Of a stretch of DNA of 64,000 nt, positions 1 through 64,000 are shown in pieces. The DNA is taken from the NCBI RefSeq assembly GCF_030867145.1, contig NC_134433.1:13033216-13097215 (forward strand), given 5' to 3'. The position numbers and the translations under genes were made by a program. The DNA is from Opisthocomus hoazin (lineage: Eukaryota > Chordata > Aves > Opisthocomiformes > Opisthocomidae). Numbering within the stretch: the first letter of the stretch is position 1; each line of letters opens with the position of its first letter. The notes beneath the pieces are model-generated. The model searched no databases and was not told where the DNA came from. It was given only the letters and a program-made list of their open reading frames with translations.

Positions 1-235
1 CAAACAACAACAAAGAAGTTCATGTAGTACTCTCAGATTAAGCTACCAATGATATTACTTACCCGAGGAAGTAATTTAATATGTATTAGTAGTTTCTTAA
101 ACTGGATAAAAGAATTTTCCAACTTGCTTTCAGTATTGTTACTGCGGGTTGGTTTATGATGTGTGAGAACAGGAGGTCATCCTGGTGATTTCGTGTGAGA
201 TGACGAATGGCGTTTCCTCCTGATTTGTGTTTCAG

Positions 236-2975
236 ACTATCCTGAGAGATCTGCTGCGCTTCCTCTTGGTTTATATGATCTTCCTCTTTGGCTTTGCTGC
301 AGGTAAGGACTTAGCACTATGACGCAGGCTGGGCTGCAAGAGGAGGAGGATTCAAATTCTGTTTTTCTTACAGCTCTGGTTACGCTGATGGGGGATGCTC
401 CTTTGGTCCCTCAGAACAAGTCTCTTGCTCAGATGGAAAGCACTGGGAACCATGCTATGTACGGAGGGCTGCTTAGTGTCTCCCTGGAGCTCTTCAAGAT
501 CACCATTGGAATGGGCGACCTGGAGTTTCAGGAACATGCCAGATTCAGATACTTCGTCATGCTCCTGCTGCTTCTCTTTGTGATTCTGACTTACATTCTT
601 TTGCTCAACATGCTGATTGCGCTCATGAGTGAGACTGTCACGGATATTTCTGATGATAGCGCAAGTGTCTGGAAGCTGCAGGTGAGACATGGTGCCGCTC
701 AGCGGTTAGGTGATAGCCCAAGCTCCTACTTGAGTTTCATAACATCAGTGCCTGTCTTTCTCCTATGCCTCAAATGTAACAGTGTCTTTTACATAAACTT
801 GCCACTCTAGGGATAAATCCTAAGATAGTTTTTAGGTTTATTGAAAGCTCATGCTGTTTTCATGGCTACCAGCCAGTCCAGATCCATGTGCGTAAGTAAC
901 TTGAGAGAGTAACTGACTGGTACTGTTGAGCTAAGGAGCACTTTGGGATCAATTTCCAAAGTGATTTTCTAATTCAAAGTAGTTGCTGATTGGGGAAGAT
1001 TTAATTGAAAGGAGGGGCGGGGCTCTGTATGCCCTGTTTTCTCTCTGACATGGACTTATTCTTTCAGAGGGCTATTGCTATTCTAGAAATAGAGAAAGCC
1101 TGGCTGTGGCGCCAAGGTGGGAAGAGGAGATCTGGCTGCTTTATGTCAGTGGGCCTCAATAAGAAAGATGAGCGATGGTGTTTCAGGTAAGACAGATGTA
1201 CCATTACCCCTTACTCTCCAGCCTCTTAACGAGTTCCTGCGATTCATAAACTGGTAACCCTGAACTGCCACAGGGAATTTCAGCACTGACTCAACGGAGT
1301 GACTCAACCACACGTTCCTGGGTACCTGCAGATTGGTTGGTGGCTGCAATGCTGGAAGTTCAAGAGCTAGTTGAGCCACCAGCATTGTCACCAAGATGTG
1401 CTGTCACCAAAAGATGTCCTGCTAACCCACATCTGTGCAAGTGGTTATGGTGACAGGGTGTCTGCAATGATGCTTGCTTTGCTGCTGCAAATCTAGCTAT
1501 GCCCAGAGTGGGCTGGGGTGGGAGGGATGGAGGCTGGTGGCCCCTCAGCTCAGGAACGTGCAACACGAGAGGGCAGCACTCTTCCTCACGTACAGGGGCC
1601 GGGAGAGCGGATAAACCTTTCTTCACCCAGCAAACTGAATGCAGGCAGCAATTCTGTAACTCCAGGGTGTTACAGAGCACGTACAGAAAGCGAAATCTAG
1701 GAGCCTTCTTTATGTTAAGTATGTTCCCTGGGAGGAATGGAGTACTTTAACACAAACAATGTAGACCAGCACCCAATATACAGGGAAAGAAGATATTTAC
1801 CTCCTGGAGCTTAGACTGCGGAAGATCTTTACTCAGAAAAAAGCTCTGCAGGATGTTGTTGCTACAGCCAGACCATTAGGATTGTGTTGGCAGGATGAGC
1901 TGGGTTGGGATGTTGCAGGGCAGTGCAATACGGACTAAAATGCTGTACTCCATGCATCAGTGTCGTATTTTGTCTCTCCAGAGTAGAGGAAATTAAATGG
2001 ACGAATTGGGCAAAGGATGTGGGAGTTCTTAAGGAAGACCCTGGAAACACCAGTGATTCAGAAATAAATCCAGAAGGTAAATTAAATCATGAAGAAAGGT
2101 CTTCAGTATCCTTTTAGCTTCCTGTTCAGTAACTACTCTTGACATGTGAAGTCTTTGGGAACAGAAATTTTAGACAGGCCAGCTTGCTTGTGAAATTGCT
2201 TCCACAAGGCATCCCACAATAGTAGCACCATCACTTGTGAGCTGAGAAAATAAAGAATTACAGTAGGTATGGACCTGTTCAGAGTTTGAGAACAAATAAT
2301 GAGAATAAAGGAGATGCCATTCTTACTTCAGTAGAAATGGGCAAGAAACGCTCCTGAGAAAAGCAAGGGCTGTTCTTCTGTTTGACTTAGAAGCCCAAAT
2401 GCATGGTGCTTTTTCCAGGAAAGGTAAAATTTAGGCCTACTCATACTGCAAATGTTAAAATTGCAGGGCTCTTATATCATAAATCAATGTACTAAGATGA
2501 GCAACTTTGTCAAATTCAGCTGAAGAGAGTTAGGTTTTCTTCCCCTGTTACACCTGAGAAGCAACTCTGTGTGGAAAATGGAGAGCTGTTACTTTCTCTA
2601 GAAATATTTTGTTCAGCCTGGCAGAGTTTGGGCAGAAGTTCCACTGGATTTAAACATGGTCCCCTGCTCTTCCAGTGTAGGTTCTTCCTAGATGGCAGTT
2701 TTCTAAGAGTGATGAGGATGCAACGCTTAAAATACTGTCTGGTGTATGTTGGGTGTTCCCTAAACCTGCACTCTTCTAAAAACTGGATCCCTTTGTCAGC
2801 TTCCTGCTGACAAAGGGCTGCTGTTCTTATGTCTCCTGCTATAGAGACAAGATCATGGAAACGGATGCCACAGAAACAACTGAGATCAGCTGTTTCAGAG
2901 GAGCAGTCACTATTGCAGTCCCAGCTATCAGCAACTGAGATGATGCCACTAGAGAGACAAACCAGAAATCTTTAG
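236..2975 (+). CDS. TRPV2: TRPV2-like cation channel, 3' end (partial)
   Basis: This is the 3' part of a transient receptor potential vanilloid channel, a tetrameric Ca2+-permeable plasma-membrane channel. Supported exons are 236-302, 374-681, 1068-1186 and 1982-2076; all have AG/GT borders and compatible phases (1, 0, 2, 1). They encode the end of S5, a long turret with an NKS glycosylation sequon, the selectivity filter TIGMGDLEF, S6 with NMLIALMSETV, the TRP-helix segment ending SVWKLQ, and the membrane-proximal cytosolic tail with DERWCFRVEEIKW and a following EDPG. ALMSETV (TRPV1 and TRPV3 have ALMGETV) and DERWCFRVEE favour TRPV2, while MGDLEF in the filter is TRPV1-like, so a TRPV1 paralogue is the alternative. 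The N-terminal ankyrin repeats and S1-S4 lie outside the window; bases 1-235 are intron. The last exon is uncertain and is given separately. Confidence 0.72.
2845..2975 (+). other. TRPV2: candidate terminal coding exon of the TRPV gene
   Basis: After the exon ending at 2076 (phase 1), the first in-frame acceptor giving a plausible tail is the TAG at 2842-2844. It opens 43 codons rich in Q, S, E and R (containing RSWKRMPQKQ) and ends at TAG 2973-2975. This tail does not resemble the mammalian TRPV2 C-terminus, but that region is poorly conserved. A rival acceptor before about 4135 opens a longer Cys-rich tail that reads less like a channel terminus. Possible AATAAA signals lie nearby, for example around 3369. 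Confidence 0.35.
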
Positions 2976-5900
2976 CAGGTTTTCTGGATTGCAACCTTGC
3001 CTCCGACTTCAAAGGAGTAGTTCTCCCTATAGCAGCTGGAAGAATTGAAGGCATTATCAGTATTAAAGTGCATTTCATCAACAACTGTGGTTCAGCCTGT
3101 GGCTTTAAATATTGTCATGCACTTTAATCATTAATTTCGTCTGAAGAAACTATTTTTACTCAACTTTATCTGCCTGACACTTTCTTATTACTATGTCTAA
3201 AGGTGCAAGAGTGAGATCATAGGGGCAGTGGGGAGTGGCCTTTGGGAAGGCAGTGCTTTCTGAGCTGTAGAGAAATAACGCTGTTTGCCACAGAGGAGCA
3301 AAGGATGGAGTGACCTATCTAAGAATGGGTGGACTGTTATTTTTCTGGCGCAAGTGTAGTGCCTTGGAATAAAGAGTGTTGTAGAGACATGAGAAGTTGC
3401 TAAGGATGGAGTTGGCTTCTGTGCAAAACACTGTCAGTGTGAGACACGAATGGACAAATACTCAGCCTTCAGTCACCAAGAGCCATGCTGAGTCTTTGTG
3501 TCAGTACCTGCAGTGCTTGGTGTTTAGCCTACACCAGAATTCCCATTTTACAGTATTATAACAAAATCATTTGTGCAATGTGCACATTTGCTTAAGAGCA
3601 CGAAAGTGGTGTGGATTTCCTTAAACATCTGTCTTTCACAAGTTGCTTTGTCTCTGTAGAAAAAGAGCAGCAGAATCCTGCCTGTGGCTTCTGAGAGACA
3701 GATGGGCCAAAATGCATTGTGTGGTAAACGTTTCCTGTCAGTCTTCGTGGGCGTCCTGTCTTGCTGTGAACAGTTACAAGGACCTCATTGCTTTTCATAG
3801 TGTGCACACTGCCTCAGGCTGGAGGAGGAGCATACTTTAAACTCTGTGGAAAAGAGATAAAAATAAGCTGTCTCACTTTCAGCCTATATTTTAAAATAAT
3901 AATATGTAGTGTTTCTGTAAACTGTCAATATAGCAAGTTTACTTAACAGAAAATGTTCATCTTTGGGTGTATTTTCAGAGCTTTAGCCTCTCTCAGAAAG
4001 GAAGAGAAAATGTGATCAGTGTAGACTGTAAGACCTTATCAAACTCCTGATTACCTTTCACTCAGCACTGTGCAGACCTCACTGCCATGCAAGTTAACTC
4101 TGTTTTTTTCATAACCTCGTGTCAGTTTGTGCAGCCACATCTGAAACTGTAACAGCTGATGTTGCATTGGATGCATCTTTCAAAGAGGGAATGGTTAATG
4201 ACAACACTGAAAAAGTTGCAGACTGCAAATGTTGGCAGCACCTTTTCTTCAGTAAGACAAACTGCAACTCACAATCTCCTGTCTCTCATTTCTACTCCAA
4301 GCAAGTGAAGCTGGGAGGTTTATCTTTTGGAGACAACCGTCTTAGTCCTGTTGCTTACTGCATGCATGTGACTGGCAGCAAAAGCAATGCTATTAAAACT
4401 TACTCCCTGTCACTTCAAATAGATTCTTCCCCTGTGCTGGGCAATTCCCTCTGCACCTTTGCTGCATTGGGTATCTGAATTGTAACTAACTCTTCTCATT
4501 CCAGCTTCTGCTGTTTTCTTGCTTTGTGAAGCCTTCAGCTGCTTTTTCCATCTATGGCTTTGTCCTGAGTGTTCCCAAGATTTGGCAAGGTGCTCATGCT
4601 GCACTAAGGATCCCCTGGCATATGGTAATCTGTCGCTGTGCTTGGTGCTTTGCTGCGATGGGGACACTTTGAGATTCTCAAGAAATGCAGAATCTGATCT
4701 GCCACCCCTGCCTGGAGTCTTAATAAACAACAAAAGAGAAACTTTGCTTACTGGTAGTGTTTTTGATAGCTGTGAGCTGTGGCAGCTTGCTTTCAAGGTA
4801 ACCTGCTTCTCTTTAAATCCCTTTCTTTACGCTTGCAGTGTAAGTTTCTTTTGATCTGTGTAACAAATATTCTTAAACATCTGGTGTCCACTGTGAAACA
4901 GGACCTTGGCATTCCTTGTTCCTTGTGCTTCCCAGTCACGCCACAGACCACCAGTCCCAGCCCTTTCAAGCTGATGGACAGCAAACAGGGACAGGCAGAC
5001 GCAGCAAACGGATATGTCAGATTGCTCAGAAGATTTAGCAGTGCCCAGGCTGTTGCGTGGTTCTTTGTGCAATGGAAGAAAGATATTTTTGAGGAGTTCC
5101 AACCTCTCTGCAGTGGGGTCCCTCCTATAGAGCTGAGATGAGCAAGCACTATTGAGATTAATATCAGTAACCTCCCAGTTGTCTGTATCCTTAACATACA
5201 AGGCTTCTCTTTGGTTTCACCATCTGAGCCACTTCCCTTTTCGGTCACATTACAAACAGGAAGGCTGTCTGAGGTTTATTGTGTGGGATGTCTGCAGTTC
5301 CTTGGAAAAGGAAGGACTTACAAGCCAGTTCATAGATTTGAAGGACCAACAGGATTTTGGGCCCACTCGTAATAGATCAAAATGTTTTGTAAGGAAACAC
5401 TTCAGTCATTTGCACAAGAAATTATCAACAGATGAACTGCCCTCTCCCTTCTATCTCTTGTGATGTGTAAACCTGCCTGCATGTGAATCCATCCCTATGC
5501 AAATGGGGAGCCTGTGCAGTGCTCTCGTCTAAGAAAACAGAAACTTTTCACAAACATCAGTGAAGGAACAGCTTCAGTTTCTCTCCTCTGTATATGTGAG
5601 CCATGAATATGCTGAAGGCCCAGCATTGCCATGGGGAAAAGCCACCAGCAGCTCTTACTACTTTCCATGCAGGGTTATGGATGCTCAGACCCTCCCCTGT
5701 GTGATCTGGTGAAAGTTTCTCGGTACCTGGCAGGGTTGGGACATGAACGCAGACCTTGTTGCTTCCAAACTCCTCCTCTACTCCAGCACACAGGGGTCAT
5801 TGCTCCCTGGGACCTCTGTGCTAGGCTCCAAATGACTCCCACTGCACTGTGGTCTGTCTCAGCGCCTATCCGTGTAATTTTCTTAAAAGAAACTTTCATG

Positions 5901-7641
5901 TCTGCTTTATATGGTTCCCAGTTCCCCATAAGGCCATTTTCCTGAGGGGTATAGGTGGAAGCAAGGCTTTATTGTTGCTCAAATGCTTTGCACATTTTAT
6001 TGTTTTTTTTTTTTTTATCCCCTGTATTTTTTTTGAAGCATGCTTTGAATCTGAAGCCAGTGTGGGGAGGTGTGTCTGTGCCTCTCTTCGTCTCTTCGTG
6101 ACCCCACTTGCAACGGAGCATACTTTCCATTGCCTCTGTAGCTAGCAAAAGGAGTCTTTGAAATGTGACAAGCAAAAGGGCTCAGACAAAGAACAGATGC
6201 TTTATGTATGTCTACATAAGCTGCAAAGAGCTATTTCTGAAGTGATGCAGCTGGCAGATTTCTCAGCTGGGCTGTTCCTGTGGCTAGCTAGCAGTTTTGT
6301 TTTTCTTTGCTGTATTTGAGAAATTTCATTTGTTGCTCTGGGCCTATAAAGAAAATAAAATCGGGGGGGGGGGGGGGGAAGGGGGAAGACATTTTAAAAG
6401 AAAACTCTTCCACTTTACAACCTCACATCTGCTTCAGCAGCGTGAATAAAAGTGGTGCCAGACAGGACCAGGCAAAGCCTCAGAAAGGCGTGACTGCGGC
6501 TGCTTCATGGCTGGCACCTAACTGTTACCAAAACCTGAGTGCAGAGAGTGTTTTCTTCATTTCCTCTTTTCTTGTAATCTTTTTCGGTTCGGATTCATGA
6601 GATGTGTGCTACTGCAGCGTTTCTGGGCTGTGAGGATGGTTGTCAAATGTTAAACACAAGAAGTCCTTGTGAGGAAGAGAGTTGGAAGTAGCTAGAAAGC
6701 GTCTGTGTGATCTGTTGCACTCTTTTCTGAGAACGCTTGGAAAACTTACATTTTCTGGGCAAAGAGAATTACATCTCTGGAAGAGCTTTCTTCTCTCCCC
6801 CACCCTTCCCAGAGGATTTCCTATGGAGTTAATTCTTCTGATTGCTCAGCATTTGCTGTTTCAGCTCGTTATAGCACTTTTAATAACAACACCCTGCATC
6901 CAAATAATACTTGCTGTACAGTACTCTGCTAGCATGAACTATTTGGCAGTAATTGCATGCTAGTCTGGTCCAGACTAAGGTCAACAGTACAGAGACATAA
7001 GGGATCAATAGAAGCCAAAGAATTGTTGGCCGAGGGGAGAAGAGATATGCAGAATCCTTTAAGGTATTCTGGGCATCCTGCCATAAAATGTCAATGTTTC
7101 TGACACCAGTAATGTACCAAATAAAAGAGGAACATCAAGTGGTCTGTGTGTGTGAGGGGTGGGGGGGGAACCTCCTGCATTAAAAAAATTACTGAGGGGC
7201 ATCAGAGAACTGATATCTCTCTTAAATCCCTGCTGTGAGTTCACTTGAGTCAGTCTGCACATTTCAACGCAATGCAGCACGTCCACGTAGCAAGCACCAA
7301 AGGACGAGGTGGCCAGTACAAACATAGACCCCGGTGGCTTTTCCAGACAGATCCTGTTGTTCTAGGTATACTAAAGGTGTTGATGGACAGAAATGCGGAC
7401 ACTGCTAAAAATTACCTTTCAGTAACATAAGTTTACCTTTTAGTAGGTCTTCGCATCTGCAGTTTTATTAAAATGTCACTAGTGTACGCCTTGAAACCTC
7501 AGTTAGGAAATCCACAATAGAGTCACTTTGTATCAGCAAGCACAATGAGACATGCAGATCTGGAGAATCATCAGAGGAAGAGAGCAGCTTTTATCTGGTG
7601 TCTCCAGTCATCCTCCTCCCTCCACCTTAAAGCTGGGAACA
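2976..7641. other. intergenic stretch between the TRPV gene and ITGAE
   Basis: This stretch holds any remaining TRPV 3' UTR and the ITGAE upstream region. I see no further coding exon, RNA gene or recognisable transposon. It contains homopolymers (T-run 6003-6016, G-run 6363-6378). No TATA box or CpG island marks the ITGAE start, as expected for a tissue-restricted leukocyte gene. Confidence 0.5.
6363..6378. repeat. G16 homopolymer
   Basis: Sixteen consecutive G, then AA and five more G. It is a simple repeat prone to length change and assembly error, and can form a G-quadruplex. Confidence 0.9.
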
Positions 7642-10600
7642 ATGAGATTGCTCCTGTATCTACTCTGCCTAATGAGTGAGTCTTATCTCTATATTTATTT
7701 TATATATATTAGAAAATAAAAGTCTTAGTCCGGAAACAAAGTAATTTCTGGAGACTCAGACTGGTCCTGTAATGTGAGAAAATAAAATTACTCTTATGTA
7801 GAAAGTTCAGGATGTCTGGACTTGTATGGAAAGTCCTTGGTTTGCGATGTATTTTTCTACTAGTTCAGAGAAATTAATGTATTCGAGTGGAGAGACTTTT
7901 ACAGTGTTCATCCTTAGTGAGAGAAAGGCGGCTGCTTGGTGAAATTATACTCTCAAATACAAAGCTAACAAGCTATGTTTGGCCTTTTATAGTTTTTTAT
8001 TTATTTGTCTGTTTGCTTATAGTGAAGTAGGCGAGAGTAGAATGCAGGTGAGGTTTATATTCTTCCCTTTCTAGTGTCATTTTAGATACACCTTGGATTC
8101 AGCAGTAGGTGCTTTCAGAGGTACATTCCCCGCAAGTTTTTGGCTTGTTGATCTCTTAACAAGAGCTCTAGAACATGTGGGATTTTTTAAAAGAAAATTC
8201 AGAAGACCTTTATTTGGGAGTAAGTTTGTGTAAAGTAAAGCATAGGTATGGGTTAGAAGGAATGTTTCCCGAGTCGGAGTCTGTATCCATGTCACTCTGT
8301 CCTGTAGCCTCGTGGGGAGAGTTCTGTCATGAATTTGGCTTTTAGCTGCCCAGAAAGGGCAAGGCCCTGGCACTGCCCCTCCATGAGCTCAAGCGGTGGA
8401 CAACTGCATTGGGGATGTTACTGGCCACTGTTCTAGCAGCTCCACAAATAAACGCTAGTTTCATTCCGCATAATAGAATTTCTGTTTGTTGGTTCCCTTT
8501 TCAAAAGACTCAATACTGTATGTGCCTACTCCATCTATACAGAAAGAATATTATTCTTTAAGTATTCATTTTGTGCCCCCACAGACCTCCTGGCAAGCTT
8601 TACGCTTCCAGTGTGTTTGGGAAAAAAATGTTATTAATTTTATTCTTTTAATGACATGCCCATCAAAGTTCTCTGCAGCTTGCTTTGCTGTGATTTGAGA
8701 TTTAACGTCAAGATTTATGCTCTCCTGCTTTCCTTATTTGGATTTGACTTCTACGTGTTGTATGATGATGTATTATTTCTGCTAATATCTTTCTTCTCAC
8801 GTTTGCCATTACACTAGGTAACTTCCAGCTTTGTAAACATAAATCCTTAATGGATATTCCCACTGAAGTTTCTGATATTTTTTTAAATCTTGACCTTTCT
8901 TGATATGGTTTATGTAAAAATGAGGTGAAATCATTGATGGAGGCTTCTACCCTTATGTGCTTCTGTAGATCTTTTCTATTGCTCTTCTCTGGCAACTTTT
9001 TTTTTCAGTTGTGGGTTTTACTGATGAAGAAGGTAGTGTAGAAAAATGCAGTTGTCCGACCTGGTGGGTCTCGGTTACGTTCTTAGAATGAATCTGATGT
9101 AAACTGTCTGTATAGTTGGCTAATCTGCAACAGACATCTGGGTTTTTTTTCCCCTCAGTTTAAGCATAGCGCACTTAATTTCAGTAACTGAAGTGCTAAA
9201 CCCCCCCTGAGTCATCTGTGTTGGAAATCCCTGTGAGCAGGGAGTCAGGAGCAAAAAATTCAAATAACTTGGCTTTGCAGAGTGCCGGCAGCAGAACTGA
9301 GCGCGGAGCTGAGGAGCCTCTGGTTCCCAGGCCAAGCGCACAGGAAAATTCATAAGAGTGATGTTAGCTCCCTGGCCATGTTTGCTCCTTTTTTTTTTTT
9401 TTGCCTGCTTGAGAACTGTCCCTTACTTCAAAGATGGCTGAACTTTGTTCCAGCATATTTGGAATTCTGGTTTTGTTTTAACGAAGTTTGCTGGAAGCCT
9501 TTGGAAACGTGTGGTATTGTTAGGCTGATATTCTTGCAGTGGAAACATAGACAGATGCCTAGGAGCATCTCCAAGTTAATTTGGGTCTTTTCACTGGTGA
9601 AGTGGGATTTGCAAAACAAGGCAGTAGTTCAGCACGGTCTACCTACGCTCTGAAAGGGATGCGTGCCGTGTGCCTGAAGTACGGGGCGTTTCAGGAAGCA
9701 GAAGCAAAGACTAAAATTTCATGCTGTCTGCACAATTCACATCATTGCTCTTCTTTCACCTGTGCTTTCATAGACAGGCTGGGAAATGACATGGAATTGA
9801 TTTTACTCAGATTCAGCTCTGAGTAAAATTGGAATGAGGAAAGACTCTAGGTGGACACTAGGCCAGAATTTAAGCCCTTGTTAGTACTTCAGTGGTTATA
9901 TTAAACTGTTAGGCTGCGCGTTTAATGCAGGCTCAGCCTACAGCTTCTTAAGTTGGAGTCTGGGCGTTCAGAGCAGAGATTTTGGGCCGGAGTAATTTGT
10001 AAAATTCAGATTTCGTACTTTTCTTTTGTTCTAGTTTCAAACAGGGACAGAGTTTGTAATCGGAGTCACTTGGGCTTGTTCATGAGATTAGTGTGAAGTT
10101 TTCAAAGTTGTTGTGCGATTGACAGAGGTTTGGTTATCCAGTACAGCTCAGTGCTTGCATTTACAGCATTTATCATAGTAGCTTGCTTTTCTTGCATCCT
10201 ACTTTGTGACGTTTTCAGCCTGTCACTTAGAGTCAAATATGTTTATCTTCCCAGCCTGTGCATTTACTGAAGTGTTAACACACTTACAGAAGTCAAGAGC
10301 TGAGGTGTGAACAACAATAAGGGTTGGCTTGCCACAGAGGCTTACAGCTAAAACACCAGTGTCAGCCCCTTTTTTGTGGGCTTCCTTGCAATAAAGCGGT
10401 GCCTTCATGAAAAAAAAGAAGTTACCTTTAGGATGCAAATTCAGTTACAGCTCTGTGAATAATGGGTAGAAGTTTTTTTTTGTTTGATGGCTGTTTTATA
10501 TGTATTTTGAGATGTTATTTGACTTCTAGCAGACCTGCATCCTCATCAGAGTATCCATCACATTTGACACCAATTTACTCCCTGCTGCCAAGCTTTGAGC

Positions 10601-13600
10601 TTTCAGTTAACATCCCACAAAATCTATGTTCTCCTCTTCTTACCAGGTTTATGGCAATGCTATTCTTGTAGGGAACAATCGCTGCTGCTACCTAAACTGC
10701 TTATTCTTTAATCTAATAGGTTTTGGTGTCCTGGTCTGTTGAATATCAGCTTTACAAGAAGCGAATCCACTGGTTCCCCCCTGAAGTGTCATGCCACTTG
10801 CACAAGCCCTGGAGTTTTGTTTCTTCTCCTGCCTAAAGGCAGGCTTGTGAGCTTCAGCTAGTAAGAGTGTTTTGTGATACGCAAGATGGGCTGTCATAAC
10901 AGAACAACAGGACTTGCGTTATTTTGTTTTTCATTAGGCTGGGCAAGAAGATCCTTTGTTAATCTAAATCGGTGAAATCTCCATAGCTTGGTATCTCCCT
11001 CCTGCCAAGTGCTTCTGCTGGCCTAGTGGGCAGGATTCAAGGACAGCTGGCTCAAGAGCCTATTAACTATGACTCTACAGATCACAGTCTGCTCTCATCT
11101 ATTTATTTGTTTTCAGTGGTCAAGTCCATGAGGAGCTTTAATGTTGACACTGGCAAGACGTGGATCACACCACACACAGCCTCTTTGTTGTGGCCCACGG
11201 TTCTTCAGCACTCGGATGGGAACACAACCATGTAAGGAACAGAAGAAAGAAAAATGTACTCAGACTTCCCAGGTCTTTATTAATGCACGTGGCCCGAGGT
11301 CAGATAGCTTCTTGCTTTCTACAACTGTTAGCACAGGGTCCTCTGCCTGGGACCCAGAATCGTTCCTCAGTTCTCAGAGGTAATGAGGAATGCTAGAGCT
11401 TCGTTGGTGTGAGGTGTACATTGTCAGCCCGTGAGTCTTCACGGTGCTTCTCACTTCACCCACAGCTAAGTCGTGGCACTGTGCAGAAAGGATGTCTGCT
11501 CATTTGACCAAATGGCAGAAACAAGCAGTGGGTTTTTTGCAGTACTTCCTGGCATACCACACTGTTTCTGGGGCTGCAGGAGTCACAGCACCCACCAGCT
11601 GTCAAGAGTTATGTTACTGGCTTGGTCTGAAGACCATAAAGAGCTGGAAACTGCTGTATTTTGACTACTGGGTCTGTAGGGGAAGAGCAATGAATGGCTA
11701 GGCTGGTGATTAGGAGACAACCACAAGTGGTTGCTATAGAGATAACCTATATTATGCTGAGCAGATTGCTCAGGCTGTGTAGCAGACACCATATTTTACG
11801 TTTTGGAGTAAAGAAACTTTTCTACCCCCTGAGCAGAAATTGGCTGACTCGGAGAACAATCTCCATTTCATAGAGCAGTGCTGCCCTTTCCCAGTATGGT
11901 GGTTGGACTTTCTCGCTGCACCTCAGGCCTCCCTTTACCTCCAGTATTTTATAGGCAGGTCGCTTCCAGACCTCTTCTTTGGTCTGGGATAACTCTCTTG
12001 ATTTCATAGCTCAGAAAATGGGAAGGATGATGATTTTCAGGAGAAAATAAGCATTTTCCTTTTAGTGGCTGATTGAGCTCAAACCCACACTGGAGTCCAG
12101 TTAATTAAGAGATGTTGTCAGAATAACGGGTGGCCACCCAGGCACACAGATGATTGTTTTGCACTGTGCTGCCCAAGGACTCTGCCTGATTGTGTCACCT
12201 TCCCTATTTTCGACCTTTTTTCTCATTCTACAGGATTTTGGCTACTTCCTCAGCAGACAAGGGGCTGGGCAGGCTGAGGAAGTGCACTGTTTTGCAGGAG
12301 GAGATCCAATGCCAGGAGATACCTCTGCGAGGTACAGTCCCGCATCCCCTTCCCAGTGCTTGCTTTGCCGTGGACACGAGGGTGTGCAGAGGCTGGGTGT
12401 TTCAGAAAGAACCGGGCATGCTGCTGGGTCCCACAGATCAGCACTTCATGGAGAAAAATGCAAACCCACGGTCCCAGTGGTTGGGAGTGATGTGTCTGGA
12501 GGCTGCCAGACCTCTTCTGCCACAGATTAAATCTTCACCTAAACTTTGCTGAAATACAAGGCAAAGTTTTTTGTTTCAAATATGTTCACTACTGCTACAG
12601 TTGCTGATAACATTAACTTGGAGTCCTCCTAGAAGAGCAGGTACAGCTGACCTTAGTAGTGGTAGCCTTTCTCTATATTTATTCTGTCTGCCCAAGGCTG
12701 ACAAGCACCATATCCATTTCAGTTTTGTTCTCCTTCATTCATGCAATTGCTCGTTCAATTTCAGGAAAGATTAAAAGCTCCAAAAACATCCAGGATGGTG
12801 GCATAGCTATTGGCAGGAATTCAGACTGGATTCTGGTAAGGGACTGAAAATATCTGTGGTTGGGAATGACTGTATTTTTCTAAAATGCTGTATATACATT
12901 TTTGCTGGAAATTGCAAATGCACAGACATAACAGAAGGACAAAGGCTGAAAGCTGCTGGCTGGACCCTGGCTGGTTGGAAAGCCAGCTGGTGCATTGCCA
13001 GCCAGGAGGGAAAACTGAGAAGGGCCCTTCTCATCAGCTGAGGACTGCAGTGGACCTTGCGCCTCCCTGCAGTCACCCCCACTCATAGGGAAAGGGAGAA
13101 CTGGCAGAGGAGGCTTAGGAGAGCCATCAATGTGGAGGCTAACCCCTCAGGATGGTGAGCCCTCCAGCCGCACTCTGCTTCAGCGCAGGGCTGAAGTCCT
13201 GGGTAACCTGCTGCAGCAGCGGTCACATCAGGGAAGGTCCTGTTTTACTCTCACTAGGAGGTTTTCAGTGCTGTACAGGGGATGCTGAATGCTCATCAGA
13301 TGGCATCTTCAGTCACCCTCTGTCTACGGCTTTGCTCATCATTCATTGGCCTTCCCCGCCCTCCCCACAGGCTTGCCTGCAGAAGAAGCACCGTCGAGCC
13401 TTCACCACTACTGAGGACATGAATGGAGTCTGTACTCTGCTCACCCCCGACTTGCGCAGCACAGTGTTCCTCAACCTCACCAAGATGGGTATAGGAGCAA
13501 AGCCAATACTGTGCGTTTGCGGAGGGACAGAAATAACAGCACAATGCTCTGCTCTAGCAGCAAGGGCCTTCTGAGTTCCTAACCAGCAAGGTCTATGGCC

Positions 13601-14263
13601 CACTGTGAGAGACTAAAAACAGTTTTGACAAGTATTATACTGACTTCAACAGGGTTACAAGTTTCAGTCTTGAAGACTAGCACACAGCAGCAGGGGTTTT
13701 CTGTTGTGGTGTCCTGTGCATCCAAAAGATCCAGCTCTTAAGCCAGAATTTAGAAAAGCATCAACATTGTTAGTGGACACGTGACAAAATCCACTGGGAT
13801 TTTTAAAATGCCTGGGCATTCAAAGCTGTTGCTTCCCACTTAAACTGGGCTATTGGGCATTTAATCAGGGGAGCAGAGAGCTGGTCTGATTGTCTAGCCT
13901 TGCTCTGCTGCTTGCAGTCACTGCAAAGAAGCAAAGTTTAAATTTGACACCTAGGTGGTCTCATTCCATCTTCAGTTGTCTAACTGCTGTTAACAGCCTG
14001 ATCCTCAGGTCTTCTGTGAGTTGGGGAAGCTGGGTGGAAACAGATCCTGAGTTTCAGGTGCGTTAATAAGAGTATTTTCAAAAAGTAAAGTGTATTTTTT
14101 TCTTACTTTTAAAATTCTCTAGTTGAGACCAAATTAAACAGCATTCCAAGTGAAAACAGCAGAGGCAAGATTACTGACACCAGCAGCTCTGTCGGCACAG
14201 GCAGCACCAGCAGTGCTTGCGGTGAGCTCTTCAGCAGCGCGGGGAGCAACCACATGTGCAAAG
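7642..14263 (+). other. ITGAE: ITGAE exons 1-6: signal peptide and N-terminal propeller part
   Basis: Exons: 7642-7675, 11117-11231, 12234-12331, 12765-12835, 13371-13488, 14123-14263. The start [12 protein letters not shown] gives a hydrophobic core, then a polar VKSMRS before FNVD, which aligns with the mature human N-terminus (AAFNVD). Exon 2 has an NTT sequon; exon 3 aligns with the human segment beginning LLVTSPRT and keeps its Cys; exon 5 encodes [12 protein letters not shown], matching human TGTCSLLGPDLR. Exon 6 is a Ser/Thr/Gly-rich lead-in. Its donor could be at 14222 or 14264; both keep the same phase and differ by 14 codons. The polar end of the signal peptide is unusual, so an alternative first exon remains possible. 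Confidence 0.85.
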
Positions 14264-17200
14264 GTAGGTACAGGACATGAACAAGCATTGCTTCCTTCTG
14301 CATTAGCTGAGTTTGAAGCAGCTTGCATTCATCTGATGAGAGCGAGCTTGGGAGGGAGAAGGTTGAGGTTTTGAAGGTTATTCGTAATGGCAAATTTCAG
14401 TCATTATTGCAGTCTTCATTCACTGAGATTTTTAAAAAATAAAACCTGTCACTACAGCGAAGACCACATCGTCAGCTAGACCTGCTTTCAGAATGGCTGG
14501 ATGGTGCTGGTGCTGTAGTCAAATTTTTGGTTGTTTAATAATATGTCAATGTTCTTGAACCTTTGCTAAATGTCAGGTTGTTTAGGTGTCCCTTCAGTTG
14601 TCCTCTTAAATTTAACTGTATTGACAGAACTGGGAGCAGAGGTTGCTGTCATCCTGGGTGGATCAGAGAACACCAAGCCAGATGATTTCCAAAATGCCAA
14701 GACATCTATCCTCAATATGATGAAGTCAATGTGGCAGAAATGCTCGAAGGTGTGTGAACCTCCTCAGAGTCTCATAATCTGACAGGCAGGATGGATCAGA
14801 GCTCTAATGAAGAATGGAAAGTCTCCTGGTTCACATAATTATTGCTTTTTAAACTTTACAGTGATGCTGGTAATAATACTACATAGTCTAGTGCAAGAGT
14901 TAAATGTTAGTGAGCCAAGGAGGAGGCACAGCTGAAGAGGGAAGTGGAAGAGCTGGGAGTGGGTTTTCATGCCAGAAGCACACAAATCTCTCGGAGCACC
15001 TTGAAACAGTACGCACAAAAATAACGACTGAGGTTTATAAGCCATTACTTTAAATGATTTAAATAAATCTGGGGACAAAGTGAGGCTGAGCCATGTTGTC
15101 ACAAAAGGTCTAGCAAGATACAGGAAACTCAGGCAGAGAAATCATTGTCATGAGCCAAACAAAATGAAGTCAGTTCCTGGAGCTGATCCAGAAGGGATCA
15201 CCAGAATACAAATGGGTGATGGAGACAGAGGGATAAAGACAGTTGATCTACCTGTTACTTGCAATATATGCTTTCTGTGTTTGTGCAGTAAATTTTTTGA
15301 CTAAAGTTGATACTCTGAGGGACTTAGGGATCCTGCCCTAGATCTTGTCTAACCAGCTCTAGCTTTTCCACCTGCTTTCTCCAGATCAGGTTTGCTGTGG
15401 TGCAGCATGGAGCACAGATCCAAACAGAACTGAGTCTGCAAGAAAGCTGCGACAGACTATCTGCTTTCTTCAAAGTCCTAAACATCAAGCAGCAGAGCTC
15501 ACAGACTGACATTGCAGGAACACTACAGCACGTGTTGTGAGTTCACGTGTCTCAAGAAGCTCTGGAACATTCAAGTGATTGCTTGTGTTTTTTGTGCATC
15601 AATCCAGCCCCCTGCGCCTCCTCTCTTCTTTATCTCATACTCTTGAAGCTCTCATCTTTCCAATATTCCTCTTAGTGACAGGCTCTGCCAGCTGAGGCCT
15701 GTGAATGGGTCTGTCTTGGGGACCATCAGGTCAACAAGGAGAAATATCCGAAAGGCAAAGTGTGAAATCCTTCCTGGCTGACACAGGGGCTTCAGAATGA
15801 ATATTTAGTCACTTAGGTCTTGCTTTAAGCATGTGTTCTTTTGTAGACCCAAGGCCTTTCCCATGTTTTTTCACTGATATCTGATTCTGCTGCATCTCTG
15901 GGAGTCATGCTTTCCCTCTTGACTCCATTTCCTTCTCAGTAACATGAGTCTAACAATATTGACCCGCACTGTAAAAATGCCCTGTATGCTACTTGTGAAA
16001 GTGCTTGTGAAGTCAGAGCTACCAGTTGTGGACAGCCAATATCCCTGGAAAGCATAAATCCTTGTGCATGTTTGCCTTGCACATCTGTACTCTTGTGGGC
16101 TGAGAGCTCAATGAACGTCAGCACCCTGCTACTAACTCTGGCATTTCTAGCTTTGCAGATGTGGATTGTCCCGTGAAATATCTCTCAACTTCTGTTTCCA
16201 CAGGGATAAAGTCTTTGATACAAGCCGTGGCTCCAGCCAGACTGATGACAAGATAATCATTGTCATGGCATCTGGGCAAGTGTTTTTGGAAAACCAAAGA
16301 TTGAGAAGCGTGATGAACTCTCTGGAAATGGCTATGGTCAAACTCTATGCTCCTAGGGTGAGTGGGAAGCACCGTCAAAGCCACACTTTTTTGCATCAGA
16401 ACACATACCTCAAGGAGTGATATTTCTGTCCATCCCATGTGTCTGCTCTTATGCTTTAGCAGTGGGTGGAAGAAAAAGTAGTCATGCATTAGACATGCAG
16501 GATGTCCAATCTGAGATGCCCTGACTCCCTGCATTGACTCAGGCCTCCATCTTCTTGATCCCAGAGAGCTGATTTTGGATGAGGTTAAGGAATACATCCT
16601 ACAAACAAAGATGCTTAAGTTGTGTATGTCTTGTGACTCTAGAGGTTTTATTAGTTTGTTGGGTTTTTTTGCAAATAAGGGATTTCTGTGGAATCTAGGA
16701 TCAGGGTTGCTTTACCAGGATTTCAGAAAACTCTATCCCTTTTCAGGGCTTTCAAGTTTTTACTGGCAGTTTGGGAATTTGTTGGTTTTTTTTGTCTGTG
16801 TATGAAACATCTTCAATCTCTTCACCTGATGGCTTTTCTGTCTAGATTGGAGAGTTCATTAGCAACCAGTGGGTCCCAGAAGAGTTGCAGAAAGTTGGAA
16901 GTGACTGGTTTGTGCTGTCCACATATGAAGATTTTGACAGTTTCCTTTCAGAGTTGGAGAGAGAGACTCTGAGTGATGCAGGTAGAAGAAATCTGACACC
17001 TGGCACATATGTCTTCTCTGTAACTTATAGAGTGGATCTGTGATGGTGGGTAGTTTCATTGTTCAAGGAATGTAGATACATCTCCAGATCTTAGCCTGTT
17101 CTTCTAGTCACTTGCACAGCAACATCAAAACAAATAAAAGTGATTCCTGTTACATTAGTTAGGACTCCTCCTCAGCCAACCCACTGGGAGGACAAGAGAT

Positions 17201-20200
17201 CATATTCTGTATCTGTGACCTGCAGCCGTAACATCAGTACAACAAGACAGATGGGCTGCAACTGGGCCTTTACAATACGCACAATCACCACATGTTCAGT
17301 GTTTCTGTTGTGATATGCTTCTGGGTGTGCTCAGAGCAGTTTGTTTCTGTTCAACTGTAGCTCTATTTTTAAGATGGAGTCCTGATTCCCACAGCCTTCA
17401 AAACTCACAAATATTTCCATAGCACCTGTAGTCTTGTGCCTGAAAGCAATATTGACTGCAGGAACGAGGAAGAGTTCAGCTGTCAGGCAGCAAGGCGCAG
17501 GAAGACTGCGTAGGCAATAACGCAAGGTTTTTGTTCACCTTTTGCTTTCTCTCCTACTGCCCTGTCATCTGTGCTCAAACTTGTTTCCTGTTGCAGCTGC
17601 AAATATTCCAACTGAAGCACCAGAGCACAGAAACGCTGATGACAGCGGTGACAGCAAGCTCCCTTCCTGGGTGGAGGAGGACAAAGAGGAGGAGGAGGAA
17701 AATGACTTGGGTACGTGGTGAAGTTTTTTTTGGCAGAATTGTGCCATGGACTGTCATGGACTGACAAAGTCTGGGGGATTGCTGTACCGTGAGCTGTCAG
17801 ACCTGAGCTGTAGCTTACGCTGAAATGACAGCTGAGCAGTCTTGGTGCAGTTCAGTTGCTTGTTTGAGTGAGATTACTTGTGCATTGATCGATAACACTG
17901 GATAAAGAACTTGGTCCTGACAAAGACTGCTGATTGCCTTCTCCTCATTCCTTTACTTTTCATATCCTGGGCAGCTTCTGGGAGAGAGATTGCTTTTATT
18001 CTGGATGGATCGGGGAGCATTGAGCCAGAGGATTTTGAAAGAGCAAAAGCATTCATCCACAAGATGATGAAAACACTGTATGAGAAGTGCTTTGAGGTAC
18101 TCTCTACTCTCTTTCTTTAGCAGGCTAAAGAATGTGCTGTGCTTTATTTAAGCTGCCTCTTCACCAGAATTTGGGACTATGCAGGTTTGTTTCCATTAGG
18201 ATGGAAAAGCATTTCCACAACTTGCATGTATTCTCGACATAATTTTGCTTACGTCTTAGCAGTACGTTCCCAGTCTTGATCCCAAGAACACTGTAGATAT
18301 AAAAAGTTGGATTTGTATGCTCAGAAATCCCTAGCTCTGCTACGCTGCCATGCTTGGAGCCCAGGGAGCACCATGTCTGCTTTCTTGTAAGGTGACAGTC
18401 ATGACTTTCTTCTGGTTTCCTGACCCTATTCCTGTATTGTAATTGGTACCTGCAATCACAGAAGTGCCAGTCAGACTGGCTCTTCAGCCATGCATCTTAC
18501 CAGTCTCCAGTCACGTATTCTGCGTGAAGGAACTCTACTGCTTTCTCCGCTGAGGCTGAGAAGTGTGATCCACACACCAGCTTTAGGAAAGCTTCTAACT
18601 CTCAAATGCTCCAAGCATCAGCATATTTCAACTTGTTCTTTGCATAGCAGAAGGAAGAAACGTTATGTTATGTGTAGTGCAAATACAAAATGCAGAAATG
18701 GTCCCATTATCCAGACTGTCTTTGATAATCAGATCATCATGGAACGGGAGTATTCTAAGTAAAGATAATGGGAAGCAGGGAGCAATGAAGGAACAATTCA
18801 GTAATGTCACAGATATTACCGTGTGAAACCTGCACGTGAGCCAAACACAGCAGGAAAATGCAAGGACTTAAAAACAAATCACTGTTTCCCAAAACAATTT
18901 TTCTTTTGGTACTGGTAGTGGTTTCATTTTCCTCAGCTATAATATACTTACAACGATCTCTTGTGTCTGCACTAGACATATTTAAAAGCCACTTTCTCCT
19001 GAAAAAATTTTCCTTTCTGCGTAGTCTGGCTAATGTTTCTGTTTGGATTTTTGAGCTAATTGTTGCAGAGAACCCTTTTTCTCTGAATCCACAGTTGTCA
19101 CAAGCCAAGTGCTTATCTATTCTTTCCTTCCAGTGCAATTTTGCAGTGGTACAGTACGGATTTGAAATCAGAACTGAGTTCGACCTGCGAGAAAACTGGG
19201 ATCCTCGTGCCACCCTCCAGAAAGTACTTGATATCGTGCAGGTTTGCAACGTGACAAAAACAGCATCTGCCATGCAGCATGTGCTGTAAGTAACAAAGAA
19301 AAGAGCACAAGACATTAAGGAGATGAATTTCTGGGGCGTTTCAGGAGTAAGGAAGAGGGACTTCTATGGACATTCAGGTCATGAAAGCAGTCATTTATCT
19401 GGCAATGGTTGAATGGCAGGCTGCACTACCGGTGGCATGGTTCAGAGCGTTATAAAAGCTAGCTGTCAGTGCCTAATTCTTGGTGTGGGGGTGCTCAGGA
19501 AGCAATATAAAGGCAGGCAGCACTTGGTATTTTTAATATGTGTGAATATGAAAGAAACTGTCTTGCCTCTTTGCTGTGACTGTTAGCTGCAAGCGCATAG
19601 TTCAACAAGTCTCTTCCTTCTATCCCAAAGAGGGAAGCTTAAACTCAAGACTCTTCCCTCTATCCCATGGAGGGAAGCTTCAGCTTTCATCCAAGTTCTT
19701 TGTTTTAATGTTTTACCAGGGATTCTGTCTTCACTGAAAGTCACGGGTCCCGCAAGGATGCAGCCAAGGTCATGATTGTGCTCACAGATGGGGAAATACT
19801 CCTGGATGAAATGAACTTGACAACAGTGATAAATTCACCCAAAATGGCAGGAATTGAGCGTTATGCCATTGGGGTAAGTTGGGAATGTACTTGGATTGTA
19901 TCTTCCTTCCATTTCTTGGCAGCACTGGGGACAGAGAAAAGGAGAAACTGATCCATGCGTGGTTCCAGTAAATAAGGGAAGAGACATGTATAAAATAAGG
20001 AGGTGAAAGAGAAAGTTATGTTATGAACTGGTACTATAATCTGTGTAGCATCTATTACATGCCCTAGTTTGTTCCTTCTGCCACCGACCACATTCAGTGC
20101 CCTGTATCCACTTACTCTCAGACTTTTCAGAACAGAGTAGTGCTTTCAGTAGATCAGACCGTCTCGTTCTTCCTTGTACAAGGTTTAGAAAAATCTTTCT

Positions 20201-23200
20201 AGAATACTGAATCTAGCAAAGTACTTAACCTTAGTCAAGTCTAGCTCCACAAAGTGTGATTTATGTTTCCTTATCCAGGCTATTCTGGAAAATTTCAACG
20301 TGATAAATATAAATGAAAAGGTTTTCTGACCTACCCACCCAAGGACAAAATAGCAGAACCGAGGAATCATTGGTCAGTGCTTGCTAGCGATCGCAGTCCT
20401 CCTGACTGAGGACGAGGCCAAGAATTTAAAGCTACCTTCTAGATGAAGTGCATGCTTAAAATTTTAAGTTTTTCAGAACAAAACTTCTGATATATTCTTA
20501 ACTTGGCTAGCAAGTTAGCCTCTTTGTGTGTTTTTCAACAAGGCTTTGTCCTGAAGTCTGAATTTTGGTTTCAGACATGCTATATATGTCCTCAGATAAT
20601 CTTTCTGCTATCTCTTTTTATTCTTTCAGAACAGGAAAACATTCAATTTTATGATGTCTTGTAACTTGTTGATTTCCAAAATTAATTCTTGGGTGCAACA
20701 ACGGTATATACACAGAACACGGCGCCAGCCAGTTACGTGAAGAGGTTTTGTGAAGGTTTGGCTCCAGGAGACACTGAGCCTGTCCAATTAATTGACTGCC
20801 AAACCAATTGCTATTTCTGAGTTTACACATAGTGGCTGAAGCTGAGGTTTTTACCACAAACTGTTGAATGAAGTAGGTGGGGTAAGGAGACTCTAAAGGC
20901 TGCTTCTTTTGATTGATTTGCGTCCCTTCTGCAGGTGGGAGATGCCTTCAAAAAACCAAAGGCCCTAAATGAATTGCGGCTAATTGCTTCTGGTCCAGAT
21001 GACACTAATGTATTTCAGGTGACCAATTATTCAGCATTAGATGGGCTGCTTTCAACCCTGCAGCAAAGTATTATTGGTATAGAAGGTAAACAGCAACCTT
21101 TCTATTTCTTTAGTACCTTTTGAGAGATAAGGAGAAAGTGGCTTACCCTGTTTCTGTTGCATCCTCAGGTACACAGGGTGATGCTCTGGAATATGAGCTT
21201 GCACAAGCTGGTTTCAGTGTGCAGATCCTGGATAAGGTAAATGTTCTGCATTTAACCCTGCTAAACGGTTGTATGCTGTGCTGCTGCTTCAATACTTGTA
21301 AGGATTCAGGAGGTGTCCCACAAGAAAAGATGGTGGTACCCAAGTGTGAGGCCCATCTAGTCAAATCTCCTTTGCAAGCCACTGCTTGCTTTGAATGTGT
21401 CAGATAAGCAAAAATACCACTTCTATATAGTCAGACAGTAGTGAATTTTATTTTAAGATGGTATTTATCTCGTGTGACTCCTGTTCTACTACTGGATCCT
21501 TTTTATTCCACTGGGCAAAAGAGCTGTCTCCAGTTGACAGCTTTGATTTTGCTGGCATCCGCGTTTCTAATGCACAAGTCAGGGGTTCCATCATGTTGCA
21601 GATAAAATAATTCTGCTCTTTCAGAATCCTCTGGCTTAAAACCTTGGTCCATCCAGACAAGAATGATCTCTGTCCTTGTCGGGAGTGGGAAATAGTGGAT
21701 GCTGAGGAAGCTAATGAACATTCGGCAGCCTTGGCTGCAAGGACAACACTGATCCAGTTTTGCGAAGTGCCTCATGTAGTGAGTGGGGAGATGGGCAGCT
21801 GTTCTCTGATGCTGAGCAGTCACCTTGTCTGTCCTCAATATCTGGCAGGAGCTGGTAGAACTGCCCAAGCTATGGGGTCCAGGAAAGAGTAGCAGGACTC
21901 ATAAGCCAGAAAACATTGCTCCTTACTAAACTGCTCTGCAGAGTGCTAGAGGCAATTGTGCCGTGTTCATCTCTTCTAATTTGCAGTATGTTACTTCTGC
22001 AGCAAGTCTTAATGTTTGGTGCGGTGGGGGCCTTTGACTGGTCTGGTGGAATTCTGCTGTATGATCTGGCAACCAAGACGGCTGTTTTTCTGAATGAATC
22101 TAAAGAAGCAGCTGAAAAAGCAAAATACAGCTACCTAGGTAATCAGTTTACCCTTCTCTCTCAAATGACAGCCTGACAGCAGTTTTGCTTAGTTTGTGTT
22201 TAGTGCAGCATGATGACACTGACAGGATTTACCTGAAGAAGGCCACCCCCTGCAGCGTCTTACTGGATTTTTAATATTTTCTCTAGCAAGGAAAGAGATT
22301 CTCATGAAAACACTCTCTGTCTCCTTTTTTGGGGGAATATACGACTTGTTTTCTCTGATGAGTTATGATGCCTTGTGGTATTATTAACACATACAATTTG
22401 GTTTCACTGTGTAAGAATACTTGCAATGAAGGGCATTTTTGAGAGCTGATAAAGAAAATATTTCCCTTTTTGTGAGTGTCTAGAGAAGAAATAGCTTGTG
22501 AATCATTATTGTTCTTGGCTTGCTGACAAATAAAGCCTTGCTTGTTCACCCCAGTGCTTTGTAGCCTCATGAGCCCTGTATCTGCCGACTCTAGCCTTGG
22601 CTACAAAGTCTTACCAGGTAATGTGAGGTGCTGTGGACTGCTTGTGCTAGCATAATCCTTCTCCCATTACCTCCCTCTTACAGAAGCTCCATAACAGATC
22701 TCTTTTTGCTTTCTATAGAGTATAGTTTTTCCTTCACTTCTCTGAAGGGTCATAAACCTTCCAGCTTGCAGATATAATAATTAAAAAAAAAAAAGTGTGT
22801 ATGTTGGATAATCACTCAGGAAGTATGGCAAATGCTGAGAAAAGTCATAAAGAGTTCAAGCATATTTTTTCAGAGCAGTAATTTATTCAATTACTCTACA
22901 GGCTGCTAAGAGATGAAAACCTCAGCTTTGCTGGCTTTTCTCTCAGAACAGTTACCTGCTATTTCCTAATCAATATTTTTATGATATGTTCTGTAATCAA
23001 AACCATGGGCCACAACAACTAGACATGGTGGGAACTCTTGGATCTCATCGAATACGTAGGTCTATGTCTCAGACCAAACTTTGAGGGCTTTTTCCTTCAG
23101 GCATAGAGTATGGCAGTGATAATGTATGCTATTTTTGCTTCTTATGCGAATGCACCAGGGTACAGTGTGGCAGTGGTACGCACAGAATATGGACCCTTGT

Positions 23201-26200
23201 ACATGGCTGGAGCTCCACGGCACAGCATGAGAGGGAAGGTGTTGGTGTTTCAGGACGGCCGCTTAAAACAAACCCTGCAAGGAGAACAGGTACAGTGCCT
23301 CGCTCACCTGGGCCAGTCAGATCGGGGGGGGGGGGGGGTGGTGGTGTGTGTCAGGTGGGCTGCACGCCTCTCCTTCACTCAAACAGCAGCTGCGTTTTCT
23401 CCTCCAAACACACTTACACTCTTACACAAGCATCTGATTTAGCTAGATGTGGATTACGCAGTCTGTTCACTCCATAATGCTTTGGGAACATCAGAAAAAA
23501 TCATGAAATTTGGACAAAGACTGGGAAAAAATGTAGGTAAACGAAGTGTACTATATTTATGTTCTGTTCTCATGGTTCATGGGGTAAGATTTTGTCAACT
23601 GTGGTATTCTTTTTCCTCTGTCAAACTGTTGAGTAATGATTTTGTTACTGCTAAACTGGTTACAGGATCTGTCCCCAAGGATGGCTGTAATAAAATAAAT
23701 AATAGGAAATGATCCACATATAAGTAGATATGTGATGCTTTGTTCTAAAAATTGCCTTACTGCTGCAAAGGACACCAATTCTACACAGCTATATATAGAG
23801 AATTCCAGTGAAAGAGCTGCTTGTCTTTTTCTGGAGCACAGGTTGGATCTTATTTTGGATCTGAGCTCTGCCCACTTGATGTGAACCATGATGGGGTGAC
23901 AGATCTTCTCCTTGTTGGAGCTCCGTTTTATCACATTCAGGGGGAAGAAGGAAGAGTTTACGTATATCGCCTGGAGACAGAGGTAAAAACACTGGTAGCG
24001 TAAACACTCCGTGTTGGGGATTTTCCAACCATGCCTAAGTAGTGACAAATAAAACATTCCTCCTTTGTGCTCTCACTGAATGTGCTCTCCCTGTATGGTA
24101 GAGGACTGCAGGATGAAGCCAGAGGTCCTCTCTTAGTCGTTAGAATATAAAAGAGAAATAACTAAAGAAATAAAACCGTTCTGTAGCTAAGGTATATTCT
24201 TACCACAATGTGATAAAATCATGTCTTCTTCATCTACATAGGCAACTTGTTGGTGCAGAGCTTGCTCTGCAAGCAGTGTTCTTTGCAGTGCTTGCAGTAA
24301 ACGTGTGCATGGGTAGCTGCGAAAACTTTGCTTCCCAGGACCTGCAGAAAACAAAATGTTTTGTAGGCCCAGCTACAGGATCCGTTACACAATATACAGA
24401 ATATAAGTTATAAGTTAATTGCGTCATTTTGAATGACAAGTGAAATTCAACAGCAGACCAGGAGAAAACCCTCTTCCGTACGCTGCTAAAAGTTGCTCAG
24501 GGCACGCACAGGATGGTTGGAAGCGAAAAACAACAGCCTGGGCATCTGTTTGAATTCAAATAGCGTGCACCCTCTTGTGGCTTATTTCTGTAGTCGGGCG
24601 GAGAAGGTGGGCTGCTTTCTGCTGTGAAACAAGCCGGGGATCAGCTCGATCTGCGAGGGATTTAAGAAAGGCCAGTGCTGCAGTGTGTCCGCTTGCATGG
24701 GGCTGTCCAGAGACACACTGTCTGTGCGAGAATTTGCATGCTCTCGATGCAGAAGGATCAAGCTTTTGTTCCGAGAGTCAACTGTATCTTGAACTTCTTA
24801 TATTGTTTAGGGCTTCATTGTTCATGTTTAAGCATTATAGGTGTGCAGTAAGATTTTGTTTGTTTGTTTTTTGTGAGAGCTACTCATGCTATATTTGCTA
24901 TAAATCGATTTCCTTCTTGGATGTTATTCAGAATGGTTCATTCACCTTGGAAGGACACTTAAACGCGCAGGTGACCTCTCCTGTTGCGAGGTTTGGGTTT
25001 ACTGTGGCTAGCATTGGAGACGTCAATGGGGATGGATATGAGGATATTGCAGTTGGAGCCCCCCTTGAAGATCAGCTTTCCATCAGTTCCTCGTTTGGCA
25101 GCATTTACATCTTCAATGGTGATAAAGACAAGATCAAGAGCTCTTTTTCTCAAGTACGTGTCTTCTTGGGAATTACCTCCACTACCCCACGAGAGGGGAG
25201 AGCTTGTGTTTTTGTAGAAGATGCTAGGAGGAAGGACTTCCACATTTTATTTGCATTGATGGGTGAGAAATTTGCCGATGTCAGGTGGTTTATCTGACTA
25301 CACAGGTTTCTGCAGCAGAGCTGCTCCTTGATTGTAATTATTCACCTGCCTGCTTAGGTCAGGGAGCTGGATTTGGGTGCTGCCTATAGAACAGCATAGC
25401 CTTTTGCAAGCCGGCCCGTCCATTATAGGAAGTTAAGAGCCAGTATTTTGCATCTCATGAGTGTTACAAAATCATCTTTACAGCAGCCTGGTGAAAAGAA
25501 GTGTATTTTCCAAACGGCAAGAGAGATATCCTGGCTTACATTTGTTGATGTTCCCTCCTCTTTTAGAGAGTAAAGGCCTCTGAAATTTCTTCAGGACTGC
25601 AGTATTTCGGTCAATCCATTGATGGTGGCTTTGATTTCACTAATGATGGTCTCCAAGATATTACAGTGGGATCACTGGAGAACGTGATTGTGCTCCGGTA
25701 GGTAATCACTGTAATTTTTTAGTGTGCTGGGGAAATGCTTCAAAGACAAAAATAGAATCTGTGTTGCAAGCACTGTGTAATGATTCTATTTTTAATTCAG
25801 CATCAGAGGGACATTAAAAAATATTTCCCAGTGCTAGAAATTATATGAAATGTAAAGCCTTTAGTTCAAGTTGCAAGGGCTTTTCCCTAAAGCTTTGAAC
25901 AAGTCTAAAGCTTTGAACACGTATGAGAGAGTGACCATGAACTGATCAACAGATCTAGGTCTAAGACCTTGATGTCTGCGATTCAGCACTGATAATGTAG
26001 GTCATTTAGGCAAAAAAATAATTTCTTGACAGAGACCATACTTCATGTTCAATCAGGCATCTGGTAGCTGAGTGACCCGTGGAGTTCACAAAGGCTAAGA
26101 CATGGCAGACGTTTGATTTTGTTCTTGCATTCTGTATTTGAAAAAAAAATTGTAGATAAAGAGAGAATTTGAACAGCTAGATAATGTGTTTATCTAATGG

Positions 26201-29200
26201 AAATATAAACACTGTGTTTAATTCTGAAACTCTAGCCACATTGATGTATTTTGGCTGTCTGTTCATTCAGACTCTTGGGATTTTGTATGTTCTGAATGTT
26301 CCCAGCAGAAACTGGAACTTCTGTAAATAGGCCAGCTTGGACCAGGTGAAATATCATGGAAAAACTGAGCAGTTCTTATTCTTGCTGCCAGGCTTTCTTA
26401 AAACATTTTTCCTGTAATGTTTTGGTTCAAAACTTTTATATTGGATTCTGTTCTTTATCTGTTCTTCACTGACTAGCTCAAGACCAGTTGTCCACTTTCT
26501 CGCCAGCATGAGATTCAACCCTGAGAGAATCCTAATTTTCCAAAATAACAGCATTGTCACAGCAAAACTATGTTTCGATACAATCTCAGCTTTACCAGTG
26601 TCTCAACAAGGTAATAAATGGGAATTGTGGTCAGATTGAAATCTATAGTCCTACACTGTCCTGGGAAACTTGGCACTGAGAACAACCTCTGGTACATCTA
26701 ACAAAGGATTTTGAAAATCTTGCAGTGTTTTCACAGTTATACATTCTCTACACGGTGGACGTAGATGTGAAAATGGCAAAGAAGAGAGTACAGTTTGAAG
26801 ATCAGAACACTACAGCAAGTGGAAAGCTGCTGGTCAGTGAGGGCATGTGCTGTGAGCTGCAGCTTTACACACTGGTAGGTGATGGTCAGACTTACTACAG
26901 CAAGAAGGGTTAAGAGGACAGGATTTTTTACCAGAATCTGCATGATTATGAGTCTTTCTTGAAGTGCAAAAATACTACAGTGGGGGGTTCTCAGTGTTAG
27001 ACTTGCTGAGCACGTTTTACAGCTGAGGCAGGAGATGTGTCACGTGCCATTTTGGTTTGTATTGCTATAAATCAAACTCTCGTCCTTTTGTGTGTACGTG
27101 AAGTATTTCTAATCCTAGAATTGTAGGGGAGGCATGAAGCTTTACAAGATTAAAGCAAATGGAAGGAAACTGTCCTTCATAATGCATAACTGCATCACCA
27201 AACACGTTATCTAGTGGATGTCATGGCAGTCAGATGTATAAAATGATCTAAAAGAAACATTCGACAAGCTTATGGTCCACTGATGGCTATTAAACACAGT
27301 GGCTCAAAGAAAACGTCTGAGTCAGAAGGTTCCTAAATCTGCCAGGTGACAGAAGCTGGACCAGAGATGACGTGTGTGAAGACTTCTGCATTTTAATGCT
27401 CAGATACTTTCTCAACTTCTTGTTTTTCCTTTCTTGTAGCCGTGTGACTTTGACTGTTTTTCCAGCATTTTTCTGAGAGTTAAACACGAGCTTTATAAGG
27501 AAAATGATAACACGGAGTTTGCTGTTCCTGTGCTGGATAGATACCAGCCATCAGAAATACATTTTCAGGTAACAAAATAAAACGATAAGAGACAAAGCAA
27601 AGAGCTTTCTCTCTTTCCAGGATGCAAAGCTTTTACTATGAAAAATGTATATAAGTTGGGGTTTTCTTAGCCTTTGCATGTTGTCTTGTGCCCTCTGCTC
27701 CCTTTCTGGTTATCAGTACTGCCTTCCGAGTGGAGTTTAGGGCCAGGTTTCCCCCAAAGAGATACTTGTGAAAAGAATCTCATCTCTCAGGTCCAACCTC
27801 AGATCTGCTAAAAAATTGCTTTACTTTGTCCATGACATTTCTCCTGTGCCTCTGTGTAAAATGAAATTAGATGCTCCCTGTGAAGAAGGCAGATGGTTTG
27901 TGTGTTTTGTGAAGTATTTTTCAGATACTGGGCACTACATTGGAACTTATATTAAGACTTATAATTTGAATTATGTATTTTGTAGTTACAATTACACAAT
28001 TTTCTCATGAAGTAATTTTTATAATAATGAAAATTATGTATATATATTTATAGTTTATTTTAGTTGCTTGTTTCAAATTGATTTTTGGGAGGCTGCAAAC
28101 GTCTAATAAAGTTAAAGGTTAAGTCTGATATCCAGTCTCCTCTCTTGCAGTTTAGTAGCAGGATTCCTAGCTCTTTTTCACAGTTAGTCTGAAATCCACA
28201 TCACAGCTTCTGAGAAAATTCCACAAAGCTCTATAAAGAGGCAGCTTTTTGCTCCTTAATAGGAGTCTTTACCACAATTCAATATTTAATTAGTGTCCAT
28301 AAAGCATAGGACAGAGAAGTTAGGACATTTAGCACTGAGCAATAATGAACACTAATTACTATAGTCACAGTACTCTTAGGGATGATGATGATGTTGATAG
28401 TACATTTATTTCCTAAGAATAATTAATGAGATTCTTGAGTGTTGGTCAGCATTGCTTGGTACTTATGCACCCAATATCTAATCATTAATTATCATTGAAC
28501 TTCTCCAGAAAAATCAGCCACAGACAGTTGATTTTTATTGGTAAATAAAACTATTGCTAATGGAAGAAACCTCATCTCTACAAAACAGTATGCCTATAAG
28601 CAGGCACAGCATATGAACATACTTATTCAAGAAAAACATATCATCTCTGGAAAAGGAATTAAGATTACTGTCTGTGGCAATCCAGGAGTAAACAACTGGC
28701 ATTTCTTTAACAAGACCTTGTCCCCAGCTGAAAACTTTTCATGTTATTGCTAACAGACCTTCTCCTGGGAGCTGAATTACAAAACATCATCAATTTAGGA
28801 CTGACTTACCACTAGAGGATCTTCTATTTCCAACTTCTCCTTAACTGAGGTCACGGGAATTGTTTTTGTTTTCAGAGAATATATGTGTATATGTAAAGAT
28901 ATTCTGAATCTGCTACTTTAGAAAAGTTAAGACTGTTAAAATTTGACTTGATCTGTGTTTGCTTTCAGTTGCCTTACAAGAAGGACTGCAACAAGACCAT
29001 CTGTACTGCTCGTTTAACTTTGACAAGTCAGATTCAGTGAGTCACAGTAGTTGTATTATCCAGATTTCACATTCAGCATTCGTAAAAAATGTCATCTTTG
29101 TGCATAAGACATTTCCTTCAAATTCTCAGACAAGATTTGCTGACCCTTTGTTTACATTACTATCTGATCCATCCTTCCCGTAACACCACACTCACGCAGT

Positions 29201-32200
29201 GCTGTAACTGTGTGCCTCTATGGGTGTTGCTGGGTTGTTCTAGGTAATCTCAGAGAAAAGACCAAGGTTTAAAGAACTATAGTCATCCTAAAATCACAAT
29301 TCTGGCATTTAATCGTGAACATGTGATTTCGTCTTAGGCTGATGCACAGCATAGCCCTACAGCCAAAGGGTTGCGCAGTTTACGTAGCCTTAGACAAAAC
29401 AGTAGGCATCACTTCATTGTAAAAACTTACCCTGGAGATTCACTGAAAAGTTAATCAAGCAAAACAATGTTTAAAATCTCTCTTGACGTATAACAGAAAT
29501 GATAAAATGTTACATAAAGTTTGGAGATGACTGCCTTCAACATTAAGAAGGAAGTGTTTTCCTACACACCCTGAAAAATATTGAATAATTAATTGGGCAT
29601 TATCCTGTGTGTAAAAGCATTTGGAGAGAGTAATTACCAGAACCAGAATGCTTCAGGCCTCTTATTAAATAACAACCCTTAGAAATTACATGTTGCCCAT
29701 CTCATTTTTCTGTCTGCTTCCAGAAAGGAATTAGTGGTGGGCCACACTAAAAAAGTGACCATGAATGTTTCACTAACAAACAGTGGAGATGACTCGTACA
29801 TGACAACCATGGTCTTGAACTATCCCAAAAACCTACATTTTAAGAAGGTGACTGTTGAGGTAAGATCCTAGAACAACTCTTCAGCTAAGCAGCAGACTGC
29901 TGAAAGAAAACGCAGCGCTGACTGCTATTCATTTACTACCTAAATAAATCTTGAAGTAAGGTCCAGGGAAGGGAAGGAGCATTTCAGTTATTAGGACCAG
30001 AGCCCGAATACTGGATTTATCTGATTTAAGACTCATAAGCTTTTATGGGTCTATTTGTACCTAATTCATTTTGTGGGAGCAGACACAGACTGAGTTGAAT
30101 TTCCCAGTCTGTTTTTATTCAACATTAAAGAGCATTCCTGTTCTGTTGGCAGCCATCCTCTCCTGCTATTCACTGTGGCGAGCCAATACCATTAACTTCT
30201 CTGGTCTTAGCCTGTAACTGCAGAATTGGGCATCCAGTATTCAAGAAGACAACTGTAAGTAGAGATTGTTATTTTCACTTTTTCCCCCTACCTCTAAAGG
30301 ATACTTTGAGTAGCTGCTCTTGCATCCTTTATCTGTGCAATGAGGCCAGAGCCGCTCTTCTCACTAATTCAGCTTAAGGCCTGTGTGTATTTTCTAAAGG
30401 CAAGAGATTATTTTCATATTCTTGCACTTGAGTTAATGTCTAATTTCTCCAGAAAGGAATGATGAGCAGAAAATACATTAGCCATCATGTTTTAACAGTA
30501 TCCTAGTGAGTTAAGGAGTATTTACACAGTAATCAATATTTTGTTATGTCTTTCTTTTCCCTCAAAATAGGCAAAATTTTCAGTGATTTGGCAATTAGGT
30601 GAAAGCATATTCCAAAATAAGTCTGCAATCACCATTAATATCACCAAGTGAGTATTGCTATTTTCACCACAAAATACACTGTGAACTAGAAAGGAAATAT
30701 CAGAATTCCTGGGTGTCCACACTATTTATCGGTCACTGGTTACACAAAACTGTACTTGTTCTTTTCACCCTTTCTAAGCATTTGGACCTGTGTGAAAAAT
30801 CTTTCCTTCCCTTGTGATAATTTTAGCTTTGCTCATACATCATTATTTCAGTAAAAGATGGAGCACCCTTTAAGGTCCTAATTTAAGTGTAGTACATCTT
30901 TAAAACCTTGTGTTTTCTGGAATGGAAAACAGGGTTCTGGCATCATTCTTTAGCAGAGAGAACAGATGAGTAAAATACATAGTTGAGCTCTGTTCCAGGT
31001 AAAGCTTTCACTCCAAATGATTGGGATGAGAACCTATGTTCAGGGTATTTTTCTTGATTAGGTGCTTTCTAATGGGGGGAAGTTACCATTCAGATTCCTT
31101 TCTTGTCACCTTCCTCCTGTTAAAATGTATGGGGACTGAGTAGTACACAGTGTTTTTTAAACAGAGAGCATCTTTAAAAAGGAAATGCAAACTCATCTCT
31201 GAGCACAGACTCATCTCTTAGCACAGTTGAAGACAAAGGTTTCTACTTGAATTTAAAATCCAGTTTTGTGAGGGGTAGAAGCTTTAAATCTTGATTAATG
31301 AAAGCAATACTACGTGTTCACAGATTAGCGTTAGTTTGCAGGGAAACATTTTGACACAATGGCAGCTTTCAGAATCTGTACGAATAAAGGGCTACTCCAA
31401 CACTGCTGTACCATGTCACCAAACGGGCTGGCACCCCTCCTGTCATTAATTACTGCCACTCTGTTTCCATCCCTCCTGTACAGCCAATATTAGCAGTTCT
31501 CAGACCATAGAAATAAAGGACCAAGGCAGGCCGATAATAATGTTGTTTCATCCATCCTTTTTTTTTCAAAAGCATGAATGAAAATAGCACCATTCTGGCT
31601 GAAGAACACATCCTTGATGTCAGATATGCATTCACTGCCATCCTTTCCAAGTAAGTTTTAAGAGTATTCAGTTGTATTGCATTACTTTAGTCAATTAGAG
31701 GAAAAAAGATTGAGAGGATGCCTGGTAAGATTCCAGTCCAATTTCCATCTTAATAATTCCAAGGACTGCAGATTGTCAAGTCACTTTCTGTGGTACTAGA
31801 CAGCAAAAGCAGAGTCTGGAAGACAGAACAATAAAATCATATTGTAGGCAGGGGGTAACTAAAGTCTCCAACTGCTTAGCTTGTAAAAAGCGGACTTCAA
31901 GATAGGTTCAAAGATGCATCCAATTGGCAGACTGCTTATACACGCACTTATATAGACAGACTGCATGGACAGCATTCCAGTTCTAACAAATTTGATGATG
32001 CTACCTCTTAATTACTTAATGCATCTGTGTCATTGGATGTGCTGATTTTTAACAATAATCTAATTCACTTTTCACTTAGTTTGATTTATCGTTCTCTTTA
32101 GACCAGTTTCTTTAATGTATGTGAATGTTAGCGAAGGACTTCTTGAAAACAAAGAATTCAAATTTAATGTAAGTATAGCTTCAAATTTAGGTCATCTGAT

Positions 32201-35200
32201 CCATCTGCAATCATGATTAAAGAACACTTATTGTCTTGTGCATTCTCTTCTGTAGATAAATGGAGAAAATCCCTTTAATGCTACTATCAAGTTACAGATT
32301 TGGGTTCCTGTCAGTATACAAGGTCACAACATAATAACGATCAAAAATGCATCTGGAATACAGGTACCTTTTCTTATTTTTTTCCTCATCCAATACCTCT
32401 CTACTGATCCTCACAAAGGAAAAGAAAAATCATGTTATTGCAGATTAGAGTGTTTTTAAAACCTACACTACAGAAACTTCACGTATTTACATTTTATAGC
32501 AGCATTCCAGGTACAAATTTTGCCAAACTGAACAAAAGTTTATTTTTAAAATTAAGTCAAAAGGTGGGCTTCCCTCCCCTCCCGCCCCCATCTGGGCTAA
32601 CAATGTTTACTTCTGTCCTCACTGTCCAGAATTTTTTTTTTCTTTGAAAAAAGAATTTGTAAGAAAGACAATATAGTAAGGAAATAACTTTTAATAATCT
32701 AAGACTAAAAAGGTAAGAAAACCTCTGTGGAATTCAAAACATTAATTGAGGCCAAAGAAGTTTGTGTGTGTCCGTCCCAATGTCAACTCTGGTCTCTCCC
32801 CCTCCAATCACCCCTCAAAAAAAGTACATATGGAAACATCTTAAAGGAGAAGACTTTTTCCAGTTTTTTTAGACTTTTTTTTGACAGCATATTACACACA
32901 TCAGTCACCGATCATAACACTTCTTCATTGTGCCAACATTTAAATCATACATTAAAAACAGCAAAGGAGAAAGGGAGTATGAGGGACTTAGTTCTTGGAA
33001 ACATTCCGCTCCCTTGCTCACTGGAAGAGGCTGCTGCTCTGCAAAACTTCCTGGGCAGACCCAAAGCTCAGTACTTCTTTGTGGAACTTACTCAGCTGCT
33101 TCTTTATTTTCCTCATGGCAGAAGTTGATTCCTTTGTCTTGTAGCCCATGTCTTTCAAAAGTTTATCTGACAAGTAGTGCAGCCAGAGGACGTTGCTGTG
33201 TGGATGGTAGTCAGTCCAGCTGTTGGAGTTCTCCGCTTTCATTTGTCTGTAGATGTCAAACTGGTAGTCCCCTGTGCCTTGAAACAGTTCCTCATCAGTG
33301 GAAAGGTCACAAAACACAGTTAACCCGTCCTTCTCCAGCCGTGACAAGGTATAATCGATGATGTTGACGTGAATCCCTGCTGTGGGGATTGTGTGCGTTG
33401 CCCCGTTCAACACGTAATTAAGCTCCTTTACATCCGTTTTCTTTACCAGCACGTTCCCCCAGTGCAGGTCCCTGTGCTCGAAGTGCAGTTCCTGTTCTGC
33501 CACAGCCAGGGAAGCAGTGACCTGGTGCAAAATGCTTTTTGCTGACGCCACTGAACTGAACCTGTTTCTCATATGCTCCAAGTCACTGCCTCCAAATTCA
33601 AACTCCAGAACCATGAAGAGCTGCTCGTCCCCAAAAAGGTCAGGCCGATCGTTTTCTGATCCTGTTACTTCATGGTATTCGTCCCAGGCTTGCAGGAGAT
33701 ACTTAGGATAGGCCCCCTGAACACAGTGCACAGAGTACAAGCTGATGAACCCAACAGTCCTATTCACAGACTCTTCAGACAGAAGACTGAGTTCTTTGGA
33801 AATTATTATCTCGGGCAGAATCTCCCCAAAGCTCTTTTGAGCTTCACCATTTACTCTTTCAGTCCCCTCAATGGGAATTATTTTTAAGGCCACAGGTCCT
33901 CTCTCACTGTCAATCTGGAAGACCTCTCCAAACACCCCTTCTCCAATTTTCTTGCACTCTTTCATCTTGTCTAAAGGAATGCATTCCTCAAAAGCGATAG
34001 GGCCCTCCTGGTGGCATTCCCCAAACACCTTCTCTGCATCTGTAAGCATTAGCTCCAGGACAGAGCAGGAATTCCTGGGCGCCAGCAGGACCATGGAGGA
34101 AGCAGACCAAGTGCAGCACTGAGCCGTACCAGCAGATGGGGTTGCTTGGTACTCCGAAAGCTGGGATTTCGCAGAAGGGGTACAAAGGATGCAGGAGCTG
34201 TCTCCCGTGGTAACTTTCTTCCTCTTATGGAAGGACAAAGATGCTCGGACTCTGCCCCAGGAAAGGGAGCTGTTGAGGAGTGAATAGTCATTGTCTCTTA
34301 CATCTACAGACACCTCCAGAACATCCTTCTTCATTCCTTTTTGCCTCAGCTGTGGTCTGAAAAAGGAGTTATTGGGCTGCTGCTGTCTCTTGTTCTTGTG
34401 CCTTTTTGGACGGAGCCTTGTTTGCCTCCCCCACCGGCTGGCACTGAAGCCGCTGATGCAAGCTTTCCGACAGGCACTTCCCTCCCCAGAAACAACCTTC
34501 GTACTTTTGTGTTTATTCTCCAAGATTCCTTGAAAACTCAACGGAGATACTGGCTGCTGGCAGGCAGGTTGGGTATCGGCCTTTTTGTTGCGTTTCACGC
34601 TCATCAGCCACACTGGCACTTCTTGAGGGTCCAAGACCACCACCGGTGTAAGCTGGTACTTGCTGGCTTTGCCTCTCTGATAAGGCAAGCTTCCTTTCGT
34701 CAACTCTCTGCTGAGATCATCACACGGCTCATCAGACGTGGCACCGTCATACGGTGCAGGGTGCTCACCGCCAACGGGAGCTGCCTGAGGAGTCGTCGTG
34801 CCTTTCGGTGGCGACGAGGGAGCTTGTGGGCGGCAGCTTCCCCGCACCGACGCCCTCAGAACCCTGCCAGACTTCTGCAACACCGGGCCCGGCTCCCGGC
34901 TCCCGGGCCAGGACCACTCGGCTGCCTCGTCCCGGGCGCTGCCAGCCCCGGCAAACGGCGGGAGCTGCTCGGATGCCTGCAGCGAGCTGCCGGGGGAGGC
35001 GGCGGGCTGCCTGCGCGGCGGGGAGCAGAGCTCCAGGCTGCCGCCCAGCCCCGAGCCGCCCTCCACGCTGGTGCTGAGCAGGAGCAGGGAGCTGAGCTCG
35101 GCCGCGCGGCCCACCCGGCGGCGGGCGCGGCGCGGAGGCGGCCACTGCGGGGTGCTGCACAGCAGGGGGCGCCGCGCCCCGCAGGGCGGCCCCTGGCGGC

Positions 35201-37686
35201 GGCGACGGGCGGCGCCGCGCGGGGTCGGGGCCGGGGAGGGCGAGGAGGAGGCGGGGGCGGCGGGGCCCGGCGGCCGGTTCTCCTTCTCCGCGCCGCCGCG
35301 GCGGGTCCGCAGGCGGCGGCCGCGGGTGGGGCGCTTACCCAGCGGCTGCCGGTGGCGGTTGGCCGGCGGCGAGAAGTCAGGGTCATCCGAGGGGCTGGAG
35401 AGGGCGCTGGAACCGGCCGAGGCGGCGCTGGAACCGGCCGAGGTCGAGCTGAAGAACCGCTTGCGGTCCTGAGGCGACGAAATCCATCGGCTGGGCGGCG
35501 GCAGCGGGCGGAGGTGCCCGCGCCGCGAGTAAGTGCGGAGCAGGCGCGGCTGGAGCGGCATAGCGGGGCCGGGCCGGGCCCTGCTGAGGGGAGCCGCGGC
35601 GCCCGCCCGCCTCCGTTTCAAACGCGGTCTCGCGAGAGCGGGGCGGGGCGAGAGCGCGGCGCGGGTTTTGGCTCTTTAAAAAAATGCGCTGGAAACGTTG
35701 AATTTCAGGCGGCGACGGAGTGCGGGGTCGGCGGTGAGGCGGTGCTGGGGCTGCGGGGGTACTCCGGCGGCGCAGGACCCAAGGTGAGCGGTGCTGGGAG
35801 CCGGCTGCCGCGGTGGGAATCGAACCCGCGGTACCGGCGCACCGAGCCGCTCCTTTGCGTTTCAGGGCGTTGCGGACGTGCGGTATCAGCGCGTGCACTG
35901 CTCTGTCCGCACCGACCGAGACAGCATCACCGTGACGGCAGAGCTGTCTTTGAGCAACCCGCACCAGGTACCCGCAAAACACCGCGCTCCGCTGTTCGCT
36001 AACCCCGTCCCCTGCCGAGGTTTCCCCCCCTCGCAGCGGGAATCCCGCTCTCCCACGCCTGACGCTGCTTGGCAGAGCAAGGGGATGCTCTACTCGCAGT
36101 AGTATCTCCCCGAGGTGCTCAGCGCGTAGGAGAGGTGCTGCTCTCCTGCTCCCCTCCGGAACTGCCCCCCGTGAGGTGACCTGTGGGGTACCGCACGCCG
36201 CAGCGCTCCAGGCTGTTTCTCCCAGCCATAGCTACACACCGGCTGTGGACTCAAGGCACGGCTCGATGCCAGCACCGCACAGGGCGGTTCTTACGCTCTG
36301 AGCAAGGGTTTGCTGTTGCAACCCGTTTTCTTCCTGAAAAGACTGAAAAGCAGCTGATACTTTGTTCTTTGTATTTCTTTTTCCGTAGTTCTTAAAAAGC
36401 AGAACTGAACTGCTGGTCCCTGGAAAAATCACCTTTGACAGAGAACTGTACGTGGGGCTGAAAGAAGAGCATCACAGCACTGAGGTAGCAGAGCATCACG
36501 TAGGCAGCTCGGCCCTGCTCTTGGGCCAGCAGCAAGGGAGAAATCCAGGTGGTTTTGCTGAATCTAAAGAACCGATCAAGTTCCTAGAGCTAAATCCTGG
36601 ACTTCTCGAAGCAAATGTCTGTTCTGCCATTGAATTTAGTGAAATCGGGTTTTGACTATAGAATAAAAGCAGAGGGAGTATATCTACTAGTGCATATCAG
36701 AAAAGTTTTTAGGGTTCTGTGTTGAATGCTGTGTACCTGACAATGGTGGCTAACTCAGAAACCTCCTGTCCTGTCCGGGATTTCAGATGAATTTCCTTCT
36801 CTTTTGCTAGGGAAGAGATGCTCTTTAATCTGAAAGATTGTCCCTGGTGACTGTTGTAATCACTGTAAACACCTAAGGAAGACTCAGTAAATTTAACTCC
36901 CTCAGCCAGGCTTGCAATAAAAAAAAATTATTTCATATTGTATTGCAAAATACCTGCATAGGTAGCTTGGTGGTGCATCTAGCATAGTTTAAAGGTTCAA
37001 TGCTAGCTCAAATCATATAGCTTTCCTGGTTAAAAGCTAACCAAGAAAAAAATCACTGGCCTTGATTCTATTCCAGATTACTCTTGTCTTCCTGAAAGAC
37101 GAAGTGTTTGACCTCTTGCCTGTTATCATAGGAGGCTGTGTTGGTGGACTTCTTCTGCTGGTGTTCATTACTCTGCTCCTCTGGAAAGTGGGTATTATTA
37201 ATGCACACACAACAAAACAGAAATGGTCTTGTTAGACATTTTAATTTTTTTTGTGATTTCTGTAAGTAAGAAAGCGATATTTTCAAATGTGCACTGAAGA
37301 ACATTGGGTACTTACTGTTGTAAAACCTCAGTCTTAGGTTTTGAGGTTTTCTGAGCATTGCAGCATAACCTCTCCAGTCCTGCTTTAAAGTGCTTTGCAG
37401 AACATTTGAACGTTGTGAAATGCTTATAGATGTTCTGAAAAGTTTTGAACAACGTAGGCCTTCAGGCTTACAGCTCTGCCGGAAGTCATACATGGGTTGC
37501 ATCCTGCGTTCATGCATTCAGTTATTGCAATCCTGAGAAGGAAAAACTTTGCATTTGAAATTATGTTAAGAAAAAGCAAAAATTAATGTATTCACAAAGA
37601 CTTAATAAGTTCTTTTATTTTTTCCCCAGTGTGGCTTTTTCAAAAGAAACTATAAAACTATGATGAAGCAACAAGATACCTCCTGA
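7642..37686 (+). CDS. ITGAE: Integrin alpha-E (CD103), with two tandem I domains
   Basis: This gene encodes the alpha chain of integrin alpha-E/beta-7, which holds intraepithelial lymphocytes to E-cadherin. I resolved 36 coding exons with consensus splice sites and consistent phases; they sum to 4152 nt (1383 residues plus stop). Order of parts: signal peptide; first propeller strands (residues about 19-192); degenerate I domain (193-380); acidic linker (381-418); canonical I domain (419-611); FG-GAP propeller blades with Ca2+ loops; leg domains; transmembrane helix (about 1330-1364); an 18-residue tail with the GFFKR motif. Alignment with remembered human alpha-E is continuous from FNVD at the mature N-terminus to CGFFKR, except that an extra I domain of about 190 residues is inserted. 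HASPIN lies in intron 31 on the other strand. Exon coordinates are in the following entries. Confidence 0.93.
14628..16981 (+). other. ITGAE: ITGAE exons 7-10: extra, MIDAS-less I (vWA) domain
   Basis: Exons 14628-14749 (122 nt), 15385-15536 (152), 16204-16357 (154) and 16846-16981 (136) form an open in-frame I domain. It opens with [11 protein letters not shown] where a metal-binding I domain has DGSGS, continues with [16 protein letters not shown] and TLQHVL, then [13 protein letters not shown] where the MIDAS aspartate (TDG) should be, and ends with a helix containing [10 protein letters not shown]. All three MIDAS loops are altered. The fold-forming hydrophobic pattern and the DDFQNAK and QHVL matches to the second domain remain. 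There is no stop or frameshift and every splice site is good, so it is probably translated. I infer a structural or ligand-modulating role without metal-dependent binding. Confidence 0.88.
17597..17710 (+). other. ITGAE: ITGAE exon 11: acidic linker (X-domain counterpart)
   Basis: This phase 1-1 exon encodes 38 residues that start Pro/Asp-rich and end [14 protein letters not shown]. Human alpha-E has a comparable acidic run ([18 protein letters not shown]) in its X-domain just before its only I domain. Here the acidic run separates the two I domains. I see no RQRR-like furin site in it, whereas the human X-domain is cut there into a small and a large chain. Confidence 0.85.
17975..21085 (+). 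other. ITGAE: ITGAE exons 12-15: canonical I domain
   Basis: Exons 17975-18096 (122 nt), 19134-19285 (152), 19720-19873 (154) and 20935-21085 (151). The domain has the full MIDAS set: [14 protein letters not shown], the Thr loop in [12 protein letters not shown], and VLTDGE. It ends [12 protein letters not shown]...GIEG, where the Glu is the intrinsic-ligand residue known to relay activation to the beta I domain. It aligns almost without gaps to the human alpha-E I domain ([11 protein letters not shown] is identical apart from flanks). This is the copy expected to bind E-cadherin. Confidence 0.94.
19607..19680. repeat. two-copy direct repeat in ITGAE intron 13
   Basis: Two units of roughly 37 bp lie in tandem, each carrying CTCTTCC, TCTATCCCA and GAGGGAAGCTT with a few mismatches. 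They lie about 40 bp upstream of exon 14. This is a small local duplication with no sign of function. Confidence 0.75.
21169..25697 (+). other. ITGAE: ITGAE exons 16-21: beta-propeller FG-GAP repeats
   Basis: Exons 21169-21236, 22003-22138, 23159-23289, 23842-23982, 24932-25153, 25567-25697. They encode FG-GAP-type blades: [22 protein letters not shown], then [38 protein letters not shown] and [19 protein letters not shown]. The DxNxDGxxD-type loops bind Ca2+ on the lower face of the propeller. AVGAPLE and VGAPFY are the GAP parts. Confidence 0.93.
23324..23338. repeat. G15 run just inside ITGAE intron 18
   Basis: Fifteen consecutive G start 34 bases after the donor at 23290, followed by a TGG/TGTG-rich stretch. 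Intronic G-runs near donors can act as splicing enhancers (hnRNP H/F sites) in general; any effect here is inference. Confidence 0.9.
26477..32363 (+). other. ITGAE: ITGAE exons 22-31: leg (thigh and calf) domains
   Basis: Exons 26477-26610, 26726-26874, 27440-27568, 28969-29036, 29724-29859, 30153-30254, 30571-30647, 31573-31650, 32102-32168, 32256-32363. Matches to human alpha-E include [60 protein letters not shown] followed by [27 protein letters not shown] and [11 protein letters not shown]. There are several Asn-X-Ser/Thr sequons and conserved Cys pairs. Exon 23 starts after TGCAG at 26725; the nearer CACAG at 26737 would break the frame. Confidence 0.9.
32539..32544 (-). terminator. 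HASPIN: candidate HASPIN poly(A) signal
   Basis: TTTATT on the plus strand reads AATAAA on the minus strand, 474 bases beyond the HASPIN stop codon. It is the first such hexamer past the stop that I noticed and lies in ITGAE intron 31. Confidence 0.45.
33018..35561 (-). CDS. HASPIN: Haspin, histone H3-Thr3 kinase (intronless, nested)
   Basis: Haspin phosphorylates histone H3 Thr3 in mitosis and so recruits the chromosomal passenger complex to centromeres. The single open frame encodes 847 residues from the ATG at 35561 (human about 798). The frame stays open upstream, but no in-frame ATG precedes this one, and [15 protein letters not shown] matches the human LFRTYG start. The N-terminal half is Pro/Arg/Ser-rich and disordered, with the conserved SPQDRKRFF. 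The kinase domain starts near residue 539: glycine loop [10 protein letters not shown], Lys in VALKII (about 560), catalytic loop EHRDLHWGN (Asp about 698) and DYT replacing DFG (about 736), the haspin signature. It lies in ITGAE intron 31 on the opposite strand; being intronless, it looks like an old retrocopy, as in mammals. Confidence 0.97.
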   Translation of the reverse strand: MPLQPRLLRTYSRRGHLRPLPPPSRWISSPQDRKRFFSSTSAGSSAASAGSSALSSPSDDPDFSPPANRHRQPLGKRPTRGRRLRTRRGGAEKENRPPGPAAPASSSPSPAPTPRGAARRRRQGPPCGARRPLLCSTPQWPPPRRARRRVGRAAELSSLLLLSTSVEGGSGLGGSLELCSPPRRQPAASPGSSLQASEQLPPFAGAGSARDEAAEWSWPGSREPGPVLQKSGRVLRASVRGSCRPQAPSSPPKGTTTPQAAPVGGEHPAPYDGATSDEPCDDLSRELTKGSLPYQRGKASKYQLTPVVVLDPQEVPVWLMSVKRNKKADTQPACQQPVSPLSFQGILENKHKSTKVVSGEGSACRKACISGFSASRWGRQTRLRPKRHKNKRQQQPNNSFFRPQLRQKGMKKDVLEVSVDVRDNDYSLLNSSLSWGRVRASLSFHKRKKVTTGDSSCILCTPSAKSQLSEYQATPSAGTAQCCTWSASSMVLLAPRNSCSVLELMLTDAEKVFGECHQEGPIAFEECIPLDKMKECKKIGEGVFGEVFQIDSERGPVALKIIPIEGTERVNGEAQKSFGEILPEIIISKELSLLSEESVNRTVGFISLYSVHCVQGAYPKYLLQAWDEYHEVTGSENDRPDLFGDEQLFMVLEFEFGGSDLEHMRNRFSSVASAKSILHQVTASLAVAEQELHFEHRDLHWGNVLVKKTDVKELNYVLNGATHTIPTAGIHVNIIDYTLSRLEKDGLTVFCDLSTDEELFQGTGDYQFDIYRQMKAENSNSWTDYHPHSNVLWLHYLSDKLLKDMGYKTKESTSAMRKIKKQLSKFHKEVLSFGSAQEVLQSSSLFQ
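35617..35637 (-). promoter_or_regulatory. HASPIN: HASPIN core promoter motifs: TCTCGCGAGA palindrome and CHR-like TTTGAA
   Basis: TCTCGCGAGA at 35628-35637 is a perfect palindrome, a motif known at TATA-less, often bidirectional vertebrate promoters. TTTGAA (minus strand, 35617-35622) is the core of the CHR element used in G2/M genes. Both lie 56-76 bases upstream of the HASPIN ATG and may fall at or just upstream of the transcription start. Cell-cycle control is inferred from haspin's mitotic role. Confidence 0.5.
35709..35967 (+). other. ITGAE: ITGAE exons 32-33, inside the HASPIN CpG island
   Basis: Exons 35709-35783 and 35866-35967. They encode [20 protein letters not shown] and [20 protein letters not shown], aligning with human ASTVC...QHVE and HSVSCVIASDKENVTVAAEI. 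The exons are very GC-rich and use Gly/Ala/Arg GC-codons unlike all the other, AT-leaning ITGAE exons. Exon 32 begins 147 bp upstream (on the minus strand) of the HASPIN start codon. Both are phase 0-0. Confidence 0.85.
36389..37686 (+). other. ITGAE: ITGAE exons 34-36: membrane-proximal leg, TM helix and tail
   Basis: Exons 36389-36484, 37077-37187, 37630-37686. Exon 34 encodes [12 protein letters not shown] (human EISFNKSLYEGL). Exon 35 encodes ITLVFLKDE and then a transmembrane helix starting near [10 protein letters not shown]. Exon 36 encodes [18 protein letters not shown] and a TGA stop at 37684-37686. GFFKR is the universal alpha-chain clasp that holds the beta tail. The tail is 18 residues, about 13 shorter than the human one, and lacks its acidic end. 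Confidence 0.9.
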
Positions 37687-40537
37687 AGACTAAGCTGGCC
37701 AAAGCAGAAATCTCTGTGTTCTTTCACTGGCTTTTTGGAAATCAGAGTCGAAGCCTGGCTAAGATGCAAAACGATTCATATTCCCTGGTAGAGCTATAGC
37801 ACCGCAGAGCTTGGGACTCCCCCAAATTGCTGTTTTGAGCGTAGGAGCCTAGCTCTTTTGAGCAACCTGATTGCCTGCTTGTTTAATTTGAACTGAATAT
37901 TCACCATAGAGAGACTGCCTGGTATTGATAAACTAGACTCTTCATGAGAAATTTTGCTTTAATGTAGCTATGCTAAGAAAAATTAATCCTGGAACCTGTT
38001 AGGTTTGTGTATTGGATTGCAGTTTTAGTTGCTGTGAGGCTGAGTGGTTTTTAAGTTGATTTTAGTACTGAGTAGCTTCAGAGTAGATTGAAATAGAAGT
38101 GGATTAGGGGAAGCTTCCCATCCTGCTATTGCTGATGAAGATGGGAAGACAAGCATTTTGCATATAAATATATATGTGTATATATATACAAGTTTGTGCA
38201 TTTTAATACAGTAAAATATGTCCTTTGATGTCTCTGGTTCTTGGAATCAGAAGCATGTGCATGTGGCAATTGTTTTTTTGTACCTCGCAATCTTGTTTCC
38301 GGTTTTCAGTTGCTTTCATATCCTGGTTTGATCACAAACAAAAATTTGTGCCATAGACCTTGTTGCCAAGACTCCTCCTACATCAGGAAATATTCCCCCA
38401 AGCTAGCACAGCTCACCACACCTCTTCCAAAGCCACTGCCTGAATCGAGGGCAGAGCCAAGCAGCGAGCTGCAGTGTCAAGCACAGCAGCGTTGCCTTTC
38501 ACCCTGCTGGGTGTGTGACGGAAAGTAGGCTGAATCGTGGGCAATCTCAGTTTATCAGCTGCGGATTATCAGTAATTGGGATTTATAGGCTTTGGGAAGA
38601 GAAGGCGCCTAGCCGAACCCTGCAGCTGGCTTGGGCTAGTACTAGGTGTCTTCTTTCTTGAGCAATGAAATGATCTCAGGACCCCGCAAGTGTTCACTGT
38701 AAAGAAGGACGAGTAGAGATGGTTGGTACTGTTCCTCTCTTTGGCTTTCTCTGTCCCTAACTGTGTAGTTGTTCTATTTCTGTAGTGTTTGGCTAACCAT
38801 AAACCCCACAAATCTGATGTGTGTTTACACACAGCAGTAGATTAAACATAGATTTTCATTCAGCCCTTCAGAAGGCAAAACAGTTCCTGTCTCCTTTGGC
38901 TTAACCAATATTGCCTGATGGAAAACTAGAATTAACAAGCAAAGGGTGACCTTCATTGAGGTTTCCTTGTAAAATTCCTGTCTGGTACTCAGGTACTGCT
39001 ATTACTACATCTCTTTAAGGCCATTACAGTGATGGCCTTCATGGTGGGATGGGTGTCCTGCAGGCTGTACAAGCCTGGGTATGTCCTAGCTCTAAATTTG
39101 GCTGCCAAACAGCCAGAAGTGGAAAGTGTGAAGCACACTGGCCTACCTACTTAGGGCAAAAGTGAGAGCTACCACAGCAAGATACTGTCTGAAGAATATC
39201 GGGCCCTTGTATGGCATTCAGCAGCACAAGAGAGGCACAGAGATTTTGCGTTGTCATCCAGCTCCATCAGCAGCTCCAGCCATTCTGGCTTGAATTTTTT
39301 TCTCTCTCCCCCCTGGCTGGTTGTAGAGTTCCTTGGAGCTGCATACAGGGATGGAGTCACTCCAAATCTGCTTACAGGTGCCAGGGATTGAGGAAATGAG
39401 GCTTCCTAGGTGAGAGCTCTGAAAGGAAATTCATGTCTGAACCAAAGAACCACCTCTGTCAGGTTTTTTGTACTATTTGGAAAGAAATGCTCTTTGCCTG
39501 GTCTGAGTGGCTTTATTGTCGCTTCCCTTTGTGTAAATCCTCTTTTTTTTTTTTGTAGTGTTTTTAGTTGTATCTTCTTTAACAATAAATTCTTGGAAGA
39601 GAAGCCTGACTGTGTATTGCACTTGCTGACTGGAGGTGGTTTGAGCGTTTTGCTGTACCCTTTCCCAGGTAGCATAGCAAGTCTCCGGGGCTACTCTCCA
39701 TCACCCAGGCCGGATTTTGGCAGAGCCATTACAAAATTGTTCTTTGCACATCCCTGTGTGGAAGGACCTTTATGAGGAATTAAGTGTATGGAAAGTGGAA
39801 TGTGCTGGGCTGGGAGAGAGAATCCCTTTGGAGAGCTTCAGGCGAGAGAACTGCTCCTTTGGGGCAGCTGTGCACAGTAGTGACTGAGGTGGTGGCATTG
39901 TAAGGAAGACTTTTCAAAGGTTCCTCTTTTATTCACTTATTTATTTTTGAGTTTCAGGGCATGCTGGCTTTTCCTGGGGGAGGGAAGTGTGTTGTCTGCT
40001 TTTTTTCAGCACTCTAGACAGGTCTTGCACTGAGTGACACATGGTGTGGACAGCTGTCAGTGAAAGGACTGCAGTACACCAGCAGTTGTGGTCTTGCTGC
40101 CCATCCTCCCTCCCAGACCTGCTCCACTTCACACTGAAGTCCTACCTGTTCTGAAGCCCTTGGAGATCTCTACACTCAGATCATACTTGGTAAGTCTGGG
40201 CATAGAAAAGCTGTCAGTAGTTTTCTGATTACTCTTGTAAGGGAAGGAGTGTTAATTGTAGAAGCTGTGCTAAGAACAAGGAGTTGCAAGGAGAGTTGTC
40301 TCTTCTCAAGGCTAAATAAGCTCATCTCCTTCAGCCAGTCTTGTTATTCTGCCTCTTTCTCTGCTTTTTTTCTAGTTTCTTCTCTGAATTAAGTACCCCT
40401 CATTACTTGGATGCCTTTTGTTGTCCCTTATGGCTCTCAAGGAGGTCAGCTCTTGCAGTGCGGGATGCTATTTTCCTTTTAAGATTTTTTTTTTTCTTAA
40501 ATGCATTACAGGGTTCTGTGACTTGTAATTTCCGATG

Positions 40538-40613
40538 AGTGCCATCCAACCATTTAATTCTTTGCAATTGCTGTAAGAGATGCCAAACACATTTGCAGTA
40601 ATTGGATGGCACT
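40538..40613. repeat. 76-bp inverted repeat (hairpin)
   Basis: AGTGCCATCCAA at 40538-40549 is exactly complementary to TTGGATGGCACT at 40602-40613. A weaker TGCAA/TTGCA pairing lies inside. It could fold as a precursor-miRNA-sized hairpin or be the remnant of a small palindromic element. It has a 12-bp perfect outer stem and a loosely paired middle. Confidence 0.7.
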
Positions 40614-42346
40614 TAAGGGATTAGTCAAGACTGCCAGGACTCACAGTCATCCAAACCACAGCTGGGTTTTTGTGCTGTTTCCATGGAAGCCTTGCTGCGT
40701 CTGCTTCTAAATTTATTTGCAATCTGCATTTTGAATAAAATCCCCTGTGCAGAAGCCCTGTCAACATTTGTGGCCTTGACTTCAGTGTGCTCTGGCAGTG
40801 GCACAGTTATGTCATCTCCCTGAACGACAGGGTATTTGCAAATGACTCATTGAGAGTCATTAAACACCTGACCCCAGCCAGGCTCACACCTTAGCAGCCT
40901 GTTTGGGGTCCAGGTGTCGTGGGCAGAGAAGCTGCTGCAGATGTCCTAGAGGCCTCTGAGCTGTAAGGGTCGTTCGTGATCTTTATGCCTCAAGCAAAGA
41001 CAGCAACCTGTAGGCAGACTCACAGCTTCTCAGGGGAGGGAGGGTCTCTCTGCTCTTGAGTCAGAAATACAGACCAGTAGGGGTCAGGTCCTCAACTCTT
41101 TGCTGTTCAGGTCTGTTCTCCCAACGCTGCTCGTTAGGCTGACGTGATTTGTTGTTCTGCCTTTGTCTTGCTCTGTTGCGGGAGATGCCTCTCAGTGCTG
41201 CTGGTGGCCCAGGAGGGCAAGAGTAGATGCTTGTTCTCTACTGGTGCCGACCACCCATCCCCATCTGCTGTCTTAGCTCCGAGTCCTGGCTTGGCTCCAT
41301 CACTCCACCTTGGGATATCAGCTTCTGTTAGGTGAGCTTGGCCTGACAGATTTTGGCTATTTTTGTGGTCTGACCAAGGAGTAGGAGGTGCGGAGGTGGG
41401 TGGTGACTGACAAGAGCTGATGTATCTGAGATAGCTTTTTAATTGTATCCTTGAAGGGGAGGACAGGATGCACTTTGAGATGCTATTTTAATCAGGGGTG
41501 ATACCAGCTGCTTGTATCTTTCTGGTATGCCAGGAAGTTTTGCAAGCCTTGGGTTATAATTCCCTCAGCATGCTCAGAAGATGACAGGTTCATATATTAA
41601 ACTGTGGGAGTGTGGTGGCCTGGTGGTTAGCAGGAGAAAGTGAAGTGGCAGTCTGCTACTCAGGAAAGCTTATCAGGAAAAGGGCATAAGTAGTTCTTCA
41701 TTAGTGCAGGGTGCTGACGTAAGACCATCTGATAGGAGCCATGAAGTGTTTTGCTGGGATTGAGAGCCTGCTCGGGCAGCTTTATTTGGAGGCTAATTGG
41801 ATTGCAGCTCAAAAGAGAAATCTCCTGTCTTGTATTGTAACAGGGTGAATGAGCTGGGATGGAGCTGTGCTTGCAGCAGGTTGCCTGGACTCTCTGCCAG
41901 CTTGGCTGAACTGGCTCCAGTACGTCTGCACAGCACAGCTGGGACACATCGGCTTCTTGCTGGTGGAGACTGGCTTGGAGCACCCCCAGAGCCAAGGCCA
42001 GGGGCCAGGCTGGGGGCGTTCCTCAGGAAACCTTTTCCTCTGGGCTTCAAGTCTGAGTAGCACATGTGTTTTCCTGTGGCTGGGAAGAGCTACCAGTTGG
42101 TAGCTTTCCAGGGAGGAAAGGGCAGAGGCCTCAGTCTAGATTTTCTAGCTGTTTACGTGATGAAGGTGAAGGACAGGGATGAAGGTCTCTCCTCGGTGCT
42201 TGCAGCAAGGTAAGCTCTGACAGAGCTATCAAGTCAGGACCAGTTTCATATCTTTCTGGGTCAGGAATGATATGCACTGACAAAGAAGTAAAAAAGTGAT
42301 CTGTCGGGCCTATTCAAGAGCAGGATTTCACCTTACATCAGTAGTT

Positions 42347-42362
42347 AATGTGAATTCACATT
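42347..42362. repeat. 16-bp perfect palindrome
   Basis: AATGTGAATTCACATT reads the same on both strands. It sits in an AT-leaning noncoding stretch (about 42260-42600). It could be a dimer binding site or chance. Confidence 0.6.
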
Positions 42363-45300
42363 TTATTAAACCTGTTCAGCTTTCGGGCCTTCAATTTAAC
42401 ATTCCCCAATAATGCTTTTATTGGCAGACTTCAGAAGGTGAAAACATTGCAATACAGCACTGTGCAATGCTGCTGTTCCAGCTATCAGTGCACTCAATCT
42501 CCTAGTGATGTTTTATGTGCATTTTTATTTAATTTCTTTTACCTGACAGTGCCAGCTCTCTCACATAATGGGTCATGATGGATTAGTTTCATTAGATGTG
42601 CAGTATTTTTCCTTCCTCTCTTTGGTTCTCTTCCTCAAGTACTTTCACTTCTTGGGCTGGGGGAGAGGAGTGGGTAAACGCTCTGACTAACGATAACAAG
42701 ACCTCTTGCACTCTGTACAGCAGATTCAGGACTTGGGGGAGCAACCTGGGACACATCCAGAGGCTGAAAATGGCTCTCCTGGAAATGATGAGCTGAATCA
42801 AAGAGAGAATATACTCTGAAACTTCAGCACGCTTCCATTTCTCACTCCTACAGATAGATTTGGATGGTCCTGTGAATAATGGCAGAAAGAGTCTTTCCAC
42901 AGATTCCCTTTCTAAGAGAAAAAAAAATCTGAATGTTTTTCTAACAGCTCCTGAAAGAAAGATTTCCATTGTGGCTGGGTGTGCAGCAGTGCTAGTTAGG
43001 AGGACAAATACTGGGGTGGATTTTTGTCATTTTTTCGTTGGCAAGTGGCAACCTACTTCTTATTTACACTGCAAAGTCACAACGAGCATTAAAAGAAGCT
43101 GAACAGAGCGTTTTTCACTGCAGGCTGCACACACGTTTCTTTGTGCTTGCACCCAAACCCGTCATCTTCAGAAAGCAGCTTACGCTTGGCATTGCTGTGT
43201 GCATGAGCTGTTGGTTTAAATGCAACTTCCTCTTTCAAACTGTTCAACTCTTCCCCTGGTTTGTTTTTTTTTTTTTTTTAGATGTTGGCCTACAAGTATG
43301 ATACTGTGAGAAAAAACCGCTGATGGAGAGAGCTGACCTCTGCCTTTTCCACTGTTCATTTCCTTGCCAAATTAGTTTGTCTCCTGTTTGCATCCTCTGC
43401 TGCTTGTCTCTTTTCTATTTCAGTAGCTGGTCTGGTGCCTGTTTGTAAAGGATGAGGCATCTGCATTGCTCAGGCATTTGCTGCAGGAGCATTTCCAGTG
43501 CTTCAGAAATGTCTCAGCGTCTTCTGAGTCAGCTGTCATGCGTTTGGGAGCCGATGTTTTCTGTTGCACTTGATAGCTCAGTAAAGGGTGGAGTGGGGAT
43601 CACCGAGAGAATTAGTGCCTGGGGTGATCGTCTGGAACTGGAAGCGAACATGAGAAGAGCCTAAAGCTCCAGCGGTCACTCGTGAACCCGCCTGCACTGG
43701 CCAGGGCAGTCTGCCACTGCCTGGAAAACACGCAGGCTTTTTTGGGTGCGATTTATAGATATTATTGGGCTGATCTTGAAATGTTTCTATGCCACAATGC
43801 CATAGAGAGACAGATGTGACCTCACTGGGTTTCAAACAGCACTGTGTCGGGGCAGGGGTCTAACGTTTGATTTCCACAGTCCCTTTGCGTGGCATTTACA
43901 GGCTCATGACTGGGCTGAGTTCAGTTCTGGGGCAGCTTAACACCAAAGAGCTACTGACAGGCGGAGGGAAGTGTAGATGAGGAGCAGTCTGGGCAGACAG
44001 GGTCGCGTATCCTGTGGCTGCGTGTGAATAAGGAGAAGGCAATTACTGTGAACGGTATGAGGAATTACGGATAGCAGGAATAAGAGAAGACAGAAAGAGA
44101 AAGGGAGAGTTCTAGTACTGGCGGAGGAATCTTCCCTGTGAGAATTTCCAGACTGAGCAAACAGCCTTCACGGGGAAAGGGGCAGACTGCTTTTTTCCAT
44201 GGGAAATTGAAAATGTTGGACTCGAGAAGGGAGGTATCTTGCAGAAGAGATCCATTCTCAGCCCCTTGAGAAGGACTAAGAGAAACTACTGGGTTTTTTT
44301 GTCTTTAACTGATGATGATTAGATTTTGTAAGGTTATTTACCACCCCCCCCTCCCCCCCGGGAATGAAACCGCTTATGTTTGAACCACCCACAGATACTC
44401 TGAGAAACATACCAGTAATCTTGATTTCCAGGCAAGAAAAAAAAATAAGGTTGTGAAACTAGAAGGTGAGAAGAACAATATCTGCAAAAGCGTGCCAACA
44501 ACACTGTTGTCAGCACAAACGCAGCCTCTGGTGAGTAACATTCAGAATATTCTGAGGAACATTTGATACAAATTGAAGCTTTTTATTCAAAATCAGCTAT
44601 TGCAACTGTGCTTCTAGTTGATGGCTCTAGAAGAAAACAAGAAAAGTACGTCTTTTTTTTTAAGTGATCAAAACTGGTTGACATCTTCAGGTCACACCTA
44701 CAACAGAACACTTCTCACTCTTAAGTAACATTTTCTTCTAACCTGTGTAAATCCTTTCTCGCATTAATTGACCTGGAAAATAATTGCAAGAACTCACAGC
44801 AGACCTATGTCTGTGCCACTAAGTAAAAGCAGGCCAGGAGGACAACACGCTGTTTAACTGCCAGCAAGTTTCTGATCTGATTTTAGCCTGTGCAGTTGCT
44901 TAGTTAAGGCAGATGGGGACGGCACGGGGGGTGTCTCTAGATGCCACCAAGGGCTAACTTGTCTCCCCTGATACTTCATTTGTCCATGAACTTGGGTGTT
45001 CTTAGTGCAGCAGGAGCAATGGTGGAGGCAGTCCTGAGACATGGGGTATACTCACTGGTTAGTCCACCCCTGGAGCAGTTCCAGCGGGGCCAGGGCAAGC
45101 AGATGGTGTTCTTGTCGGACCAGACCCACAATGAGAAACAATGCTGGGCAGTCATCCAGCCACTTGTGCTTGCAAAGCGTCTCATCTAGGAGCAGACTGG
45201 GCAGAAGATCAGGTGGTGGATCCTTTCGGACGCTCCTGTCTCTGTACAGCTCTGGTTGCTGGAGCTGCGTCGGTCTCCCTGTGCCCAGCCCCACCTTGGG

Positions 45301-47462
45301 TCTGGGAAGTGGTGAGGGGAGATAGGCTGAGCCTGCCTTTCTTCCTTACTCATTTCTGACCTCATGGACCGCTGTGGTCTCCTTCCTCCCTGCAGAAGTG
45401 TGCTTTCTTGGAGGGTTTTGTCTCCTTTGGTTATTGTACATTTTAAGAGTATTTATTTGTGCTTCAGGCTTTCACGCAGAGGATCTCTAGGGCTGGAACT
45501 AGTGATATTCTGGTTTGTGGGCATCTGGTAAGGAGGGGTGGATACAACGGCCAAATACCGTTTGAGGAAGAGAGAAACCGTGAGTTGCAGCTGCTTGAGT
45601 GAGAAAGAGGGCTCCAGGAGGGGCTTGGGGAGCAGCCAGCCTGTTCTGTGAGATAAGATGGGGTTGCCCATGTGGGGTGTGCAGAGAGGGAAAGGGAGGG
45701 GTAACGGGCAGTGGGAGAGGTGAGCAAGACCAGTCCTTTGCTTGTGCTGAGGCTGAGTGGCAGCTGTGAAGTTTGTGAGCGGGACTGGGGCTACCCCTGA
45801 GCCAGAGGAGTGACCAGGGGGGTGCGTGGGAGCGGGGGGCTCAGTCCCTTGCAGCCTGCGAGGGAGCCCCTTGTGAAAGAGCCACGGCCTCAAGCCATGG
45901 CCCGGCGTGGGGCAGGGGAGTGCAGCCGCTGCTGGGGTGAAAGGAGGCCACAGGCACATTTCTGTTCTAGTTTTGCAGTTGCTGGAGAAAGGTTTCCTTT
46001 GCTTTGCAGAAGGAAACTCTAGGGATGGCTGTGGGAGGAGGGACAAAATGAGGTATTTTGAGGACAGTGTTTTGTTCATTGCAATGTTTGTGATTCTCCT
46101 GTGATTTGGAGCAACCTTGTCACTTATTCATTAAAAATCTGATCTGTTTGTTTAAATCTGATACGGAATTTAAGGAGGACGAAGGATAAAATTTTCACAA
46201 AATCCATGCTCTTGAGAACGACTCTCCCCGGGTTGAGGTGTGTGTGCTGGAGCAGATCACCTCACCGCACTGCCTGCTCCCTCTGTCGTGTGACCCCTCT
46301 CTCAGCCAGTGTCTGAGCATGTGTTACAGTTGTGTACTGTGTAATCTCAAGAGCCTTCCCGGTCCTAACGAAGCCCTGAGTGCTCATTGGGTGCTCATGC
46401 ATGAATGCAGTAAACCCTACACTTTACACCTGATACAACCCCTCCTGTCTCTGGTGGACACTCTCTAATAGATTGAGCCCACAGGCAGTCCACATCTCCC
46501 ATCAGTGCACGCATACGGGATGCCCCTGAAAGGGCACACTCCAGTTTGGATCCCAGCTTGCTGCTGGATCCCTCTTGGCGAGGTGCATTAGCTCTTTTAG
46601 CTGGGCTGCTGGAAGGTCCTGCCTTCATTTGCCACCTCGGAGCTCGTTCTGTTCCCTCCTTAGCCGGGAGACGGTGTCCACCCTTCCTGGTTGAAGCAAT
46701 GGTCATTTCATGTCCCTGCACATGCAAATGCCTCTGTTAGACTGGGAGTCACCTCTCGCACTGCTAGCTAGTAAACAACTCTTCTCTCGGTGACGGTTAA
46801 ACTATTCCTCTCCCTTTGGTATTTCATCAGACAGCGTGTTCTGTATCTATCTGTGCCTAGCTCAGCACTCGTGGAGCATTTCAGTGAGATGTGATGGTGA
46901 TTGATCCCTTAACCACGTACAGAATTTATTTATTAGTTTCTTAGGCTGGGTTTTTGATGGGAAGATGTAGTAGCCAGGCAGGTGTTATGGATGGCTGAGG
47001 ACCCAAGTTCTCATTGCTCATGTGAATGCTTAAGGAATTAAAAATTTAACCAGGTGCTTTGCCATCATGTAAAGCCTGAAGAAAGGCTTTAATGCTTAAC
47101 AGTGAGAGAGCATAGCTCTGTCACCTCGGATGCTGTACCACGGCTTCATGCTGTAACATGTTTTGTTACAAACATTTTGTGACTGTGGGGGAGAGAACGA
47201 AAGCTTGAGGGGAAATCTGAGGCGGGGGCTTCGCCAGAGGATGAATTAGCTGAAAAGCAGCTAAGGAAGGATCTCGTGTGAGCGCAGCTGCTGGTTTCCA
47301 ACCCGAGCGCTGCTGCCGGCACGCTGCTGCGGGGAGGGAGGAGATGAGCCGCTGGCTCTGAAGGGGTTGGTGTGTCAGGTTTCTATGCAGAGCACGTGTG
47401 GATAATGCGAGCTGCAAACGCTGCTGCCCGCTCCAGCCACCCGTACAGAGCGAGCCGGGAGC

Positions 47463-50400
47463 ATGGGGCAGGTGGCTTGGAAGGGTTTATTTCTATCACT
47501 TTTTGATTATAAAACAGAGAAATACGTCATTGCGAAGAACAAGAAGGTGGGGGTTCTCTATCGAGTGGTGCAGCTCTCCATCCTGGCTTACCTGGTGGGG
47601 TAAGAATCACCCTGCTTTTCACCTCCTGCTGCGGCTGCGGTTGCTTGCTGTGTTGTGATGAAGATTTATGTAGGGTACTCTGCATACGGTGACAGCTTGC
47701 TGAGCCTGATGACTTTAATGCAGATAGTTACGCTTGCTTATGCAGCTGGATTTTGTAATGTCTAATAGACTTATATCTGATTTTTCATCTGCTGGGGATT
47801 GCTAGATTCAGCTCTACCTTCCAGATTAATGTAGGGTTAAAAATAGATCAAATGGTACTATGGCTTTGTACTGCATTATTTACACCTTTATTTCTGTATT
47901 CGGTGGGAACGGTGCCCAGCCTTAACACCTGACGTCTTAGAAACAATGGCATTTATGGCCACGGTTGCTGAGCCTTGGGACAAACCTGGCTTGTCTGCAT
48001 GCCTGCATGACATGCTCAGGTCTCAATGGGAGGGGACCAGGCACAAAGTGGCAGATTTCTTTGCTGGAGTGGGCTGCAGCAGCCGGGATTGTGGAAGCTG
48101 AGGCAGCGTGCGTGTCAGCTGCCTTCCATTTGTTTCAGAGCAGGGCGAGTTGGCATGGAGATAGCTAGAATACCTCTCAGAAAAGGCCCGGTTCTGCAAG
48201 AGGCTGGTCACGCTGGCATGTAATGAGCACAGCGATACTCCTTGCAGTTTGCAGGCTCAGACCTGGAATTATCCAGCCTATGTGCCATTGCTTCCTGAGT
48301 TTCTGAGGCTGTGTGGAATGTGATTCGTAAGTCTTTACCCTCCCTGTCTGTGCTTCTGAGTCCCTTCACCTTTCTCATACCTCGTGTTTTCACTGATCAA
48401 ATATAGCAGAGTCATTTTTATGTGCTAGGTTTATTTATAGAAAGGTGTACAGTTCCAGAGCCTGCTTTAGTTGCAGCGCAGAGATGAGGTCTCAGCAGAC
48501 TGGCATGCGTTAGCTGCTAAAGGAGGAATCCTGTAGATAATGTTGCTGAGGACACATCCTCTGTCCGAGAGGGATATGGTATGACCAGTGACTGTGAGTG
48601 TTCAGAGACCGTCTGGGCCATACTGGCTATTTTCTTCCCTCGGCAGCTATTGCCTTCTGCAGAGCTTTGGCACTGTCACTGCTGGTGCCTTTGGGGACTC
48701 CTGTGTGGCTGGGGGCTCTCAGCGTATCGCAGAGGCGGTGGGTGTTTGTCTGACATCTGACTGCTTGATTACGCACCCAGCCCTGGCCAGAGGCTGTCTG
48801 GGGGGTTGCGATCATCAAACCCCTCTGGGTTGTCTCGTGCATGGAACTGCCATTTCTCCCTCAATTTGCTGTGGAAATCCTAAGGGTCTACTTTTGAGCC
48901 CTCCTTGGAGAAAAAAACAGTATTCTTGGGGGGGAAACAGTAGGAAGCTTCACAGGGGTGGGGAACGTTATTCAGGTTTGTCACAAGTAGCAGGTGAAGG
49001 GCAGCATACGTCAGCGCTGCTCAGCCCGAGATGGCCGCTGTCCCTTTCTGCGTGCAGGCGTGTGCTGCAGGTCGGTGTGCTGCGAAGGGGAGCTGTGCCA
49101 GCAAACGCAGCCTGCGTCCCTCCCCCTGCCCCGGCACCCTGCGCTTCCTCGAGGGTCTGGGTGGTTTGTTGTCCTGGCAGGTGACTTGGGTGGTATTGTG
49201 GGGAAGCTGGAGGCATTTCATTTAACCCAGAGAGGTTTCCACCCAGTGACGTGGAGCTCTTCCTGTTGCTACTGGGAAGAAGTAAGCAAAGCCTTTCCCT
49301 GGACTACTCAGCAAGGAAGCAGCTCTTCCAGGTGTGCTAGCGAGGAGCCTGAAGCCCAGCAGAGCCCAGGGTGCAGTCAGGTTGTGTCCAGCTGAGAGTA
49401 CTCCCTGCAGATCTCTGTTAGTGAGATGTGGTTCACCTGCTGGAGTTGCATCTCCCTAGCTGTGATCTGCTGCTGGACTGGTAAACAACTAGCGATAGGA
49501 TGAGAGGCAATGGCCTCAAGTTGTGTCAGGGGAGGTTTAGATTGGATGTTTGGAAGAATTTCTTTACTGACAGAGTGGTCAGACATTGGAACTGGCTGCC
49601 CAGAGCAGTGGTGGAGTCGCCATCCCTGGAGGTGTTCAAAAAACCTGTAGATGTGGCACTTGGGGACACGGTTTAGCAGGCATGGGGGTGTTGGGGTGAC
49701 AGATGGACTTGAACTTAGAGGTCTTTTCCAACCTCAATGATTCTGTGAGCCTATGACCGGTACACTAATGGCAGGCTGCTAAAACGGGAGTTTCTCATGT
49801 ATTTGTGAAACCAACCACAATCTTCCCTGCAGCCTGCAAAAGCTGATATTATTTTTTATCTTGAGGAATACAGAGCCCTGCCCTGCCCTGCCCTCTTTCC
49901 ATCGAGGTTGCTAGCACAGGATGGGGAGGCAGGAGGCTTGTTATTTTACCCTGTGACGAGTTATTACGCCTTTCCCTGGTGTGGGGCCCTGATGCTTCCT
50001 CCAGTGCTGTAGATAAGCACAGCTTGTGTCAAAGAGTTTATTCTGAATTTGTTGTAGCAGTTGCAGAGGGGTTGGTGTCACTGGCATGTTTTGATTTGCT
50101 CTTGAATGTTATTTGGCCTCAGTGTAGATCTCTGGCTAACTTGTTCCTTGACCCCCCTTGCTAATGTTGCCGCCTTCTGTGTCTTCGCAGGTGGGTGTTT
50201 GTTGTCAAGAAGGGCTATCAGGACACAGACACATCCCTCCAGAGCTCTGTCATCACCAAGCTGAAAGGGGTAGCCTTCACCAACACCTCGGAGCTGGGGG
50301 AGAGGCTGTGGGATGTTGCGGACTACGTCATCCCTCCGCAGGTTGGCATCTCCCCACTGCTATCGTCTCTGCCGTTCAGCTGGAAAGACATCTTCCAGCG

Positions 50401-53400
50401 GGGCTGCTGGTGGAAAGGCTGAAGTGGTGCATCCAGGCCTTTCCTGTGAATGAGCAGGAGGTGGGCTGCAGGAAAGCAATGCTGTGCCTTCTCTTTGGCC
50501 TTCCCAGCAAATATCAAAGCAGCCCTGTCTCTCTAGCAAAGGTCCATGACACTTTGCAAGCAGAAGTCCCGTGGACTTCAGTGAGACTGCTCAGCTGAGC
50601 AGTGTCTGCTGGCCTCTGCTGCTGGGCTAGAGCAGGCATGGACGGGGCAGCCCGGAGCGGGTGGGAGACGGAGAGACAATGTGGTGCAATTTGAGTGGTG
50701 AGGATTGCTCAGATGTGTCTGGATAAACCTGCCTTGCTGCTTCCTTGACTTGGACAGTGAGGTGTGTAGCTGGTGGTTAAGGGGAAAAGATGGCAGCAGG
50801 CTGGAAATTGCCCAGCTGTGCTTGCCCAGGGGCTGTTTGTGCTGTCCCTGCTAGCATCCACCACACGTGCATGGAAAGGTGGGAGGGGAAAATCAGGGTC
50901 TTGGCCTTGACAGGGGGCAGAAAGCAGGAAATTGAACAATTTACTTGTCTGTACATAAGAATAAGGCTTCACCTTCCTCCTGCTGCAGCCCATGTTTACC
51001 CAGACCTGCGGATCTGTGCTCTGCCTCTCCCGCGGTTCAGTGCGAAGCTTTCCTGCAAGCTGTCGGTCTCAGACCAGCGTGTACTCCGGGTTGGGCAGTG
51101 TGCTTGCGGGACCTCTTGTTCAGGCTGTGTGGAAGCCCTGGGACATGTAGCAGGTGGCTGCTGTGCACACCCAGCAATGAAATGGTGACGCCGACCAGTA
51201 TTTTAACTTGTCAGATGTTTCTCCTGTGACTCGGTGGTCTGGTTACTGCGTGTTGACTTACTGGGAGGCCTTACAGCGTGGTGTGCTGAGTAAAGACAGC
51301 CAGCCCTGCCTCTGGGCTGGTGTGCTCTGCAACGCAGAGGTTTGGGCTATGGCATCATGAAGCCAAACGTGGCTTTGCAGTCAGGTTACAATATTGAATC
51401 CAGGCTTGCCGCAGTCTGCCCCAGCGTGCATCAGCCTCCAGCAACCACCGTGATGTTAGACCCTGGGCTCACAGCAAAACTCAGCAACTTCTGTGCGCTG
51501 TGAGTGCCAGCGCAGACATCTCACGAGCCTTCCTGCTCCGTGTGCTGATTACTGTTTGTCGGCTGAATGTCTCAGGTCAGCCGTGAGATGTTCCCCGTAT
51601 GGGTTTTTAGGAATATCGGAATGCCTGCTACCGGTGCATTAAGGGACTTGCATCTGCTAACTACTGCGCCGTCTCTCACTTCGCTTTGGAGGGAGAGTCC
51701 TGCGCTGTCCTGCTGGGACTGGGTGGGCTGGTTTGTGCTGGAGACACCTGGGTAGTGGGGCAGGAGGCAGGGAGGGATGGGAGAAACCCCGTCTCCTCCA
51801 GGGAGCAGGGACAGCTCTCCTGAGCCCTCCAGCGTGGCTGCTGACCAACGTGTCCCTCCTGCTGAGGACAGACGTACCTGTGTCCCAAGGTGCTGGTGGG
51901 GTGTGGGGCCACCCGCCTCACGCAAAGCACAGCGAGGGAAGGTGAGCGAGCCAGACGCGTGAGAACACCGAGCTCTGCTCTCATGGATGGAAGGCTGAGA
52001 TCTCCGATTTCTGTGTGCAGCAGGCAGGGCTGTGTGTTGGAAGGGGTTTTCTGAGAGACTCCGGAATAAACGGCAGGCGCTCAGCTTGTGGAGATTCACC
52101 ACTGAGCACTGAGAATGCCCTCGGATAGGGTGAACCAGGGGCACTTTGCGGTTAAGCTTCATGCAGAGCAGGGATTCACCTGGTGGATTCTTCACTCGTT
52201 GCTTTCTTGGGCTTGTTCTCCGACAGGTTTGCAGAAACATCCTGTTCCCTGCTGTGGTTCAGAGCAACCTTGTGGTGTCGGGGCTCCAGGATTTGCTCCT
52301 GGTCAGGTATTTTATCACCTGTCACTCGCTCACGCAAGCAACCAGTGTTACAGGTGGCAGGGCTTGACGTGCTGCTGGTTCCTGTCATGGGTGAGGACCT
52401 TTTGTCCAAGATGCTGGGGGCTGCCCTGCCTCATGCCAGGACCGTGGGCTGGCTCTAACGGTTACGTGTGTCCCCTCGGCGTGACGAAGGTCGGGCTGCC
52501 GGTGCCGGGGCTGTCAGGAGACAACCCGTGTTTCTGTAGGTGCAGCCTGGTGCTGACCCTCCTCCCCTTCCTGCGTGTGCACGGTGAGGAGCAGGAATGG
52601 TAGGAGCACGTGGTTAATCTTGGCATTCGTTTCACTTCGGAGTGGCACACCAGCCTCCATCTGCAGCGCTGGGATACGCTGCTTTCTCCCCCCTCTTGCT
52701 GACTGTTTAACTGTCTTCAGGCTTGTTTTTTCCGTAGTTTCCTTTGGTGGTTGGTTGTTACGGGAAAACCATTCAGGGGAGAAGTTCACCATTTAAACTT
52801 TTTGCTGAGTGTGGGGAAGGGGCCAACTAGAGGCTGTAAAAGTGCAAAGAAAGGAAGGCTCCAGAACAGGAGTCAGCCATGCATATTGTGGCATTGCCTA
52901 AATACAGAGGAAACACTACACGGCCAGAAATAAGGATTTTAGGGATGAAACCACAGACAAGTCTCTCCTTGCACATCTCATACCGTCCTCCCGATGGCTC
53001 AGTTAAGTGTTCTGTATTCTCTCTCTTACAGCCGTGCTAGAAGTGCTCTGTTTTGTTTTATCACATGTCCATGTGTTGCACTACATCTGGTCCTGCGCTG
53101 TGCCCGGCTGCCTTGCTCCGTGAGCTCAGGCTTGTGACAGCACGGCTGAGGCAGCCGGCCTGACCCCGGCTAAGAACAAACACCCACGGCTCTGCACTGG
53201 GACGGGGCCTTTGATCCCTGATGAGGCACCATGTCCTTACGGAAAAGGAGGACAAGCGCGTGCCGAGCAGCCAGCAAGGCAAAGCTCAGCAGTCCTGCTC
53301 ACCAAATTAACGCAGTCTCTGAAGGAGAACGTCTTCAGCGGCAGAGACCCACCAGCCTCATCCCAACAAATATCCAGACAAAGGCCGCTGTTGTGTCTCA

Positions 53401-56400
53401 GCCTGGAAAGCACCAGGAGAGAGGGAGGTGTTACTGTTTGGCAGAGCACTGCATCCTCCTTGTAACAGGTACTTCAAGAGTAAAACAGGTTTTCTAACTC
53501 TTCGTGCCTTACTTTGTTGTAGGGTGAAAACGTCTTCTTTGTCATGACGAATCTGATTGTGACCCCAAACCAGAGGCAAGCCACGTGTCCTGAGGTAGGA
53601 AGGACTGAGCCCCTTGGCCCCCAGACCCCTACAACACTGGGGGTAAGAACTGACAGGGGACACCTGGGGAGCAACAAACACGGGAAGGATGGAAGGCAAA
53701 TGGTTTTTCTCTGTAGTGTAATATCTCAGTTGGGAAAATCGGGCTGGTTACTGCAAACCTGGGAGGTTCAGCTGTCTTAATTTCCAGAGGCACTGATCAT
53801 GTAGAGTCTTGCTGACTTTGGTCGATGGTGTTGGACATCTGCCCAGCTGGAGATGGGACCAGAGCAGTGAGCATTGCTCAGGGTCAGAAAAGGCCGTGGG
53901 AAAACAACTTGGAGGTGACTTGATCTAGTTATGGGTAGAGGAGAGTTTCTAAGAGCCCCGTCCTGGGAAGGGCTGAATATTCAGGCTTTCATTACCTTCG
54001 GGACGTGGGAGGGTGCTTGGTACCTTCCAGAACATGCCTTCCAGGCCAGACGCATGAGATCTTTCCGAGTCCTGTTGAAACATCCTCTGCGGAGATGTGG
54101 TTCAGCCTGAGGGAGGAGGACGCTGGCCATCCAGGGAGCGTTGTCTCCCTGTCACAGTGATGGATTTTCCGTGGGGCAGCAGAGGGGGGGCCCAGGCGGG
54201 GAGCACAGCCTGCCTGTGCAGCATGCGGCTGTCCTCTAGTGGCTGCACGAACCGGGCGAGCAGCCCGGGGAAGGGGAATTCTGAGCTCAGAGAGCTCGTA
54301 GTTAAACCAGAGGTAGGGTTATCTCTGCAGGTGGAGCACGGTGGCCTGTTGCTTGGTTTTGGTGAGTGGTAGGTGATTTCTGGGATCTTCCACAGCCTGT
54401 CCCTCTCCAGACTGAGCAGCGGCCAAAAGCAGGACGTCGGAGCTGAACCGTGGTGTTGCTGGTGGTGCGATGCTGTCAAGCTCTTTGCACATGACCCGCA
54501 GTTACCGCTTCAGCTGCACATTTTCAGTGTTCACCGTTCTATAGAGGATTCACTCCACATCATCAGCACTTTCTTACCCCTCCTAGTCTGATGTCCTGTC
54601 ACAGGTCTCACTTCTGTCCTCCTCCACTTTGCAGAGTGACAGCATTCCCGACGCGCTCTGTTACCAGGACAGGGACTGCCTGGCGGGAGCAGCGGTGGTG
54701 GCTGGCAATGGTAAGGGAAGGCTCCCTCCTCCTGTACCGTGTCTGGTCGAGGCAGGTTCCTTCAGAGCCATCAGCCTGGTTACAACCCTAGAGATCTCCA
54801 ATCACGGAGAGCGGCAAGGACTTTCTTTTCTTTACTCTCTTTTAAGATTGCTGCCTTGCTTACAGCTCTGTGGTGGCTGGGTCAGAGCACCCCGGGCTGC
54901 TCAGAGAAGCAACAAGGGAGCGGTTGTTCCAGCTGAGAGGCCCTTTCACAGCAGGGAGGAGGGCTGGGGGTGGCAGCGAAAAGCATTTGATTTTCCTGTG
55001 CCCTGTAGGCAAGGAGAGGAGGTGGCGGCTCTGTGTGACCTTTTCTGTGATGTCTGTGCTGCAGGGGTTAAGACTGGCCGCTGTCTGAAAGACAAGGATG
55101 GCATCAGAGGGACTTGTGAGATACTGGCCTGGTGCCCAGTGGAGAAAAGATCCAAGCCCAAGTACGTGGCCACCCTGCGCTGTTTCCAAGCTTGAGCTGC
55201 TTGGCTTGTGTGTCGCTCAGGGTGGTTTCTGGGTTCCCTCTGCTTGGACACTCGTTGAATGTTGGCTGTTGCAGTGCAGGAGGGAGCTGTGCACGGCCCC
55301 CCAGCACGACCGGCCCCCTGTTCCCCTGCTTGGCTCGCTGGCTGCCCCAGGGCTGGTTCCAGCTCTCACGGCTTCCCCTCGGCCTGCACGCTCCTCACCA
55401 GCTCCTTGCTGGCAGTGTGGGGAAAGCAGCACGGCTGGCCTAGCGCCACGGGCTGTTTGTAAAATGACAATTCAAATTTTAGCACGTAGGCAGGGTCTGA
55501 ACCTAAAACAGTTAACAAACCCTTCTCTTTCAGGAAACCACTTCTCGCCAGTGCAGAAAACTTCACTGTTTACATCAAGAACTCAATCCGCTTCCCCAAG
55601 TTTAAGTTCTCCAAGTAAGTGCAGGTGCTCAGAGATCTCTCTGTCCTCTCCATCACAGAGCAATAATCTCAGTTTTCTCCACTGTCCTTCTCCTGCCTGA
55701 GGCTTGGGGTGGGGAGATGGATATTCCTTCCTCAGAGACGTGGGGGGAGGCCTTTGGCTTCAGGCTGTGCGGGAACAAGCAGATAATGAGGGCTTGGAGC
55801 TTCTCAGAGTGCCACTGGGGTCCGGCTGTGCCGCACCAAGTGCGGGCTGCGGTGGCTCCTGCAGCATGGGGTGCAGCAGAGCTCCTAAGGCTGACGCATC
55901 TGTCTGCCAGGCAGCGTATAGCCAGTGCAGAGCTGCTTCTGCTCCCAGATATTCCTTCTCTTCCATAAAAATGAAGGTGCCTGGACAAGGCTGGGAAAAT
56001 CCAGATTTCAAATACTTGTTTGCATTTGCTGCTGCAGCTCTGGCTCCAGCATTAAGGAAGGAAAGACAGACCGAAGTGTAGAAAAGAGCATGTTCTTGCT
56101 ATTCTGACTAGGCTCAGCTAGACATTTCTAGCATCTGTTTTTTTTCCTTGGGAAAACTATGTGGCCCTGGAGCACCCTGGCAACCTGCTCCGTGTCAGTG
56201 CTTCGCTGAGCCCAGATTCAGCTGACCTAGAGGTCATTTTTGTGTGAGCAGGCTGCTTTCCCTAGGCCAGCAGTGGAGCGGCTCACAGGGTGACAAGGCT
56301 GGTGGCAAGGTGCCATTTCTGTTCTGCACGGCGGGTGTTGGAGAAGACTTGTCTCTGCAGTCTTGGTGGCGTAGGCTGTGTAGGCAAGTAAAGAGGGAGA

Positions 56401-58980
56401 CAAGGTGGCTTTCCTTCTTCCCTACATGCAGGATGAATGTGCTGGCAACTAACAATGAGTCCTACCTGAAGAGCTGCCACTACAGCACGGAGCATCCCTA
56501 CTGCCCCATCTTCCTCCTGGGCAACATCGTCCGGTGGGCTGGGAGCGACTTCCAGGAGATGGCCTTGGAGGTAGGAATGTCCCTCGGGCTCGTGTGGCTT
56601 CCAGCTGGCTGTACCGCTGCTGGCTGGGGGTCTGCCTGCTGTCCAGCTTCTGCACGTGTGAACCCATCCCTGCGTAAAAGAGCATCTTCTGCACTGAAGT
56701 GTGTTACGGCCACTGAATTTAATGAAATTAGTGTCCTGGGATGAGAATCGCCTCCGAGGATGCCAGCACAGGGAAAGCTAGGACTGTGTGTAATGTGATT
56801 AATGTCATAAGCATGAACTTAGCCCATCCAGAAGTGTGTGTGCTTGTGTCTGGGACCAGAAATGCAGCTGTTCTTGTCCCTGGGGAAAACTTGCCCACAG
56901 ATCTGACAAATTTGAAGACACGTTAATTGAAACAAGCTTAAAAAACTCACACTGTCTCTCTCTTTCATTAAGGGTGGTGTGATAGGAATTCAGATTGAAT
57001 GGAACTGTGATCTTGATAAAGCCCCTTCTGAATGTAATCCTCACTATTCTTTTAGCCGACTGGATAACGAGTTTGCAGAAAAGTCCATCTCTTCTGGGTA
57101 CAACTTCAGGTAAGCAGAGAAGAGAATATGATGCAGTACTGCAGTCGGGCTGAGCTGCTTTGCCTCGCTGGCGGCGGAGGATGGCAGTGCCGTAGTACCA
57201 GACCACGCCAGGCAGCTGCCCCAGCCCAGCACACTGCTGCAGCTGAGGGAGGGAAGGAAGGAGGGCCGGCGATGCAGACATGGCATGCTAAAACTGGTTT
57301 TGATAGGGGGAATAGATGTGTTTGAAGAGACAGGTGAATTCAGATGGGTTCTTGGTGTGTGGGCAGATTGTGGAGTTAAAATCAGTATTGTTGCATTCCA
57401 GGTTTGCCAAATATTACCGGGATGCTGAGGGCGTCGACTACCGGATGCTCTTTAAAGCGTATGGAATCCGCTTTGATGTGATGGTGAATGGCAAGGTGAG
57501 GTCCTGAGCCTTGAAAAGAGGTGGGGGACATTTCTCAGCAGGAAGGCAGCTCTGGGATGAGAACAGCCTCTCCGGCTTGTCGCAGGAAAGGGCTCTTGCC
57601 ACTCATCCATGTGGAGCTAACCCTGCGTAAGAAAGGAGATGTCCTGGATGACTGCATCTCTTCGGCCTGAAAACAGGTTCATGAAGAGTCCGACAGAAGT
57701 AAATACGCCCCAGAGGTTTGTTTTTCATGCATATGTACTGCACAAAAAGAAGCCTAATTCAGGGATGACGCAAACTGAGAAATGCAGCCATGGACACTTG
57801 GACCTGAGACACACACAGACCTTTAACCCCCAAGATTTTTCACTGCACATCTTCTATGGTTGTGTCTGCTTGTGGCGGACAAAACACGCCCGCAGGCACT
57901 GGTGGCTTCCCCGGTGTAACACCACACCCTTACGTTTATTTCCTGGGTTGTTCTTTCACCGAGTGCTTAATGACTTTTTTTTCTTTTAGGCAGGGAAATT
58001 TAACATCGTTCCCACCATTATCAATATCGGTTCAGGGCTCGCTCTCATGGGAGCGGTAAGTGAATGTATTTTCCTAACAGAAGACATTGGGACCCAGATC
58101 CCTCGTTTAGCTGTTACGAGGATAAAATGGGGTGGTTTGTTTGTCTTCTCCGGTGGCGTTGTTGCTACTGTGGCCACTCAGTCTGGTGTGTAACTGTCTC
58201 CTGTCCTAAAGGCATTTGTTAATGGACCTTGTGTCTAAATACCCCTAAGATTACACAGAGTATGAAGGAAAATACAGCTTCTATGAGATATTCTTCTTTA
58301 ATTAATGCTCATTGCTAATTGGATCAGAACACTTCCACTCCTACTCTAAAGATAAACCACAAGTTCTTTCTCTTTGCAGGGAGCTTTCTTTTGTGACCTG
58401 GTGCTGCTGTATCTGATTAAAAAGAGTAACTTTTATCGAGGCAAAAAGTATGAGGAAGTAAAGTAAGTGGGCTTGGCTTTTGTGTTTAAATGTAATGGCT
58501 TTATTGTTATGACTAATAGAAATAGAAGGAGATACAGGAACACAGAAAACATTAATGGCAAGCAAAGGCTAATTCCAGGAAATTATATTCCTCCAAATGA
58601 GTTTAGCCAAGTTCCTCCCTCCCTCGGTAATTCCTTGCTGCAGTTAGCTGGGGAGCAAAGCAAGCTGCTGTGTCATGGTTGGGCTATAAACGGCCTCGCG
58701 CTGTCAGTCCGTAATGACTGCGGATGGAATTGGGGCAGCTCCAAGAGCGCCAGAGCCTCATGAAACCAAGAACCAGGGCTTTATCTGTACAGAGGGTGAT
58801 GGCCTTTATGGTGTGACACGCCTGGCTGGGAACCTCTTGCCCGTGTTGCCTCCTGAAACGGAAACAGCTTGCTTGTCTTGTGTCGCTTCTGCTTGTTTCC
58901 TCAGGTCCAGTTCCAGGAAGTCGTTATCTGGCCCGACGCCGAATGGCAATCAGAGCCCCGACCAGCTTGGGGAGCTCTAG
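47463..58980 (+). CDS. P2RX5: P2X purinoceptor 5, ATP-gated cation channel
   Basis: A trimeric ATP-gated cation channel. Twelve exons: 47463-47599, 50191-50341, 53523-53594, 54635-54710, 55065-55161, 55534-55614, 56432-56570, 56973-57109, 57402-57495, 57990-58055, 58380-58462, 58905-58980; 1209 nt, 402 residues. The start [20 protein letters not shown] matches human P2X5. TM1 ends in [19 protein letters not shown]-site residues are visible: ITKLKG (two Lys), GYNFRFA (NFR) and LFKAYGIRF. The ectodomain has the conserved Cys set (ATCPE, LCYQD, DCLAG, GRCLK, GTCEI, AWCPV, KSCHY, PYCPI, NWNCD-type, SECNP). TM2 is [20 protein letters not shown], followed by the YRGKK trafficking signal (YxxxK) and a short Ser-rich tail. 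Exon 10, skipped in the common human transcript, is intact. The channel was originally cloned in chick muscle as P2X8. Confidence 0.96.
47600..53522. other. P2RX5: P2RX5 introns 1 and 2
   Basis: Introns 47600-50190 and 50342-53522 hold no supported second gene. Intron 1 contains the CR1 LINE tail. Open frames of up to about 220 codons on either strand here (for example near 48588-49184 and, minus strand, 51572-52240) have no family resemblance and low-complexity composition. Confidence 0.55.
49488..49755 (+). mobile_element. CR1 LINE, 5'-truncated 3' end
   Basis: This reads as the 3' end of a chicken-repeat-1 non-LTR retrotransposon: GATGAGAGGCAATGGCCTCA, TTTCTTTACTGA, TGGAACTGGCTGCCCAGAGC, CCATCCCTGGAGGTGTTCAA, GATGTGGCACTTGGGGACA, TCTTTTCCAACCTCAATGAT, ending in the ATTCTRTG-type 3' repeat. 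It is in the same orientation as P2RX5. No coding part remains. Its modest divergence from the consensus I remember suggests an intermediate age. It supports an avian (sauropsid) source. Confidence 0.9.
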
Positions 58981-60384
58981 GCACAGCGATGGGGCTGCCA
59001 GCCGGACTCATGTCCCAGGAAAACCGCGCAGGTGTGAAACCACACCAGGACTGGGAGGTGGAGCTACCCCAGATCAGAGCTACGGTTTATTACTGGGATT
59101 TCCAGACAAAAACCCAAGTCCTTTCATGAATACCCTTCTTTACCTGAGACGTTCTCTGGTATCCTGAGCTCGCAACAGTGTGCCATCACTATGGATTTAT
59201 AAAAGGATCTTATAAATGGAAAAAGAAGGCACCAAATGAATGTTTTTATATTTATTGATAGATATATCTGTACGTCAATAGCCAGCGTTATCCTCTGGCC
59301 GTGCTTTGCTTCCACGTGCGAAGGAGCCGTGATGAGACGTCACCGGCCCTCTGAGGAGGGCTGGGACTCAACCTGTCTCCTGCCCCACTGGCTTGTGGCC
59401 ACCGCTGCCACCTCTCGCTTGTGTTACGTGCAGGATCAGCTGCAAAGCAGCGGGACTGCTCTTGTCAGGAAGTGCAAAGAAACGCAGCATTTCAGCAGCT
59501 CTCGGAGCTCGGGGGAAAGGGGATTATCATCCGACAACGCTGGTGCTGGCTGGGCCTGTCTCACAGCGGCGGCAATTGCTCTTACTGCAGGGTGTGTGTA
59601 ACCATTAGGGCTAGAAACGGTGCTTCTCCAGGAAAAGCCTTCGCAACAGCGGGAACAAGGTGCTCTGCTTGTCTCGGGAACAGCGGGAGAAGGTCCTGCC
59701 GCAGCTCCGAGCGCAGAATCGGTTCAGCTGTGGCCGGGTCCCAACTACCTCCCCCGCTACCCACCCTCTCCATCCGCAGTCGGCCCAGAGAAGGGACAGT
59801 TCAGGCAGCAGCAGGCAGAGGAGTATTCTGAAGCAAGGCAGGGACAGATTTTTTTTGTGGCTGACAGTGTGGAGGAAAAAGGGGTTAGCACACTGAAAAG
59901 CAGCGTGACACCGGGAGTATCTGCATGGAGATGGTCTCAGGTTCTCGCTCCTTCATTCAGCGGCTGGTTTCGTTTGCTCAGGATTGTCCTTTCCGCATCA
60001 CTCGCCACTTGCTCATGGTGGGGACAGATCTGCATGGGGGGACTTCATGCGTCTGCTGGTAACTCTACTGCGGAGACTGAGAAGGGGAGCTTTACCAGCT
60101 AAAATGGGGGCTGCCAGGTTCTTCCAAATACACCAACGGGAGGAAAATTCAGAAGCCAGATGTCCGCTATTTCAACACTCTGGTAACTTCCAAGACCTAC
60201 GAGTGCTTCTTTGTTTCTCAGTAGAGAAATGAGTCTCACTGCTGCCCACTTTGTGAATTTATGCTCATGTGGGGATGTAACTAATCTCAGAAAAGTGCTT
60301 GTGCAATATCATTGTTTACTTTTAAAGTTTGCATTTGCTTGAGCTGACAGGAATCGACTCGCCAGCTCCTGAAGACAGCAGGTG

Positions 60385-60496
60385 AATAAATATTCCTGCC
60401 TCTTTTAGAGCTTCCAGGCTGTGGCTTGGTACAAACTGCTCAGAGTGTTCTGTAAATGCTGTCAGGTGACCACTGATCAGGAGTCATCGTAATAAA
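60385..60496 (+). terminator. P2RX5: candidate P2RX5 poly(A) signals
   Basis: AATAAA occurs at 60385-60390 and 60491-60496, the latter followed by TG/TT-rich sequence. They would give a 3' UTR of about 1.4-1.5 kb. No coding exon is seen in 58981-60384. Confidence 0.5.
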
Positions 60497-62322
60497 GATT
60501 GTTTCTGTGCGCTCTTTGATTATCAAGATTTAAAGGACTCCTGGCGCAGCGTCCCTATGTACTGCTAGGACAGCCGCAGAGAGCTGCTGTGATCGAGTCT
60601 TGCACACGAAGGGACACAGCAAGCTGCACTCGCCTCTGCTTGAACTTCTTCAGGGCGGTCACTCTGAGGTACCCATTGATTCGAAATTAAAACTCACCTC
60701 TATTAGCAGTGGCAAACTCCAAATCCAGTCACTGACAGCAAACCCCACCCGGTCTAGCCCACTCTCTCTGCTTCTCTTCAGAAGCAAGTAATTACTGAGT
60801 CAAACATTTTGCTAGAAAATAGAATTAAGCAGTGGACTTAAAATAATTGAGGATAAGCTGTGTACCTCAGATGCTACGATCACAGCCAAAGCCTCCTCGC
60901 TTCATGCCGTCAGTCCCTCCCCCAGCCAGGCACAGGAGTTAACGTGGGTATAACTGACACGCCAATACAACAGCACAGGCTTTTGGCTGTCAGAGATTAA
61001 TTTTATTTAAGTAATTTCTACATGGTGAAACACACGGTAAACCCCACGCGTGCCATCAGGCCAAGGCCCAACTCCTGGAGACCAAGTAGCTCATCAGCAC
61101 GCATAAAGCTGACTGTGCTCTATGGAAACCCATGTTTCAACTCCACAAAAAAACCATCCTCTTGTCAGATGACCAAAGCGATTTCCTGAATGTGACTCTT
61201 CAGGTCCCTCAACTTCCCTAGAGTATTTCCCTTCTTTATACCCTCCGTTTAACAGAATTCCCACAACCACTGCTGTTAATAAAACACAACTAGATTCCTT
61301 CTCAGGAGCTTGTTTCTTTGAGTTTGATTTTTTTCTTGTTCTTGTATTTAATGTACAGCAATAAAATTTGTCACCTTAGGGCAATGCTCTCCACGACTCT
61401 TCTGTACAGTGTGGTTTTTAGGCTGCGCACCCCCCCACCTCTTTGTGACACCTGCTTGTGCTCAGCAAGTCACTGTAAGACGAAGTTTGCACAAGCAGGT
61501 CTATGGCAATGATATTGCCTGGACGTTGGGTGGTCGAATTTTCCTTTCCATTCCTGCCAGAGACATTTGGAACCACGACCAAGCACTGCTCAGTTGGGGA
61601 AGATGCCAGCAGGCTTACAAGTGTGTTCGGCGCAGACTGAGCTGGCAGGTAGCACGATGCTGCCCTTACCTGGTCGTCTGCGTTTCACTGGACACAACGG
61701 TGCTGAAAAGGAGCAAAGTGTTTGACTTATAAGAGCACTACTGAGCGACTTCTGTGTCTGGCAGTGAAGAGCAGCCCTGACAATGTCATTTACTGACAGT
61801 GTGCACATATAGCAATTGTGGAAATAACGCTTGCACCAGCAGCTCCGTTACATTTCTGTACCAAACCCTCACATGTAATTACACGCTACTGTGCAATATC
61901 TCCCTGTGTCCATGGATTATTTTTTAAGAGTGCTGTGCTACGCACTGCTGTCAGTATTTGTGTGCAGGGACAGGCAGCGAATCTAGACGGGATTGTAACT
62001 TGCGTCTTATCCAAAAGGCAAAGGATAGAAGGGGCTACGCTCCCCAAACCCCATGGCTGCACCTGCCCTTAAGGACAGAAGTTACTCCTTACCCACCAAA
62101 CAAATATCCATGGGAGGCATCCAGGCGGTGTTTCACATTCAGTTTAATTAGAACAGGACTACCGATTCATTTGGACTCGGACATCATTTACTGGCGGTGT
62201 TAACAACACAAGCGATGAAGAACAGCTGAAAAGGTAAGCTGGCCTAGGTGTGCAGATGACTTTTGGCAACAGTCCTCCCGCTTCACTAAAAAACACTGCA
62301 GCTAACGCGGCTCCCGGCTGTT
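60497..62322. other. stretch between the convergent P2RX5 and EMC6 ends
   Basis: No coding exon is supported. Minus-strand poly(A) candidates for EMC6 are ATTAAA (plus-strand TTTAAT, 62143-62148), giving a short UTR, and AATAAA (plus-strand TTTATT, 61002-61007), giving a long one. Confidence 0.4.
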
Positions 62323-63271
<949 letters not shown>

Positions 63272-63310
63272 ATGTCGTACGTGCCGGGGCAGCCGGTCAC
63301 CGCCGTAGTG
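63272..63310 (+). CDS. TAX1BP3: TAX1BP3 (TIP-1), first coding exon (partial)
   Basis: The exon encodes MSYVPGQPVTAVV and then a GTGAGA donor at 63311. The human protein starts MSYIPGQPVTAVV, so the assignment is firm despite the short length. TAX1BP3 is about 124 residues, almost entirely one PDZ domain that caps PDZ ligands such as beta-catenin and rhotekin without recruiting further partners. The rest of the gene lies beyond the window; 63311-64000 is GC-rich intron 1 with no other feature seen. Confidence 0.95.
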
Positions 63311-64000
63311 GTGAGACGGGGCGGGGGGGCTGCGGGACGGGGCAGTGGCGGTGCAGCTCCCTGTGGGGCTGTCAGCGGGCGGAGCGGCTCGGCGGGGGGC
63401 GGAGGTGCCGGTGCCTGCGGCCAGCTCGGCCCTGCCCCGCCCCGCCCCGCCGCTGGGCTCTCCGGCCTGACGCAGGCCGCTCTCCGCTCCCGGGCGGGAG
63501 AAGCGGGGAAGCGGCTCCGCCGGCGGGAGGGAGCGGAGCTGAGGAAGGAGGGAAGCGGAGCTGCCAGGGGAGCCTGGGCGGGGTCGGTGAAACAGAGCTC
63601 ATAGGGCGCGTTAATTGCGTTTAATCACCAAACAGCGCGAGCGGGGGGGCTCCGCCGGTTCTGCCGCTGGTTGGGGTCCGGACGGGGGGCAGCCCAGCCG
63701 CGGCCGAGCGGACGGCCCCGGGGTGCGGCGGCTCTCCCGGCGTGCCCGTGTCTCGCCGTCTGACGGGGCCGGTCGGGTGGGACCCTTCCCACCAGGTGAG
63801 GCTGAAGAACCTCAGAGAGCGGTTAGGGGGTCAGTTAAGACCGGGCCTTTTTATCTTGGCTGAGGAATTGCACGAGCTGGCACTTACACAGTACTGGGAT
63901 AATGCGTAAAGCCCGTCAGATGCCAGCGTTCACCAGAGAGCACAGAACCTATCTCTGGATTACAAAAGTGTCTTGATAACTTATCTTCAAGAACCATCCT

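Follow-up and report, generated by a model that had tools for sequence, protein, structure and literature searches.

A tandem I-domain duplication in the integrin alpha-E gene of Opisthocomus hoazin, with an upstream copy that has lost metal-site residues

The window analysed here is a 64,000-nucleotide stretch of the Opisthocomus hoazin genome (GCF_030867145.1, contig NC_134433.1) and is free of N over its whole sequence. It carries an intact ITGAE gene (integrin alpha-E; Table 1), which encloses positions 14628-21085 on the plus strand. A single frame runs through all joined ITGAE exons, and the model contains two VWA domains, FG-GAP, integrin alpha Ig 1 and 2, and the cytoplasmic region. 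A whole-chain search against solved integrins placed human alpha-E (8zjf) at the top with 1074 bits, versus 396 for alpha-M, which bears out the gene identity proposed in an earlier sequence-only reading. A haspin kinase open reading frame (33018-35675, minus strand) sits between exons 31 and 32; in human, too, HASPIN is nested inside an ITGAE intron. The 1358 aa of the model plus the 25 aa of a candidate exon outside it make up the 1383 aa given in the sequence-only reading. Between the two parts that align, the window protein has 263 residues versus 42 in human alpha-E, in agreement with the excess of about one domain claimed there.

Table 1. Features of the ITGAE locus (positions in the window)
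Feature	Positions	Strand	Description
ITGAE gene model	7642..37686	+	Splice model; 35 exons joined, ATG to stop, 1358 aa, CGFFKR tail at end
Exon 6	14123..14263	+	Serine-rich 47-aa linker ahead of domain A, phase 1-1
Exon 7	14628..14749	+	Domain A part 1; GGSEN at DGSGS position
Exon 8	15385..15536	+	Domain A part 2; MIDAS Thr retained (T274 of model)
Exon 9	16204..16357	+	Domain A part 3; ASGQ at TDGE position, MIDAS Asp gone
Exon 10	16846..16981	+	Domain A part 4; 15 bp less than exon 15; Ala in place of internal-ligand Glu
Exon 11	17597..17710	+	Acidic linker, 38 aa, phase 1-1; partial alignment to acidic run before human alpha-E I domain
Exon 12	17975..18096	+	Domain B part 1; MIDAS DGSGS
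Exon 13	19134..19285	+	Domain B part 2; MIDAS Thr
Exon 14	19720..19873	+	Domain B part 3; MIDAS Asp within TDGE
Exon 15	20935..21085	+	Domain B part 4; internal-ligand motif at end, exon 16 completes IEGT
Exon 16	21169..21236	+	Re-entry into propeller after domain B
Candidate extra exon	35709..35783	+	Lies between exons 31 and 32, outside joined model; GC-rich, phase 0-0, 25 aa; weak support

Exons 7-10 and 12-15 were confirmed to encode two tandem VWA/I domains, designated A and B. All eight exons are open in the required frame with AG/GT at their borders, both cassettes have the phase series 1-0-2-0-1, and exon lengths are 122/152/154/136 in A and 122/152/154/151 in B. The Pfam VWA profile (PF00092) matched A with 64.1 bits (E 2.4e-17) and B with 128.1 bits (E 5.6e-37), and A was free of stops and frameshifts across 189 codons. 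The two exon sets thus stand as first described from the letters, as does the acidic-linker exon between them (exon 11); the acidic stretch that precedes the I domain of human alpha-E is known as the X domain.

Domain B has all five MIDAS residues (D429, S431, S433, T500, and D533; model numbering) and an internal-ligand I/LEGT motif (IEGT, 610-613). In human alpha-E, the alpha MIDAS is completed by a ligand glutamate, and I-domain E372, which lies in the I/LEGT motif, coordinates the beta-7 MIDAS (PMC10659397). Judged by these residues, the ligand and relay machinery of alpha-E is kept only in B.

Domain A has G203, N207, S307, and A380 where B has D429, S433, D533, and E611. DGSGS has become GGSEN and the TDG aspartate a serine, so that two of five MIDAS residues are kept (S205 and T274) and both aspartates and one serine are gone; no I/LEGT motif is present, the C-terminal end reading ETLSDAA with alanine in the glutamate column. 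The domain is predicted to have the VWA fold (PF00092), and its description as a full I domain holds for its length but not for its MIDAS and internal-ligand residues. Given these losses, A should neither bind ligand via metal nor pass a signal to the beta I domain. The sequence-only reading had gone further and proposed a two-headed chain that would alter ligand reach and the relay of activation to beta-7; two equivalent heads, each binding ligand and relaying to beta-7, are not supported. Two full-length VWA matches would suit a pair of equivalent ligand-binding I domains, but the absence from A of three of five MIDAS ligands, among them both aspartates, and of the internal-ligand glutamate and its motif contradicts metal-dependent binding, and we consider this arrangement very improbable.

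A and B arose by tandem duplication of a four-exon I-domain cassette within ITGAE, as indicated by three exon lengths that are the same, a fourth that is 15 bp apart, and the same phases. They are identical at 70 of 189 residues (exonic DNA, 57%), and identity to human alpha-E is 72/189 residues for A and 129/194 for B. Human alpha-E was the nearest solved chain to both A (114.6 bits, E 4.2e-32) and B (E 2.5e-79), and the E value for A excludes chance for this domain as a whole; the runner-up for A was the collagen VI alpha-3 array, whose several matching domains total 55.5 bits, and the best other integrin was alpha-L (33.8 bits). In a DNA shuffle test (200 shuffles), three of four A/B exon pairs scored beyond all shuffles versus none of five matching introns. 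The alignment of exon 10 with exon 15 was no better than shuffles (53/200 reached its score), so that for this pair shared descent rests on protein alignment, position, and phase. The sole significant blastn match between the A and B regions was exon 7/12, and blastn alone therefore does not separate the other exons from introns. An assembly artefact, or a fragment of a neighbouring gene, is scarcely credible: nothing was found in its favour, A/B DNA that is only 57% identical is no assembly duplicate, tblastn outside the model exons gave only four chance-level matches (E 3.3-8.4), and neither N nor a break in the joined frame occurs.

The duplicated unit is taken as the four I-domain exons; it may instead have comprised five, linker included, and exons 6 and 11 share 38% identity over 99 aligned bases, with a local score reached by 2/200 shuffles. 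In a tree of seven of the eight collected I domains (alpha-L, a 111-residue fragment, was left out), A+B was the best grouping (support 32/0), with B+human alpha-E (p-AU 0.44) and A+human alpha-E (p-AU 0.45) within 0.02 log units; with three near-equal topologies, duplication fits before or after the bird-mammal split alike. Scans for domain A in viral and prokaryotic contig collections gave 6 and 68 pattern matches, respectively, with none confirmed as a homologue, and a phage collection gave no match to the region; these scans are uninformative on other vertebrates.

Domain A has changed fast. It has 66 residues unique to one domain (B, 12; human alpha-E, 10), an end branch of 2.33 versus 0.35 for B, and 15 of the 37 columns that are invariant across the other six I domains. 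Together with the lost metal-site aspartates and internal-ligand glutamate, and with exon 10 DNA that no longer aligns to exon 15, these values would fit a decaying relic, translated or not, that is functionless and being lost. We think this unlikely, since the 189 codons have stayed free of stops and frameshifts even though all five intron pairs have diverged beyond alignment, and since exon lengths and most of the core are retained: out of 52 columns that are hydrophobic in all of six full-length I domains, 43 are hydrophobic in A (versus 36/137 of its other residues), while nine are no longer so and one otherwise invariant isoleucine is a proline. In a neutral simulation, sequences were stop-free in only 1.3-2.2% of runs at the observed amino acid retention (60/126), an only moderately strong result when taken alone. 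The simulation started from B and covered substitutions only, not indels or splice sites. A/B dN/dS, obtained by NG86 and LWL85, was 0.49 (NG86), a value that is an average over the two branches, with dS close to saturation.

Donor sites matched the consensus at 8, 6, 8, and 6 of nine bases in A and at 5, 6, 7, and 7 in B (mean of other exons, 6.7), and the tract before exon 7 has 6/12 pyrimidines, the lowest count among the eight I-domain exons (mean, 9). Phase is 1-1 for the exon 7-10 block and likewise for exons 6 and 11, so that any of them can be skipped in frame. A may therefore be an alternative cassette, with most transcripts skipping exons 7-10 and encoding a single-I alpha-E like that of human, and with A confined to a minor isoform. 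The pyrimidine-poor tract at exon 7 would agree with this, but the A donors and the exon 8-10 tracts do not, as a group, fall below B or the gene mean in strength, and phase symmetry is expected of any clean cassette duplication too. We hold skipping as a tentative possibility; it overlaps with the reading that we prefer, and the odds of the two are not additive.

That preferred reading, which we regard as probable, is that A is a retained, probably translated, folded, metal-free pseudo-I domain ahead of the linker and a working B. The kept frame, splice sites, and most of the hydrophobic core argue for its translation in this form; fast evolution (the unique residues and long branch), the changed core and invariant columns, the unalignable exon 10 DNA, and the pyrimidine-poor tract before exon 7 count against this reading. 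The four I-domain exons were duplicated in tandem inside ITGAE. The downstream copy would have stayed a working I domain with a metal site for an acidic ligand residue and a beta-engaging glutamate, by analogy with human alpha-E; the upstream copy lost two aspartates and one serine of the metal site and the internal-ligand glutamate, retaining frame, exon borders, and most of the core. A most likely folds without metal between the second propeller blade and the acidic linker, and would probably serve as a spacer, regulate B sterically, or offer a surface for metal-independent protein binding; ligand-driven activation would run via B alone. A precedent for a MIDAS-independent I domain is Ciona alpha1I (PMC4237329).

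The integrin I domain has been described as a single insertion that binds ligand and also acts as an internal ligand (PMC10659397). In the open-access literature, judged by title and abstract start among the matches listed (most subscription journals lie outside), no report of a two-I-domain integrin was recognisable, in line with the single-I rule invoked by the sequence-only reading. A bolder and more doubtful proposal is that alpha-E of this lineage is a two-I-domain integrin in which selection rebuilt A into a module that binds or gates independently of metal, and that the duplication perhaps preceded the bird-mammal split. In that case the ancestral chain would have had two domains, and what survives of its linker in human alpha-E would be the acidic X domain. 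An extra, metal-dead copy before a working I domain would be a natural test of head extension without breaking the relay, and a duplicated alpha-E I domain bears on the origin of the alpha-E X domain and on how birds and reptiles hold lymphocytes in epithelia.

Human alpha-E (CD103; 8zjf and 9p97) resembles the window protein in whole-chain homology and in having an acidic run ahead of its I domain, and differs in having one I domain where the window protein has two VWA domains and about 220 extra residues, A included, before the acidic linker. Its I domain is like B in its MIDAS residues and EGT motif (human, MEGT; B, IEGT). Full chains of alpha-M, alpha-X, alpha-L, and alpha-1 each have one I domain inserted in the propeller. 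These domains belong to the VWA fold family, as do A and B, but retain the MIDAS aspartates missing from A; because the alpha-L row is a fragment, the comparison of the internal-ligand glutamate covers alpha-M, alpha-X, and alpha-1. The Ciona alpha1 I domain is reported to bind collagen IX without requiring metal or the MIDAS, and the five MIDAS residues are stated to be conserved, tunicates included (PMC4237329), whereas A has lost three. Collagen VI alpha-3 (9han) has several VWA domains in tandem, as does the window protein, but is an extracellular matrix protein and no integrin, and A matches it at 55.5 bits over several domains versus 114.6 for alpha-E.

The plus strand carries an intact ITGAE gene, in which 35 joined exons run in one frame from the ATG to the stop and encode 1358 residues. 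The joined protein contains two VWA stretches, FG-GAP repeats, two integrin Ig-like domains, and a cytoplasmic region with GFFKR. Human alpha-E (8zjf) matched it along the chain at 1074 bits (alpha-M, 396 bits), upholding the gene assignment made in the sequence-only reading, and the two tandem I domains that it described both matched Pfam VWA; its length of 1383 residues is reached if a candidate exon near the GC-rich 5' end of the haspin open reading frame (ORF) is counted, and the joined model gives 1358. Haspin is nested in ITGAE in the human gene as well. The model protein was searched against the window (matches reported at E < 0.01 or outside exons), and only four matches (E 3.3 to 8.4) fell outside the model exons, giving no sign of a second gene. 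The ion-channel exon that precedes ITGAE on its own strand is presumably TRPV-like.

Coordinates of ITGAE and neighboring features in the window (residue numbers refer to the 1358-residue model)
Feature	Position	Strand	Remarks
Ion-channel gene exon	307-810	+	Weak Pfam Ion_trans match, 22.5 bits (under cut-off 25)
ITGAE, ATG to stop	7642-37686	+	35 exons
ITGAE exon 6	14123-14263	+	Serine-rich linker
ITGAE exon 6 plus first I domain	14123-16981	+	Four cysteines (178, 191, 231, 255)
ITGAE exon 11	17597-17710	+	Acidic linker
Haspin kinase ORF	33018-35675	-	Intact, intronless; in ITGAE intron between exons 31 and 32
Candidate ITGAE exon	35709-35783	+	GC-rich; would contribute 25 residues
EMC6 ORF	62323-62919	-	Pfam EMC6, 88.8 bits; near right end of window

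The first I domain (A; exons 7 to 10 of 122, 152, 154, and 136 bases) and the second (B; exons 12 to 15 of 122, 152, 154, and 151 bases) share the phase series 1-0-2-0-1. Their proteins align over 189 residues with a single five-residue gap (70/189 identical), and their DNA is 57% identical (326/567). Exon and intron pairs were compared by local DNA alignment, with 200 shuffles of each as the reference. Scores above all 200 were obtained for exon pairs 7/12, 8/13, and 9/14 (z, 28.1, 9.3, and 11.3); pair 10/15 did not (53/200 attained its score), and exon 10 is the weakest part of the duplication case. None of the five matching intron pairs aligned above shuffles (17 to 137 of 200 attained the score), a clean control; intron lengths were 635, 667, and 488 in A and 1037, 434, and 1061 in B. 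An assembly duplicate is ruled out by the 57% DNA identity and by introns unalignable beyond shuffles and unequal in length. A and B are the products of a single cassette that was duplicated in tandem within ITGAE long ago. Linker exons 6 and 11 gave a local DNA score attained by 2/200 shuffles and may both descend from a single linker that was duplicated.

Human alpha-E was the nearest solved chain for both domains (B, 268.5 bits; A, 114.6 bits). For A it was followed by a collagen VI alpha-3 array (55.5 bits, several domains taken together), and the next integrin was alpha-L (33.8 bits), which identifies the alpha-E I domain itself as the origin of A. The duplication may have preceded the bird-mammal split, with subsequent loss in the human line, or may be later, with fast evolution of A; A is equidistant from B and human alpha-E (70/189 and 72/189 identical), sites common with human only (12) or B only (10) are roughly balanced, and the I-domain tree makes no choice among placements of the three. 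Unique residues (66 in A, 12 in B) indicate much faster evolution in A. The acidic run preceding the human alpha-E I domain, known as the X domain, aligns with exon 11; conjecturally, this X domain could be leftover linker, should the duplication prove old.

Exons 7 to 10 are, as first read, stop-free in the needed frame (other two plus-strand frames, 1 to 5 stops per exon). Neutral substitution simulated from B, run to about the observed retention (60/126 residues common to B and human), left 1.3 to 2.2% of 4000 runs per setting stop-free; these were substitutions only, and frameshifting indels would lower that share. Six full-length I domains were compared; of the 52 columns at which every one of them is hydrophobic, A is hydrophobic at 43 (elsewhere, 36/137 residues), a retention partly expected from descent alone, and it keeps 15/37 columns invariant in the six. 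Pairwise dN/dS between A and B was 0.49 (NG86), averaged over both branches and at a nearly saturated dS of 1.09. A has donor sites at least as strong as those of B; the pyrimidine tract 5' of exon 7 is the poorest among the eight I-domain exons. Taken together, these results favor a coding and folded A, but one that changes much faster than B. Exon 6, the exon 7 to 10 block, and exon 11 are each phase 1-1, so alternative splicing could remove A without a frameshift.

B has all five residues of the MIDAS metal site (D429, S431, S433, T500, and D533), and its residues 610-613 form the internal-ligand motif, IEGT; A has G203, S205, N207, T274, and S307 and an alanine at the internal-ligand glutamate. 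The five MIDAS residues are described as being conserved even in tunicates (PMC4237329). In human alpha-E, as described in PMC10659397, E-cadherin E31 completes the alpha MIDAS and E372 coordinates the beta-7 MIDAS. Given its losses, A should be capable of neither ligand-glutamate binding via MIDAS nor beta-7 MIDAS engagement. The proposed two-headed chain is thus supported as to two VWA domains but not as to two equivalent heads. N-glycosylation sequons number zero in A and three in B.

By analogy with human alpha-E, B would be seated on the propeller, bind ligand, and engage beta-7. A would be a metal-free module beside or above B, tethered by the exon 6 and exon 11 linkers, and might act as a spacer, as a steric gate, or as a surface that binds independently of MIDAS. 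Ciona alpha1I is a precedent for such a surface, and one lamprey I domain is described as lacking the MIDAS threonine (PMC4237329).
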